Shown piece by piece: positions 1-56,114 of a DNA stretch of 56,114 bases (its first letter is position 1; each line of letters opens with the position of its first letter). The notes under the pieces are model-generated. The model saw nothing but the letters and a program-made list of their open reading frames with translations. It was not told the origin of the DNA and did no database searches. This DNA comes from Rhodohalobacter halophilus (GTDB lineage: Bacteria; Bacteroidota; Rhodothermia; Balneolales; Balneolaceae), in contig NZ_MDWE01000045.1 of the NCBI RefSeq assembly GCF_001715195.1, positions 1-56,114 on the forward strand, read 5' to 3'. Both the position numbers and the translations under genes were made by a program.

Positions 1-234
1 GATACTGTCGGGTGAAGGAAAAATATTGAAGTGAAATCTCACTGAATATGACTGCGTTTTTCTGACCTCGGTTATTCGGGAGATGCTTCTCGACTGGGCT
101 GGAAATGACGGGTGTAGGTTTGCAGTTGGCGACTTTCAGGTCTAAGGACAAAACGCTTGCAGATCCGGTAGGTGCTGCAAGGTTTAGCTCACCCGGCGTT
201 TTGGACGTTGGCAGCAGTATGACTATTCATAAGC
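1..234. other. Intergenic sequence at the window edge
   Basis: No reading frame of useful length enters from the edge: all three forward frames meet stops within about 35 bases. The part around 80-113 (AGATGCTTCTCGACT followed by GAAATGACGGGT) resembles the dispersed non-coding intergenic repeats common in Bacteroidota. The 12-mer GAAATGACGGGT recurs at 41232-41243. Nothing else is recognised. Confidence 0.4.
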
Positions 235-771
235 TCAGTTTCCATTGAACTCTTCAAACTTTTCAAAAAACGCATAGAGCGCTACACCGCCGGCAACCGA
301 GACATTCAGAGAGTGTTTCATCCCGAATTGAGGGATCTCCACACTTGCGTCCAGGTGTGGGATTAAATCATCTCCAATGCCGGTGACTTCATTACCCAAA
401 ACCAGACAGATTTTCTTTGAAGGAAGTTTGTATTCGTGAAGAAGTGTGCTGGTGGTTGTCTGCTCCAGGCCGATAATTTGATAGCCCTCAGATTTTATTG
501 ATACAGCAGCATCAGTCGGTGATTCAATTTGCTTCCACGCTACATTCTCTTCGGCACCGATGGCGGTTTTGGTAATTTCAGGCCGGGGCGGGGTGGGGGT
601 AAATCCCGAAAGCCAGAGCTCCTTAATCCCAAAAGCATCTGCCGAGCGAAATGTGGCACCTACATTGTGAAGGCTGCGGATGTCGTGGAGCCAGAGGATG
701 AAGTGATCCTTGAGTGGGGGTGTTCGCTGAAGGTTTTGCTGTAAAATCTCTTTGGTTGTGAGCTTTTTCAA
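235..771 (-). CDS. TrmH/SpoU-family RNA 2'-O-ribose methyltransferase
   Basis: A SPOUT-class enzyme of 178 aa, expected to transfer a methyl group from SAM to a ribose 2'-OH in tRNA or rRNA. The SpoU motifs appear in order: motif 1 with N36 and R42 (NVGATFRSADAFG, 36-48), motif 2 with LGNEVTG (125-131), and motif 3 with IPQFGMKHSLNVSVA (146-160), which forms the SAM-binding trefoil knot. It is a minimal catalytic domain with no N-terminal RNA-binding extension, close to TrmL/TrmH length. The target nucleotide cannot be read from sequence. It stands alone on the minus strand. Family is secure, substrate unknown. Confidence 0.9.
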   Translation of the reverse strand: MKKLTTKEILQQNLQRTPPLKDHFILWLHDIRSLHNVGATFRSADAFGIKELWLSGFTPTPPRPEITKTAIGAEENVAWKQIESPTDAAVSIKSEGYQIIGLEQTTTSTLLHEYKLPSKKICLVLGNEVTGIGDDLIPHLDASVEIPQFGMKHSLNVSVAGGVALYAFFEKFEEFNGN

Positions 772-895
772 AACGGAAGAGTGATCGTGTGATTCAAGTT
801 GCTTACCTATTGAGCAGTGAAGGTATTAAAAAATCATCAACAATATATCTTGATCAGATAATAAACTCTTTAATATTCAGAGTACGAAGCCCAAC

Positions 896-932
896 TAAAA
901 AAAGCCTGCGAGGAATTGTCTCACAGGCTTTC
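896..932 (-). terminator. Rho-independent terminator after dps
   Basis: The stem AAAGCCTG(T)GAG pairs with CTCGCAGGCTTT around a short loop. It is followed on the minus strand by TTTTTTTAG and lies 29 nt past the dps stop codon. Confidence 0.8.
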
Positions 933-960
933 TTATATGAATCATAAATTATCAAACAAC

Positions 961-1461
961 CTATTCCAGATGACTTCGCAGCATCCAGGCTGTTTTTGAG
1001 TGGGTATTCAACCGCTGTGTCAGCAGGTCTATTGTGGCTTCATCTTCACCTTTTTGTGCAGGTTTTAAAGCTTCACGAGCGGTTCGTAACACTTGTTCGT
1101 TGCCAACAACCAAACGCCGAACCATTTCCATAGCATCGGGCTGATCTGCATCTTCTTCAATGGATGTCAGCTCACGGTATTCTTTAAATGTTCCGGGAGC
1201 TCTGAAACCAAGTGCCCGAATTCTTTCTGCTATTACATCTACTGCTTCGGCCAATTCAGAATACTGCTCTTCAAACTGCTCATGCAGTGAATGAAAAAAT
1301 TTACCGGTAACATTCCAGTGATAGTTGTGTGTTTTCAAATACAACACATAACTATCGGCCAAAACTCTGGACAGTTCATTTGCAATCGCTCCCCGGTTCA
1401 CGGTACTTATTCCAATATTTACTTCCTCTTTTACTCTTTCTTCAGTGGTTATCATATTCAA
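961..1461 (-). CDS. dps: Dps-family ferritin-like DNA-protection protein
   Basis: A mini-ferritin of 166 aa, a normal Dps length. Members form 12-mers that oxidise Fe(II) with H2O2 and store the iron, protecting DNA from Fenton damage. The ferroxidase residues have the classical spacing: H48, H60, D75 and E79 (12, 15 and 4 residues apart, as in E. coli Dps). They sit in THNYHWNVTG, FHSLHEQFEEQY and DVIAERI. A possible alternative start is M3. It is monocistronic, with its own terminator and a promoter carrying two Crp/Fnr-type palindromes (1505-1571), which suggests stress-induced transcription shared with the redox cluster at 4-11 kb. Confidence 0.95.
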   Translation of the reverse strand: MNMITTEERVKEEVNIGISTVNRGAIANELSRVLADSYVLYLKTHNYHWNVTGKFFHSLHEQFEEQYSELAEAVDVIAERIRALGFRAPGTFKEYRELTSIEEDADQPDAMEMVRRLVVGNEQVLRTAREALKPAQKGEDEATIDLLTQRLNTHSKTAWMLRSHLE

Positions 1462-1504
1462 TCTCCGTTGTTTTAATAGTTCCTATAGTTTTCGTTTTTC
1501 TACT

Positions 1505-1571
1505 TCAATCTATAAAAACAGTCATTATTTGCCATTGACATTTGTTAAGGAAACGTCTTGATTTTTCTCAA
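1505..1571 (-). promoter_or_regulatory. dps promoter with tandem Crp/Fnr-type boxes
   Basis: Seen directly: distal palindrome TTGATTTTTCTCAA at 1558-1571 (perfect TTGA-N6-TCAA), proximal imperfect copy TTGACATTTGTTAA at 1535-1548 (23 bp apart), and on the minus strand TAGATTGA at 1505-1512, matching the start of the Bacteroidota -7 element TAnnTTTG. Exactly 22 nt separate the proximal box from TA. If TA is the -7 element, the proximal box centres near -41.5 (class II activation) and the distal near -64.5. The same geometry occurs at 5608-5674 and 8496-8562. Confidence 0.65.
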
Positions 1572-1623
1572 GGTTGATGTAATTTTTCCCTCATTTTCAG
1601 ATCAGTATTACAATCCATTCAAT

Positions 1624-2034
1624 TTACAATTGATATTCTCCCGCCATTTCGGGCTGATAAATAATTTTCATAATTTTCATTTTTGTTAAACCTGCCGGTA
1701 CAAACCATTCGATTTCATCACCAACTCTATAACCAATCAACGCGGTTGCAATCGGTGAAAATATTGAAATTTTATTCTTAGCTGAATCAGCTTCATCCGG
1801 ATACACAATCTGAATTTCGGTCTCTTTATTCTGATTCATAAACTTGAGCTTTACAATCGAATTCATTGTCACTATGTCGGGTGGAATTTCATAGGATTCA
1901 ACAAGCAGTGCCGAATTAATTTCATTAAGTATACCATCGGCATCATTTTGAAAAACTGTTCTCTTATCCAGTGCTGAATTAAGGGCTTTCGTTATTCTTG
2001 TGTGATCAAGTTTTGTTAAAAGTATAGGATTCAT
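1624..2034 (-). CDS. Rnk-like GreA/GreB-fold RNA polymerase-interacting protein
   Basis: The chosen start at 2034 (MNPILLTKLDHTR) gives 136 aa, the length of E. coli Rnk. A longer frame to 2148 adds 38 residues that overlap the neighbouring gene and have no Rnk counterpart. The C-terminal FKBP-like domain of the Gre family is clear: DIVTMNSIVKL, then IVYPDEAD, then SIFSPIATALIGYRVGDEIEW and YQPEMAGEYQL near the C-terminus. Rnk binds in the RNA polymerase secondary channel without stimulating cleavage. The gene name Regulator of Nucleoside diphosphate Kinase is historical. Its role here is unknown. A true GreA is encoded at 11905. Confidence 0.8.
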   Translation of the reverse strand: MNPILLTKLDHTRITKALNSALDKRTVFQNDADGILNEINSALLVESYEIPPDIVTMNSIVKLKFMNQNKETEIQIVYPDEADSAKNKISIFSPIATALIGYRVGDEIEWFVPAGLTKMKIMKIIYQPEMAGEYQL

Positions 2035-2113
2035 GGCTATAAGTATGTTTAATATTAATTTTTGGTTTAAAGCTTTTGGATCAAAGGAATGTTGTTTTTT
2101 CAATCCCACAGAT

Positions 2114-2509
2114 TTAATTGTATAAAGAGATTCGGTAAAAATTCTCATCTGCTTTTAGATCATTCCAAGTGATTTCAATGAATTCAGAAGGAAATACTTC
2201 AGTACCTACACAAGCTTGAATAACTAATGTTTCTTTAGCAGAAATTTTATAGTGATTCTCTTTCATTAAAATTCCCGGATAGTTGTCTACTTGAATTCCG
2301 TCTAAAATAATATTGACATTATTTGCATCAGCTTGTCCGGTATTTCTGATTTTGATTAAACCTGAATCAAAAATCAGATGAATTCTTATCCTTGCAAATT
2401 GAAATTGCTTGTTGCCATTATTTTGATCTTTTAATTTGTGGAGTTGATTTTTTATGGACTTGAGACTCAATGTCTTAAATCCAGCCTTAGATGTATTTTT
2501 TAATTTCAT
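2114..2509 (-). CDS. Hypothetical protein, possible beta-sandwich domain
   Basis: The frame has starts at 2548 (144 aa) and 2509 (131 aa, MKLKNTSKAGFK). The second is preferred because the extra 13 residues look like non-coding translation. The first 45 residues are basic and hydrophilic. From about residue 45 a run of alternating hydrophobic strands begins (RIHLIFDSGLIKIRNTGQ, NNVNIILDGIQV, HYKISAKETLVIQ, FIEITWNDL). The pattern IKIRNTGQADANNVNIILDG resembles CARDB/Ig-like adhesion modules. No signal peptide is seen. It lies 79 nt upstream of the rnk-like gene in the same direction. Function is not recognised, and whether it is expressed is uncertain. Confidence 0.45.
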   Translation of the reverse strand: MKLKNTSKAGFKTLSLKSIKNQLHKLKDQNNGNKQFQFARIRIHLIFDSGLIKIRNTGQADANNVNIILDGIQVDNYPGILMKENHYKISAKETLVIQACVGTEVFPSEFIEITWNDLKADENFYRISLYN

Positions 2510-2676
2510 CGCTGGAGTCAAGGTCCGAGCACGTAATAGAATTAACATGATTGTTCAGAATAGTGTATTCATAATCATTAGTCCTTTATTTAATTTCGTA
2601 AACAGTGTGAGATATATTCATTTTTTCAGATTCAATACATGAATACTTCAAAAAGATTTCTATTATTTGTCATTAA

Positions 2677-2714
2677 TTAAAAGTAATCCATCCCAAATCA
2701 ATGAGATGGATTAC
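2677..2714 (-). terminator. Rho-independent terminator downstream of the lysine-rich ORF
   Basis: The perfect 10-bp stem GTAATCCATC/GATGGATTAC (2683-2692 and 2705-2714) is followed on the minus strand by TTTTAATT. It ends transcription coming from 2765-3200 and so supports that segment being, or having been, a transcribed gene. Confidence 0.7.
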
Positions 2715-2764
2715 AATTGTATTATCACTTTTCAGTGATTAGCCTCTAACATGTTCATCTAATT

Positions 2765-2938
2765 TTAAGCGGCATTCTCTTTCCTAGACTTTTTCCACTT
2801 TTTCTTAACTGGAGAGTCTTCTACAGCTTTCTTCTTCTTTTTTTGTTTTTTCTTTGGTGGTTTGTTTGGGTTTTTATCTCCCAAGTGAATAACCTCATCA
2901 GTACTCTTCTCATTTATATGTATACAAGCCAAATTCAT
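2765..2938 (-). CDS. Small lysine-rich protein, probably the 3' remnant of a degraded gene
   Basis: The frame starting at ATG 2938 encodes 57 aa: a short neutral N-terminus (ending in STDEVIHLGDKNP) and a strongly basic tail with two clusters (PPKKKQKKKKK and KKKWKKSRK). Basic tails of this sort bind nucleic acid or act as disordered anchors. The same frame stays protein-like upstream of the ATG for 35 codons with no start codon. It then runs through TAA and TAG stops five codons apart to an upstream ATG at about 3108. This suggests a once longer gene (about 2765-3108) that has been broken. No family is recognised. Confidence 0.35.
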   Translation of the reverse strand: MNLACIHINEKSTDEVIHLGDKNPNKPPKKKQKKKKKAVEDSPVKKKWKKSRKENAA

Positions 2939-3587
2939 TGAGCTGGTAAAACCAATAAGTGTTTCTTGGCAAATTATCTTACTATTTATTTTACATTTTA
3001 AGTTCGAAGTGTTTTCAAATTGAAAACTGTGGATGCTGAGTTTGAATTATTCAGCACATTTCTAATTTTTAAACTGCTGTACAGAGCTTTTAAACTGATT
3101 AACCTCCATAAGATTTGCACTTCTACTTTCAGAAATGGCAAATAAAAGGAATCAGTATTGTGGAAAAGCTGGTATTGAATATGAATGGAACTGATATTCA
3201 CTTCAAATTATCAGCAAAAATTAGTGCATAATATCCTTTCCAACTGATAAGCAGGAACCGTACCCAATTAGATTTGTTTACCGGGTACGGTAAAAATGAG
3301 GTAGGTTACAATCTCTCCGAGAAATCTTTTTATCATACCTATCCCATATCTAATATTTAATTTCTTAAACGAGATGAGATTGGTGATCAATAGTATGAAA
3401 CAACCAATCAGAATTGATATTTGAACCCTGGAAAGTTCCATTTTTTTACAAAAAAATTGCTTCAGATGAGTTTCTCTTATCCAATCATATCCCTATTTAT
3501 ATTAAAGAGCAAGTATATCTGGAAAGATTATATTGTTCATCAGACACAAATATGTAAATAAGATTAAAATATTGAGAGGTAAACATC
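2939..3587. other. Gene-poor gap with degenerate coding traces and one hairpin
   Basis: 2939 to about 3110 carries the broken upstream part of the lysine-rich frame on the minus strand. A 67-codon overlapping frame (2998-3201) is equally plausible as coding debris. At 3257-3291 a 9-bp inverted repeat (ACCGTACCC/GGGTACGGT) is followed by AAAAAT. The rest, 3292-3587, is AT-rich and should contain the promoter of the gene at 3588. No other gene is seen. Confidence 0.4.
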
Positions 3588-3887
3588 ATGTACACAGACC
3601 TTGCAGATGCGGTTGAATCACTTAAGGAACAGGGCTATACTCATGTTTTTGGGTTAGAAGAAGATTGTATTAAATGCAATTCATTAGAAACAGAATTTAA
3701 CCCTGATGAACTGACAATCGTCGAGTCTCATTTTTTTGACCAGGGAACAGATCCGGGAAGTGAATCTAGCGTACATGCCATCACAACTGAATCAGGAGTT
3801 AAAGGATTGTTGATCGTTTCCTACGGCATGTATGTGGATCGGGCAAAGGCAGCCATCATCGACCAGCTTATAAAAAATTCGGAATAG
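3588..3887 (+). CDS. Small conserved protein of unknown function
   Basis: This 99-aa cytoplasmic protein resembles a small Bacteroidota family often labelled phosphoribosylpyrophosphate synthetase in databases. That name cannot be right: the protein is a third of the size and has no PRPP-binding loop. The shared pattern as I recall it is an N-terminal helix (DLADAVESLKEQGYTHVFGL), a pair of cysteines (C27 and C30 in EDCIKCN), then GTDPGSESSVHAITTESGVKGLLIVSYGMYVD. A purine-rich AGAGG lies about 9 nt upstream of the ATG. It is monocistronic. The family assignment is from memory and the function is unknown. Confidence 0.7.
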   Translation: MYTDLADAVESLKEQGYTHVFGLEEDCIKCNSLETEFNPDELTIVESHFFDQGTDPGSESSVHAITTESGVKGLLIVSYGMYVDRAKAAIIDQLIKNSE

Positions 3888-3915
3888 AAAAGCCCGTGAG
3901 ATTATCACAGGCTTA
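3887..3915 (-). terminator. Hairpin between convergent genes
   Basis: AAGCC-c-GTGA pairs with TCAC-a-GGCTT (3890-3914). On the minus strand it is followed by TTTTCT, so it can end transcription of the GMC gene, and it lies directly behind the stop of the plus-strand gene. Confidence 0.6.
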
Positions 3916-3934
3916 ACTTCATGGTTTTAGAAAT

Positions 3935-5553
3935 CTATCCCTCTTTCACGAGATCAGCTCCTTTTTCACCGATCATTAGAACAGCAGCATTGATATTTCC
4001 GGATGGTATGGTTGGCATCACCGAAGCATCAATCACCCGAAGGTTATTTATGCCACGAACACGCAACTGTGGATCAACCACGGCCAAATCATCTTTGCCT
4101 ATACGGGCTGTTCCGCTGTAATGGAAGCCTGTGTTCCCATTTGTCCGTATATAATCAAGCAACCCTTCATCACTATTTCCGGCAGGCCCTGGTTCAATCT
4201 CTTCAACCATTAATTCCTGCGGCATCGCATCCGCAATTCGCTTGGCAATTTTCATGCCCTCTAAGATGGTGCGGACATCTTCCTCTTCACTTAGATGGTT
4301 AAAAAGAATTGAGGGACTTGCTTTTGGATCCGAAGAAGTAATTCGCACTCTGCCACGACTTTCCGGTCGGTTTTGGTACATTCCCAACCGGAATCCCGAG
4401 AATTTTGCAAGATCCCAGCCTTTGTCTCCTGGCATAAATGGAAGAAAGTGAAGGTGCAGGGCTGGGGCTTCCACATCCGGCCGGGTTTTTACATACGCGC
4501 CGGCAAGGGATGCGCCAATCGTTAGCGGCCCGTTACGCGGGCCGAGATAATAATTGATCCGGGCCAACATTTGCTGAAACATGGTTCCCACTTGTTTGTT
4601 TAAGGTGTATTTACTGGATGTTGTGTATTTGCGGTCTACCTGCATGTGATCAATCAGGTTTTCACCAACACCCTTTAGTTCGTGCACTATCTCTATTCCA
4701 TTCTCCTTTAAAAGATCTGCAGGACCGATACCTGATAACTGAGCAGCTGCGGTGTTTGAAGAGCACCTGCACTCAAAATCACCTCACGTTTTGCTTGTGC
4801 ATGATACAGTTCGCCATCACGTTCATAGCTGACACCTACAGCCGTTTTTCCTTCAAAATCAACCTTTGTGACATACGCTTCCGTAAGAATTGTGAAATTT
4901 GGATGCTTGCGATTTGGTTTGATATATCCAGCTGATGTGGATGAACGGCGTCCTTTCCAGGTTGCTAAATCCCAGTAGCCAGCTCCTTCAATGTTGGGGC
5001 GATTAAAGTCGTTATTCCTGGGAATATTCAGAGTGGTTACGGCTGTATCAATATACGCATCTGCCAATGGATTCTTCCATCGTGCAAGTTCCACTCCAAT
5101 CGGGCCGTCACCTCCGTGATATTCATCTTCACCGCGATGATCACGTTCACTTTTTTTAAAATAGGGCAGTACATCGCGATAACCCCATCCATCTGCACCT
5201 TCTTTTTCCCAAGTATTGTAGTCGAATGATGATCCGCGAACATGCACGAGTCCGTTAATTGCACTAGATCCACCAAGCAGTTTTCCATGTGGTAACGGAT
5301 ACGTATTATTCTTTAAACCGGGTTCGTTTTCTGTTTGATGGTTCCACCGCATATACTTTTCGTTGAAAAGTATCTTGGCAAAACCCAGCGGAATTTTGGA
5401 CCAGTAACTGTTATCCTCCGGACCGGCTTCAAGCAATAAAACTTCTTTGTCAGGGTCTTCTGAAAGCCGGGCAGCAACAATTGCACCGGCCGATCCGGCG
5501 CCTACAATGATATAATCATATAACCTTGCTATTTTTTGATCGGGATTTTTCAT
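3935..5553 (-). pseudogene. GMC-family FAD oxidoreductase, broken by a 1-nt frameshift
   Basis: The two frames together make one protein of about 540 aa, the normal GMC (choline/glucose dehydrogenase) length. The N-terminal part (5553 down to 4708) has the Rossmann motif GAGSAGAIVAARL (18-30), E42 for FAD ribose binding and the GMC signature GGSSAINGLVHVRG. The C-terminal part (to 3935) has the catalytic His of GFHYSGTARIG and the closing SGNINAAVLMIGEKGAD. Between them the expected LQTPQLL-QLSGIGPADLL is interrupted: one base is missing at about 4742, so the first frame runs on to a spurious YQVSVLQIF and stops. The site is not a homopolymer. Translation would yield a truncated, inactive protein unless this is a sequence error. 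Its promoter carries tandem Crp/Fnr boxes. Confidence 0.9.
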
Positions 5554-5575
5554 TTTCCATAATCTACCTCTTCAC

Positions 5576-5611
5576 TTAATGTTAAATATTTATGCAATTA
5601 TTTAACATTAA
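5576..5611. promoter_or_regulatory. Inverted repeat overlapping the GMC promoter, candidate repressor operator
   Basis: The 13-bp arms TTAATGTTAAATA (5576-5588) and TATTTAACATTAA (5599-5611) are perfect complements with a 10-nt spacer. They lie between the start codon and the -7 element and overlap it. The dioxygenase promoter has a related 20-bp palindrome at the corresponding place (10856-10875). Confidence 0.5.
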
Positions 5612-5674
5612 ACTAAGAAGAGTGGCCGCTATTCTCCTTGACATCTGCTAAGAAAAACTCTTGATATATCTCAA
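5608..5674 (-). promoter_or_regulatory. GMC promoter with tandem Crp/Fnr-type boxes
   Basis: Distal perfect box TTGATATATCTCAA (5661-5674), proximal box TTGACATCTGCTAA (5638-5651) 23 bp away, and minus-strand TAGTTTAA (5608-5615) as the -7 element with exactly 22 nt between the proximal box and TA. This is the same geometry as the dps and F420-type reductase promoters. Confidence 0.65.
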
Positions 5675-5703
5675 TAAAAAACCTGAAGTTTCTAGTTTCA
5701 GGC
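5675..5703 (-). terminator. Rho-independent terminator after pirin
   Basis: The stem CCTGAA/TTCAGG (5682-5702) is followed on the minus strand by TTTTTTATTG. It closes the reductase-NmrA-VOC-pirin operon immediately before the GMC promoter boxes. Confidence 0.75.
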
Positions 5704-5732
5704 TTTTTCCATTCGTTTATGAGAATCAATTA

Positions 5733-6473
5733 TTACTTCGCAAATAACCCATTACGGCTGAAAGGTGCATTTTCATCCAGTACAAAAAAGACCAGGTCGG
5801 AATCTTCCCTGCTGATTAGATCCAATTGCTCATCTTTGATTACGACTGAATCTCCCTTTTTAACAATTTCGTCACTGTTTTCAATTTTGATATTTCCGCT
5901 GAATACATATAAAAGACCGGTTTTGCCGTTTAGGTTTGGCGATTGCAGGGAGTTTTCTTTTTCAAGCCGCACATCATAAAAGAGTACTTCACTTCTGAAT
6001 TTCATCGGGGCCTCCGAGCGTTCAGAGCCGGCAAGCAATCGCCATTGGTTCAGGCTATAGGTTTGGTCCGGTTCGTGAAACTGAATCATGGGTTTCAAGC
6101 CGTCTGCTTGGGGGCGGATGAAAATTTACAGCATTTCCACGGTTTCACCGCCTTCGCGAACTCCTTCTTCGTGGTATATTCCACTTCCGGCATTCATCAG
6201 CATGAAGTACTTGTTGTGGATACCCAGATCATTTTCATCACTGTCTTTGTGAAGCATGGTTCCTTTCCGCAAGTACGATAAAATCTCCTCGTTTTGATGC
6301 ATATGCATCGGCACCAGGGCACCGGCTTCAAGTGTGGCATGTTCCAGCCGTCCGATCTGGGCAAGACCGTGGTCGTTCCATTCGGGAAGCAATCGGCCTA
6401 AGGGTAAAAATCGTGATGTAAAAGGCCCGCGGCTTACTTTTCTGCGCGTATTCGCCTTGGAGATATGAATCAT
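5733..6473 (-). pseudogene. Pirin-family protein interrupted by an in-frame TAA
   Basis: One continuous frame of 246 sense codons reads as a complete two-cupin pirin except for a TAA at 6126-6128 (codon 116). Metal ligands of the N-terminal cupin are intact: H57, H59, H101 and E103 (MHMHQNEE and SGIYHEE). Right after VEML, pirins have LQIW/LQIF. Here the frame reads VEML-stop-IFIRPQADGLKPMIQF, so a single C-to-T change turning CAA (Gln) into TAA explains the break. Some pirins are quercetin dioxygenases and others regulate redox enzymes. The ATG overlaps the stop of the VOC gene as ATGA, so the two are translationally coupled. As it stands only the N-terminal cupin would be made. Confidence 0.9.
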
Positions 6474-6970
6474 TTTTCATCCTCCAATTCCTGCAGCAAT
6501 CCTTCCAGATCCAGCGGCTCGGTAACCATCTTTACGGAACCATCGACGGTATATTCCCATTCTTGTCTGGGTCGATCACGGTAAAGTTCTACTCCATTGC
6601 CATCCGGATCGTTAAGATAAATGGCTTCCGAAACTCCGTGGTCACTGGCACCGCTGATAGGGTAGCCCTCATCGATTAATCGCTTTAGAATGATGGCCAG
6701 ATCTTTCCGAGTGGGATACAAAAAAGCAGTGTGATATAAACCGGCACTATTTCGCGGTCAGGGCCGACCTCCTTTACTGTGCCAGGTATTCAAACCAATA
6801 TGATGGTGATAACCGCCTGCCGATAGAAATGCAGCCTGATCGCCGTACATGGTAGTCAGATCAAATCCCAGTAGGTCGCGATAAAATTCAAGTGCACGAT
6901 TCAGGACCGATACTTTCAAATGGACGTGCCCAATCGATGTTTTTGGTGGTGCTGTATAGTTCTCATTCAT
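6470..6970 (-). pseudogene. VOC/glyoxalase-fold protein interrupted by an in-frame TGA
   Basis: A single frame of 166 sense codons encodes a vicinal-oxygen-chelate protein of the CatE/glyoxalase type. The first module has a metal-ligand candidate H15 or H17 (IGHVHLKV) and HHHIGLNTWHSKGGRP. The second has DHGVSEAIYLNDPDGNGVELYRDRP with its metal Glu. Codon 71 (6758-6760) is TGA, and the frame continues without shift as PRNSAGLYHTAFLYPTR, which is typical VOC linker sequence. A single C-to-T change from CGA would explain it. No second initiation site with a clear ribosome-binding site is seen. It sits between the NmrA gene (26-nt gap) and pirin (ATGA overlap) in one operon. Confidence 0.88.
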
Positions 6971-6996
6971 GATCTGTTTTTTTTAAAGAAAGAAAA

Positions 6997-7854
6997 TTAT
7001 GGGTTCACGAAGTTTTTGATGAATGTATCAAGTCCGGTAGGTTTGCGTCCAAGCAGCTTCTCCATATCATCAAAAGTGAAATCGAGTGCTCCGTTGACGA
7101 ATGTCTCGGCGGTCATCACACTCATGGCAATTTGATCTTCAGGTAAACCGATTTCTTGCAGAGTTTTTTCAAATTCTGAAATAGGGACATCAGTATAGGT
7201 GATTTCCTTGCCGGAAGATTCACTTAGCAAGCCAGCAATCTCATCAAGGGTGTAGGCTTTGCCTGATGTAATTTCATAGATGCTGTTTTTATGTTTTCCG
7301 GAATTTTTCAGTCCGTTTGCTAATGCTTCGCCCATTTCTGAACGCAGTGCCAGGTTGATGGCTTTGCCATCTGATGGAAAAGCCCACTGTCCGGTTTCCA
7401 TTGCATTGCCTAGGAATAGCGGCAGAAATTCCATATAAAAGGTGTTGCGGTAAATGGTATAGGGAATACCGGATTCCTGAATGAGCTTTTCAGTTTCGGC
7501 ATGATCCGGCGAAAGCGGACTCAACTCTTTATCCGCTTGAACAATGCTCGTATAAAAAATCTGCTTTACATCCGCTTTCTTTGCAGCCTCTATGACGTTT
7601 TTGTGCTGCCCTATCCGTCCTTCCAGTGAGCTGGAAGAAATTAACAACAGTGTTTCAATTCCCTGAACGGCTTTTTCAATGGATGAGTAATCGGTATAAT
7701 CACCGACCCTGATTTCCACACCTTTTTGTTTTAGTTCGGCACCTTTTTCTTCGCTTCGGACAAGTCCTGCAATTTCGGCATCGGGTTTTTTGTCTAGTAA
7801 TAAATCAATGGTTTGAGTTCCTAAATGTCCGTTGGCTCCAGTAATGAGTATCAT
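6997..7854 (-). CDS. NmrA/QorB-type NAD(P)H:quinone oxidoreductase
   Basis: A 285-aa atypical short-chain dehydrogenase of the NmrA/QorB (YtfG) group, which reduces quinones with NADPH or acts as a redox sensor. The N-terminal nucleotide-binding loop ITGANGHLGTQTIDLLL (3-19) is intact. As usual for this group the YxxxK catalytic pair of classical SDRs is absent. The motif IPYTIYRNTFYMEFLPLFLG matches the QorB substrate-side segment. It is the second gene of the operon led by the F420-type reductase. The context with a ring-cleaving dioxygenase and pirin fits quinone or electrophile detoxification. Unlike its two downstream neighbours the frame is intact. Confidence 0.85.
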   Translation of the reverse strand: MILITGANGHLGTQTIDLLLDKKPDAEIAGLVRSEEKGAELKQKGVEIRVGDYTDYSSIEKAVQGIETLLLISSSSLEGRIGQHKNVIEAAKKADVKQIFYTSIVQADKELSPLSPDHAETEKLIQESGIPYTIYRNTFYMEFLPLFLGNAMETGQWAFPSDGKAINLALRSEMGEALANGLKNSGKHKNSIYEITSGKAYTLDEIAGLLSESSGKEITYTDVPISEFEKTLQEIGLPEDQIAMSVMTAETFVNGALDFTFDDMEKLLGRKPTGLDTFIKNFVNP

Positions 7855-7944
7855 AGCAATTTTAAATCTTTATATGTTGAATATTCAGTTTGAAAGCAGT
7901 CTTTGTATTCAGGTTGTTATCTGCATTCCTAACAATTTTAATGG

Positions 7945-8460
7945 TTAATATGTGCCGGTTCTAGTTGGTTTAAGAGTCTGAGAGACCTTGAAACCGGCTG
8001 TTTTCAAAAGCTCTGAGATATTATGCAGGGCATCCTGATCATCACCGGAAATAATAACCCGTGGCATTAACCCTTGTTTTAATACCGTCACGATTTTGGA
8101 ATAGGGAAGACGACTTTGTAATCTGTCGGATACGATTGGGCTATCTTCGTCAACATTGCCGTCAATATGCATTACGATTTTTTGAATAGCTACATTGTGT
8201 ATTTTTTCAGCAATCTCCTTTTCATTGGCCTTTGGGATATCCAGAATAATGATGTCAGCTTCCCAGCTACATTCATATGCACAGTCCATGATCTTTACTT
8301 CTGCTTTCGGGTGCTCCGTATAGATCGTCTCTGCTAAAGAGTCTAATTTCGTACCAAATAGCAGCAGTCGATAATTTCCTGATATAATTCCCTTTGCAAG
8401 AGCAGAACCCAAATCTCCTCCGGCACCTATAATTGCAATCGTTTGTTTAGTAATAGGCAT
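7945..8460 (-). CDS. NADPH-dependent F420-reductase-like (NADP oxidoreductase) protein
   Basis: A 171-aa Rossmann protein of the F420-dependent NADP oxidoreductase family. The dinucleotide-binding motif IAIIGAGGDLGSALAKGI lies at residues 8-25, and the second conserved stretch WEADIIILDIPKANEKEIAEKI follows at about 69-90. Bacterial relatives use NADP and rarely F420. The protein is some 40 residues shorter than the relatives I remember and ends abruptly (LKPTRTGTY), so the C-terminus may have been lost. It is first in the operon with NmrA, VOC and pirin, behind a promoter with tandem Crp/Fnr boxes and directly after the crp/fnr gene. Confidence 0.7.
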   Translation of the reverse strand: MPITKQTIAIIGAGGDLGSALAKGIISGNYRLLLFGTKLDSLAETIYTEHPKAEVKIMDCAYECSWEADIIILDIPKANEKEIAEKIHNVAIQKIVMHIDGNVDEDSPIVSDRLQSRLPYSKIVTVLKQGLMPRVIISGDDQDALHNISELLKTAGFKVSQTLKPTRTGTY

Positions 8461-8495
8461 AGTGATTGTTCTGTTTGCAGTTCCATTTTGTACTA

Positions 8496-8562
8496 CAAAC
8501 TTACCTCATCACTACTTTCTTTCCATTGATATACGATAAGAAAATCTCTTGATATATGTCAA
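8496..8562 (-). promoter_or_regulatory. Promoter of the reductase-NmrA-VOC-pirin operon with tandem Crp/Fnr boxes
   Basis: Distal perfect box TTGATATATGTCAA (8549-8562), proximal box TTGATATACGATAA (8526-8539) 23 bp away, and on the minus strand TAAGTTTG (8496-8503), a full match to the Bacteroidota -7 consensus TAnnTTTG. Exactly 22 nt lie between the proximal box and TA. It sits between the regulator gene and the operon. Confidence 0.7.
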
Positions 8563-8586
8563 GAACAGGATTTGAGAAGCAGTAAC

Positions 8587-9162
8587 TCAACCACTGAAAT
8601 TTCCGCGTACCCAGCTCAGTGTTTCAGGGCTCATCCCCAAATAAGAAGCCACTAAATTTAATGGCACCCGGTTCATGAATTCTGGATTTTGTTTAATCAG
8701 GCGGGCATATTTCTCTTCTGCGGTGAGTCCCAATGCATTTTCCACACGCTGCTGAAGAGCTGCATATGCATTCTGAAGTATAACCCGGTGATAGCGTTCG
8801 TAGGAGGGGATTTCTTTCAGAAGCTTTTCATGATTTTCCCTGTCGAGCATAAGAAGTTCACTGTCTTCCAAAATCTCAATATTTAACCGGGTTGGTTTTG
8901 CTGTAAAGAAACTATGCAGGTTTGCCAACCACCAACCGGTGAATGCAAAACGAATGACATGTTTGTTACCTGATGAATCCACGGTGTATGAATAAAGAGA
9001 ACCTTTCTCAACAAAAGCCAACTCTCTGCAAACATCTCCCTCTTGCAGTAGAAATTGCCGTTTGAGCATCCTTTTTGGGCGGAAATTGTTTTTGCACATT
9101 TCCCACTCCTCATCCGTCAGAGAAACGATTTCGTTGATGCTGCTTCGGAGCTGCTCATACAT
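8587..9162 (-). CDS. Crp/Fnr-family transcriptional regulator
   Basis: A 191-aa protein with an N-terminal cyclic-nucleotide-binding-like beta barrel (about 20-115, including RQFLLQEGDVCRELAFVEKGSLYSY), a dimerisation helix (about 117-150) and a short C-terminal helix-turn-helix (NLVASYLGMSPETLSWVRG). It has only two cysteines, so it is not an Fe-S FNR. The barrel lacks an obvious cAMP-binding signature. The recognition helix keeps the E180 and S183 used by FNR to read TTGA, but the usual following Arg is W184 (TGG, one C-to-T step from CGG). It is the natural candidate to bind the TTGA-N6-TCAA boxes at 1.5, 5.6, 8.5 and 10.9 kb. Its effector is unknown. Confidence 0.85.
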   Translation of the reverse strand: MYEQLRSSINEIVSLTDEEWEMCKNNFRPKRMLKRQFLLQEGDVCRELAFVEKGSLYSYTVDSSGNKHVIRFAFTGWWLANLHSFFTAKPTRLNIEILEDSELLMLDRENHEKLLKEIPSYERYHRVILQNAYAALQQRVENALGLTAEEKYARLIKQNPEFMNRVPLNLVASYLGMSPETLSWVRGNFSG

Positions 9163-9308
9163 ATTGATTCAGGTTTTTAATGGAGTAATTTTATATAAAA
9201 TAAATAAAAATACCTGAACTGTGGTTACAATTTCAGAACGGAGTAGGATGGTCTACACTACGGCGCGTCGAATGAAGTCAAACAAATATTGTTTAAACTA
9301 TTCAGTAT

Positions 9309-9812
9309 TTACGAAGTAGAGTTCAGTAGGGTTATAGTTGAGAAATTGGCATGATGCATAAGCTCACGCAGGAAAAGCAAACCTGCGGCGAATTCTCGAT
9401 TTTCCGGAATTCCGAGTAACTTAGCAGGTGTGCCGTATGCTACATCAGCAAGGCAATTAAAAAGACGCTCAACATCATCAACTTTAAAGTTTGATACATC
9501 CTTATCTGATGCAATTCCGGCAATTTTTTGGAACAATAGTTCGGATGTGACCAGAGTACGGTGAGCCGGCAATGACGGGATTACCGGCTCCAATTCATCT
9601 TCGATGCTTGCTATGGCAGCTTCAAGTTCAATCGCAGTTGCAGGTTCACTCTGTATATGATGTTTTATGTGCTGCATGGATCCCACTTTTAGATCCATAT
9701 TGTTTGATTTTTTGATCACCCTGAGCATGATGTCATCATCTTTTAAAAAGAGAACGGAAAGAGGGCCGTCATTTAGGAGAGGTTGAATGATATGTTTTGA
9801 GAGGCTATCCAT
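9309..9812 (-). CDS. Conserved-looking protein of unknown function
   Basis: The start at ATG 9812 (MDSLSKHIIQPLL, 167 aa) is preferred over TTG 9851, which lies inside a GC-rich hairpin. The protein is soluble and mixed alpha/beta, with a first half of hydrophobic strands (PLSVLFLKDDDIMLRVIKK), an acidic stretch (ELEAAIASIEDELEP) and a helical C-terminal half (FKVDDVERLFNCLADVAYGTPAKLLGIPENREFAAGLLFLRELMHH). No signal peptide, no recognised motif. It lies between the dioxygenase and the crp/fnr gene on the same strand and may belong to the same stress cluster. Confidence 0.55.
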   Translation of the reverse strand: MDSLSKHIIQPLLNDGPLSVLFLKDDDIMLRVIKKSNNMDLKVGSMQHIKHHIQSEPATAIELEAAIASIEDELEPVIPSLPAHRTLVTSELLFQKIAGIASDKDVSNFKVDDVERLFNCLADVAYGTPAKLLGIPENREFAAGLLFLRELMHHANFSTITLLNSTS

Positions 9813-9842
9813 TTTGTAGTGCAACAACTTAAATATTGAGTA

Positions 9843-9872
9843 ACCCCCCAAAGATTCTAAAATTTTGGGGGT
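9843..9872 (-). terminator. GC-rich hairpin after the dioxygenase gene
   Basis: CCCCCAAA (9845-9852) pairs with TTTGGGGG (9864-9871). There is no real U-tract on either strand, so it is a weak terminator or an RNA-stability element just past the dioxygenase stop codon. Confidence 0.45.
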
Positions 9873-9897
9873 CTTACGTTGACTAGAAATTTGTAGA

Positions 9898-10830
9898 TTA
9901 AACCCGAATTTCAGGCAATCGCTTTTCGATCTTTTCCCGCTTTGATTCCAACCAAGGGGGAAGGATTAGTTTCTGCCCAAGTTTATCGGGTTCTTCATCC
10001 ACATCATAGCCCGGTCCGTCCGTAGCAATTTCGAACAAGACACCGCCCGGAGACCGAAAATAGACCGAGTGGAACCAGTGCCGGTCGATGACATCTGAGG
10101 GATGAAGTCCCATATCGATGATTTTTTGGCGCAGCTCTTTTAGTTCGTCATCATCAGAAGCCCGAAAGGCAACATGGTGAACGATGCCTCGTCCGTTTGA
10201 CGATGGTTTGTGTTCTCCTTCTTCGATAATGACTGAACCGCCGATTGGGGCATCCGTTGTGTAATGCCATCGATTCTCTTCCCGGGCGGTTTCCTCAAAT
10301 CCAAACAGGTTTGTTAACACTTGTGCTGTTGATTCATGTTCACTCAAAAGGAGTGTAGTTCCGCGAAATCCCCGGATGCCATACTCGGCAGGCACAGATC
10401 CTTTTTCCCAACCGGGCAGTGAATCAACCTGTTCATCAAATACAAGCTCAAGCCCCATCAGGTCCGGATCTTTGAACCCGATCGCCTGTTGACCGAAACG
10501 GTCATACGGCCCGTCAAAATCGATTCCCTCTTCGCCAAAATGCTCAGCCCAATAATCAATTGAGCCGGATGGAACGGCTAAGGCTACCGTTACAGCTTCA
10601 CCCAAACCGGGTTTACCCTGAATGGCCATCTGCCAGGGAAAAAAGGTTAGACCGGATCCCGGTGAGCCATTCGCATTTCCATAAAAGAGGTGATAGGTGC
10701 CGGGATCATCCTGATTGACGGATTTTTTAACAAGCCGCATTCCCAGCTTTTTAACATAGAATTCAGCATTCCGCTGGGCATCGCCGGAAATTGCTGTAAT
10801 GTGGTGGATTCCTTTTTTGTTGGTTTTCAT
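9898..10830 (-). CDS. Ring-cleaving dioxygenase, MhqO/glyoxalase-type
   Basis: A 310-aa VOC-superfamily extradiol dioxygenase of the MhqA/MhqO (hydroquinone-specific) group. Two VOC modules are visible: the first opens with GIHHITAISGDAQRNAEFYVKKLGMRLVKKSVNQDD (8-43), the second with EYGIRGFRGTTLLL. Iron-ligand candidates are the His of GIHHIT, the His of RGIVHHVAFRA and the Glu of GVLFEIATDGPGYDVDEEP. Homologues in Bacillus and Bacteroidota detoxify hydroquinones and quinone-like electrophiles, often next to the quinone reductases and pirins found here. It is transcribed alone from a promoter with a single perfect Crp/Fnr-type box and a palindrome over the -7 element. Confidence 0.88.
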   Translation of the reverse strand: MKTNKKGIHHITAISGDAQRNAEFYVKKLGMRLVKKSVNQDDPGTYHLFYGNANGSPGSGLTFFPWQMAIQGKPGLGEAVTVALAVPSGSIDYWAEHFGEEGIDFDGPYDRFGQQAIGFKDPDLMGLELVFDEQVDSLPGWEKGSVPAEYGIRGFRGTTLLLSEHESTAQVLTNLFGFEETAREENRWHYTTDAPIGGSVIIEEGEHKPSSNGRGIVHHVAFRASDDDELKELRQKIIDMGLHPSDVIDRHWFHSVYFRSPGGVLFEIATDGPGYDVDEEPDKLGQKLILPPWLESKREKIEKRLPEIRV

Positions 10831-10855
10831 AATTTAAAGATTTAATACTGTCTGT

Positions 10856-10875
10856 TTAGTTTAATATTAAACTAA
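10856..10875. promoter_or_regulatory. Perfect 20-bp palindrome over the dioxygenase -7 element
   Basis: TTAGTTTAAT and ATTAAACTAA are directly adjacent perfect complements. The element covers the presumed -7 box, a position suited to repression. The GMC promoter shares the half ATTAAACTAA inside its own inverted repeat. Confidence 0.5.
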
Positions 10876-10910
10876 TTACACTTGCGCTGGGTTCCATTGA
10901 CATTTATCAA
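10867..10910 (-). promoter_or_regulatory. Dioxygenase promoter with one Crp/Fnr-type box
   Basis: The perfect box TTGACATTTATCAA (10897-10910) lies exactly 22 nt upstream of minus-strand TAGTTTAA (10867-10874), the same distance as the proximal box at the three tandem promoters. No second palindrome is found 23 bp upstream. Confidence 0.6.
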
Positions 10911-10930
10911 TTTCATGAAACGTCTTCTAA

Positions 10931-11203
10931 AATATGGTGAGTTCGATTTTAGAATCTTGAAAACGATTCTCACTTCTAAGTGTTAAGGATGGACCTTTTC
11001 TATGCTTTTGCATTTATATTATATCGCTCTCTCGAAAAAATAAAAAAAGCAGATAAACTGGAAGGGATGCCTACTGTAGAATGTGTTGTATGATAGGAGA
11101 TATTAGTTTTAGATCATTCGTCAATTTGATCGAGGTAACAATTTGAACGTGGATCTTCTTTTTAAAATCCAGTAGGGCTTGTTAGAATAAGAATATATCA
11201 AAC
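10931..11203. other. Intergenic gap without a recognisable gene
   Basis: AT-rich sequence upstream of the dioxygenase promoter and downstream of the GIY-YIG gene. Neither strand has a convincing frame and no strong hairpin is seen. Confidence 0.4.
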
Positions 11204-11641
11204 TTATTTCTTCTTAGATCGCTTTTGATCATTAAATTCTGGAAGCCTTCCAAAATGATCCAGGTACATTGCAATGCTCACATACTCCTCTTTCAGACAT
11301 TCCCCTTTCTGTTTCCAGTTAAAAACATGGTCATTCTCGGTTAACGGAAAGGAATTTACACAGATGTAAACCCTGCTGAAGAAATCCCGTACCTCTGTGT
11401 GTTTAAATCTAACGCGTTCAGCACCACCATGGACACCATTTATTCCTTCCATTGCTTTTTTGAATTGGTACAGTCTTCCGAGTACTCCCTTTTTGGATAT
11501 AGAAACCCCTACATAAATGATCTCTTCGATGAAACGAAATGGTTGCCCCGAAATATCTTGATCAGACAGTGCAATGTAGTAAACCCCTGGTTGTTTAATT
11601 TGAGGTATTGTTCTTCTGCTTTTCCACTTTGTCCACTTCAT
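11204..11641 (-). CDS. GIY-YIG-fold nuclease-like protein
   Basis: This 145-aa protein carries the GIY-YIG core in degenerate form: GVYYIAL for the GIY strand, then IIYVGVS for YIG (Tyr kept, Ile to Val), a following Arg in GVLGRLYQFKKA, and a later Glu (KEEYVSIAMYLDHFGRLPEFN) that would hold the metal. No extra DNA-binding domain is attached except a basic tail (RSKKK). Stand-alone members include phage, homing and repair-type nucleases, and many are uncharacterised. The catalytic residues appear present, so nuclease activity is possible but not shown. It stands alone on the minus strand, with AT-rich flanks on both sides. Confidence 0.6.
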   Translation of the reverse strand: MKWTKWKSRRTIPQIKQPGVYYIALSDQDISGQPFRFIEEIIYVGVSISKKGVLGRLYQFKKAMEGINGVHGGAERVRFKHTEVRDFFSRVYICVNSFPLTENDHVFNWKQKGECLKEEYVSIAMYLDHFGRLPEFNDQKRSKKK

Positions 11642-11904
11642 GAATTACTAATTAACAGTGATTAAAATTATACGAAAGCATGCAAGAACAATAAAAAATT
11701 GATCAATCTAAAAAAATGATGCAACGATTTATTGGGAATATCCTTGAGCTGGCATCAGTCACAGTACAAATTGCCGTTGGGAAAACAGTGCGGAACATCC
11801 TATTTTTACATGTCTAAATAATTACCGAAAAAATTGTTCGATGGATAGCAGTAGAAATACTGCTATTTCTGTTTTAACTAAGTTAAACCGATGTAAATGT
11901 AAGT

Positions 11905-12378
11905 ATGAAGAAAAATTATCTGTCCCAGGAAGGATACGAGAAGCTTGATAAAGAACTAAGAGATTTGAAAACCCGCGGCCGAAAAGAGATTGCAGAGGAG
12001 ATTGCAGAAGCGAGAGCCAAGGGTGACCTGAGTGAGAATGCGGAGTACGATGCAGCAAAAGAGGCGCAGGGAATGCTGGAGAAACGAATCGCCGAGCTGG
12101 AGAACACTCTTGCCACATCAAGCATTATTGATGATAAAGATATCGACGACACCAAAGCGTACCTGCTCTCAACCGTCACTATTCTGAACAAGAAGACGAA
12201 TAAGGAGATGAAGTACACGCTTGTTTCGAAGGACGAAGCGGACTTTAAAGCCGGTAAAATTTCCGTTGATTCACCGATTGGTCAGGGAATTCTCGGTAAA
12301 GAGGTTGGAGACGTTGTTGAAATCGACGTACCGGCCGGTACACTGGAACTGGAAATAAAAAAAATAGAGCGACTATAA
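11905..12378 (+). CDS. greA: Transcription elongation factor GreA
   Basis: A 157-aa GreA of standard length. It inserts a coiled coil into the secondary channel of backtracked RNA polymerase and stimulates transcript cleavage. The N-terminal coiled coil (about 10-75) holds the tip motif GDLSENAEYDAAKE with the acidic catalytic pair. The C-terminal FKBP-like domain ends in SPIGQGILGKEVGDVVEIDVPAG. The start at ATG 11905 matches the family. It is followed after one nucleotide by ugd, so the two are likely co-transcribed. Confidence 0.95.
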   Translation: MKKNYLSQEGYEKLDKELRDLKTRGRKEIAEEIAEARAKGDLSENAEYDAAKEAQGMLEKRIAELENTLATSSIIDDKDIDDTKAYLLSTVTILNKKTNKEMKYTLVSKDEADFKAGKISVDSPIGQGILGKEVGDVVEIDVPAGTLELEIKKIERL

Positions 12379-12379
12379 T

Positions 12380-13714
12380 ATGAAAGTAGGAGTAATTGGA
12401 ACCGGGTATGTAGGGCTGGTCTCGGGAACCTGCTTTGCCGACAGCGGCAACGATGTGATCTGCGTGGACATCGACGAGAAGAAAGTGGAGAGAATGCGAA
12501 ACGGCGAAGTACCGATCTATGAGCCGGGCCTGAACCGTGTTTTTGACCGGTCGATCCGCGAAAAACGACTCTCTTTTACCACCGACCTGGAAGATGCCTT
12601 TCAGAAAAGCGACATCATTTTTCTATGCCTGCCAACGCCTCCGGGCGCCGATGGCCAGGCCGACCTGAGCTTTGTGCTGAATGTGGCTGAAGATCTGGGG
12701 GACCTGTTCAACAAGTACCCCGGCTACAAAGTGATCGTAAACAAAAGCACGGTTCCGGTGGGAACAGCTGATAAGGTTCGTGAGAAGATCGCGGCCAAAA
12801 CCGATGCCGAGTTTGACGTAGTCTCAAACCCTGAGTTTTTGAGAGAGGGAGCCGCTGTGGAAGACTTTATGTATCCCGAGCGCGTAGTTGTGGGAACGAG
12901 CAGCGAGAAAGCGGCCGATATGATGAAAACCCTCTATGAGCCGTTTGTGCGCAGCGGGAACCCGATTATCATTATGGACGAGCGCAGCAGTGAGCTGACC
13001 AAGTATGCCGCCAACGCCATGCTGGCCACTAAAATCACCTTTATGAACGAAATTGCCAATATTTGCGAGCGCGTAGGGGCCAACGTGGATAATGTTCGCC
13101 GCGGAATTGGTACGGACTCACGTATCGGTAAGCGATTCCTGTTTGCCGGAATCGGGTATGGCGGAAGTTGTTTTCCGAAAGATGTTCAGGCGATTCACCA
13201 TACGGCCGGAGAGCATGGATATGACTTTAAGATTCTGGATTCGGTGATGAAGGTCAACGAATCCCAAAAGGTCTCCATCGTGGAAAAGATGAAGAAGCAC
13301 TACGGTGACTCTCTAAAAGGGAAAACCGTAGGCGTGTGGGGTTTGTCGTTCAAGCCGGAAACCGATGACATTCGCGAAGCACCCTCACTCTACATTACCG
13401 ATGCACTTGGTAAGCTGGGAGTGAAGATGAAGGCGTACGATCCGGAAGCGATCGAAACCTTTAAGGAGGCGGCCACAGAGGATGCACTGAATAACATAGA
13501 GTTCGCCAGTGATCGCGATGCCGTTCTGGATGGTGTTGACGCCCTGGTGATCTGCACCGAGTGGAACGAGTTTCGCCGTCCGGATCTGGAGAACTTCTCC
13601 AAGATGATGAAGGAGCCGGTGATTTTTGACGGACGAAACCTTTACGATCTGGAGAGGGCAAAAGCAGCCGGCCTTACCTACATTAGCGTGGGACGGCCAA
13701 GCGTCAACACATAG
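12380..13714 (+). CDS. ugd: UDP-glucose 6-dehydrogenase
   Basis: A 444-aa enzyme that oxidises UDP-glucose to UDP-glucuronate with two NAD+. The N-terminal Rossmann motif VGVIGTGYVGLVSG is at 3-16. The catalytic Cys is C264 in GIGYGGSCFPKD, and the central and C-terminal UDP-binding domains are complete (VGVWGLSFKPETDDIREAPS). It follows greA with a 1-nt gap, ends in a strong terminator, and feeds the decarboxylase encoded next, giving UDP-xylose for glycan synthesis. The gene reads more GC-rich than most of the window, like greA. No glycosyltransferases are nearby. Confidence 0.95.
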   Translation: MKVGVIGTGYVGLVSGTCFADSGNDVICVDIDEKKVERMRNGEVPIYEPGLNRVFDRSIREKRLSFTTDLEDAFQKSDIIFLCLPTPPGADGQADLSFVLNVAEDLGDLFNKYPGYKVIVNKSTVPVGTADKVREKIAAKTDAEFDVVSNPEFLREGAAVEDFMYPERVVVGTSSEKAADMMKTLYEPFVRSGNPIIIMDERSSELTKYAANAMLATKITFMNEIANICERVGANVDNVRRGIGTDSRIGKRFLFAGIGYGGSCFPKDVQAIHHTAGEHGYDFKILDSVMKVNESQKVSIVEKMKKHYGDSLKGKTVGVWGLSFKPETDDIREAPSLYITDALGKLGVKMKAYDPEAIETFKEAATEDALNNIEFASDRDAVLDGVDALVICTEWNEFRRPDLENFSKMMKEPVIFDGRNLYDLERAKAAGLTYISVGRPSVNT

Positions 13715-13725
13715 TATTTAATACC

Positions 13726-13763
13726 GAGTGTATCTGGATAAAATCGGATACACTCTTTTTTTT
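13726..13763 (+). terminator. Rho-independent terminator after ugd
   Basis: The 9-bp stem GAGTGTATC/GATACACTC (13726-13734, 13747-13755) is followed by eight T. It lies only 23 nt before the next start codon, so the decarboxylase gene must either be read through or have a promoter inside this stretch. Confidence 0.85.
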
Positions 13764-13785
13764 AATTGTATAAAAACTCAAACCA

Positions 13786-14724
13786 TTGAGTAAACGTGTT
13801 CTCATAACCGGCGGTGCAGGATTTTTGGGCTCTCACCTGTGCGACCGGTTTTTCAATGAAGGCTGGGATGTGATCTGTATGGATAACCTCCTGACCGGTG
13901 CAAAGTCTAACATTGCACACCTGATCGGAGAAGATCGCTTCTCGTTCATCAAACATGATGTAACTAACTACATTGTAGTGGAGGGCGATTTGGACCTGAT
14001 TCTGCACTTTGCATCACCGGCATCACCCATCGACTATCTCGAGATGCCGATCCAAACGCTGAAAGTCGGGTCACTCGGGACACATAAGGCTCTTGGTCTG
14101 GCGAAAGCTAAAAATGCAAAATTCCTGCTTGCATCCACCAGTGAAGTATACGGAGATCCGAAAATTCACCCTCAGAATGAAGACTACTGGGGCAACGTGA
14201 ACCCTGTGGGAACCCGTGGAGTGTATGATGAAGCCAAACGTTTTGCTGAAGCGATGACGATGGCCTATCACCGGTTCCACGGAATTGATACGGGAATTGT
14301 GCGAATTTTTAATACGTATGGTTCTCGTATGAGGTTGCGTGACGGACGCGCACTGCCGACGTTTTTTCGCCAGGCCCTGCAGGGGGAGCCGATTACCGTT
14401 TTTGGGGATGGTTCACAAACGCGCTCATTCACCTACGTGGACGACCTGGTTGAGGGAATTTATCGGCTGGCGATGAGTGATGAAGTCTACCCGGTAAATA
14501 TTGGTAATCCGGAGGAGATTACGATTCTGGACTTTGCAAAAGAGATTATTGATATCACCGGAAGCAACAGTAAAATTGTTTTTAAAGAGCTTCCGGAAGA
14601 TGACCCTCAAGTCCGGCAGCCCGATGTCAGTAAAGTTCTTAAGGTGCTGGATTGGGAACCGAAAGTGAGCCGCAGGGAAGGTTTGATGAAAACCATGAAG
14701 TATTTTAAGGAACAAGTTGGGTGA
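13786..14724 (+). CDS. UDP-glucuronate decarboxylase (UDP-xylose synthase)
   Basis: A 312-aa extended SDR that oxidises, decarboxylates and re-reduces UDP-glucuronate to UDP-xylose. NAD-binding GGAGFLGS lies at 9-16, the catalytic Tyr/Lys pair is Y147 and K151 ([12 protein letters not shown]), and the UXS-typical stretches [11 protein letters not shown] and [22 protein letters not shown] are present. The frame has to start at TTG 13786, the only candidate before the Rossmann motif; no Shine-Dalgarno sequence is visible. The downstream Nudix gene begins 4 nt after its stop. Confidence 0.92.
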
Positions 14725-14727
14725 ATT

Positions 14728-15192
14728 ATGTCTAAAAAAAGACTGATTGATCTCTACGCTTACCGGATTATAAACGGAGGTGTTGAGTTTCTGCTCTTTA
14801 AACGTGCGAAGGGAAAAATCTATGAAGGGCAGTGGAGAATGATAGGCGGCAAGGTTCATCCCGAAGAAACATATTGGCAGGGCGCACTTCGTGAGCTGAA
14901 AGAGGAGACCGGCCTGACGCCGGTAACGTTCTGGACATTGCCATCGGTCAATACGTTTTATGAGCACAATAGTGACACCGTTCATCAAATCCCCGCATTT
15001 GCCGCGGAGCTTCAGCCGGATTCTTTGCCAAATCTGGATGATGAACATACCGAGTACAGGTGGTTTACGTTAAAGGAGGCAACAGAGCAGGTTACTTGGC
15101 CGGAACAGCAGAGGCTGCTTGGATTGGCCCACAGATTGATAACAGAAAATAAAATATTGAAAGATTGGCACGTCTCAATTCCTTCGTCTTAA
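14728..15192 (+). CDS. Nudix hydrolase
   Basis: A 154-aa Nudix protein with a perfect signature at 40-63 (GGx5Ex7RExxEExGL: G40, E47, R55, E56, E59, E60), the Mg2+ site that cleaves nucleoside diphosphate-X compounds. Flanking residues (YEGQWRMIGGKV and the NTFYEHNSDTVHQIPAFAAEL stretch) resemble dATP/NTP pyrophosphohydrolase types. The substrate is uncertain, and a nucleotide-sugar is possible given its place behind the UDP-xylose genes. It is four nt from the upstream stop and overlaps the next gene by 28 nt. Confidence 0.88.
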   Translation: MSKKRLIDLYAYRIINGGVEFLLFKRAKGKIYEGQWRMIGGKVHPEETYWQGALRELKEETGLTPVTFWTLPSVNTFYEHNSDTVHQIPAFAAELQPDSLPNLDDEHTEYRWFTLKEATEQVTWPEQQRLLGLAHRLITENKILKDWHVSIPSS

Positions 15193-16397
15193 TTGCAGTT
15201 CTATTTACATTTTTTCTGATCCCGGCTGATTCCATCGGTCAGAGCCGAAGCTACGAGCTGATTCCCGCTCCCGATCTTTGGTACAACGATGTTGACGGCA
15301 TTCGGGTGGGAGTTCGGCTGAAGGGACAGGTTCCCGGTACGTTTGAAGATGGACCTCACCGATTAGACGGAGGGGTCTGGCTTAGCACCTGGTTTCCCGA
15401 TCTGCCTGTTTCTTATTATCTCTCCTATATAAACCCAATAGACCGCTGGTCCGATTTTGGCAGTGAGGCAAACTATCAGCTGATCAGCTCCATTCGAACC
15501 GGATATTACCGTCACGGCATTGCCTTGAATAAACGGTGGCAGGAGGGGTTTGATGAGAGGAGATATAGAGAAGTGCATTTTTTTAACTCTTTGGAGAGGA
15601 GATTTGATTTGGAGTACACAGCCTTTCCAAACCTCTGGAGCGATCGGACCAAGCTGAAATCAACACTCTCAGCTGAAGTCAAAAATGACAATGGACTCGG
15701 GTGGTATCGCTTCAACGCCGCTGCAATGGTGCAATATCTGGATGATTCATTTGTACAAATCCGGGGTGAGTTTCGACAGGATATTCCTCTTCATGAATAT
15801 TGGGGTTTTAAAGTGCGGCTTTTTACAGGGATCTCATCTGAGAACACCGCACCGGAATATCTCTTTTCGCGAAGCAAGGCACCGGCGCATGAAACCATAT
15901 TCAACGGTGTGACTCGGGCAAAAGGTACAATTCCGCAGCCATGGATGGAGAGCGGAAATTTTCAAATTTCGGGAGGGGCAAACCTGAGAGGGTATGCCTG
16001 GCAGGACATAAATAGTTTTTACAGTAATAATCCGGACGAGTTTGTTGTTCCGTTTCTGTTAAACTCAATTGCTGCTGTAAATGCAGAGTTTGACTATTAT
16101 AACCCGATTGGAGTGGCATTCAACCGAATTCCTTATGCCGGAGATTTTCTCTCCTTCCGCTCGTATCTCTTCTTTGATGCGGGGCGATCCCTCCAGGTAA
16201 TCGATGACGAACCCGATACACTTTTTGCAGATGCCGGAGCCGGTTTTTCACTCTCTTTGAATATTCCTGACTATCTTGGGAAACCTCGAGGATTTGTACT
16301 GAAATATGAGATTCCTTTCTGGTTGTCGGAGCCGGGAACTGAAGAGGAATTTAAACTCCGTCATCTCCTATCATTTGGAGCAGTTATTACGTTTTAG
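15165..16397 (+). CDS. Outer-membrane beta-barrel protein (Omp85/surface-antigen-like)
   Basis: The protein has 410 aa and starts at TTG 15165, overlapping the Nudix gene. This start is chosen because it supplies a complete signal peptide (hydrophobic 6-19, likely cut after Ala or Ser in IPADSIGQS). The rest consists of amphipathic strands separated by acidic turns and ends in a C-terminal Phe (AVITF), the barrel-insertion signal. The segment SGGANLRGYAWQD resembles the conserved GG...RGY loop motif of Omp85-type barrels. No POTRA domain is visible. It may partner with the lipoprotein 6 nt downstream. Cargo or ligand unknown. Confidence 0.7.
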   Translation: MARLNSFVLIAVLFTFFLIPADSIGQSRSYELIPAPDLWYNDVDGIRVGVRLKGQVPGTFEDGPHRLDGGVWLSTWFPDLPVSYYLSYINPIDRWSDFGSEANYQLISSIRTGYYRHGIALNKRWQEGFDERRYREVHFFNSLERRFDLEYTAFPNLWSDRTKLKSTLSAEVKNDNGLGWYRFNAAAMVQYLDDSFVQIRGEFRQDIPLHEYWGFKVRLFTGISSENTAPEYLFSRSKAPAHETIFNGVTRAKGTIPQPWMESGNFQISGGANLRGYAWQDINSFYSNNPDEFVVPFLLNSIAAVNAEFDYYNPIGVAFNRIPYAGDFLSFRSYLFFDAGRSLQVIDDEPDTLFADAGAGFSLSLNIPDYLGKPRGFVLKYEIPFWLSEPGTEEEFKLRHLLSFGAVITF

Positions 16398-16403
16398 ATC
16401 TAT

Positions 16404-18128
16404 ATGAAGAAGGTTCTGTTCATCTTGCTGCCGGTGCTTTTTTTAGCATCATGTACAACAACCCGGTGGGTAGTGACGGAACAGCATGCCGTTGATGAGA
16501 GAGCTGAACCTCGAATTGTGCTGAAGCAAACTACGTTTGTATTCGAAGAGGAGCCAACCGTTGACAATCCCATCGCCACATTTTCACTTTACAACATCGA
16601 AGACCGAGAGTATCCGGAACGGATCAGGGTAGAGAGAACCGTACAGAGATACAAACCGAAATGGGGCTTTGTTCTGCTGGGTCTGGCGGGGGCAACCGTT
16701 GCGGGGTTAGCGGCAAACTCCGGGATACTTCTGTCAAATCCATCCACGGCGCAACAGCTGGGGCTGAATTTAACAGCAGGTCTTATGGGCGTATTGTCAT
16801 TTACAAATTTGCAGCCTGCGGGTGAACCGATTTACACCGGTGAGACTAAATTGATGAGACAGAGCGGAACCGAGGTTTTCAGGGATTCTGTGCGATATCA
16901 GCCCGAGGAGGAACTTGTAGCTGATTTGAAGATTTCACTGAGAGACAGTCTGCTGTTTAGTCAGGATGACGTGCCTCTTGACGATGGATTACTTGAACTG
17001 AATCTTGGGTCCTTCAGTGATGATCTTACCGGTCAGTTAGATGAAAATTCGGTCATTGAGATAGAGTTGGGGTTTGAGGGTCAGACAAGCCGATTCGCAG
17101 TCCCTGTGAACCGTTTTTTAGCACCTTATCTAAATGTGGAAGTCCTGGTAGCATCCCTGCGCAGCAACCCTGAACAGGATGATGTGAACATCGTAACGGA
17201 AGTAGGGCAGGGGAGTTTTCTGGAAATTGTGGAGAATGAGCATGAAAGATTTTTCAAAGTCCGATATGAAGAGAATGAATATTACATAGACAGAGATGCC
17301 GGTGTGATTGAGTGGCTGAGCACAGCCGAATCGGGACCGGCACTTGTGTTTGAATTTGCGGAGCTTCCCTTTGGTGAGATCGACGTGGAGCGCGCTATGC
17401 CGGTACTGAAACCCAACAATCCCTCCGACCGCAGCCTGGTCATAACAAATGGGATCAACAACGATCTGCTGCCGCGTCAATATTTGGAGAGAGATCATCA
17501 ACTGTTTGAAGCGTACATGAAAAATACGCTGAGGCTTCAAGACAATCAGATCTCTCGAATTTCAGGTGCAGATCCGATAGGTGGTTTGCGAAATGCGGAT
17601 CGTATGAATGGGGAAGGATCACTCTACATCTACCTGAGCGGTGTAGCCACTGTAAAATCGGTGAACGGGAGATCAGAGATATTTTTAACTCACAGAGAAA
17701 ATGAGATCTCTTTAAGTACTCTTTTTGAAAGAATTACCCGTATCAATCCTGGAGCACTTTTTCTGTTTGTGGACCTCGATTATATCAACGGAGATCAACA
17801 AGATGGTGAGAGTTTTTTACGAAGCGGAGAGAGCGGACTGCTTCAGCGAACTGCGAACACGATTGTGAGAGAGTTGCCCAACTCCGCAATTCTATTCAGT
17901 AACAAGCCGGGACAGCGATCCAACATCTACACCGGTATTATTGACGGCAACCGGCGCCATACGATCTTTAACTATTATTGGGCAGAGGCAATTCAACAGC
18001 GAAAAACGAGAATGTCTGATCTTGTCAACCACCTGGATCGGAATGTGGATTACACCTCGCGAAGACTTCATGACTCGCCTCAGGAGATTCAGGCGTTTGG
18101 GAATCTGACACTCAATCTGGCACGATGA
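16404..18128 (+). CDS. Lipoprotein with a C-terminal caspase-like domain lacking catalytic residues
   Basis: A 574-aa lipoprotein: signal peptide with lipobox LASC (14-17) and mature Cys17. About 90-140 holds two hydrophobic, Gly/Ala-rich stretches (WGFVLLGLAGATVAGLAA). The middle is beta-rich and acidic. From about 340 the chain follows a caspase/C14 layout: SLVITNGINNDLL, the Asp-containing helix ERDHQLFEAYM, LYIYLSGVAT where caspases have YYSGHG, and FLFVDLDYING where they have the D-x-C loop. Thus the catalytic His is V414 and the Cys is D459, so proteolysis is not expected. It is 6 nt behind the barrel gene and overlaps the transporter gene by ATGA. A scaffold or assembly role at the outer membrane is my inference. 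Confidence 0.6.
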   Translation: MKKVLFILLPVLFLASCTTTRWVVTEQHAVDERAEPRIVLKQTTFVFEEEPTVDNPIATFSLYNIEDREYPERIRVERTVQRYKPKWGFVLLGLAGATVAGLAANSGILLSNPSTAQQLGLNLTAGLMGVLSFTNLQPAGEPIYTGETKLMRQSGTEVFRDSVRYQPEEELVADLKISLRDSLLFSQDDVPLDDGLLELNLGSFSDDLTGQLDENSVIEIELGFEGQTSRFAVPVNRFLAPYLNVEVLVASLRSNPEQDDVNIVTEVGQGSFLEIVENEHERFFKVRYEENEYYIDRDAGVIEWLSTAESGPALVFEFAELPFGEIDVERAMPVLKPNNPSDRSLVITNGINNDLLPRQYLERDHQLFEAYMKNTLRLQDNQISRISGADPIGGLRNADRMNGEGSLYIYLSGVATVKSVNGRSEIFLTHRENEISLSTLFERITRINPGALFLFVDLDYINGDQQDGESFLRSGESGLLQRTANTIVRELPNSAILFSNKPGQRSNIYTGIIDGNRRHTIFNYYWAEAIQQRKTRMSDLVNHLDRNVDYTSRRLHDSPQEIQAFGNLTLNLAR

Positions 18129-18988
18129 TCACCGGATGGATCTACATTATTTTAAGTGCAGCCGCCTCCGTACTGATTGCTCACTTTTTGAAAGTTGTAG
18201 AGAATCGCAATCTTAGTACAGTTAGGGTCTTAACGATTAACTACCTGGTCGCAACCGCTATTGCTTTCTCCTCTTCGGGTTTCACCGGGGCTGTTCAGCT
18301 CCAGACTGGCGAGGGATTTGTTGCCATAATGATGGCTGTGGTGGTTGGGGTGATATTTATTGCCAACTTCTTCATCTACAGCAAATCGGTGTACCACAAC
18401 GGAGTTGGGATTAGTGTTGCGGCGATGCGGATCTCACTCATCATTCCGGTTTTACTCTCTACCTTGTGGTACCTCGAGGTTCTCTCCACCGTTCAGTGGG
18501 CTGGGGTGATACTCGTATTTATCACCCTTTTTCTGCTTCTACCAAACAAGAGAAAAATGTTGAGAGAGCCGTTCAGCGTAGCTTGGCTGCTGGTTCTTCT
18601 GTTTATCGGGACAGGCTTGGGCGATGGGTCACTTAAAATATATGAGCAGGAGTTTTCGACCTTACTGAATAAAGAACAATTCATGGGGTTCGTTTTTCTG
18701 TCTGCGTTTCTGATCGGTTTGGTGATTATGACCGCAAGGCGAAGCTGGGGGGGTAAAAAAATGGAGTGGGTGATGGGAATTGCCGTGGGAATTCCGAACC
18801 TCTACACGGCCATATTTTTGATCGAAGCACTGGAACGGATGAACGGAGCCATTGTTTACAGTAGTGTAAATGTATTGACAGTGCTTGGTGGGACGCTGCT
18901 CGGTATCATAAAATGGGGGGATAAACTGACCAGGATTCAGTGGGTTGGGATCATTTTAACTGTAATTACAATTCTATTGTTGATTTAA
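18125..18988 (+). CDS. EamA/DMT-type membrane transporter
   Basis: A 287-aa protein with about ten transmembrane helices arranged as two five-helix repeats, the drug/metabolite transporter fold. The first repeat starts with GWIYIILSAAASVLIAHFLK and the second with the stretch after LNKEQFMGFVFLSAFLIGLVIM. It ends with a hydrophobic helix (VGIILTVITILLLI). The short RRSWGGKK loop is cytoplasmic by the positive-inside rule. Its start overlaps the lipoprotein stop (ATGA) and pta begins one nt after its stop, so it is within an operon. Substrate unknown. Confidence 0.8.
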   Translation: MITGWIYIILSAAASVLIAHFLKVVENRNLSTVRVLTINYLVATAIAFSSSGFTGAVQLQTGEGFVAIMMAVVVGVIFIANFFIYSKSVYHNGVGISVAAMRISLIIPVLLSTLWYLEVLSTVQWAGVILVFITLFLLLPNKRKMLREPFSVAWLLVLLFIGTGLGDGSLKIYEQEFSTLLNKEQFMGFVFLSAFLIGLVIMTARRSWGGKKMEWVMGIAVGIPNLYTAIFLIEALERMNGAIVYSSVNVLTVLGGTLLGIIKWGDKLTRIQWVGIILTVITILLLI

Positions 18989-18989
18989 T

Positions 18990-19982
18990 ATGAGTTTAAT
19001 CGAAGAGATCAGACAAAAAGCCTCAAATCTGAACAAACGTGTGGTTCTGCCAGAGGCGGAAAGGGATATTCGTGTGCTGAAAGCCGCTGCAATGTTGAGC
19101 GGTATGGGACTTGCGAAGCCAATACTGCTGGGGGAGAAGGAAAAAATAGAGAACCTTGCTAAAGAGCAGGGTGTTGAACTGCCCGATTCGGTGGAAATTA
19201 AGCCGTACCGGAACTCAGTGTTTGATGAAAAAAAGTTCAGATATTTTGAAAAGAAGCTTGCCCACAAAAATCCAACCAAAGAGCAGATCCAGGAGATCAG
19301 TTTGAACCCGCTTTTTACTGCCGGCTGGATGCTCGATACCGGTAAAGCGGATGCTGCGGTTGCCGGATCGGTGGCCTCAACCGGCGAGGTGATCGTATCC
19401 GCATTGCGAACGGTGGGGGTTGCCGAAGGGTCTGAACTTGTTTCAAGCACCTTTCTGATGGAAATGCCCGATGGTAAGGTGTTCACATATGCCGATTGTG
19501 CTGTGGTTCCATATCCGGAATCTGATCAGCTGGCATCTATTGCGCTCGATGCCGGAGATACCCACCGGCTGCTGACCGGGGCTGAACCGCTCATCGCGTT
19601 TCTGTCATTCTCAACCAAAGGGAGTGCAAAACACGAAAGAGTGGAGCTGGTTCAGCAAGCTTATCAAAAAGCGAAAGCGGCCAAACCGAACTGGAAAATG
19701 GACGGTGAACTTCAGTTTGACACAGCTTTTGTAGATTCGGTAGCAAAACGAAAAGCTCCCGACTCTGAAGTTGGTGGCAATGCAAACGTGTTTATTTTTC
19801 CAAATCTGGATGCCGGAAACATTGCCTATAAAATTACTGAGCGTCTGGCTGGTGCAACGGCAACCGGGCCCATTCTACAGGGACTTTCCAAACCCTACAT
19901 GGATCTGTCGCGCGGCTGTTCAGTAGATGATATTGTGAACACAGCTTGTGTGGCTTCGCTGATTAGTCAGAAATCGTCCTAA
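18990..19982 (+). CDS. pta: Phosphate acetyltransferase
   Basis: A 330-aa short-form Pta, interconverting acetyl-CoA and acetyl phosphate. Family signatures: VVLPEAERDIRVLKAA (18-33), GKADAAVAGSVASTGEV, YADCAVVPYPESDQLASIA, and the C-terminal FPNLDAGNIAYKITERLAGATATGPILQGL. It lacks the N-terminal DRTGG-type domain of the long form. No ackA is adjacent, so the acetate kinase partner must be elsewhere. It is the last gene of the run that begins at 15165. Confidence 0.93.
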   Translation: MSLIEEIRQKASNLNKRVVLPEAERDIRVLKAAAMLSGMGLAKPILLGEKEKIENLAKEQGVELPDSVEIKPYRNSVFDEKKFRYFEKKLAHKNPTKEQIQEISLNPLFTAGWMLDTGKADAAVAGSVASTGEVIVSALRTVGVAEGSELVSSTFLMEMPDGKVFTYADCAVVPYPESDQLASIALDAGDTHRLLTGAEPLIAFLSFSTKGSAKHERVELVQQAYQKAKAAKPNWKMDGELQFDTAFVDSVAKRKAPDSEVGGNANVFIFPNLDAGNIAYKITERLAGATATGPILQGLSKPYMDLSRGCSVDDIVNTACVASLISQKSS

Positions 19983-20123
19983 TTTGTTTCCTACTATCGG
20001 CTTTATAGCTTCATTCGATTGGAGATTAAACGGGTAAAATGCGTTCTTTATAGCGGTCGGGTTTTGCTTTAAGATCGCATCTATTTTGCTTATCTTTATC
20101 TGTTCCAAATAAGAATAGATGAG

Positions 20124-20160
20124 CATTGACCCGTCCTGAACGAATTTCAGGCATTCAATG
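20124..20160. repeat. Inverted repeat between pta and sufB
   Basis: CATTG...CAATG arms enclose a second stem CCTGAA/TTCAGG around CGAAT. No U-tract follows. It may be an end-of-transcript structure for pta or a small dispersed palindrome. It lies about 55 nt before sufB. Confidence 0.4.
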
Positions 20161-20212
20161 GGTGTTATTCGACCAGAAATAGATAACTGTAAAAGTTTCA
20201 AAACAACAAAAC

Positions 20213-21655
20213 ATGAGTGAGACGAAAGCTCTAGAATCAATGATCGGTGAGGAGTACAAATATGGCTTCACCACCGATGTTGAGTATGAAGATTTTCCAA
20301 CCGGAATTAATGAAGATGTCGTACGGCTGATCTCCGAGAAGAAGAACGAGCCGGAGTGGATGACGGAGTTCCGTCTGAAGGCTTTTCGGGCATGGAAGGA
20401 GATGGAAGAACCGGATTGGTTCAATGCCACGTATGAGAAGCCAAAATTTGATAAGCTTCAGTACTACTCTGCTCCAAAAAATAAACCTAAACTCGACAGT
20501 TTAGATGATGTAGATCCAAAAATTCGTGAAACCTACGAAAAGCTGGGCATTCCACTTGAAGAGCAGAAAGCTCTTGCGGGAGTTGCGGTGGATGCTGTAT
20601 TTGACAGTGTATCGATCTTCACCACATTTAAAGAGAAACTTGCTGAAGCTGGTGTAATTTTTTGCTCCATTTCCGAAGCGATTCAGAATCACCCCGAACT
20701 TGTGAAGAAGTATATGGGGTCGGTTGTGCCGGCACGCGATAATTTTTACGCTGCCCTGAACTCCGCAGTATTTTCTGACGGGTCGTTCTGCTATGTGCCA
20801 AAAGACACGATCTGCCCGATGGAACTCTCAACATACTTCCGGATCAACAATATGAACTCCGGACAATTTGAGCGGACGCTGATTATTGCGGAAGAGAATA
20901 GTCATGTAAGCTACCTGGAAGGCTGTACCGCACCGATGTATGATGAGCATCAGCTGCACGCTGCCGTTGTTGAACTCGTAGCACTGGAAAATGCAGAGAT
21001 TAAATACTCAACAATTCAGAACTGGTACTCCGGTGATGAAGATGGAAAAGGTGGAATCTACAACTTCGTAACCAAGCGTGGTGCTTGTCGTGGAGATAAC
21101 TCCAAGATCTCCTGGACTCAGCTCGAAACCGGTTCAGCCGTTACTCTGAAATATCCAAGCGTGATATTGCAGGGAGACAATTCGGTCGGTGAGTTTTACT
21201 CGGTTGCTGTTACCAATAACCGTCAGCAGGCGGATACCGGAACCAAAATGATTCACCTTGGAAAGAACACCAAGAGTACAATTATCTCTAAAGGAATCTC
21301 AGCCGGTAAGTCGGACAACAGCTATCGCGGACAGGTGAAATTCAGCAAGAAGGCTGATAACGCCCGAAACTATTCGCAGTGCGACTCTATGCTGATTGGG
21401 CAGACTTGCGGGGCACATACGTTTCCGTACATCGAATCTGCAAACCCAACGGCAAAGGTTGAGCACGAAGCGACAACGTCGCGGGTGGGCGAGGATCAGA
21501 TTTTCTACCTGCAGCAGCGTGGTCTCAGTGAAGATGATGCCATATCACTGATTGTGAACGGCTTTGCCAAAGAAGTTCTGAAAGAGCTCCCGATGGAGTT
21601 CGCGGTTGAAGCCAACAAGCTTCTCGGCATCAAACTGGAAGGTAGTGTAGGGTAA
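20213..21655 (+). CDS. sufB: Fe-S cluster assembly scaffold SufB
   Basis: A 480-aa SufB, core of the SufBC2D scaffold that builds Fe-S clusters under oxidative or iron-limiting conditions. Family stretches are present throughout: [76 protein letters not shown] and the C-terminal [34 protein letters not shown]. The ATG at 20213 fits the family N-terminus. It is first in the suf operon. No IscR- or SufR-type regulator gene is adjacent. Confidence 0.97.
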
Positions 21656-21659
21656 AATA

Positions 21660-21796
21660 ATTCTCCCTCTTGAGGGGAGTACTCCGACAGTTTTTGTCGG
21701 AGGGAGGGGTGTTTGGAAACAAGGAAGTCACATTAAACGCACCCCTTGTCTGCCGCTGAACGCTTGCAGACCTGTCCTCTCAGAAGAGGGGATTTT
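21660..21796. repeat. Nested palindromic repeat inserted between sufB and sufC
   Basis: Outer arms TCTCCCTCTTGAGGGGAG and CCTCTCAGAAGAGGGGA are near-complements. Inside are a perfect stem CTCCGACA/TGTCGGAG (21682-21702), a longer pairing GGGGTGTTT/AAACGCACCCC and a small CTGC...GCAG stem. The sequence has the look of the dispersed non-coding palindromes found in many Bacteroidota genomes. In the transcript it would fold strongly between the two suf cistrons. Confidence 0.7.
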
Positions 21797-21833
21797 AACA
21801 TTTTAAAATCAAACAAAACAAAATCATACAACT

Positions 21834-22607
21834 GTGTTAGAATTAAAAGATTTACATGTTGAAGTTGAGGGTGAAGGGATTGAAATCCTGAAGGGAGTAA
21901 ACCTCAAAGTGAAAAAAGGAGAAATTCACGCCATTATGGGGCCTAACGGAAGCGGTAAGAGTACCCTTTCCAAAGTAGTGGCCGGCCACCCGGAGTACGA
22001 AGTAACCAAAGGTGACATTCTTTTTGAAGGTGAAAGCATTTTGGAACTCGATCCGGATGAAAGAGCGCACAAAGGTGTATTCCTCGCGTTTCAATACCCG
22101 GTGGAAGTTCCCGGTGTAACCAACAACACGCTGCTGCGAGAGTCGTATAACACTATTGCAGCATCCATGGGGCGGGAAGAGTTAGACCCTCTTGAGTTTG
22201 AAGATTACATCAAAGACAAACTGGATTTGGTTCAGATGGATCCCGAGTTTTTGAACAGAAGTGTAAATACCGGTTTCTCAGGCGGCGAGAAGAAACGAAA
22301 TGAAATTTTCCAGATGGCGGTACTTCAGCCAAAGCTGTCACTTCTTGACGAAACAGACTCCGGCCTAGATATCGATGCATTGAAAATTGTATCCAACGGA
22401 ATTAACCAGCTGCATGGAGAGGATGACGCTGTAGTTCTGATTACTCACTATCAGCGCTTGCTTAACTACATCACCCCGGATTATGTGCATGTGATGATGG
22501 GCGGTAAGATTGTAAAAAGTGGTGAGAAAGAGCTGGCCCTTGAGCTTGAGGAGAAAGGCTACGATTGGCTGGAAGATCTTGCAACCGTAAACGGAGAGGC
22601 GAAGTAA
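21834..22607 (+). CDS. sufC: Fe-S assembly ATPase SufC
   Basis: A 257-aa ABC-type ATPase that energises SufB and SufD. Walker [10 protein letters not shown], the Q-loop ([15 protein letters not shown]), signature [11 protein letters not shown] and Walker [17 protein letters not shown] (the SufC form with DETDSGLD) are all intact. The start codon is GTG at 21834. The stop codon overlaps the sufD ATG (TAATG). It has no membrane domain, as expected. Confidence 0.96.
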
Positions 22608-23926
22608 TGGCACATCCTACCAAGGTTGAACCATCATTTTTGCACCGGCTGGCAAAGCACTCACCGGAGAGTGAGAACTGGGCCGGGATTCGTGAACAGA
22701 GCCTGAAAGATCTGAATACCACTAATTTTCCACATCGTAAGATTGAGGAGTGGAGATTTACCGATCTGAAACCGTTCACAAGAACCGATTTTGTACCGCT
22801 TAGTGAAGCGGATACACTTCCTGCTACCGATATTGAACAATATTATATTCCTGAATCTGACCGAAGCCGTTTGGTTTTTATCAACGGTACATTTCAGGAG
22901 AAGTATTCGTCCATCGGCGGACTCGGGAAAGGGGTTACTTTCGGTAATCTGTCCGATTTTGCTGATCACGATGCGGTTGAGGAGTACCTGAACAAGTTAG
23001 TCAATTACGAAGAGGACGTGTTTGTACCCTTTAACGGATTGATGTTCGAAGACGGTGCTTTCATCCATCTGGAGAAAGGAGCCAACGCAGAAGCTCCGAT
23101 CCAGGTTTTGAATCTCTACACCGATTCTAAGCAGGCCTACATTGCAACTCCGAGAATGCTGGTGGTGGCAGAAGAGGAGTCGGATGTGACGATTATTGAA
23201 GATCACATCGGGCTGTCTGAAAATACCTATATGACTGTTCCGGTTTGTGAGGTGAAGGCTAAGCAGAAAGCTCACATTCACCACGTCCGTATACAGCGGG
23301 ACAGCCGAAGCGCGCTGCATGTATCCCGACCGATCGCCTATGTTGAAAAAAACGCCGAGTATCACTCCTATACGATCACTTTGGGTGCAAAACTTTCTCG
23401 TAATGAGCCGCGTGTGGTTCAGGAAGACGAGGAAGTGGACTTCACCCTGGACGGACTGGTACTGATTGATGGAGATCAGATTGCAGATACACACTCTGTA
23501 ATGGATCATCGATTTTCTCATGCAAACAGCCATCAGCTTCATAAAGTTGTAGTAAATGGCAAGGCGCACAGTATTTTCAACGGTAAGATTTTTGTTCGCC
23601 GGGATGCTCAGAAGATCGATTCGTTTCAGGAGAACAGAAACCTGCTTCTTTCAGAAGACGGTCTGGTGAACACCAAGCCGCAGCTCGAAATCTTTGCGGA
23701 TGATGTTCTCTGTTCGCACGGAGCGACAATCGGACAGCTTGACCCTGAAGAGGTGTTCTACCTCCAGAGCCGGGGTATGACCGAAGAGAAAGCGAAAGAG
23801 GTCTTAACCTACGCTTTTGCTCTCGAAACCATTGAAAATATGAAAGTGGAATCTGTGCACCAGCTTCTGATAGATGAAGTGTACAGATACACCAAAGCAA
23901 ACAGTGTTGCGAAAGTAACCGCTTAA
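22607..23926 (+). CDS. sufD: Fe-S assembly protein SufD
   Basis: With the start at ATG 22607 ([11 protein letters not shown]) it has 439 aa. A frame reaching 22565 exists but overlaps sufC for no reason, and TAATG coupling favours 22607. SufD pairs with SufB in the scaffold. The beta-helix core ends in the SufB/SufD-shared segment CSHGATIGQLDPEEVFYLQSRGMTEEKAKEVLTYAF, with the His (HGATIG) and Cys next to it that face the cluster-assembly interface. The N-terminal helical region holds the motif FPHRKIEEWRFTDLKPF, typical of the family. Confidence 0.95.
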   Translation: MAHPTKVEPSFLHRLAKHSPESENWAGIREQSLKDLNTTNFPHRKIEEWRFTDLKPFTRTDFVPLSEADTLPATDIEQYYIPESDRSRLVFINGTFQEKYSSIGGLGKGVTFGNLSDFADHDAVEEYLNKLVNYEEDVFVPFNGLMFEDGAFIHLEKGANAEAPIQVLNLYTDSKQAYIATPRMLVVAEEESDVTIIEDHIGLSENTYMTVPVCEVKAKQKAHIHHVRIQRDSRSALHVSRPIAYVEKNAEYHSYTITLGAKLSRNEPRVVQEDEEVDFTLDGLVLIDGDQIADTHSVMDHRFSHANSHQLHKVVVNGKAHSIFNGKIFVRRDAQKIDSFQENRNLLLSEDGLVNTKPQLEIFADDVLCSHGATIGQLDPEEVFYLQSRGMTEEKAKEVLTYAFALETIENMKVESVHQLLIDEVYRYTKANSVAKVTA

Positions 23927-24012
23927 ATTTTCCTCATCCTGAGAAATCGGGAGCAGTGAGGAAAATGAAAGAGAGTGTGCTGAATATCTGAATACAGTTG
24001 TTGAGCACACTC
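23927..24012 (+). repeat. Two hairpins between sufD and sufS
   Basis: First: a perfect 10-bp stem ATTTTCCTCA/TGAGGAAAAT (23927-23936, 23957-23966). Second: a perfect 9-bp stem GAGTGTGCT/AGCACACTC (23973-23981, 24004-24012). Neither has a U-tract. They could protect or attenuate the sufBCD message ahead of sufS. Confidence 0.6.
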
Positions 24013-24053
24013 CATTTATATTCTCTTCAAATAGATTGAAGACTTTAAACACT

Positions 24054-25298
24054 ATGGCACAAGCAGTGAAAAACATACCGGAAATCGATTTTGAGAAGAT
24101 CCGAAAGGATTTTCCGGTTCTTGAGCAGGAGGTCAACGGTAAAGCGTTGGTCTATCTTGACAATGCTGCGTCCAGCCAGATGCCTCTGCAGGTTGCCAGG
24201 CGCATCGATGATTACCATCGACACGAACACGCCAATGTGCATCGAGGTATTCACACGCTCAGCCAGAAAGCAACAGATGCATTTGAATTGACCCGAAAGA
24301 AAGTCAGGGATTTTATTCATGCAGATTCTGAGAATGAAATCGTCTATACCACCGGTACCACCGACTCGATCAACCTGGTAGCGAATAGCTATGGCGGTTC
24401 AGTTCTGAAGGAGGGAGACGAAATTATTCTCTCCGAGATGGAGCACCACGCTAATATTGTGCCTTGGCAGATGATTGCTGACCGTACCGGTGCCAATATC
24501 AAGATTATTCCGGTAACGGATTCCGGTGACCTGGATATGAATGCGTACAAATCCCTGCTGAGCAACAGAACAAAAATTGTAGCTGTGGTTCATGTCTCCA
24601 ATGCTCTTGGAACTGTAAATCCGGTTAAAGAGATCACGAAACTCGCTCATGAACAAGATGCTGTAGTATTGATCGACGGGGCACAATCGATTCCGCATCA
24701 AGCCATCGATGTGCAGGATATTGGATGCGACTTTTTCGCATTTTCTGCACATAAGATGTGCGGTCCCACAGGGTTTGGCATTCTGTACGGAAAAATGGAT
24801 CTGCTCGAACAGATGCCCCCATACAGAGGCGGCGGCGACATGATTGACAAAGTCTCATTTGAAGAGACTACATTTAATGTACCGCCATTTCGGTTTGAAG
24901 CCGGAACGCCTCCAATTTCGGCCGGTATCGGGCTGGGGTCTGCAATCGACTATTTGAACGGAATTGGAATGGATCATATCGCCCGGCGAGAAGAGCAGCT
25001 GGTAGATTACGCCGTACAGGAATTGAAAAAAATTGATGGGTTACGATTTATCGGTGATTCCGAAAAACGGGCCTCCGTCTGTTCATTTATAATTGAAGGA
25101 GTTCACGCAACGGATATTGGTACTATTTTGGACAAGCAGGGGATCGCCGTGAGAACGGGACACCATTGTGCGCAGCCGATTTTGAAACGTTTTAATGTTC
25201 CATCAACTGCAAGAGCTTCATTCTCTTTTTACAACACAGAAGAGGATGTTGACCGGCTTGTTGAAGGCGTCCGATATGCGAAGAGTTTTTTTGAGTAG
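24054..25298 (+). CDS. sufS: Cysteine desulfurase SufS
   Basis: A 414-aa group II cysteine desulfurase that supplies sulfur as persulfide. ATG 24054 (MAQAVKNIPEIDF) is preferred over an in-frame TTG six codons upstream. The PLP Lys is in FFAFSAHKMCGPTGFG, and the active Cys lies in the short loop RTGHHCAQPI as in SufS. The sulfur acceptor SufE or SufU is not encoded in the window. It is transcribed after two hairpins in the suf operon. Confidence 0.95.
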   Translation: MAQAVKNIPEIDFEKIRKDFPVLEQEVNGKALVYLDNAASSQMPLQVARRIDDYHRHEHANVHRGIHTLSQKATDAFELTRKKVRDFIHADSENEIVYTTGTTDSINLVANSYGGSVLKEGDEIILSEMEHHANIVPWQMIADRTGANIKIIPVTDSGDLDMNAYKSLLSNRTKIVAVVHVSNALGTVNPVKEITKLAHEQDAVVLIDGAQSIPHQAIDVQDIGCDFFAFSAHKMCGPTGFGILYGKMDLLEQMPPYRGGGDMIDKVSFEETTFNVPPFRFEAGTPPISAGIGLGSAIDYLNGIGMDHIARREEQLVDYAVQELKKIDGLRFIGDSEKRASVCSFIIEGVHATDIGTILDKQGIAVRTGHHCAQPILKRFNVPSTARASFSFYNTEEDVDRLVEGVRYAKSFFE

Positions 25299-25374
25299 TG
25301 TCTCATTTATATCTAAACCAATTTTAAATAATCTCTCTTTATAACCGTTTCCAATACAAAAAAGGTGATAAGTT

Positions 25375-25926
25375 ATGCCAAAGATTAAAGAAATAGAACG
25401 AACGCCAAATCCCGATGCCATGCGTTTTGTGTTGGGAGAACCTCTCACAAATGGTGTTACCAAATCTTTTGAGAATAGTGGAGAAGCTGAGCACGATGAA
25501 CTGGCTAAAGCGCTGTTTGATATTGAGCATGTGATCAATGTCTACTATGTGGACAAATATATTACTGTCACACAGGATGGAAATGCGGTTTGGTCTGAAC
25601 TGCTTCGTAAACTTGCCCCTCCAATCCGAGAGGCAAAACCTCAGATGGATCTGACGGAAGATGAAGAGGTTCACGCGACTAAAGAGGTACAGGATTCCGA
25701 CGACCCGCGACTTGTACAAATTAATCAAATGCTGGATGAACAGGTCCGGCCATACTTGCTTGCGGATGGCGGTGGATTGAAAGTACTTGGCCTCGATGGC
25801 AACAGGCTGAAAGTTCACTATCAGGGTGCATGCGGAACATGCCCTACGGCAACTTCAGGAACACTTTACGCCATCGAAAGCATGGTGAAACGAATCGATC
25901 CTGAAATTCAGGTGATATCCGTTTAG
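25375..25926 (+). CDS. NifU-family Fe-S carrier protein (Nfu)
   Basis: A 183-aa two-domain protein. The N-terminal Nfu_N-type domain (about 1-90) opens with ERTPNPDAMRFVLGEPL. The C-terminal NifU-like domain (about 112-183) carries C153-x-x-C156 (GACGTCPTATSGT), which binds a 4Fe-4S cluster for hand-over to targets. The acidic linker DLTEDEEVHATKEVQDSDD separates them. It follows sufS by 76 nt. Confidence 0.9.
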   Translation: MPKIKEIERTPNPDAMRFVLGEPLTNGVTKSFENSGEAEHDELAKALFDIEHVINVYYVDKYITVTQDGNAVWSELLRKLAPPIREAKPQMDLTEDEEVHATKEVQDSDDPRLVQINQMLDEQVRPYLLADGGGLKVLGLDGNRLKVHYQGACGTCPTATSGTLYAIESMVKRIDPEIQVISV

Positions 25927-25968
25927 AATTTAGTTGAAGTACGTTTTTCATAAAAAAGCAGGTAAACC

Positions 25969-26304
25969 ATGTCCATTTCAATCAGTGATCGTGCCGCAGA
26001 GCGAATCCATCAGATACGTAAAGAGCAGAGTATCTCTGAGAACACTCCTCTACGTGTATCCGTTGTGAGCGGAGGCTGCTCCGGTTTGACTTATGATCTC
26101 GATTTTGATTCTCAAAAGGAGATCACAAAAGAGGATAAGGAGTTTGAAGAGCACGGGATTAAAGTTGTAGTTGATACGAGAAGTTTTCTCTATCTGGCCG
26201 GAACACGGCTGGATTATACTGACGGGCTTGATGGACAGGGATTTCATTTTAACAATCCAAATGCCGTACGTAGTTGCTCCTGCGGAGAATCATTTTCACT
26301 TTAA
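25969..26304 (+). CDS. HesB/IscA/SufA-type Fe-S carrier
   Basis: A 111-aa A-type carrier with the three conserved cysteines C37 (VSGGCSGL), C103 and C105 (SCSCGESF) that bind iron or a cluster between subunits. Length and spacing match IscA/ErpA/SufA; which subtype it is cannot be told. It lies 42 nt behind nfu and belongs to the suf operon. Confidence 0.93.
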   Translation: MSISISDRAAERIHQIRKEQSISENTPLRVSVVSGGCSGLTYDLDFDSQKEITKEDKEFEEHGIKVVVDTRSFLYLAGTRLDYTDGLDGQGFHFNNPNAVRSCSCGESFSL

Positions 26305-26310
26305 AATCTT

Positions 26311-26369
26311 AGTAGCGGGTAGAAAGCATTAAGTACCTGCTTGCTACTTCTACTCCATCACCTGCTACT
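26311..26369. repeat. Imperfect palindrome between hesB and the DUF2480 gene
   Basis: AGTAGCGGGT (26311-26320) and ACCTGCTACT (26360-26369) pair imperfectly around an internal repeat of GTA/CTAC units. It looks like a dispersed intergenic repeat of the kind common in Bacteroidota rather than a terminator. Confidence 0.5.
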
Positions 26370-26384
26370 CAATATTTAACATTC

Positions 26385-26891
26385 ATGTCAGAAATCGTCA
26401 ACAAAGTAAAACAGTCTAAACTTGAAACCGTAGATCTGGAAAAGATTGCGGCAGGATTGAAAGTTTTTGAACTGGATATTAAGGAGTTTCTGTTTCAGGG
26501 CTTGATTTTGAAAGAGAAAGAGTATCGAGAACAGCTGGAAAAACACGACTGGACGCAATACAAGGATGGATTTTTGGCGGTGCACTGCTCCACAGATGCG
26601 ATTGTTCCTAAGTGGGCCTACATGCTCGTGGTTCAGCACGCGTATGAATATGCTGATGATATTCTATTTGGAAGCAGGGAAGAGGTTTTGGACGAGCTTC
26701 TTATCAGAAAATTATCTGATGTGGAGTGGGAGCAGTACCGGGATAAATTTGTACTGCTCAAAGGATGCAGCAAAATGGACATCAGCTCAGATGTTTATAT
26801 GGAAGCAACCAAACGGCTTATGCCCTACGTTAAAAAGTTGATGTATGGCGAAGCTTGCTCCAATGTTCCCATCTTCAGGCAGAAAAAGTAG
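26385..26891 (+). CDS. DUF2480-family protein
   Basis: A 168-aa protein that matches the Bacteroidota-specific DUF2480 family: KVFELDIKEFLFQGLILKEKEYREQLEKHDWTQY followed by CSTDAIVPKWAYMLV. Two further cysteines (KGCSK and GEACSNVP) lie near the C-terminus. It has no transmembrane segment. The family is often found beside suf genes, which suggests a part in Fe-S metabolism, but the biochemistry is unknown. It converges on the permease gene with only 5 nt between the two stops. Confidence 0.85.
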   Translation: MSEIVNKVKQSKLETVDLEKIAAGLKVFELDIKEFLFQGLILKEKEYREQLEKHDWTQYKDGFLAVHCSTDAIVPKWAYMLVVQHAYEYADDILFGSREEVLDELLIRKLSDVEWEQYRDKFVLLKGCSKMDISSDVYMEATKRLMPYVKKLMYGEACSNVPIFRQKK

Positions 26892-26896
26892 CATAT

Positions 26897-28609
26897 TTAC
26901 GACTTTCCGTCATCCGACATTTTTCTGGTTTTGGCGATAGAGCGGCTTAATATGATGACGGGAACCAATCCCACCAGAATTATGGCCAGCGCCGCGCCAG
27001 ACGACTCTGCAAGCCTCTCGTCGGATGCCAGCCTGTAAACCTGTACGGCCAGCGTGTCAAAGTTGAATGGGCGCACAATCAGTGTTGCCGGGAGCTCTTT
27101 GATTACGTCTACCACAACCAGCATGATGGCGGCGAACAGACTGCCGGACATCATAGGCATGTGAATTTTCCGGAGAATCTTTCCAAAACTGTACCCCATC
27201 CCTTCGGCGGCTTCATCCATGTTATGGGTGATTTTTCCGAGACTCGCTTCAACGGTATTATAAGCAACCGCTAAAAATCGCACTACATAAGCAAAAATGA
27301 GGGCGAATATGGTGCCGCTGAGAATGAGTCCTGATGAGATGCCGACATTTTCCCGAAGCCAGCTATCAATGCTGTTATCAACCCAGCCAAAAGGAATGAG
27401 TATACCCACTGCAATGACAGATCCCGGTATGGCATAACCCATCGATCCGATTCTGGTTGAGATTTTAGTCAGGTAGTTCGGATTGAGACGAACACCGTAT
27501 GCCATAATCAATGCAACCAACAGGGCAAAAATTCCGGCAATGGATGCAACCATGATGGTATTGATGCTAAATTGAATAAACCGGGAATCAACAGCCTTAC
27601 TGAAGTTGGAGATCATCATTTCAGTTAAAATGGCCACGGGTATAAAAAATCCAATCAAAACCGTAAGTGAACAGAATAGAGTAGCACCCCAGGCTTTCCA
27701 TCCCTTCAGGTTATATACCGAGAGTCGTTTGAAACGGCCGGTGCCACCTTGTTGAATGTTGATTTTACTCCTGCTGAGCCGTTCAATCAGGATGAGGAAT
27801 AGGATAAATAGTAACAGGAAACCGGAGAGTTGGGCTGCTGCGGCTCGTTCCCCTAAACCGAACCACGTTCGGTAGATACCTGTTGTAAAGGTTTGTACTC
27901 CAAAATAATCAACTGTACCGAAGTCGTTTAATGTTTCCATCAGAGCAAGAGCCATTCCGGCGGCAATGGATGGCCGTGCCAATGGCAGTGCGATTTTGTA
28001 GAAGCTCTGCAAAGGAGTTGCTCCCAGGCTTCGGCTCGCTTCAAGGAGGGAGGAGGACTGTTCCAAAAATGCCGCCCTTGTGAGCAGATAGACATAAGGG
28101 AAAAAGACGAATGACATCATAATAATGGCGCCGCCTATAGAACGAACATTTGGGAAATAGTAATCGCCGAGGCCCCATCCGGTAAGATCCCTGAGCAGCG
28201 ACTGTAACGGCCCGGTGTAGGTCAGAAAATCGGTGTAGGTGTATGCCATCAGGTATGCGGGAACAGCCATGGGGAGAATCAACATCCAGTTGAACCATTT
28301 GCTGCCGGGAAACCGGCACATGGTTACCAGCCAGGCGGAACCGACTCCAATAATGAAAACTCCCGTTCCTACACCGACCATCAGCAGAAACGAATTTTTT
28401 ACATACTCCGGCAGCACAGTGGAAGCAAGGTGTTGCCAGATATCGCCGCTTGGAATAAATATATTGGCTGCAACGGTTACGATCGGGATTGAAACCAGAA
28501 GAGCGATGATAACGGTCCAGATATTCCACCATCCGGAGCCTGAGCCATTTGAGGTTTTACTGTTAAACAGTCGGTTTTTTTTTGTCAACTCAATCAGATT
28601 CTGAATCAT
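26897..28609 (-). CDS. Fe3+-type ABC transporter permease (FbpB-like)
   Basis: A 570-aa inner-membrane protein with about twelve helices and two binding-protein-dependent permease domains in one chain, the layout of ferric-iron permeases (FbpB/SfuB). The first domain has the EAA loop EASRSLGATPLQSFYKIALPLARPSI, the second EAAEGMGYSFGKILRKIHMPMM. The binding protein and ATPase are not in the window. The start overlaps the upstream oxidoreductase stop (ATGA), so the pair is co-transcribed. Substrate assignment is by family only; thiamine or other permeases share this layout. Confidence 0.85.
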   Translation of the reverse strand: MIQNLIELTKKNRLFNSKTSNGSGSGWWNIWTVIIALLVSIPIVTVAANIFIPSGDIWQHLASTVLPEYVKNSFLLMVGVGTGVFIIGVGSAWLVTMCRFPGSKWFNWMLILPMAVPAYLMAYTYTDFLTYTGPLQSLLRDLTGWGLGDYYFPNVRSIGGAIIMMSFVFFPYVYLLTRAAFLEQSSSLLEASRSLGATPLQSFYKIALPLARPSIAAGMALALMETLNDFGTVDYFGVQTFTTGIYRTWFGLGERAAAAQLSGFLLLFILFLILIERLSRSKINIQQGGTGRFKRLSVYNLKGWKAWGATLFCSLTVLIGFFIPVAILTEMMISNFSKAVDSRFIQFSINTIMVASIAGIFALLVALIMAYGVRLNPNYLTKISTRIGSMGYAIPGSVIAVGILIPFGWVDNSIDSWLRENVGISSGLILSGTIFALIFAYVVRFLAVAYNTVEASLGKITHNMDEAAEGMGYSFGKILRKIHMPMMSGSLFAAIMLVVVDVIKELPATLIVRPFNFDTLAVQVYRLASDERLAESSGAALAIILVGLVPVIILSRSIAKTRKMSDDGKS

Positions 28610-30066
28610 ATACTAAACGCCCAATCCGACTTTGTTTTTTCAAATTCATGTTTTAATACAGCATTGGCCGCGTGGTAACCGCACATTCCATGCACACCGC
28701 CACCCGGAGGAGTGGATGATGAACAGAAGTAGAGTCCCTGAGATGGAATTTTATACGGATTGATCAGGCTTACGGGCCGTGAAAACAGTTGAGAGATATC
28801 CTGGCGTCCTCCATTGATATCGCCGCCTACATAGTTCTCATTGTATGTTTCAAAATCAGCGGTATTCATGGTTACTTTGGAATCTATAACATCCCGAAAT
28901 CCGGGCGCAAACCGCTCAATTTGATCCTCAATTTGATTAGTCATATCTCTTTTTGAGCCATTTGGAACGTGGCAATAAGCCCAAAGGGTGTGTCTGTCAT
29001 CAGGAGTTCTGCTGTCGTCGAACAGACTCTGCTGGGCAACCAACACAAACGGATTTTCAGAGTGAACGCCTTCCGATATCTCTTTTTCAGATGCAGCAAT
29101 TTCCTCAAATGTGCCGCCTAAGTGAACCGTTCCTGCTTTTGCACAGTTTGGGTCACTCCAAGGGACAGGTTCTTTTAGAATGTAATCGACTTTAAATACA
29201 CCTGAACCGTAGGTGAAACCTTCCAATTTTCTTCGATAGGATGGCGGCAATTTATCCCCGGCAATTCGTGCAACCTGCAACGGAGTCAAATCAAACAGAA
29301 CCGCCTTGGATTCGGGCAGTTGGTTAAGATTTTTAATTCTGTGACCGGTCTCGATCTCACCTCCAAGCAACTCAAAATAGGATGTCATAGCGTTTGCTAT
29401 CATCTGTGAACCACCTTTTGGCAGAGGCCATCCGCCGGTGTGTGCTGCTGCGTAAAAAACCAATCCGATAGCAGTTGTAGCCGGTAAATTGAGAGGCAGA
29501 ATGCTATGAGCGGCCATTCCGGCAAAGAGTGCCTTCGACTTTACTGTTTTAAAATATTTTTGAAAGATGGAAGCCGGCAGTAGACCTTTCAAACCAAAGG
29601 ATGCCATTGCCAGAGGGTTTCTCGGTATAGATAGTGGTCCCAGAAAATCCTTCGTCAATCCATCCCAATGATCCACAATCGGTTCAACAATCGATCGATA
29701 CCGATTTTCATCTTGGTTTAATAGAAAAGCTGTTTCGAACAGATCTCGGCTCAAAAGTGCTGCTTCCCCGCAATCCAGGGGATGCGCAGCGGCAAAATCA
29801 GGGTGAATCCATTCAAGGCCGTGTGCTTCAAGCGGGAGCTTTTTTAAAAACGGTGAGGAAGCGGCCATTGGATGAATGGCAGAGCAGATATCGTGTTTAC
29901 AACCATCGGACATTAGCTCTTTGGTTCTCATGCCGCCGCCAACGGTTTTTTCTGCTTCAATAATTTTTACCCGTAAACCTTCCAGTGACAAACGAATTCC
30001 TGCAGCCAACCCATTTGGACCGGAGCCGATTATTACTGCGTCGTATTTTTGGTTTGCTGAACTCAA
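28606..30066 (-). CDS. CrtI/PYROXD2-type FAD-dependent oxidoreductase
   Basis: A 486-aa flavoprotein of the phytoene-desaturase superfamily. The N-terminal motif VIIGSGPNGLAAGIRLSLEG is followed by an acidic residue for FAD (IIEAEKTVGGGMRTKEL). The C-terminal FAD motif is YFCSSSTPPGGGVHGMCGYHAANAVL. The PPGGGVHGMCG form is that of CrtO/PYROXD2-like enzymes rather than carotenoid desaturases. No carotenoid genes are nearby, so the substrate is open. It is co-transcribed with the permease. A second member of the same superfamily is at 43178. Confidence 0.85.
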   Translation of the reverse strand: MSSANQKYDAVIIGSGPNGLAAGIRLSLEGLRVKIIEAEKTVGGGMRTKELMSDGCKHDICSAIHPMAASSPFLKKLPLEAHGLEWIHPDFAAAHPLDCGEAALLSRDLFETAFLLNQDENRYRSIVEPIVDHWDGLTKDFLGPLSIPRNPLAMASFGLKGLLPASIFQKYFKTVKSKALFAGMAAHSILPLNLPATTAIGLVFYAAAHTGGWPLPKGGSQMIANAMTSYFELLGGEIETGHRIKNLNQLPESKAVLFDLTPLQVARIAGDKLPPSYRRKLEGFTYGSGVFKVDYILKEPVPWSDPNCAKAGTVHLGGTFEEIAASEKEISEGVHSENPFVLVAQQSLFDDSRTPDDRHTLWAYCHVPNGSKRDMTNQIEDQIERFAPGFRDVIDSKVTMNTADFETYNENYVGGDINGGRQDISQLFSRPVSLINPYKIPSQGLYFCSSSTPPGGGVHGMCGYHAANAVLKHEFEKTKSDWAFSI

Positions 30067-30258
30067 CGGATGAATTTTTATTCAATCTAAATAGATACTC
30101 TAAAGGTAAGCAAACTACACTCAAACCTGAAGTGAAATGAGAGCCTGATTGGACTGAATATGGATTGAATAGAATCAAAGATTGCAGATCAAACGTTTGT
30201 CTTGAGCTTGCGTCTAAACAGTAGATGAACTTCTCATATTAACCGATAGGTATAAGCC

Positions 30259-30942
30259 ATGAAAAAAACAGGAATCGTGATCATTGTACTCAGTCTGTTT
30301 GTAATTACCTCACAAGCACAAAATATGCAGGGACAACATTCCATGATGAGCAGTCCGGGAATTCAGCAAATCGTTGTTATGTATGGCGATCAGCTGGATA
30401 TAACAGATGATCAGCTATCTGAAATTATAGCAAAGCAGCTTGAATATCGTGAAACGATGCGCAATGCCCGCATGCAGTCAAATCGAGCAAACCGTGGTCA
30501 GCAAGAGCAGCAGGGTGAAAATTACCGGGCACAGCACAGTCAATCCATTCTGCGTTCAGTTTTAACTGAGAGTCAGATGGGTAAACTGAATGAACTGATG
30601 AAAGATCGCGCAAATTTCTCACACCGTTATACAACTATTCGTCACAAGGAGATCGTGGACAGAAGCGGATTAGAAGGTGAAAAGAGAGATGCAGTACTGG
30701 AGATGATGAATCGACATGCGGAACAGAGGAAAGAGCTTCAACTTCAAAGAATTGAAAATCCTCAATCAATGAGCGCCGATGATCGCCGTCAGATGATGAA
30801 CACAATGCGTGATGATATGCAGGAACTCCGTTCAATCTTAACAGTGGAGGAATACGAAAATTTAATGCAATTTATGGGGCGAGGGCAGGATCGGCCAAAC
30901 AGTCGCATGAACCAAAGACCGAATAACCGTCGCCAGAACTGA
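30259..30942 (+). CDS. Periplasmic Spy/CpxP-like protein
   Basis: A 227-aa secreted protein with a signal peptide (hydrophobic 5-17, cut after SQAQ) and a long, almost fully helical body rich in Gln, Met, Arg and Glu. Repeated LTxxQ-like segments (DITDDQLSEI, LTESQMGKLNEL, LTVEEYENLMQ) are the hallmark of the Spy/CpxP/ZraP family of envelope chaperones and sensors. The tail (RPNSRMNQRPNNRRQN) is low-complexity. It lies 35 nt upstream of an ECF sigma-factor gene, suggesting an envelope-stress module. Confidence 0.75.
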   Translation: MKKTGIVIIVLSLFVITSQAQNMQGQHSMMSSPGIQQIVVMYGDQLDITDDQLSEIIAKQLEYRETMRNARMQSNRANRGQQEQQGENYRAQHSQSILRSVLTESQMGKLNELMKDRANFSHRYTTIRHKEIVDRSGLEGEKRDAVLEMMNRHAEQRKELQLQRIENPQSMSADDRRQMMNTMRDDMQELRSILTVEEYENLMQFMGRGQDRPNSRMNQRPNNRRQN

Positions 30943-30977
30943 TAAGTTAAAATAAGCCTCAGCACGGTGTAGAATTG

Positions 30978-31493
30978 ATGGGCATTACAGATGATTTTAA
31001 AAAAGAGTTACCCAGGCTCTATCCAAGGCTCCATCGTGCAATGAGTGCTTATTTGGCGGGAAGTGATCTTGATCCTGAAGACATTACACAGGAGGCATTT
31101 CTGAAAGCGTATCGATCGGTCGGCAAGTTTAAAGGAGAATCGGGATTTTACACCTGGATATACTCCATCGCCAGAAATCTTTGTATTGATCATTTCAGAA
31201 AGCAGAAAAATGAACCCGATAAAAGCTCGATACCGGTTGATGAGTTTGAAATTGAATCAGATGAGTTTAAATCGGCAGATAAACGTGAAGAGATACTGCT
31301 GCTTCGGAAGGCGATTGCTCAACTTCCGGAACTGTTACGAACAGTGGTAATTATGAAAACCGTGGATGGACTTACCTATCCGGAAATTTCCGAAATACTG
31401 GATGTAAATGAACAGACAATTAAAAACAGAATGTTCCGTGCACGTAAAGAGCTGGCAGGTATATTGAAAAAAATGGGAGTGGATCAGATATGA
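30978..31493 (+). CDS. ECF RNA polymerase sigma factor
   Basis: ATG 30978 gives 171 aa; a TTG one codon earlier is less likely. Region 2 runs from about 20 to 85 with DPEDITQEAFLKAYRSVGKFKGESGFYTWIYSIARNLCIDHFRK, and region 4 (about 115-165) has LPELLRTVVIMKTVDGLTYPEISEILDVNEQTIKNRMFRARKEL. Group by layout: SigE/SigW-like ECF. The next gene overlaps it by ATGA and encodes a single-pass protein, its likely anti-sigma factor. Confidence 0.95.
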   Translation: MGITDDFKKELPRLYPRLHRAMSAYLAGSDLDPEDITQEAFLKAYRSVGKFKGESGFYTWIYSIARNLCIDHFRKQKNEPDKSSIPVDEFEIESDEFKSADKREEILLLRKAIAQLPELLRTVVIMKTVDGLTYPEISEILDVNEQTIKNRMFRARKELAGILKKMGVDQI

Positions 31494-31957
31494 AACTGTA
31501 TGACATGAATGAACAAAACGAGCGGAAAAAGCTGGAACTGATGATCAACCGGGCTGCTGACGGTGAGCTCACTGAGCAGGAGATATCAACTCTTAATCAA
31601 CAGCTTCAGGGGTATCCCGACCTGTTGGAGAATTATCATGACATTCTCGCCTTACCGGATCTGAAGAGCGCGTATGACAGGATTAATATTCACCCTTCCG
31701 ATTATCAGACAAAAATCGATCGACTCATCAGCCGAATGGAAGAGGATGGTCTGAAGAACTTTGCGGAGGCATCCATTTTCTGGTTCAAACGTTATGCGTT
31801 TGCAGCTTCTGTTGCTGCGTTAGCCCTTGTATCGGGGTTCTATTTAATAACGGACAATACAGGTGATAATGAAATGGCTGTGGAGCAGCTACTCTATCCC
31901 GACGATGGGGGCGATGCCGAAACCTATGTACTCTATCTCAACGAATATTTTGATTGA
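31490..31957 (+). CDS. Putative anti-sigma factor
   Basis: A 155-aa protein. The N-terminal half is cytoplasmic and acidic (NRAADGELTEQEISTLNQQLQ, the short helical segment often seen in anti-sigma domains). One transmembrane helix lies at about 104-120 (RYAFAASVAALALVSGFYL), and a 30-residue acidic periplasmic tail follows. There is no zinc motif (HxxxCxxC), so it is not a canonical ZAS. Overlap with the sigma gene (ATGA) makes an anti-sigma role the best inference. Confidence 0.75.
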   Translation: MKLYDMNEQNERKKLELMINRAADGELTEQEISTLNQQLQGYPDLLENYHDILALPDLKSAYDRINIHPSDYQTKIDRLISRMEEDGLKNFAEASIFWFKRYAFAASVAALALVSGFYLITDNTGDNEMAVEQLLYPDDGGDAETYVLYLNEYFD

Positions 31958-31959
31958 TT

Positions 31960-32436
31960 ATGCTCATGAATACTAAAACAAAAGTTATACTCTCATTTAT
32001 TACAGTGTTTTTGCTGGGCGGCATTTCCGGCTATCTGGTTCGGGATACACTTTTAGTAAAGGAACAGTATGCCCATAGCGAAAGGTTTTCCGGGAATGAA
32101 GACAGGAACGGCACTCGGTTCGAGAATGAACAGGAGAGGCGAGAACATCGACAACGGATGCGGGAACGCGCACAAAATCGCCTTATTGAATATCTAAGTC
32201 TCGAGGAGAATCAACAGGAGGAGTTTTTCTCACTTTTGCACACCTACCACACCGATATTCGAGACTCGGTTCGAACCATTCGTGATCTTGAGGATTCATT
32301 TATTCGAGAACATTATGATGAGTTCAAAATAGATCTGTCTGACCTTCTAAATCAGCAGCAACTGAATAGAATGGATCGATTTTTTCATCCCGATTCAGTC
32401 CGGTATAACAGAGCAAACAGAGATCACAGAAATTAA
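31960..32436 (+). CDS. Membrane-anchored Spy/CnrX-like sensor protein
   Basis: ATG 31960 is chosen over a TTG two codons before; MNTKTK at 31966 is another option. It has an N-terminal signal anchor (KVILSFITVFLLGGISGYLV) without a clear cleavage site. A helical periplasmic domain follows, rich in Arg and Glu, with segments YLSLEENQQEEFFSLLHTYHTDI and DLSDLLNQQQLNRMDRFF (Spy/CnrX family pattern). Several His (H in YAHSE, LHTY, YHTD, EHYDEF) could bind metal. In the CnrYXH system a CnrX-type protein controls the anti-sigma factor, and the same layout is seen here. Confidence 0.7.
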   Translation: MLMNTKTKVILSFITVFLLGGISGYLVRDTLLVKEQYAHSERFSGNEDRNGTRFENEQERREHRQRMRERAQNRLIEYLSLEENQQEEFFSLLHTYHTDIRDSVRTIRDLEDSFIREHYDEFKIDLSDLLNQQQLNRMDRFFHPDSVRYNRANRDHRN

Positions 32437-32492
32437 ACCACCCTCATAAGAGCTGATTCCACACAAAATCATATTCAATTTTTCTGCTTCGA

Positions 32493-32506
32493 TGTAAACG
32501 CTTACA
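32493..32506. promoter_or_regulatory. LacI/CRE-type operator before the GH13 gene
   Basis: TGTAAACGCTTACA matches the catabolite-responsive consensus TGWAANCGNTNWCA at every position. Such 14-bp palindromes are read by LacI/GalR-family regulators (CcpA, MalR, SusR-like proteins use others). It lies 76 nt upstream of the GH13 start codon, in the only intergenic region that could drive the amylase-transporter pair. The regulator is not in the window. Confidence 0.75.
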
Positions 32507-32581
32507 TTGTTATATAAAACAGATCATCCGGAGACTGTTTGCCGGTCTGTTTAATTGACAATTTTTGAAAAAAAACACGAT

Positions 32582-33949
32582 ATGCTAACTCATCTGCTCA
32601 ATCGAAGACTACTATCACTTTTAGCCCTGTTCTTTACAATTACCCTGATTGGCTGCACATCTGATCAGACTGAATCTACTGCGAAGGTGGCTGAACCCAC
32701 ACCCCCCGAGTGGTCGGTTGACGCCAACATCTACGAAGTAAACATCAGACAGTTCTCTCCTGAAGGCACGTTTGAAGCATTTACGGAAGATATTCCTCGC
32801 TTAAAAGAGATGGGCGTAGAAATTTTATGGCTTATGCCAATACATCCGATTGGTGAAGTAAACCGGAAAGGCACGCTGGGAAGCTACTACAGTATTGTAG
32901 ACTACACGGAGGTGAATCCGGAGTTTGGAACAAAGGAAGATCTGAAAAACCTGGTGAATTCCGCCCATGAACATGACATGAAAGTGATCATCGATTGGGT
33001 AGCCAATCACACCGCGTGGGATGCTGTTTGGACAGAAACCAATCCGGAGTATTATGAAACAGATGAAGATGGCAATTTCTTTCCTCCGGTAGAGGACTGG
33101 GAAGATGTAATTCAGCTCGATGTAGAAAACCGCGATATGTGGGAAGCGATGATTCAGGCGATGGAGTATTGGGTTCGCGATTACGGAATTGACGGTTTCC
33201 GTGCTGATGTGGCCTACATGGTTCCAACAGAATTTTGGATTACTGCGCGGGAACGGTTAGATCAAATCAAGCCTGTATTTATGCTTGCTGAGGCCGAAGA
33301 ACCAGAACTGCATCAGGCATTTGATATGAGTTACGCCTGGGATTATGCATCTACAATACGAAGCATTGGGGCGGGAGAAGCCGGCTTGAGCGCACTCGAT
33401 GAATCACTCAATGAGAATTTTGAGCGGTTCAGAAAACAGGATTACCGAATGTTTTTTACCACCAATCATGATGAGAACTCATGGACGGGAAGTGACCGGG
33501 ATATGTATGGTGCCAATTTTGAAAATTTCGCCGTCCTTTCTGCAACGGTTTGGGGAATGCCGCTTATTTACAACGGACAGGAGAGTGGCTTGAACAAACA
33601 GCTTGAATTTTTTGAGAAGGATGAAATTGAGTGGGGCAACTATCAGTATGAAGATTTTTATAAAACCTTGCTCCGGCTGAAGCGTGATAATCCCGCTCTG
33701 CATAATGGCCGGGCCGGCGGTGATTACCAAAAAATGCATACAGACAACGATGACCAGATCTTTGCATACAAGCGTGTGAAAGAGGATAATCAGGTGTTTG
33801 TGATCTTGAACTTTGCGGATGAAGAGACCGGTTTTTCATTTGCATCCGGTGAGCAGGGAGAGTGGTTTGATCTATTCAGGGGAACGGATATCACCGTGCC
33901 GGCTGAATTTAGCGTACCTGCAAACGGCTACTATGTTTTGACCCGATAA
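32582..33949 (+). CDS. GH13 alpha-amylase-family lipoprotein
   Basis: A 455-aa glycoside hydrolase. The start at ATG 32582 is preferred over TTG 32555 because it gives a clean lipoprotein signal ending in the lipobox LIGC. The (beta/alpha)8 barrel carries the four GH13 regions: DWVANHT, DGFRADVA with nucleophile D209, LAEAEEPEL with acid/base E237, and TTNHDENSW with transition-state D297. The C-terminal beta domain (FAYKRVKEDNQVFVILNFA) follows. It is expected at the outer membrane or periplasmic face, breaking maltodextrins for the transporter encoded next, behind a CRE-type operator. Confidence 0.92.
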   Translation: MLTHLLNRRLLSLLALFFTITLIGCTSDQTESTAKVAEPTPPEWSVDANIYEVNIRQFSPEGTFEAFTEDIPRLKEMGVEILWLMPIHPIGEVNRKGTLGSYYSIVDYTEVNPEFGTKEDLKNLVNSAHEHDMKVIIDWVANHTAWDAVWTETNPEYYETDEDGNFFPPVEDWEDVIQLDVENRDMWEAMIQAMEYWVRDYGIDGFRADVAYMVPTEFWITARERLDQIKPVFMLAEAEEPELHQAFDMSYAWDYASTIRSIGAGEAGLSALDESLNENFERFRKQDYRMFFTTNHDENSWTGSDRDMYGANFENFAVLSATVWGMPLIYNGQESGLNKQLEFFEKDEIEWGNYQYEDFYKTLLRLKRDNPALHNGRAGGDYQKMHTDNDDQIFAYKRVKEDNQVFVILNFADEETGFSFASGEQGEWFDLFRGTDITVPAEFSVPANGYYVLTR

Positions 33950-33983
33950 TTACCAGACATCTTAATCATAAAATCTACCATTC

Positions 33984-35534
33984 ATGAGTGTTACACCGAA
34001 ACCTCGTCCCAGACTTAGTTTTTGGGAAATATGGAATATGAGCTTTGGTTTCCTTGGAATTCAGTTCGGCTTTGCGCTCCAGAACGCCAACGTAAGCCGA
34101 ATATTTGAAACACTTGGAGCCAATATTGATGCGATCCCAATTCTTTGGATTGCAGCACCCGTTACGGGATTGGTTGTCCAGCCAATCATCGGTTATTTCA
34201 GTGACCGAACATGGACGCGGCTGGGCAGGCGTCGTCCTTACTTTTTGTGGGGGGCTATTTTTGCTTCTGCAGGATTGATCATTATGCCGAATTCGCCTTA
34301 TTTGTGGGTTGCAGCCGGTATGCTTTGGATTCTGGATGCTTCGATCAACATATCGATGGAGCCGTTCCGTGCATTTGTTGGTGATATGTTGCCATCCGAG
34401 CAGCGAACCAAAGGATTTGCCATGCAGAGTTTCTTTATCGGAACAGGTGCCGTTGTGGCGTCTGCACTGCCATGGATGATGACTAACTGGTTTGGCATTG
34501 CAAATACAGCTCCGGAAGGTATGATTCCGCCATCCGTCAAATGGTCATTCTACATTGGAGGAGCCGTATTTCTGTTAGCTGTTCTCTGGACGGTAACGCG
34601 AACCCGGGAATACTCCCCGGAAGAATTGGAAGCTTTTGAGGCTTATGAAGATGAACAGATTGATGATGCTGAAGAGGTAAAACGGGAAGTGCCGATAGAA
34701 GCGGGTGAAGGCGGTAAGAAGGTGACGTTTGGAATCATCTTTACCCTGCTGGGGATCGTGGCAACAGCGGGTGTCTACTTCGGCGGTTACGATGCGGAAC
34801 TTTATATTGTGTCAGTCGGGATTGCTGTATTAGGTGTAGTCTCTTTTCTGGCCGGATTCATACAGCAGAGCGGAAAAACAGACCAGGGTTTGGTTGTTGT
34901 TGTACACGATTTTCTTCATATGCCCAAAACAATGGTGCAGTTGGCTGTTGTACAGTTTTTCTCCTGGTTTGCACTCTTTTCACTATGGATTTATACCACA
35001 GCAGCGGTAACATCGCATATCTATGGAACCAGTGATACCACATCGGCTCTCTATAATCAGGGGGCGGACTGGGTAGGAATTCTGTTTGCTGTTTACAATG
35101 GATTTGCTGCAGTTGTAGCCTTCGGCCTGGCACCTCTTGCCAAGCTGACCAGCCGAAAAATTGTGCACGCCATTGCGCTGATTGCCGGAGGAATCAGTCT
35201 CATCGGGATCTACTTTATGTCGTCTCCCAACATGCTGATTATCTCCATGCTTGGAATCGGATTTGCGTGGGCGAGTATTTTGGCAATGCCATATGCGATT
35301 TTAGCAGGTTCGCTACCGGCCAAAAAAATGGGGCTCTATATGGGAATTTTCAACTTCTTTATTGTGATCCCCCAAATTCTGGCCGCAAGCTTACTCGGTT
35401 TTGCCACCCGTAACTGGTTTGGCGGAGAAGCGATCTACTCCCTCATGCTTGGAGGTGCTGCAATGATCGTGGCAGCCGCTTCTATGTATTTTGTGGATGA
35501 TGTGGACGATCCTGACACCGCAAACTTGCCATAA
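33984..35534 (+). CDS. MFS sugar transporter (GPH/SUT-like)
   Basis: A 516-aa inner-membrane protein with twelve helices. The N-terminal half has FGFLGIQFGFALQNANVSRIFETLGA and the loop YFSDRTWTRLGRRRPYFLWGA, closely resembling sucrose/maltose symporters of the GPH/SUT type. The cytoplasmic centre is a long acidic loop (SPEELEAFEAYEDEQIDDAEEVKREV), and two extra hydrophobic stretches follow it. With the GH13 gene 34 nt upstream it probably imports maltose or maltodextrin with protons or sodium. A terminator follows. Confidence 0.88.
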   Translation: MSVTPKPRPRLSFWEIWNMSFGFLGIQFGFALQNANVSRIFETLGANIDAIPILWIAAPVTGLVVQPIIGYFSDRTWTRLGRRRPYFLWGAIFASAGLIIMPNSPYLWVAAGMLWILDASINISMEPFRAFVGDMLPSEQRTKGFAMQSFFIGTGAVVASALPWMMTNWFGIANTAPEGMIPPSVKWSFYIGGAVFLLAVLWTVTRTREYSPEELEAFEAYEDEQIDDAEEVKREVPIEAGEGGKKVTFGIIFTLLGIVATAGVYFGGYDAELYIVSVGIAVLGVVSFLAGFIQQSGKTDQGLVVVVHDFLHMPKTMVQLAVVQFFSWFALFSLWIYTTAAVTSHIYGTSDTTSALYNQGADWVGILFAVYNGFAAVVAFGLAPLAKLTSRKIVHAIALIAGGISLIGIYFMSSPNMLIISMLGIGFAWASILAMPYAILAGSLPAKKMGLYMGIFNFFIVIPQILAASLLGFATRNWFGGEAIYSLMLGGAAMIVAAASMYFVDDVDDPDTANLP

Positions 35535-35549
35535 AGGCAAATTTCAATA

Positions 35550-35582
35550 CCCGTCAGTATCTGAATTCTGACGGGTTTCTTC
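35550..35582 (+). terminator. Rho-independent terminator after the MFS gene
   Basis: The perfect 8-bp stem CCCGTCAG/CTGACGGG (35550-35557, 35568-35575) is followed by TTTCTTCTT. Confidence 0.8.
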
Positions 35583-35669
35583 TTAATCAGATGGTTTATC
35601 CGGTTATCATTCATATCTTACAGCCGGAACATTATTAAGCCTCACGTACCCTATTCAATTACGCATCAC

Positions 35670-36203
35670 ATGAGACTCGATCCAAAATATTTCAACCTGT
35701 TTATCGTCATTTTGGCGTTTCTCACGGTTTTGGTGATAATCTTCGGAACCATACGATACACGCAAAATCAGGCCAGAGATTTTAGGCAAGCAGTATCGGA
35801 CGTTCCGCTGGATACGCTCTCTTTTCAAACCTATCAATATGAAGCTGAGACGATCCGTCTTTCCGATTTCCGTGACTCTCCGGTCATCATTCAATTTTGG
35901 TCTACCTGGTCGGGCAAATCGCTCGCCGTCAACTCGTTTCTTGAGGACTATATAAGAGATCATCCGGACCTTATTGTTTTAGCAGCCGCAATCCGGGACG
36001 ACGAAACACTTATCAACAATCATATCAACAGCGAAAAGCGAGGGTTTATCTATGTGGAAGGCACACCGTTTTTCCAGGAACTTTTGGTGCCGGGTGTTCC
36101 GTCTCAAATCCTGATCGGACCGGATGGCAAACTGTTTGATACCCAGGTCGGGGATGATGTGTTTTCCCTGGATGATAAACTGAACCGATTGATGAATGAG
36201 TAA
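35670..36203 (+). CDS. TlpA/thioredoxin-like protein without the CxxC motif
   Basis: A 177-aa membrane-anchored protein: one transmembrane helix at 10-27, then a thioredoxin-fold domain facing the periplasm. The fold is recognisable from IRLSDFRDSPVIIQFWSTW and the cis-Pro loop GVPSQILIGPDGK. The active site reads W80-S81-G82-K83-S84 where TlpA-type oxidoreductases have WCxxC, so both cysteines are replaced by Ser and no disulfide chemistry is possible. The downstream gene overlaps by 8 nt, pointing to a translationally coupled operon with aminodeoxychorismate lyase and folC. Confidence 0.85.
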   Translation: MRLDPKYFNLFIVILAFLTVLVIIFGTIRYTQNQARDFRQAVSDVPLDTLSFQTYQYEAETIRLSDFRDSPVIIQFWSTWSGKSLAVNSFLEDYIRDHPDLIVLAAAIRDDETLINNHINSEKRGFIYVEGTPFFQELLVPGVPSQILIGPDGKLFDTQVGDDVFSLDDKLNRLMNE

Positions 36204-37062
36204 TCAGGGTGTTTTTGTATCACTAAATGGTAATATCATGCCAAAGGAGAGTGCACGGATTCCGGCAGACTCTTCGGCAGTTCGTTACGGAACCGGCTGT
36301 TTTGAAACGTTTAGGACAGATGCAGGAAAGTTTTTCAAACTGGGGGATCATATTGATCGTCTGAACCGCGGAATTGATTATTTAAGCTTCGGGCAAATTG
36401 CACCGGTTATTGAAAACGATTTGAAAGAGCAGATACTCAAACTACTTGAGAAAAACGATCTACCCGATTCATCTGCAAAGGTGAGAGTTCAATTTTTGCT
36501 GGACGAAAAGTCAGGGTATAATGTGGATGAAAATCCTGCTCACAGCGTGTTGATCACCGTGTCGGAGCTGAAGCCACAACGAGAAATGGTGAGTCTTGCG
36601 ACGGTAAAAACGATAGTCATTCCAACAAGTTCCCGGCCCACTGAACTGAAGCTTAGTAATATGCTCCACTACAGGCAGGCATGGCGTGAAGCTAGTCAGC
36701 ATGGCGCAAATGATGCTTTGATGCTTACACAAGATGGTTTTGTCGCAGAAACATCCATCGCAAACCTGTTCTGGATCAAAGAGAATACCGTGTTTACACC
36801 CGACACGGCTTGTGATATTTTGCCCGGAGTGATGAGAAATTGTGTTATTGGATTTATTTCAGATCAACTGGGTTTGAATGTTCAAGAGGGGAAGTATCGG
36901 CTTGATGAATTGAATAAAGCAGAAACTGTTTGGATCACAAATAGCGTAAGAGAAATTCAATTCGTGCGAAGTATCGATGGTCAGGAATTTGATACAGATT
37001 CTGAATTTTGTAATAAACTTCTATCAGATTTTGAACGATTAAAAGAAGAAAAATTACGTTGA
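36196..37062 (+). CDS. pabC: Class IV aminotransferase, probably aminodeoxychorismate lyase
   Basis: A 288-aa PLP enzyme of fold type IV. Markers: SAVRYGTGCFETFRT near the N-terminus, the PLP-Lys segment ELKLSNMLHYRQA, and DALMLTQDGFVAETSIANLFWIKENTVFTPDTACDILPGVMR. The last stretch also occurs in branched-chain and D-amino-acid aminotransferases, but the FETFR start and the direct overlap with folC (TTGA) favour 4-amino-4-deoxychorismate lyase in folate synthesis. The pabA/pabB genes are not in the window. Confidence 0.75.
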   Translation: MSNQGVFVSLNGNIMPKESARIPADSSAVRYGTGCFETFRTDAGKFFKLGDHIDRLNRGIDYLSFGQIAPVIENDLKEQILKLLEKNDLPDSSAKVRVQFLLDEKSGYNVDENPAHSVLITVSELKPQREMVSLATVKTIVIPTSSRPTELKLSNMLHYRQAWREASQHGANDALMLTQDGFVAETSIANLFWIKENTVFTPDTACDILPGVMRNCVIGFISDQLGLNVQEGKYRLDELNKAETVWITNSVREIQFVRSIDGQEFDTDSEFCNKLLSDFERLKEEKLR

Positions 37063-38345
37063 AATCACCATCGTTTGATACCATTGAGCAGGTTGAATCC
37101 TTCCTGCTATCAGTTCCCAAATTCAGCACTTCAGGACGCTCAGCTGCTAATTTCAGTTTGGACAGGATGCTCATGTTTTGTGAACGTATGGGAAATCCTG
37201 AAAAAAGGGTGCCGATGATTCACGTAGCGGGCACAAACGGAAAAGGAACTACATGCCAGATGCTTGCTTCCATCTATCAACAAGCGGGGTACAAGACCGG
37301 TCTTTACACCTCTCCACATCTGCTTGATGTGCGGGATCGTTTCAGAATAGATGCCAAAAATATACCGGATGACGACCTGCTAGAATTTTTTCAGTTACAT
37401 GGGGATTACGTTGTTGAAGAAAAGCTCACATTTTTTGAGCTGACAACCGGAATTGCCTTCTGGTACTTTGCAGAGCAAGATGCGGACATTGCAGTAATTG
37501 AAACCGGATTAGGCGGTAAGCTGGATGCCACCAATGTGATCGATTCAGAGATTGCCGTGATTACATCTATCGGGATGGACCACGCCGATATTTTGGGGGA
37601 TTCGATAGAACTTATCGCTGCAGAGAAGGCGGGGATCATCAAACCCGGAAAACCTGTTGTTATAGGTATTTTAAAGGATGAGGCGTTAAGGGTTATTAGT
37701 AAAATCTCTTCTGGTCAGTCATCACGAATTCTAAAAGCGGAACAAATAAAGCCAAAGTTAGAGGGAGGTCAGTTTGTTCTTTCTGATGGTGCTCAAAAAC
37801 TTGAAATATCCGCAGAAGGAAGAAAAGCGATCGACCGGGTGAATATTGCTATGAGCCGATTAGTTGTGATGGCGCTGCAACAGAAATTTCCGGTGAATGA
37901 TCGGCAGTTTGTTGAAGGTGTTGAACAGATGAAGGACAGATTTGCTCACCATGCTCATTTCGAAAAATTGAAAACCGATCAAAATTGGTATTTTGATGGC
38001 GCACACAATGCGGAAGCTGTTGAAATTTTGGTGGAAGAGTTGAAGAGAATCGACCATCCGGATAAGTGGAATATAGTTCTCAGTTTTATGAAGGATAAAC
38101 TATCTCCGGAAGTTGCAGGTCAGTGGATGCCATTCAAAAAAATCTATCTGTTTGAACAGGAGGGAGATCGTGCTGCAAAACTTCAACAAATGAAGGAATT
38201 TTTTCCTCATGCAAAAACTTTACATCAAAACAGTATCGGAGATTTCTTATCATCGGAGACTCTGAAAAGAGAATTAGTAATTTTTAGCGGAAGTTTTTAC
38301 TTTTACAATACTGTAAGGCACTGGATGGGAACAGAAGCCGACTAA
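37059..38345 (+). CDS. folC: Dihydrofolate/folylpolyglutamate synthase
   Basis: A 428-aa Mur-ligase-type enzyme that adds glutamate to dihydropteroate and folates with ATP. The P-loop is VAGTNGKGTT (about 55-64), followed by GLYTSPHLLDVRDRFRI, ETGLGGKLDATNVI and the C-terminal ligase domain with FDGAHNAEAVEILVEEL. Start TTG 37059 overlaps the preceding stop as TTGA. Together with the lyase upstream it completes two late steps of folate synthesis in one operon. Confidence 0.92.
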   Translation: MKSPSFDTIEQVESFLLSVPKFSTSGRSAANFSLDRMLMFCERMGNPEKRVPMIHVAGTNGKGTTCQMLASIYQQAGYKTGLYTSPHLLDVRDRFRIDAKNIPDDDLLEFFQLHGDYVVEEKLTFFELTTGIAFWYFAEQDADIAVIETGLGGKLDATNVIDSEIAVITSIGMDHADILGDSIELIAAEKAGIIKPGKPVVIGILKDEALRVISKISSGQSSRILKAEQIKPKLEGGQFVLSDGAQKLEISAEGRKAIDRVNIAMSRLVVMALQQKFPVNDRQFVEGVEQMKDRFAHHAHFEKLKTDQNWYFDGAHNAEAVEILVEELKRIDHPDKWNIVLSFMKDKLSPEVAGQWMPFKKIYLFEQEGDRAAKLQQMKEFFPHAKTLHQNSIGDFLSSETLKRELVIFSGSFYFYNTVRHWMGTEAD

Positions 38346-38453
38346 AAAATAATCTTTCCGCTCTAAGCAGAACTACAAATCCCTCTTTGCGTATATCAGC
38401 TACTACGTTGAGCGCTACTCCAAATGAAATTTCACAAGAATTAAAATCTCATT

Positions 38454-39989
38454 ATGTCGGACAGTCAAACCGATAAGAATCGTCACATCGACCTGGATTC
38501 TCTACATTCGAAAACAGTTAAGGATCTGAAGGAAATTGCCAAATCGATCGGAATTCGTGGTGTATCTGCACTTAAAAAGCAGGCCATTATTGATCGAATC
38601 CGAAAAGAGGTCTCTACCGGAAGTAACCGGCCGGCCCAAAAACAGGATCAGGCAAAATCTGAACAGCCAGTGCAAAGTGCCTCATATGGAAGTAAGGCAC
38701 ATATTCAGACCTATGATCAGGATGCAAATAAAGGGCGATCAAAAAGAGATAATCAGCAGCATGGTGGCCGAAGAAAGAAAAAACCTCAGAACAAAAAGCA
38801 TGTAAGCAATGTGCTGCCCGAATCGGATGCACCGACTCTTCAGGAGCGGCTCGATGAAATTACCCCACAGCTGGGTAAATTTTTGTTGAATGAGGGAACT
38901 CTTGAAATTTTGCCTGACGGATATGGTTTTTTACGATCAGTCAACTACAACTATAAGGCGAGTCCAGACGATATTTATGTATCTCCCTCTCAAATTAAGC
39001 GTTTTCGCCTGAAACAGGGGGATTGTGTGATTGGAATAATTCGTCCTCCTAAGGTGGGAGAGCGCTATTTTGCTCTTTTACGGGTTGAGGGAGTGAATGG
39101 AAAAATTCCAACGGATATGGATAATCGCGGTGATTTTGAGGATCTGCTGCCGGTCTATCCTGATATGAGATTTAAACTTGAGAACAACCCGTCGGAATAC
39201 ACAACACGACTGATTGATCTTTTTGCCCCTATTGGTAAAGGCCAGCGTGGTTTGATTGTAGCCCAGCCTAAAACGGGTAAGACTACCATTTTGAGAAATA
39301 TTGCCAATGCGGTTAACCGAAATCATCCCGACACCAAAGTCATTATTCTTCTGGTAGATGAACGTCCCGAAGAGGTGACAGAGATGGAGCGCACCGTAGA
39401 AAACGCGGAAGTTGTTGCTTCCACGTTTGATGAGAAGCCGGAAAATCACGTCGGGCTTTCTGAGATTGTGTTTGAAAAAGCAAAACGTCTTGTGGAAAGC
39501 GGTCAGGATGTACTTCTTCTGATGGACTCCATCACCCGCCTTGGACGCGCTTACAACGTTGCTACAGGCAACTCCGGACGAACCATGACAGGTGGTATTG
39601 ATTCGGAAGCATTGAAGGCGCCTCGTCAGCTTTTCAGCTCTGCACGAAATATTGAGGGAGGCGGAAGCCTCACTATTATCGCTACTGCATTGGTTGACAC
39701 CGGATCGAGGATGGACGATGTGATTTTTGAGGAGTTTAAAGGAACCGGTAACATGGAGCTGGTATTGGATCGCCGGCTTGCCGAACGCAGAATTTTTCCT
39801 GCAATTGATATTTTTAAGAGTGGTACACGGCGAGAAGAGCTCATTGTACCGGATGAGGAGAGAGAAAAAGTTGTACTGCTTCGCCGCTATCTGAATAACC
39901 ACAACGCTTTTGAGGCGATGGAATTCCTTCTCGACAAGATGAAGGGAACCCGAAGCAATGAAGAATTCCTTATTTCTATGAACAAATAG
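38454..39989 (+). CDS. rho: Transcription termination factor Rho
   Basis: A 511-aa hexameric RNA helicase. After a SAP-like N-terminal helix pair ([22 protein letters not shown]) comes a disordered, Lys/Gln/Arg-rich insertion (about residues 50-125: [31 protein letters not shown]), which lengthens it by about 90 aa over E. coli Rho, as usual in Bacteroidota. The cold-shock RNA-binding domain ([16 protein letters not shown]) and ATPase domain follow, with P-loop [13 protein letters not shown] (K276) and Walker [17 protein letters not shown]. Two frames of shadow ORFs on the other strand are not genes. Confidence 0.97.
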
Positions 39990-40287
39990 CGAAACTTTAA
40001 ACCCCGTCAGACCGCTTCCGCGGTCAGACGGGTATGACGCTACAGTACTCTCATCTCTATAATAAGACCTGAAAGTATGAGAGCTAAGCGAACTTCTTTC
40101 AGCGTCTGACCCAAGCCTCCTCGTCCGACGGCTCTAAGGAAGATCAGGCTATGAAAGTGAAAACTCGCAGCCGTCATACGAGTTTTTTGGCTAGCTCAGA
40201 GGTAACGAATTGGAAAATAACGTAGATGATTACTCGACCGTCGAGTGAACGTTGTCAGATCTTTTAGACGCTGACAAGTTCGGGCTT
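39990..40287. other. Structured intergenic region after rho
   Basis: No gene is seen. At 40003-40032 a 13-bp hairpin with one mismatch (CCCGTCAGACCGC/GCGGTCAGACGGG) has no U-tract. Then come GTCTGACCCAAGCC and CGTCCGACGGCTC stretches that look like pieces of dispersed repeats, and a terminator at 40160-40188. This might be a long rho 3' UTR or hold a small RNA. Confidence 0.45.
40160..40188 (+). terminator. Rho-independent terminator downstream of rho
   Basis: The 8-bp stem AAAACTCG/CGAGTTTT (40160-40167, 40179-40186) ends in TTTTTT. It lies 171 nt after the rho stop codon. Confidence 0.75.
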
Positions 40288-41133
40288 CTACCCATCCTTC
40301 AATATATATCTTCGCTTCTCATCGAGCGACAATTGACCGGTTTTCTTGTAGAGTGAGTGATAGAAGTACATGGTCGCTTTTTCCTGATATGCCTTTCTGA
40401 GAATCAGTTTTTTTGTCTGTTGAACCTGAGCTGAATCCAAAACGGTTTGAGGATGAGAGGGACGATTCAGGTGAAATTCAGTAGGTATCAGATCTCCCAT
40501 AAAGTATGACACTGCCTGAGAATCTTCTATCCGAACAATGGAGTGGCCGGGTGTGTGCCCGCCGGTTTTGATCATTTCTACGCCGGGGGTAACTATATAC
40601 TCATCATCTTCAACAAAATGGAGGCGTTTTTCGGCAACCAGTTTGTAAAGTTCATCCAGGCGGTAGTCGGCACCGATCAGTTCGGGCTGCTGGTCGATCT
40701 GAGTTAAAGCATAGTCCCATTCGTCCGAATGGACGTAGTAAACTGCATTGGGAAAGGTAGGCCTGGTTTCAAACCTATCGTTTACAAAGGTTGATCCTGC
40801 CACGTGGTCGAAGTGAAGATGACTGAGAATCACATGGTCGATATCCTCGGGCCTTAAGCCAAAAATCTTCAGATTTGTTATTACGTTGGAGGTGTCCTCA
40901 AATTTGCTTGTATGATCGAGACCCCAGCCGAGGCCCGGATCAATGATAATATTCTGTTCACCTGTTGAAATAAGAAGCGGGTCGATACCCAGGGCAGAGG
41001 AGTACTTTCCAAGGTTTGGGTCTTCCATCGGGTTTTTAAGCCTTTTTGGATCCATTTTTTGGATGGTGCCATCTTCAAAGAGTTCAAAAAATCCCTCACT
41101 TAGCTGCTCTATCGTGAATGTCTCTTTTATCAT
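40288..41133 (-). CDS. MBL-fold metallo-hydrolase (lactonase-like)
   Basis: ATG 41133 (MIKETFTIEQLSEGFFELFEDG) gives 281 aa. The frame to 41208 adds 25 residues unlike the family. The zinc-binding HxHxDH motif is intact (LSHLHFDHVAG), followed by GGHTPGHSIVRI and the later Asp/His ligands (YFMGDLIPTEFHLNRPS). The arrangement resembles AHL-lactonase and related lactonase/phosphodiesterase groups. Substrate unknown. It is monocistronic and converges on rho. Confidence 0.85.
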   Translation of the reverse strand: MIKETFTIEQLSEGFFELFEDGTIQKMDPKRLKNPMEDPNLGKYSSALGIDPLLISTGEQNIIIDPGLGWGLDHTSKFEDTSNVITNLKIFGLRPEDIDHVILSHLHFDHVAGSTFVNDRFETRPTFPNAVYYVHSDEWDYALTQIDQQPELIGADYRLDELYKLVAEKRLHFVEDDEYIVTPGVEMIKTGGHTPGHSIVRIEDSQAVSYFMGDLIPTEFHLNRPSHPQTVLDSAQVQQTKKLILRKAYQEKATMYFYHSLYKKTGQLSLDEKRRYILKDG

Positions 41134-41280
41134 GATGAATAAATATAAAAAAATAGAGTGCTCCAGTTTTTGAAACCGAAAGCACTCTGTGTTAAAACTG
41201 ATCGTCAAGATAGTGACAATCGTAAAATATAGAAATGACGGGTTGTCAGAATATTGCGATAAAATCCGTTGGATTATAAC

Positions 41281-43065
41281 TTATTGCACATCAATTCGAA
41301 TTGGCAACATTGCCCAGTTGTGACCACTTGGCTGATTCAATAACTGTTGAATTGTTTGTGTCTCTTCAAGGATATTATCGGGCATCCAGGAAGTTAACAT
41401 GGCGTGCATTTTGGCGTTGGCTGACCCGAAGAGCGACTCAAACAGATCCTGAGCTTTTGGGTAGGTATCGATTTTATATTCATCAATACCGGCCATCTCT
41501 GCAGCTATCTCAATAGCTCGGTCCAGGTCTCCAACTTCATCAACAAGTCCGGCATCAAGTGCTGCCACGCCGGTGTATACACGTCCCTGCGCCACTTCGT
41601 GAACCTCATCCCGGGTCATTCCACGTGCATTAGCAACCCGGTTCAAGAACGTTTCATAGCCGTTTTCAACGTTTTGCTGAATAATTCGCCGTTCAGCCGG
41701 AGTGAATGGTCGGGTAAGATTTAGAAGATCGGCATATTCGTGAGTTTTAATTGTCTCATACTCAATTCCTATTTTGTCTGAGATCAGCTCTTCAGCATTG
41801 AACAGCAGGTTGAAAATTCCGATAGATCCCGTAATGGTATTCTGGCCGGCCAGCACTCGATCGGCCCCCATGGCCATGTAATATCCGCCTGATGCCGCAA
41901 CTGTTCCCATGGATGCAACCACCGGTTTCTCATCAGATGCTGATTTAATATAGTGCCATAGCAGATCAGAACTGGTTGCAGATCCTCCGGGGCTGTCGAT
42001 GTGTACAACAATCGCTTTCACATTATCATCCTCAACAACACTCTCAATCTGTTTTTTAAGCTTCTTAGGGGTGATGCCTGCTGAACCAAACGGAGAGTCT
42101 GAAAGGTCCGGGAGAATCATCCCACTGGAGTAAATAATGGCAACTTTGTCGGAGGTATCGGGTTGATCCAGGCCGGCACTTTTCGGTGTTACACGAGAGT
42201 ATCTGGCAAAAGCAACCGTTTTCAGGTCATCATCCTCATCAATTTCAAGCCGTTGTTTAATGATTGTTTCGACCTCATCATCAAACGCAAAGGCATCAAT
42301 TAAACCGTTCTCCAATGCAAAATTTAATCGATCGACGGGAGGGGAGTTCAGAAGCTCATTCACTTCATCAAAAGACTTTCCGGTACGTTTTACCACAGCT
42401 TCAACAAACGTATTGGTTGCGGAGTCCAATATCTCTCTGCTCTGCTGAATGCTCTCCGGTGAGGCCGATTCGTTGATGTAAGGTTCAACGGCTGACTTGT
42501 ATTTTCCTACACGGAAAATTTCCGGTTCGATACCGATTTTATCCAGCATTTTTGTGTAGAAGCTAAATTGACCAACAAAACCATCGAACTCAAAATTTGT
42601 GGATGGCGGTGAGAAAATACTGTCGGCCAGTGTTGCCAGAAAGTAAGCTTTTTCATTCATGCCAATATCGTCCGTGCTAAAGTAGAGTGGTTTTCCACTC
42701 TCTTTATACTCTTCAAAATATTTGTAGGCGGTTTCCAGATTTGCCCAGGAAGCCACAACCTGATTTGTTTTTACCCAAACAGCTTCAATTTTGTCATCGG
42801 TCGCAGCTTTTTTGAGATTTGACTTCAAATTTTGCAGCGACATTCTGTTTTTAGCACCCGGATTAAACAGCTCCTCAATCGGATCATCAGATACTCTGGC
42901 AGGAATATTTCCTTTTATATCCATGGTGAGAACAGTATTTGAACGGATGTAGGGTTCCGGTTCGGAAGAACTGCTGATCAACGTTGCAAAGAGAATCAAG
43001 ACCAGGATGAGTACTCCGAGAATCGTGCCTAAAATTGAGGCGAGAAAAGTTTTAAAAAATTGCAT
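41281..43065 (-). CDS. sppA: Signal peptide peptidase SppA, long form
   Basis: A 594-aa membrane-anchored serine protease of the 67-kDa type that degrades leftover signal peptides. The N-terminal anchor is hydrophobic 8-30. It contains two related halves. The catalytic dyad is split across them as in E. coli: Lys190 in VGKYKSAVEP and Ser392 in TVAASGGYYMAMGADRV, 202 residues apart (200 in E. coli). VVHIDSPGGSATSSDLLW precedes the Ser. It is divergent from the oxidoreductase gene at 43178. Confidence 0.95.
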   Translation of the reverse strand: MQFFKTFLASILGTILGVLILVLILFATLISSSSEPEPYIRSNTVLTMDIKGNIPARVSDDPIEELFNPGAKNRMSLQNLKSNLKKAATDDKIEAVWVKTNQVVASWANLETAYKYFEEYKESGKPLYFSTDDIGMNEKAYFLATLADSIFSPPSTNFEFDGFVGQFSFYTKMLDKIGIEPEIFRVGKYKSAVEPYINESASPESIQQSREILDSATNTFVEAVVKRTGKSFDEVNELLNSPPVDRLNFALENGLIDAFAFDDEVETIIKQRLEIDEDDDLKTVAFARYSRVTPKSAGLDQPDTSDKVAIIYSSGMILPDLSDSPFGSAGITPKKLKKQIESVVEDDNVKAIVVHIDSPGGSATSSDLLWHYIKSASDEKPVVASMGTVAASGGYYMAMGADRVLAGQNTITGSIGIFNLLFNAEELISDKIGIEYETIKTHEYADLLNLTRPFTPAERRIIQQNVENGYETFLNRVANARGMTRDEVHEVAQGRVYTGVAALDAGLVDEVGDLDRAIEIAAEMAGIDEYKIDTYPKAQDLFESLFGSANAKMHAMLTSWMPDNILEETQTIQQLLNQPSGHNWAMLPIRIDVQ

Positions 43066-43177
43066 TATCTGACGGTTTACTTATTATTTTTAAATTACAT
43101 GAATGAGGACAATCCATCTGTTGTTGGGTGAACTTACTAAATCTAAAAATTCATTCCACGCTAAACTCCTACGAAAT

Positions 43178-44785
43178 ATGAAAGATTTTGATGCATTAAT
43201 TATTGGTTCAGGTCATAATGGGCTGGTTACCGGCTGCTACCTGGCAAAAGCCGGCTACAGAGTAGGGGTTTTAGAACGCAGGGACACTGTTGGCGGAGCG
43301 GTTTGTACGGAAACGATGTTTCAGTCGGAGGAAAATCCAAATGGATTCCGGATGGACGTAGGATCGTCTGTGCATATTATGATTCATCAAACCGGAATTT
43401 TGGAGGAGCTGGAACTGACCGACTATGGACTTGAGTACATCGAGATGGATCCGTTTATGAGTTATCCTGTGCCTGAGGGCAAAGGAGTAATCCACTTTCA
43501 TAAAGACCTGGAAAAGACATTGGACTCGATTGCCCAAGTGGCACCGGAAGACGTGGAGAACTACCGGGAATTTATCGAATTTTGGGGGCGCATCAACAAA
43601 GGTGTTTTGAAGGCGTTTATGGTGCCACCCACCGGTAAAAATATCTTTATGGAGATGGCAAAAGGTCAAGTTCGGGATGGCTCTATGTTTAAAAAAGGGG
43701 AGCAGATCGATGGGTTGCAGAAAATTTTAGGCAGCTATGGAAGTGTGGTCGATAAAGCTTTTGAGAACCCCCACTTAAAGGCAGCATTAATTTGGTTTGC
43801 TGCACAGTCGGGGCCGCTGCCGGATCAGTCGGCGACGGGTGATTTTGTTGGTTGGCAGTCGATGCTGCACGAAAGTGGAGCGAAGCACCCGAAGGGTGGA
43901 AGCGGAATGCTCACGCAGGCAATGAAAAAGTTGATTGAAGCTCATGGAGGAGAGGTAATTGCAAACAGTCCGGTGCAAAAAATCGATATTCAGAACGGTA
44001 AGGCGGTAGGTGCTTTTACGGAATCGGGAGACTATTACAAAGCAGATCTGATTGTATCGAACGCTCACGTTCAAACAACTATGCTGAAACTGGTTGGACG
44101 AGAGCACCTGGATGATTCACTCTTCAAAAAGGTGGAAAATATTCAGGTGGGTAATGGTTTTGGAATGGTGATTCGTTGCGCTGTAGAAGAGCTTCCTCAG
44201 TATAGTGCTGCACCTGATGACCCGATTATTCACAACGGTATGCAGTTGTTGGCTCCATCGGTAGACTACATGAACCGGGCTATTGGAGATTACACAAAAG
44301 GTTTGCCGCCTGAGGATCCTGCCGTGCTGGCAATGACGTTTTCAAAAATTGATCCTGAAGTGGCCAAAGACGGAAAGCACACGCTCTTTGCCTGGGCTCA
44401 ATGGCATCCATACGAATTGTCAAACGGTGAAAAATGGGATAATATTCGAGAACGGGAAGCTGAAAAAATTTATGGAGTTGTTGAAAAATATGCCCCAAAC
44501 ATGAAAGGAAAGCTGATAGATTGGTATATTCAGTCCCCGCTGGATATTGAACGGAAGCATGGACTTCTGCGCGGTAACGTGATGCATGTGGAGATGAATT
44601 TTGATCAGATGTTCATGTTCAGGCCTACACCTGAACTGAGCCGGTATGAGACACCAATTGAAAATCTCTTTTTGTCTAGTGCTTCCTGCCATCCGGGCGG
44701 TGGTGTGTTTGGGGCTGCGGGATACAACGCAGCTCACGTTATTTTAAAGAAATCAAAAAAGAAACTATTCGGAGTTAAACGTTGA
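43178..44785 (+). CDS. PYROXD2/CrtO-type FAD-dependent oxidoreductase
   Basis: ATG 43178 (MKDFDALIIGSGHNGLVTGCYLAKAG, 535 aa) is preferred over an ATG 25 codons upstream because FAD proteins of this type begin directly with the Rossmann motif. The FAD-binding acid follows in VLERRDTVGGAV. The closing motif FLSSASCHPGGGVFGAAGYNAAHVIL is the CrtO/PYROXD2 signature. The length and HPGGGV motif fit better with PYROXD2-like enzymes than with phytoene desaturase. The stop overlaps the alr start (TTGA), so both are in one operon. A relative in the same superfamily is at 28606. Confidence 0.85.
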   Translation: MKDFDALIIGSGHNGLVTGCYLAKAGYRVGVLERRDTVGGAVCTETMFQSEENPNGFRMDVGSSVHIMIHQTGILEELELTDYGLEYIEMDPFMSYPVPEGKGVIHFHKDLEKTLDSIAQVAPEDVENYREFIEFWGRINKGVLKAFMVPPTGKNIFMEMAKGQVRDGSMFKKGEQIDGLQKILGSYGSVVDKAFENPHLKAALIWFAAQSGPLPDQSATGDFVGWQSMLHESGAKHPKGGSGMLTQAMKKLIEAHGGEVIANSPVQKIDIQNGKAVGAFTESGDYYKADLIVSNAHVQTTMLKLVGREHLDDSLFKKVENIQVGNGFGMVIRCAVEELPQYSAAPDDPIIHNGMQLLAPSVDYMNRAIGDYTKGLPPEDPAVLAMTFSKIDPEVAKDGKHTLFAWAQWHPYELSNGEKWDNIREREAEKIYGVVEKYAPNMKGKLIDWYIQSPLDIERKHGLLRGNVMHVEMNFDQMFMFRPTPELSRYETPIENLFLSSASCHPGGGVFGAAGYNAAHVILKKSKKKLFGVKR

Positions 44786-45852
44786 AAAACCATTTCCCAA
44801 GCTCGTATTTGGAGATAAATCTACCCGCTATTTCACAAAATATTGAAGCAATTAAACAGCGTGTTCCAGATAAGCAGTTTCTGGCTGTTGTAAAATGCAA
44901 TGCCTACAGCCATGGTGTTGTAGATGTTGCCAAACATATTCAGGATCAGGTTGATTGGTTTGCCGTGGCAAGTGTAGATGAGGGCATTGAATTGCGAAGG
45001 AGCAATATCACCAAACCTATACTGGTTTTTGGGATTCCTACTTATGAAACAGCAGCAGCATATCAAACTCATAACCTGACGGCTACTGTGAGCCACATCA
45101 GCCATTTTTCCATTTTGATGGACGGTACGGATTACCACCTCAATTTCGATACGGGAATGGGGCGGCTGGGATTTTCACCGGAGCAGGCGAAAGAAGTGCG
45201 TCAGCAGGCGGTACTCAATCAGAGACTGACATGCAGCGGAATCTACTCTCACTTTGCTACGGCAGATGATCCGGGCTCTGATTTTGTCGGAGTACAGCAC
45301 AGTCGTTTTATGGATATTATCAAGCATTTTGAGGAGATTCCGATTAAACATATCTGCAACACAGGTGCATCTACTAATTATGACCTGGAGCCTTTTGATA
45401 TGATTCGGATCGGTTTGGGGATGCTTGGGTATAATCCCGGTCTAACTCGCCACAACTGGCTTAAGCCGGTCTTAAACTGGGAGACGAAGGTTGGGGTGGT
45501 TCGGCCCATCAAGAAAGGGGAAACGGTTAGTTATGGAGCGAGGTGGACATGCCCCGAGGATGGCTACCTTGCAACGATTCCGGTTGGGTATGGCGATGGA
45601 ATTCCAAGATCGCTCAGTAATAAATTGAAAGTGGCAATCAATGGAAATCTCTATCCACAGGTGGGAAGTGTAACCATGGATTATATCATGGTTTTTCTGG
45701 GGGATGATAAACTATCACCTGAAACGGATGTTACATTGATGGGAGGAGATGCACTGAATGCCGCAGATTGGGCAGAGTTGGTAGGGACCAATATTCACGA
45801 AATTCTGACCAACCTTAAAGGTCGTTTTGTACGCAACTACCTAAAATATTGA
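44782..45852 (+). CDS. alr: Alanine racemase
   Basis: A 356-aa PLP enzyme that makes D-alanine for peptidoglycan. The PLP Lys is K38 in LAVVKCNAYSHG, and the second catalytic base is the Tyr in SYGARWTCPEDGYLATIPVGYGDG. The family marker FDTGMGRLGF is present. The start codon is TTG at 44782 overlapping the previous stop. It appears a little shorter at the C-terminus than E. coli Alr but keeps the full barrel and beta domain. It ends in a strong terminator shared with the FKBP gene. Confidence 0.93.
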   Translation: MKNHFPSSYLEINLPAISQNIEAIKQRVPDKQFLAVVKCNAYSHGVVDVAKHIQDQVDWFAVASVDEGIELRRSNITKPILVFGIPTYETAAAYQTHNLTATVSHISHFSILMDGTDYHLNFDTGMGRLGFSPEQAKEVRQQAVLNQRLTCSGIYSHFATADDPGSDFVGVQHSRFMDIIKHFEEIPIKHICNTGASTNYDLEPFDMIRIGLGMLGYNPGLTRHNWLKPVLNWETKVGVVRPIKKGETVSYGARWTCPEDGYLATIPVGYGDGIPRSLSNKLKVAINGNLYPQVGSVTMDYIMVFLGDDKLSPETDVTLMGGDALNAADWAELVGTNIHEILTNLKGRFVRNYLKY

Positions 45853-45855
45853 CAT

Positions 45856-45892
45856 AAAAAAAGGAAGTGATTTCTGATCACTTCCTTTTTTA
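45856..45892. terminator. Bidirectional terminator between alr and the FKBP gene
   Basis: AAAAAAAGGAAGTGAT pairs with ATCACTTCCTTTTTT around a short TTCTG loop (stem 45863-45885), with A/T runs on both sides, so it can end transcription from both directions. Confidence 0.85.
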
Positions 45893-45909
45893 AGATCGTA
45901 TCAATTACT

Positions 45910-46449
45910 TTAGTCAATGATATCCAGAACAATCAGGTCGTATTGAAGAACAGAGTTTTTGTAATCTTCATTGGCAGTACCGTTGGGTAAATCAGCAAAG
46001 CCCTGTTCAGGTTGTACAATCAGTGTGCGCCTTTCACCTTCTTTCATCCCAATTACCCCTTGTCTCAAACCGTATGTATATGCCAACTGTATGTTATAGC
46101 GAAACACACTGGGGTTTAGCTGAATATTGCTTATACGTACTGTTGTGGGTTCAACACTGGAATCGTTGTAGGTACTGTAAATAATATCGCCCTCAAGAGT
46201 TCTTAGGGTAATAAAGAGAAGGATATCATCCCTAACTGTTACGGTTCCAACACCGTCGCCCTCTTCATGAATATAAGCAGTAATTCCCTCTTCAATTTCA
46301 ACAGCTTCCAGCCCTTCGTAATCGTAAGCAGCAGGAACGGTAGAGAAGTCAGGTGGCGGAATGTAGAACGGATCATCATTATCGCAGGATGCGATGGAAA
46401 AAAAGAGTAGAACTGATCCGATTGCGATTTTTAATGGGGTTAATTTCAT
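45910..46449 (-). CDS. FKBP-type peptidyl-prolyl isomerase lipoprotein
   Basis: A 179-aa lipoprotein (signal peptide with lipobox SIASC) with a C-terminal FKBP domain: TVTVRDDILLFITLRTLEGDIIYSTYNDSS, then GLRQGVIGMKEGERRTLIVQPEQGFAD and LQYDLIVLDI. Aromatic pocket residues are partly retained. Probably a periplasmic or outer-membrane folding factor. It is followed by the bidirectional terminator. Confidence 0.85.
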   Translation of the reverse strand: MKLTPLKIAIGSVLLFFSIASCDNDDPFYIPPPDFSTVPAAYDYEGLEAVEIEEGITAYIHEEGDGVGTVTVRDDILLFITLRTLEGDIIYSTYNDSSVEPTTVRISNIQLNPSVFRYNIQLAYTYGLRQGVIGMKEGERRTLIVQPEQGFADLPNGTANEDYKNSVLQYDLIVLDIID

Positions 46450-46553
46450 GTATAAAACCTGATTTCTGAATTAGATTAAATTTCAATCACGTGCAAAGGT
46501 AACGGTATTTCGGGAATCATTAAACTTCATCTTTCAAAGATTTACTCTGTAGA

Positions 46554-47417
46554 TCAGTCAGATTCGCCAAACGCTTTTTCTAACGCACGCTTGCGCTGTT
46601 TATTTGCGATTTTACTTAAAAAGATGGCGAACTGATAGAGAAACAGAAGTGGAATGGCAATCATTAGTTGTGAAACAGGATCCGGTGGCGTTAAAAAAGC
46701 GGCAACGATCATCACTGCAATAATGGCATGACGCCTGTAGGTTTTCATAATTTCAGGCGTTAAGAGCCCGACTTTGGAGAGGTAGTAACTCACCACCGGT
46801 ATCTGAAAAATTACACCGCATGCCAGAGTCCACATGGCAACGGATGTAAAATATTCGTTGATGTCGAATTCGTTACTGATCACGCTGTCAATGATAAACT
46901 GGGTAAAGAACTGAACGGCAAATGGGACCAGAATAAAATATCCGAACATAATCCCCACTAAAAAGAAAAAGGTGATGAACATTGCGTTCAAAAATGTTTT
47001 GATCTTCTCGCCGGTTTCGAGAGCCGGTTCCACAAACGACCACATCTGATAGATAAACAGGGGAGACCCGATGATTCCCCCCGTAAGGATAAGCGTGCCC
47101 CAATAGGTGAAAAACTGCCCGGGAAGCCGGCGTGAGATCAGAGAGAGATCAACTGCGTCAACCGGCATGATGTTGTACATGAAAAAATCGGCCCGGGCAG
47201 GTCCCAGAATGAGCTGAGTGATGATAAAATCGCGAAAGTAGAAAGCGATAATTACACCGGCCAAAACGCCGACAAGTCCCTTGAGAATTCTCCAGCGAAG
47301 TTCCTCAAGGTGATCCAGAAACGACATGCTTGCGGTTGGATCCTCTTTGGGTGGTTTGGCTTTGGGCAGTATTTTACCCATGATATTTCGCTTTGTACCA
47401 CCTTTTTCGTTGCTCAT
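46554..47417 (-). CDS. tatC: Sec-independent translocase TatC
   Basis: A 287-aa integral protein with six transmembrane helices. The N-terminus MSFLDHLEELRWRILKGLVG, with the conserved Glu of the Tat motor, identifies it. An N-terminal extension of 31 residues (starts at 47417 or 47381, MGKILPKAK) is basic. TatA/TatB genes are not in the window. It lies 44 nt from glyA on the same strand. Confidence 0.93.
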   Translation of the reverse strand: MSNEKGGTKRNIMGKILPKAKPPKEDPTASMSFLDHLEELRWRILKGLVGVLAGVIIAFYFRDFIITQLILGPARADFFMYNIMPVDAVDLSLISRRLPGQFFTYWGTLILTGGIIGSPLFIYQMWSFVEPALETGEKIKTFLNAMFITFFFLVGIMFGYFILVPFAVQFFTQFIIDSVISNEFDINEYFTSVAMWTLACGVIFQIPVVSYYLSKVGLLTPEIMKTYRRHAIIAVMIVAAFLTPPDPVSQLMIAIPLLFLYQFAIFLSKIANKQRKRALEKAFGESD

Positions 47418-47461
47418 TCGGTCAGACTTCTCCGATTGTTGTTAAATTCATACCGGAAACT

Positions 47462-48760
47462 TTAGGCTGTCACAAAGTCGTAAAGGGGAAATTTTTCGCA
47501 CATCTCCCGTACACTCTGCTTCACTTTTTTGCGGTTCGATTCATCTTCAGGTTTTTGAAGTACCTGATCAATCAGATTTACCACTTCACGAAATTGATCT
47601 TCCTTAAACCCGCGTGTTGTGAGGGCAGGGGTGCCAATTCGAATACCCGATGTTACGAACGGACTTTCCGTATCGAAGGGGACCATATTTTTATTAACGG
47701 TAATTCCGGCGTCATCCAACGCCTCTTCAGCAATTTTACCTGTTAACCCTTTGCTTCGCAGATCTACAAGAATCAGGTGATTGTCCGTGCCGCCGCTCAC
47801 AAGTGTGTATCCCCGGTTCGAAAATTCCTCTGCCATAACCCTTGCGTTTAACTTGACCTGTTTTTGATACTCTTTGAATTCCGGTTTCAGAGCTTCACCA
47901 AAAGCAACGGCTTTAGCAGCAATAACATGCATAAGCGGACCGCCCTGGCTTCCGGGAAAAACTGCAGAGTCAAGCACCTCACTCCAATTTTTTGTCCTGC
48001 CCGACTTTCTTGCAACCACACCCAGTGTGTTCTCACCATCCTTTCCGATGAGGATCATTCCACCGCGGGGACCGCGTAACGTTTTATGTGTGGTTGTGGT
48101 AACTACATCACAAATCTGCAGGGGATCGTTCAATTCACCCGCTGCTATTAATCCTGCTGTATGAGCCATGTCCATCCATAAGATCGCTCCCACCTCGTCA
48201 GCGATATCGCGGAATGCCTGATAATCAAAATCACGTGGATAGGCGCTCGCCCCGATGGAGATCATTTTGGGCTGAACTTCTCTGGCTTTTTCACGTACTT
48301 TGTTCATATCGATACGGCCGGTCTCTTTGTCAACACCGTAGAACTCTGCATTGTAGGTAATTCCCGAGAAATTTACGGGTGAACCGTGAGTCAGATGTCC
48401 ACCGTGTGCCAGGTCGAGGCCTAACAGGGTTTCTCCGGGTTTCATCATCGCAAGGTAAACCGCTGCATTTGCGGATGCTCCGGAATGTGGCTGTACGTTA
48501 ACCCAGTCGGCGTTGAAAAGTTTTTTAGCACGCTCGCGAGCCAGATCCTCTACCTCATCAACAAATTCACAACCGCCGTAATAACGTTTACCGGGATAAC
48601 CTTCTGCATATTTATTGGTTAAGACCGAGCCCATTGCAGAGATGGTGGCCTGAGAGGCGAAGTTCTCAGAAGCGATTAGTTCAAAATTGTAGTTCTGTCG
48701 ATCCGTTTCCTGTTTCAGATATCCAAACAGTTCGGGGTCCTGATTCTTTAGGTTATCCAT
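47462..48760 (-). CDS. glyA: Serine hydroxymethyltransferase
   Basis: A 432-aa PLP enzyme that interconverts serine and glycine with tetrahydrofolate. Signatures: the PLP-Lys segment [54 protein letters not shown], and [13 protein letters not shown]. It is 6 nt behind rpiB, forming a two-gene operon. No riboswitch is seen upstream. It links to the folate genes at 36-38 kb by pathway, not by position. Confidence 0.97.
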
Positions 48761-48766
48761 AGTCTG

Positions 48767-49207
48767 CTACTTATCTGTTAAAGAATGAATTTTGTTTACA
48801 CGTCTTTCGTGGCGCCCGCCTTCAAATTCTGTTTTGAACCATGTTGAAAGGACATCTTCAAGTGTTTCATCAGAAAGCTCGCGTCCGGGCAGGCAGAGAA
48901 TATTGGCATTGTTGTGCTGGCGGGTTAATACTGCTGATTGATGACTGTAGACTAACGCGCCGCGTACATTGGGATATTTATTTGCCGTCATGCACATTCC
49001 CTGACCACTTCCGCAGATGAGCACTCCTAACTCGTGATCGCCATTATTTACTTTTTCAGCTACATGTATAGCGTAATCGGGATAGTCTACAGAATCGGGC
49101 GAGTGCGTTCCGAAGTCGAGCGGTTCATGACCAATTTTTTTCAGGATCTCTTTCGCTTTCTCTTTGGCTTCGTATCCGGCGTGGTCACTGGCAATAGGTA
49201 CAATCAT
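48767..49207 (-). CDS. rpiB: Ribose-5-phosphate isomerase B
   Basis: A 146-aa RpiB/LacAB-type isomerase that interconverts ribose-5-phosphate and ribulose-5-phosphate. The catalytic Cys lies in LICGSGQGMCMTANK, and the N-terminal IASDHAGYEAKEKAKEIL and the basic phosphate-binding motif of ARQHNNANILCLPGRELS are intact. It precedes glyA with a 6-nt gap. Confidence 0.95.
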   Translation of the reverse strand: MIVPIASDHAGYEAKEKAKEILKKIGHEPLDFGTHSPDSVDYPDYAIHVAEKVNNGDHELGVLICGSGQGMCMTANKYPNVRGALVYSHQSAVLTRQHNNANILCLPGRELSDETLEDVLSTWFKTEFEGGRHERRVNKIHSLTDK

Positions 49208-49298
49208 GAGGATGTTTTGAGCTTTAAGTTTCAGGCTCTAAATATCTCGAAAAAATAGATGAGGAAAAAATGGAATAGCACTAATAAATGTGACATTA

Positions 49299-50213
49299 TC
49301 ATTCAAATGGTCTAGCGAAGGAAGTACGGATAGTATCTGCCGTCATGCTGCCAAATACACCGATTCCACCATCTATATTGTAGAGCAGATTTGGAATTTC
49401 GCCGGGCGATAGGGTTGAGCCCCCCAATTGTACCTCTTGTGAGCGAATAACATCGGCCAGATTTTTATCCACGGAAAGTGTAACAACCAAATTATCTCCA
49501 TAAAATGCTACACCAATCCATGGAAACCGTAAAAGTACCGTACCGTCCGGCTGGGGCTCAAAGTTTCCTTCATTTATAAGACCGGATGAATTTCGGACAT
49601 ATTCATTGATATCGATATCTTCATCATCTTCAACTACACTTAAGTAGAATGGAGTAAGGTTTTCAATTGCCGGATCGAGAGAAATAGAATTAAACACAAA
49701 TACATTTTGTCCGTCAGAGGTCTGCTGAATTCTGTCCAGTACAATTTCTAACTGATTTTCACTCTGGTAAACCACACTTTCCGGAATATCGTTAATTACC
49801 TCAACCTGATCCGGTACAGTTGTGACGGCTCGAATTTCTTCAGGACGATTGTTGAAAACCACATCAAGCTGATATTGAGTGAGTGGCTTAACCCGGTAAC
49901 TCTGTACCAATGGGAAGTAGACACCGGGTTGATCGATAAGTTCAGCATATTCAAAAACCTCTTCCGGATTCCCGTCATCATCCAGCCTGGAAACCAGAAC
50001 CGTTGCATTACTGATTGCACTGTTTTCAAAACTGTACTCTGAGTTGGCAGGTAGTGTGCTGCTTACATAGATATCCGGCAATCGCTCACCGGCCGTCATG
50101 TAGCCTTCAACAACAACATATTCCTGATAGTCATCCTGTTCATATTGTTCACAGGAAAAAAATACGATTGTTGAAAGCAACAGTATGGAAAGTATTTTCA
50201 GTTTCTTCATCAT
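49299..50213 (-). CDS. DUF4249-family outer-membrane lipoprotein
   Basis: A 304-aa lipoprotein with a signal peptide and lipobox SC (VFFSCEQ) followed by beta-rich sequence (YVVVEGYMTAGERLPDIYVSSTLP, VKPLTQYQLDVVF). It belongs to the Bacteroidota DUF4249 family, usually encoded with TonB-dependent receptors, and is thought to act as the lid or substrate-capture partner. Its ATG overlaps the receptor stop as TGATG, confirming coupling. Confidence 0.8.
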   Translation of the reverse strand: MMKKLKILSILLLSTIVFFSCEQYEQDDYQEYVVVEGYMTAGERLPDIYVSSTLPANSEYSFENSAISNATVLVSRLDDDGNPEEVFEYAELIDQPGVYFPLVQSYRVKPLTQYQLDVVFNNRPEEIRAVTTVPDQVEVINDIPESVVYQSENQLEIVLDRIQQTSDGQNVFVFNSISLDPAIENLTPFYLSVVEDDEDIDINEYVRNSSGLINEGNFEPQPDGTVLLRFPWIGVAFYGDNLVVTLSVDKNLADVIRSQEVQLGGSTLSPGEIPNLLYNIDGGIGVFGSMTADTIRTSFARPFE

Positions 50214-52477
50214 CAGAAATTAACCGTATAAGAAATTGATGGAATAATGGGTAAAAGCTGAACATCCTGCCGTTCTACAGGGTTTTCATCAAAATCATAG
50301 TTGTAGAACCAGATATTCCTTCTGGAGTAGGCGTTGATAACCTGAAATTGCCATTCGGCATCTCCTAAATTGAAGAACCTCCCTTCTCGACTAAACGAAA
50401 AATCAAGCCTGTGATAGCTGGGTAGTCTGGATGCATTGACCTTGCCAACCGTGAAGATATCCCGCTCTGCACTTCCCCAGGGGACACCATTGAGCTGAGT
50501 ACGACCAAGCGGTTCTGTGTAAGGCTGGCCGCTTGCAAAGTTAAAGACCGTAGAAAATGACCAACGATCAGAAATTTGATAGGTAGCTACGATATTTGCA
50601 TCGTGCTTGCGGTCGTATTTTGGAGGATAGAACCGGCCTCTTTCCGGGTTATCAAGTATTTCGGTGTTAAAACCGGGGAATTTCCGTTGAGTAATTCCGA
50701 ACGTATATCCCATAAAACCGGTAAACCGTCCACGTTGTTTTTCCAGAAACAGCTCGATGCCATACGCATATCCCTCACCAAAACGGAACAGGTCGGTGTA
50801 GTCAAGCCCCGCTGCATCACTCACAAAAGGGTCTAGCTCAAATAGGTCGCGCATGGTTCTGAAGTAAAATTCAACATCAAATCCGTAGCCGTCAAAAGGG
50901 ATCGTTTTAAAGCCCAGAACAAATTGATCTCCAAAGGAGGGAGGTACCCCGTCGTCAGATGTTAACCATATGTCGAAACCGGAGAAAGCTTCGTTGGTTA
51001 TCAGTGTTAAGTATTGATAGTATCGGCCGTAGGCAGTCTGAATTCTAAGATTGGAAAAGGGTCTGTGTTCAATAGAAAACCGGGGTTCAAGACGATGAAA
51101 GTTCCCCTCTGAAAATGAATTTAAACGAATGCCGCCATTGATTTTCCAGCGATCAGACGGTCTCCACTCATTTTGCAGATATGCAGAGAGATAGGTAGAC
51201 TGAATGCGATTTGTGAAGGTGGACTGATTGTCAAATCGATCGGCGTATTTGAGCGTCAAAATTCCTGACCATATACCCGCTGAGAGCGTGTTACGGTCGT
51301 TGATCAGGTATTCCAGGTCGGATTTTAGTGAAAAATCATAGATCTTATTATCACTTTCGAATGGTGTACCGCCAATTTCAAAACCGGGCTGATTAAAATA
51401 CCTGGAGCCGGTTACCGTAGCCGAACCGAAAAGTCGATCTGAAAGTATTCGCCGCCATTTACCGCTGATTGTTTGATTTCCATAATTGAGCCGGATCTGT
51501 GCATCCTCTTGAAATGGGAGGGAGACACTGTCGTTTCCACTGTAGAGAGCCAATGAAAAGCGATCGTCATCGGTGGCATCAAAATTAATTTTCCCGTTGA
51601 TATCGTAGAAGTAGAATTTGTCGGGCACTGTATCTACAGACTGCCGCAACACTGCAAGTACAGGTTCGAGGGTTGATCTGCGAACAGCAAGCATCCAGGA
51701 GCCTCTGCTGTACGGGCCTTCTACCGATGCCCGAGAGGCAAGGAGTCCTAAACTGACTGTCCCGGTCGTCTCATTTCGGTTTCCGTCTTTATTAAAAACG
51801 GTAAGCACAGATCCCAGGCGTCCTCCATACTCAGCCGGGTATCCGCCCTTGTAGAGACGGACATCTTTTACTGCATCCGGATTGAACGTTGAGAAGAATC
51901 CGAAAAAATGCGAGGGATTGTAAACCGTAGTCTCATCGAGCAGGATTAAGGTTTGATCCGGTCCGCCGCCGCGAATATAGAGCCCGCTCGAAAAGTCGGA
52001 AGCGGCTTTAACTCCCGGCAGGAGTTGTACTGAACGAAAAACATCCGGTTCTATAATTGATGGCACTTCTTTTATTAACTCTGTGGAAACCTGTGCACGC
52101 CCGATGTTTCTCTGTTCTTCCCTTTCAGCGGTAGATTCTACCACAAGTTCCTGAAGTTGGATTCCCTCAGGAACCAACTCAATATTTAATCGTAGATTTT
52201 CACCCTCACTGAGAGAAATTTCTCTTTCAAACCTTTGGTAACCAATAAAGGTGGCAATGAGTGTATAGGTGCCCGGCTCTATATTTGTGATGCTGTAATA
52301 TCCTGACGTATTGCTTGATGTACCGCGATTGGTTTCCAGAAGAGCGATATTGGCTGCGATCAGGGTTTCACCGGTTTGGCTGTCGGTAATGTACCCGTTA
52401 ATCGATCCGTTAGACTGTGCAAATAGAGCCGTTTGGGTAAATAAGAGGATGATGAACAGTAATAAAAATCGATTCAC
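50213..52477 (-). CDS. TonB-dependent outer-membrane receptor
   Basis: A 754-aa receptor. Order: signal peptide (RFLLLFIILLFTQTALFAQ); a carboxypeptidase-regulatory-like domain (about 24-110: GSINGYITDSQTGETLIAANIALLET); a plug domain (EVPSIIEPDVFRSVQLLPGVKAASDFSSGLYIRGGGPDQTLILLDETTVYNPSHFFGFFSTF); then a 22-strand barrel ending in Phe (ISYTVNF). Substrate unknown. It is coupled to a DUF4249 partner and lacks SusD, so it is not a SusC-type glycan importer. Confidence 0.92.
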   Translation of the reverse strand: MNRFLLLFIILLFTQTALFAQSNGSINGYITDSQTGETLIAANIALLETNRGTSSNTSGYYSITNIEPGTYTLIATFIGYQRFEREISLSEGENLRLNIELVPEGIQLQELVVESTAEREEQRNIGRAQVSTELIKEVPSIIEPDVFRSVQLLPGVKAASDFSSGLYIRGGGPDQTLILLDETTVYNPSHFFGFFSTFNPDAVKDVRLYKGGYPAEYGGRLGSVLTVFNKDGNRNETTGTVSLGLLASRASVEGPYSRGSWMLAVRRSTLEPVLAVLRQSVDTVPDKFYFYDINGKINFDATDDDRFSLALYSGNDSVSLPFQEDAQIRLNYGNQTISGKWRRILSDRLFGSATVTGSRYFNQPGFEIGGTPFESDNKIYDFSLKSDLEYLINDRNTLSAGIWSGILTLKYADRFDNQSTFTNRIQSTYLSAYLQNEWRPSDRWKINGGIRLNSFSEGNFHRLEPRFSIEHRPFSNLRIQTAYGRYYQYLTLITNEAFSGFDIWLTSDDGVPPSFGDQFVLGFKTIPFDGYGFDVEFYFRTMRDLFELDPFVSDAAGLDYTDLFRFGEGYAYGIELFLEKQRGRFTGFMGYTFGITQRKFPGFNTEILDNPERGRFYPPKYDRKHDANIVATYQISDRWSFSTVFNFASGQPYTEPLGRTQLNGVPWGSAERDIFTVGKVNASRLPSYHRLDFSFSREGRFFNLGDAEWQFQVINAYSRRNIWFYNYDFDENPVERQDVQLLPIIPSISYTVNF

Positions 52478-52699
52478 AGTAGTTATTTTATGGACTCTCT
52501 GTGTTTATAAAATGTTAAAAGAGAGAAGAATTATTTATCTCAAATAGTTCCGGAACAGGAGTGGTAATTCATCAAAATGAGTAGGTAAACTGTTCTTAGA
52601 AGATACAGGATAATAAGATTTACTGAACTGAAAGATAGAAAACATAGATACGAATTGTGTGTTCAATTCGTTACCTTGTAACAAGATCTTTGACATACT

Positions 52700-53066
52700 G
52701 GGGCTGTACCGGATTCGACGGGTTGAGTACAATTGCAGGCTGCATGCCGAGATTGTCCGATGAATCTCGTTAATCATTCATCATGGAATAAAAGTAGTTG
52801 ACAACAATTACTCTTACAGACTCGCAGCATAAACTGACGAGTCCGTTCCTTTGGGGTCTTGCCAGTAGGCCCCTCTGCGAGCGCCGATAAAACTGGCTTT
52901 TCCGAAGGGCGTTTCTGCCGCGTGGCTGGAGAACTTAATGCAGGATAGGGTGGAGTTGCTTTGCTATTGAGCACTGCTTCATCCGAAACCTTAATCAATA
53001 GCTAAGCATGTAGATGCTTGACGATTTACCTTCTCGGACCGGGGTTCGACTCCCCGCAGCTCCACA
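52700..53066 (+). ncRNA. ssrA: Transfer-messenger RNA (tmRNA)
   Basis: The tRNA-like 5' end GGGGCTGTACCGGATTCGAC and the 3' end with T arm GGTTCGACTCCCCGCAGCTCC pair as a 7-bp acceptor stem (one G-U). The following ACA suggests that the CCA is completed by processing. The tag-coding frame is at 52797-52832: GTT GAC AAC AAT TAC TCT TAC AGA CTC GCA GCA TAA, giving VDNNYSYRLAA. The resume codon is thus probably GTT (inferred from the -AGTA- just upstream). tmRNA rescues stalled ribosomes with SmpB, which is not encoded here. Confidence 0.95.
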
Positions 53067-53078
53067 TTTGTTTTAAAA

Positions 53079-53116
53079 AAGCTCTTAATCGAAAGGTTAA
53101 GAGCTTTTTCTTTTTT
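53079..53116 (+). terminator. Rho-independent terminator of tmRNA
   Basis: The stem AAGCTCTTAA/TTAAGAGCTT (53079-53088, 53097-53106) is followed by TTTCTTTTTT. It lies just past the mature 3' end. Confidence 0.85.
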
Positions 53117-53194
53117 CAACAATCATTAAAATTGAAAATATCGTGTAAGGATCTTCACGTATTTGTTTCTTACAAATAAAAAGGAGATCAAATC

Positions 53195-53527
53195 ATGAGA
53201 AGAGAACTTATACTTTCCAACCTGAGAATTGAACTGAGAAGAAAGCAAGCTTCTTACCTTTCAGAAAAGCGAGCAATTAGCCTGATTGCAGACTTTTTAG
53301 ATAAAATGTCTATTGTACACTCTTCCCAAATCAGAAACTGGCAACGTGAATTCTTTTTGTCGGAAATGGAGCGAAATGATGACAAATCAAAAGAGGATCT
53401 GCTCCAAGCCAAATCTGCGTTGACGTTTTTATACACGATTGTACTTAAGAAAGGCAGAGGAATTGATTTATCCGATCATCGGGATGAATTTGAAACAGAT
53501 CCAGGTATATTAAAAATCACCGGATAA
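53195..53527 (+). CDS. Lone integrase N-terminal (SAM-like) domain protein
   Basis: This 110-aa protein follows the tmRNA. A strong ribosome-binding site, AAGGAG, lies 8 nt before the ATG. The pattern SEKRAISLIADFLDKM, then IRNWQREFFLSEME, then AKSALTFLYTIVLKKGRGI fits the N-terminal core-binding domain of tyrosine recombinases (the ...FLSxL...QALSALLFLYREVL pattern). No catalytic domain (R...HxxR...Y) follows. tmRNA 3' ends are favourite integration sites, so this may be what is left of an integrated element, or a free-standing regulator built from such a domain. Confidence 0.6.
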   Translation: MRRELILSNLRIELRRKQASYLSEKRAISLIADFLDKMSIVHSSQIRNWQREFFLSEMERNDDKSKEDLLQAKSALTFLYTIVLKKGRGIDLSDHRDEFETDPGILKITG

Positions 53528-53553
53528 AATGTGAAGCCTATAAAAACTTGCCT

Positions 53554-54528
53554 TTAGTCCATCGACATCGGGTTGTTCTCCGCAATGTCTTTGTACATCA
53601 AATACTCTTCGGGGGTAATATCTGCAAAAAGATAATTGAGTGGATCTACTGCTTTTCCATTGTAGTGTACTTCGTAGTGGAGGTGAGGTCCATTTGTCAT
53701 ACCGGATTCACCTGAAAATCCAATCAACTGACCACGTTCAATTTTTGCACCTGTTTTTATTCCATCAGCAAAACCGGACATGTGTGCATACCGGCTCACA
53801 TAGCCAAACCCATGATCGATCTCAACTAAAAGACCGTAATTTCCACGTCTTCCTGCATATTTGACTGTGCCTTCTCCGGTTGAGTAGATATCTGTTCCAA
53901 TATTTGCCCGGAAGTCAATTCCTTCGTGCATTCTTCGGTATTTGAGTACCGGGTGAATTCTTGGGCCGTAACCGCTAAGCAGAATTCCGTTTACCGGTCG
54001 GATGGCAGGAACATGCTTTAATCTTTCCTGATTCTCATTGTAGTATGATTTAATCTCATCGAACGACATTTTTTGAATACCAAGTCGTCGTTCCAAGTTA
54101 TCAAGGCGGGATGCCGTCCAGCGGAGAATTTCAGACGCGTCATCGCTATATAGATCGAAGTCGGAATAGGGGTCTGTACCACCAGTACCGGCCATGCGTT
54201 CGTCCTCGGTAATTGGGTTTAATCCCAACACCGAACGATACATCTCATTATCCAATTCGGCAATTGAACTCAATTCAGTTTCAAGCTCTGTGATGGATAT
54301 GCGGGTTGTTTCAAGCTGTTCAAGAAGTGCTTTGTTTTCTGCCTTTAATGCAATTTCCGCCGGTGATCCGATGAAGTTGGAAAGTACAATGATGGCAACG
54401 CTGGCCATTACGATACCGTTTATGGCCCAAAAAGAGAGAGCATTAAATATCTTTTTCCTTTTATCGTAAACAACGGGAACAAACTCGCACTTCTCGTTGT
54501 CGTAGTAAAAATGGTTGATATCAGACAT
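53554..54528 (-). CDS. M23-family (LytM) peptidoglycan endopeptidase
   Basis: A 324-aa single-pass membrane protein: TM helix at about 30-52, a coiled coil at about 58-100 (ALLEQLETTRISITELETEL), and a C-terminal M23 domain with GYGPRIHPVLKYRRMHEGIDF (first zinc ligands H and D) and NGPHLHYEVHYNG (HxH). All zinc ligands seem present, so it is probably an active D,D-endopeptidase rather than an EnvC-like activator. It is convergent with the tmRNA and integrase-like gene. Confidence 0.9.
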   Translation of the reverse strand: MSDINHFYYDNEKCEFVPVVYDKRKKIFNALSFWAINGIVMASVAIIVLSNFIGSPAEIALKAENKALLEQLETTRISITELETELSSIAELDNEMYRSVLGLNPITEDERMAGTGGTDPYSDFDLYSDDASEILRWTASRLDNLERRLGIQKMSFDEIKSYYNENQERLKHVPAIRPVNGILLSGYGPRIHPVLKYRRMHEGIDFRANIGTDIYSTGEGTVKYAGRRGNYGLLVEIDHGFGYVSRYAHMSGFADGIKTGAKIERGQLIGFSGESGMTNGPHLHYEVHYNGKAVDPLNYLFADITPEEYLMYKDIAENNPMSMD

Positions 54529-54631
54529 ATTTAGAGCAGTTGTAAATCAGCGGCAATAAGTTAGCACATTCCTTTTCCATTTAAAAGAGTGATTTGTAGA
54601 GGCTTTGTTACGAATTTTTTTTTGAATTAAC

Positions 54632-55660
54632 CTACTCGAAATCTCCTTCGAAGTATTCAATCGCTCTTTTGGGCATATCTCCCCGGTTTTTTTTCTCAGC
54701 AATATGTTTTTTTACTTTTTTCTGAAATGCTTTTGCAGCATCATAGCCGTAATGTTTTAGCAAATAGTTCATAGCAATAACTTCTGCAATGACGGTAATA
54801 TTTTTACCGGGGGTAATAGGCAGGTGAATTAACGGTATATCTGTTCCTAAAATTCCAATCGTATCATTATCAAGTCCTGTACGATCAACTTTGTCTGTAT
54901 TGTCCCAATAGGTAAGTTCTAAAACAACTTCCAGTCGTTTTTGATATCGAATGGATCGAATTCCAAACATCGACATCACATCAACCACACCAAGGCCGCG
55001 GATCTCCATAAAGTGTTTGTTCATTTCGGTGGCAGAAGCCATCAATACATTGCTTTTCTTTGTGAGCATTACAACATCATCGGAAACCAGGCGGTGTCCA
55101 CGTTCAACCAGATCAAGGGCAACTTCACTCTTTCCGATTCCGGATTTACCGGCGATCAGAATTCCAATTCCATAGACATCAACCATTGTGCCGTGAAGCA
55201 TGGTTTGAACGGCAAATAGATCTTCGAGAAAGTCTCGAAGCTGATACATGAACTTCGTCGTTTCTACTTCAGTGCGGTAGACTGGTACCTTGTGCTCTTC
55301 AGCAAGCTTGAGCGCTTTATCAGGTAGATTGTTGCTGTCGGTCAAAAAAATGACGGGTAAATCAAAAGAGACAAGCTGTTTAAAAGCCTTTAACATCTCC
55401 GTTTCACTTAAATTGCGAAGGAATCTGCACTCTGTGTTACCAATTATTTGTATTCGCTGGTAGGTAAAGAGATCAACATAACCGGCAAGCGCCAAACCGG
55501 GTCGGTGCAAGTCGGCTTCAACAACAAAATTTTCTTTCGCAAACTCTTGAGCAGCAACGGGTGATAATTCAATCCGTATCGTTTCTTTTAAACGCTCAAC
55601 TAAAGAGTGAACGTCTACTTTTTCTCGTCTCGGTATGGCTTCCTGATTTTCGAAAAGCAT
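54632..55660 (-). CDS. hprK: HPr kinase/phosphorylase
   Basis: A 342-aa enzyme that phosphorylates or dephosphorylates HPr at Ser46. The C-terminal domain has the P-loop GKSGIGKS at 171-178, the catalytic H156 in LHGTMVDVYG and the SDD acidic pair (D194-D195) of the Walker B. The N-terminal domain contains VSFDLPVIFLTDS. Here it is encoded away from PTS genes, as in other Gram-negatives that use HprK for regulation. It is downstream of hpf with a terminator between. Confidence 0.95.
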   Translation of the reverse strand: MLFENQEAIPRREKVDVHSLVERLKETIRIELSPVAAQEFAKENFVVEADLHRPGLALAGYVDLFTYQRIQIIGNTECRFLRNLSETEMLKAFKQLVSFDLPVIFLTDSNNLPDKALKLAEEHKVPVYRTEVETTKFMYQLRDFLEDLFAVQTMLHGTMVDVYGIGILIAGKSGIGKSEVALDLVERGHRLVSDDVVMLTKKSNVLMASATEMNKHFMEIRGLGVVDVMSMFGIRSIRYQKRLEVVLELTYWDNTDKVDRTGLDNDTIGILGTDIPLIHLPITPGKNITVIAEVIAMNYLLKHYGYDAAKAFQKKVKKHIAEKKNRGDMPKRAIEYFEGDFE

Positions 55661-55684
55661 TGAAAGGATTGTGAAGTGAATAAT

Positions 55685-55719
55685 AAAAAACCTGCCGACA
55701 ATAAGATAATCGGCAGGTT
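55685..55719 (-). terminator. Rho-independent terminator after hpf
   Basis: The stem AACCTGCCGA/TCGGCAGGTT is followed on the minus strand by TTTTATT. It separates hpf from hprK, which therefore needs its own promoter or read-through. Confidence 0.85.
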
Positions 55720-55733
55720 TAATTTAGGAAAAA

Positions 55734-56033
55734 TCAGTGGTGTTCGAAGTGTTTGGTTTTATATTTTCTTAGCTGACGTACAGCAGTATCGACCGCCATC
55801 CCAATTGCCTGCTCATAAGAGGGCGCTTCTTCACTCACATTGATGAGGGTTTTAGGAACTTTTACGTTCAATTCAGCAATTGCCGGATTGTCGTCATCTT
55901 GACCGGGTTGCAGTACGATGTCGCAAACAATAATTTTATCAAAAAACTGCTCCAGTTTTTCAACTGAGCTTAAACTAAACTCTTTTAAATCCTGGCTGCA
56001 GTCGAAGTGTCTTGCTGTGAAAGTCGTTTTCAT
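55734..56033 (-). CDS. hpf: Short ribosome hibernation-promoting factor
   Basis: A 99-aa protein of the short HPF/RaiA (YfiA) family, binding the 30S decoding site in stationary phase. ATG 56033 is chosen because GGAGG sits 7 nt upstream; the earlier TTG (four codons up) falls on the ribosome-binding site itself. Signature: TFTARHFDCSQDLKEFSLSSVEKLEQFFDKI, then VLQPGQDDDNPAIAELNVKVP and the helix DTAVRQLRKYK. It is directly behind a Xer recombinase gene. Confidence 0.93.
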   Translation of the reverse strand: MKTTFTARHFDCSQDLKEFSLSSVEKLEQFFDKIIVCDIVLQPGQDDDNPAIAELNVKVPKTLINVSEEAPSYEQAIGMAVDTAVRQLRKYKTKHFEHH

Positions 56034-56052
56034 TATTTCCTCCAATTAAGGT

Positions 56053-56114
56053 TTATTTTTCTGCCCGTGGATGGGCTTTACTGTAAACATTCTTTAGTCT
56101 TTCTACGCTGGTGT
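56053..56114 (-). CDS. Tyrosine recombinase XerC/XerD, C-terminal end (partial)
   Basis: Only the last 19 full codons lie in the window, ending in TAA at 56053-56055. They read TSVERLKNVYSKAHPRAEK, which is the classic C-terminal tail of XerC/XerD (after the catalytic Tyr). The order Xer recombinase then hpf is common in Bacteroidota. Which paralogue it is cannot be told. Confidence 0.8.
   Translation of the reverse strand, partial: TSVERLKNVYSKAHPRAEK

Follow-up and report, generated by a model that had tools for sequence, protein, structure and literature searches.

Probable recent decay of a putative Crp/Fnr-type regulon in Rhodohalobacter halophilus

Results

Three adjacent genes each carry one lesion

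The window analysed here is a stretch of 56,114 nucleotides, contig C40 of the 3.12 Mb draft genome of Rhodohalobacter halophilus (92 contigs, 97.8% complete). Its minus strand carries, in order, a 310-aa VOC-type gene, a 180-aa gene, a Crp/Fnr-type regulator, a NAD(P)-binding protein gene (NAD), an NmrA-like gene, and VOC, pirin and GMC oxidoreductase genes (Table 1). The 310-aa protein presumably resembles MhqO, and the 180-aa gene between it and the regulator has no Pfam match.

Table 1 Features of the cluster and its candidate regulatory sites
Feature	Position	Strand	Remarks
GMC oxidoreductase gene	3935..5553	-	one-base frameshift between about 4735 and 4741 (near 4738)
FNR-like box TTGATATATCTCAA	5661..5674	.	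108 nt upstream of GMC; identical box 90 nt upstream of the G074 GMC
Pirin gene	5733..6473	-	single TAA at 6126-6128
VOC (glyoxalase/dioxygenase-type) gene	6470..6970	-	single TGA at 6758-6760
NmrA-like gene	6997..7854	-	intact
NAD(P)-binding protein gene (F420_oxidored domain)	7945..8460	-	open; first of the NAD-NmrA-VOC-pirin run
FNR-like box TTGATATATGTCAA	8549..8562	.	89 nt upstream of NAD
Crp/Fnr-type regulator gene	8587..9162	-	Trp184 codon at 8611-8613; Arg in relatives
310-aa VOC-type gene	9898..10830	-	intact, probable further target; weak family matches only
Box with one mismatch	10897..10910	.	67 nt upstream of the 310-aa VOC-type gene

Direct reading of the sequence bears out the earlier note, which had described VOC, pirin and GMC as neighbours with one lesion apiece: apart from these, all three frames are open. 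The VOC and pirin genes share 4 nt. The window GMC is one base short of the intact 543-aa gene of G074, and the frameshift site holds no long homopolymer. The broken pieces pass the Pfam cut-offs of their families. Both VOC pieces match Glyoxalase (PF00903) above cut-off, one on either side of the stop. Pirin matches PF02678 (Pirin) before its stop (45.5 bits, cut-off 26.1) and PF17954 (Pirin_C_2) after it (27.9 bits, cut-off 22.9), and GMC_oxred_N and GMC_oxred_C are both found above cut-off in two different frames.

We took 308 ORFs of 80 aa or longer from 22 loci in relatives and compared each with the full window. A total of 118 matched, covering 44,008 bases outside 3900-7000; gaps longer than 300 nt outside the finding lie at 1-963, 2035-3900, 10831-11901, 30940-31965, 39987-40293 and 52421-53194. 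Matches above 45% identity returned these three lesions and no other, and the claim that genes outside 3.9-7 kb are free of them thus holds across the covered bases. Two flagged stops near 14722 and 54530 are gene boundaries, and a third, in ORF 21767-21937, belongs to a spurious antisense ORF. Three random lesions over the checked bases would fall within 2.1 kb or less with a probability of about 0.006.

The broken genes differ in their relatives and spare copies

The VOC family has 64 matches in 60 of the 92 family genomes (E <=1e-40), and the window copy is the only one with an internal stop. The genome has a second VOC copy, on contig C15, which is intact. In contrast, the window pirin and GMC are the sole matches to their families in the genome. 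An intact GMC homologue is present in G074 (81% identity), and a GMC at such similarity occurs in one other of the 92 family genomes.

Pirin at 65% identity or more is found in 8 of the 92 family genomes. It is intact in Balneola sp. EAC52 (G052, a metagenome-assembled genome), Gracilimonas amylolytica LA399 (G048), G044 and G046, and broken in the other four, each time differently. The window stop is a TAA at codon 116, while that of the isolate Gracilimonas mengyeensis DSM 21985 (G049; classed in Balneolaceae, Balneolota) is a TAA at codon 67; G010 has an internal deletion with a frame change, and G011 has four stops and a deletion. The more distant pirins of G024 (48%) and G073 (41%) are stop-free. 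Descent of the window stop from a lesion common to G010 and G011 is disfavoured, since the window copy has no further decay; the codon itself is deleted in both. The regulators of G010, G011 and G049 retain Arg184, so pirin can be lost without a changed regulator.

The order regulator-NAD-NmrA-VOC-pirin is kept in G052, G048, G044, G049 and G046, which represent two other genera. All of these but G052 also have a YceI-like gene and a gene that we take to be DoxX-like inside the run, both names being assigned from reading the sequences. In G011, VOC and the pirin remnant adjoin homologues of window 896-2063 and GMC is missing there; in G010, 55 bp at 91% identity to window 3496-3550 directly follow the pirin remnant. 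These arrangements imply that GMC was either gained locally in the window or lost locally in those genomes. A second cluster on C15 comprises a regulator, NAD, nitroreductase-like, YceI-like, DoxX-like and DsbA-like genes and the intact VOC, with NCBIfam scores below cut-offs; no cluster protein passed an NCBIfam cut-off, and substrates assigned to the cluster enzymes are putative. Plasmid relatives of the window amount to three records covering at most 31% of the query.

The regulator has lost a conserved reading residue

The window regulator has an N-terminal cNMP-binding-type domain (PF00027, 44.4 bits, cut-off 27.5). Its best solved relative is 3dn7, a cyclic nucleotide binding regulatory protein matched along almost its whole extent (E 7.9e-33); this likeness is by sequence only, and the entry gives no regulon. 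No Pfam HTH model reached E 0.01 or better with the window regulator. Its alignment nevertheless extends through the recognition helix, where the reading residue alone fails: the FNR-like pattern E-x-x-S-R is present in 21 of 22 aligned relatives, and W replaces R in the window copy. Residue 184 is Arg in 21 of the 22 aligned regulators that cover the site, including the one on C15, and Trp in the window only; the G069 regulator was excluded because residue 184 is outside its coverage.

FNR structures match the regulator weakly (E 0.003-0.007), with ETLSWVRGNF aligned opposite ETISRLLGRF. According to the text of PMC4505428, E. coli FNR contacts the FNR box mainly through Glu-209, Ser-212 and Arg-213. 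This spacing fits E-x-x-S-R, and Trp184 faces a base-reading Arg of FNR in the alignment. We infer that Trp184 weakens the box reading of the regulator. The second regulator of the genome, on C15, keeps the Arg and is 61% identical to the G052 regulator; it could serve the same boxes.

FNR-like boxes recur upstream of the cluster genes

We searched 38 sequences (537,579 bases) for the box TTGAYATATRTCAA with at most one mismatch and found 24 sites, compared with 0 for the reversed control pattern; these sequences were chosen for holding cluster genes, and the site density is thus not a genome average. Ten sites lie before NAD, eight before YceI-like genes, two before 310-aa VOC-type genes, two before GMC and two before other genes. 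The distance to the listed start is 67-93 nt for 19 of the 24, or for 22 of the 24 if an alternative NAD ATG is used, the exceptions being the window GMC (108 nt) and a G048 gene (171 nt). In relatives, the boxes recur at matching places, upstream of GMC and of the NAD-NmrA-VOC-pirin run. Among 23 regulator loci with flanks, which partly overlap with the sequences above, 20 have a box and none has the control; the loci lacking one are G075, G003 and G044:C2. In the whole genome, exact TTGATATANNTCAA occurs three times (at 5661, at 8549 and inside a long ORF), and the control pattern once.

The position of the boxes and the sequence of the recognition helix suggest that the regulator reads TTGAYATATRTCAA, and the cluster genes would form a putative Crp/Fnr-type regulon. 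A search of the open-licence literature found no earlier description of this regulon or box.

The lesions are young and differ in their base changes

The earlier note had proposed a dN/dS check of the intact genes around the lesions. We found low pN/pS in the broken genes, and the reading frames still look constrained. Between the window and G052, VOC has an omega of 0.051, pirin 0.045, the regulator 0.061, NmrA 0.088 and NAD 0.213; these values are rough, as most dS is near or beyond saturation. Any codon containing a stop or gap was excluded. Long-standing relaxed selection is not seen, the pirin pN to G048 being 0.137 for the window and 0.128 for G052. Within pirin, the window-G052 pN is 0.127 after the stop versus 0.037 before it, which leans toward relaxation, although other pairs run in the same direction (G052-G048, 0.145 versus 0.109). 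We also counted changes at otherwise invariant columns, with stops included and NAD excluded. For the regulator, the highest count is that of the window copy, at 5 (others 0-4), which likewise leans toward relaxation; the window counts for the other genes are 3 in VOC (others 0-3), 4 in pirin (others 2-11) and 7 in NmrA (others 4-16).

The neutral age of three lesions in 2,850 nt is 0.004-0.013 substitutions per site (roughly 0.4-1.3% divergence), with 95% upper bounds of 0.011-0.033 across the assumed rates. The decay is recent. No report of Balneolaceae pseudogenes was found in the open-licence literature.

The earlier note had ascribed two of the lesions and the Arg-to-Trp change to C-to-T changes in the coding strand, a proposal that survives in part. 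The Trp184 codon is TGG in the window and CGG in 6 of 9 relatives, so C-to-T fits the regulator. The pirin stop site is Gln in all six aligned relatives (CAG in five, CAA in one), which is compatible with one C-to-T change, plus a second change if the starting codon was CAG. However, the VOC stop site is Ala in 22 of 23 relatives and Ser in the genome's own second copy. The TGA differs from every Ala codon by two bases or more, and a single C-to-T is thus unsupported there. A single C-to-T process for all of the changes is therefore unsupported.

Discussion

Our results suggest that the three lesions are probably real and arose recently, each causing loss of function of a gene in one small Crp/Fnr-type regulon of this Balneolaceae bacterium. 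The idea of recent regulon decay in the earlier note thus gains from the common box, the changed reading residue and the differing pirin lesions, without the single C-to-T cause. In the intact state, the regulator would bind TTGAYATATRTCAA boxes, most of which stand 67-94 nt before a target gene, and would control redox or electrophile-handling enzymes. In the window, the recognition-helix Arg has become Trp, and GMC, VOC and pirin appear to have each taken one disabling mutation, with Trp184 possibly having relaxed selection on the targets. The boxes and remaining frames still look constrained during this decay. The VOC stop may act on the overlapping pirin via polarity, in which case two losses may be one event. 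Since the NAD, NmrA, 310-aa VOC-type and regulator frames are open, and together are similar in length to the broken genes, the regulon is only partly hit.

One alternative is that the consensus of the draft is locally wrong, for example through thin coverage or strain mixture, and that the organism has intact genes. The 92-contig state of the draft, the one-base nature of the GMC frameshift and the undiminished constraint in all three genes would fit such errors. However, a generally poor assembly is disfavoured, as no further lesion was found in the 44 kb covered, and the lesions cluster within one regulon whose regulator also bears a unique change. The VOC site, two or more bases away from any Ala codon, does not resemble a single miscall, and pirin is also broken in the isolate genome of G. 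mengyeensis and in two genus mates. We thus regard assembly error as unlikely. Recoding, with readthrough of the VOC and pirin stops and a programmed frameshift in GMC, would explain why constraint continues downstream of the stops, but is very improbable. The three interruptions are of different kinds and none is common to the relatives, which have Gln at the pirin site (6/6), Ala or Ser at the VOC site (23/23) and an uninterrupted GMC frame in G074; in G. mengyeensis, the stop in pirin lies at another codon, and the GMC site is outside any long homopolymer. The conserved stops that the earlier note had linked to recoding are absent: the window stops are not found in other species, and pirin lesions differ between genomes.

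It is also conceivable, if somewhat doubtful, that the lesions are real and the enzymes are dispensable accessory genes, with Trp184 neutral or shifting specificity instead of being the cause. The lesions are real under this alternative as well as under the explanation we prefer, so the likelihoods of the two overlap. Pirin is broken in three further genomes with Arg-bearing regulators, VOC has an intact second copy, a similar GMC is rare in the family, and several targets remain open. Against this, Trp184 is unique among the 22 regulators, is aligned with a box-contacting Arg and lies within the very cluster that has the three lesions. Ordinary recent bacterial pseudogenes likewise have single stops or frameshifts in accessory genes, and the repeated pirin breakage and the spare VOC are in keeping with them; in contrast, the lesions here lie together in one regulon whose regulator is changed at a conserved residue.

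The closest known parallel for DNA reading is FNR with its box TTGATNNNNATCAA (PMC4505428). The half-sites and spacing of the two boxes are the same, and the E-x-x-S-R spacing matches that of the FNR contacts described there. However, the window regulator has two Cys (at 23 and 45), and the four-Cys [4Fe-4S] site of FNR is absent from the whole protein. It also has Trp at the last contact residue, and its targets are not anaerobic-respiration genes. The quinone-response regulons of MhqR and YodB in Bacillus and Staphylococcus include VOC-type ring-cleaving dioxygenases and nitroreductases (PMC6798810), enzyme kinds similar to those in the window and C15 clusters. In contrast to the MarR-family repressor that characterizes a quinone-detoxification regulon, the cluster regulator is Crp/Fnr-type and the operator differs; pirin is not named in the text of that source on those regulons.

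It is tempting to speculate that the cluster is an undescribed Balneolaceae Crp/Fnr-type regulon for electrophile or quinone handling that is collapsing, with the regulator Arg lost first, the targets breaking singly and pirin as a repeatedly expendable member. This possibility is a tentative one. Gene decay is ordinary, but here one can say what is decaying, namely a small regulon that has a recognisable box, a changed reading residue and lesions young enough for constraint still to show. The cluster would offer a natural experiment on which goes first when a regulon is lost, the regulator or the enzymes, and the box with its targets provides a concrete, testable prediction for this regulator group in the phylum.

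Pirin lesions in relatives and a second cluster

The pirin gene of Gracilimonas mengyeensis DSM 21985 (an isolate genome) carries an in-frame TAA at codon 67, and this stop and the one in the window pirin (codon 116) are of separate origin. In the genomes of two further relatives, G010 and G011, a pirin remnant adjoins an intact VOC gene, and the internal deletions of the two remnants are not alike.

In the relative G074, a 49% homologue of the window's unknown 180-aa gene adjoins GMC, whereas in the window the regulator-to-pirin run separates the two. The NAD-binding protein has 171 aa in the window and 174 aa in its G052 counterpart, compared with about 200-220 aa in four relatives, and its C-terminal part is divergent. 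The window also holds a tmRNA gene with the tag peptide DNNYSYRLAA.

A paralogous cluster on contig C15 of the same genome, which runs to within 34 nt of the contig end at the stop codon of its VOC gene, has an intact VOC gene, its own FNR-like box and its own regulator, which retains the arginine replaced by tryptophan in the window copy (residue 184). This cluster is the older paralogue of the window cluster.

Coordinates of the features discussed
Feature	Genome	Position
Pirin with in-frame stop	G049 (G. mengyeensis)	L054:9426-10166
Pirin remnant	G010	L018:5282-5621
Pirin remnant	G011	L019:654-1061
GMC	window	3935-5553
NAD-binding protein	window	7945-8460
180-aa gene	window	9309-9851
tmRNA	window	52700-53065
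Paralogous cluster (L017)	G000 (window's genome)	C15:1-4482
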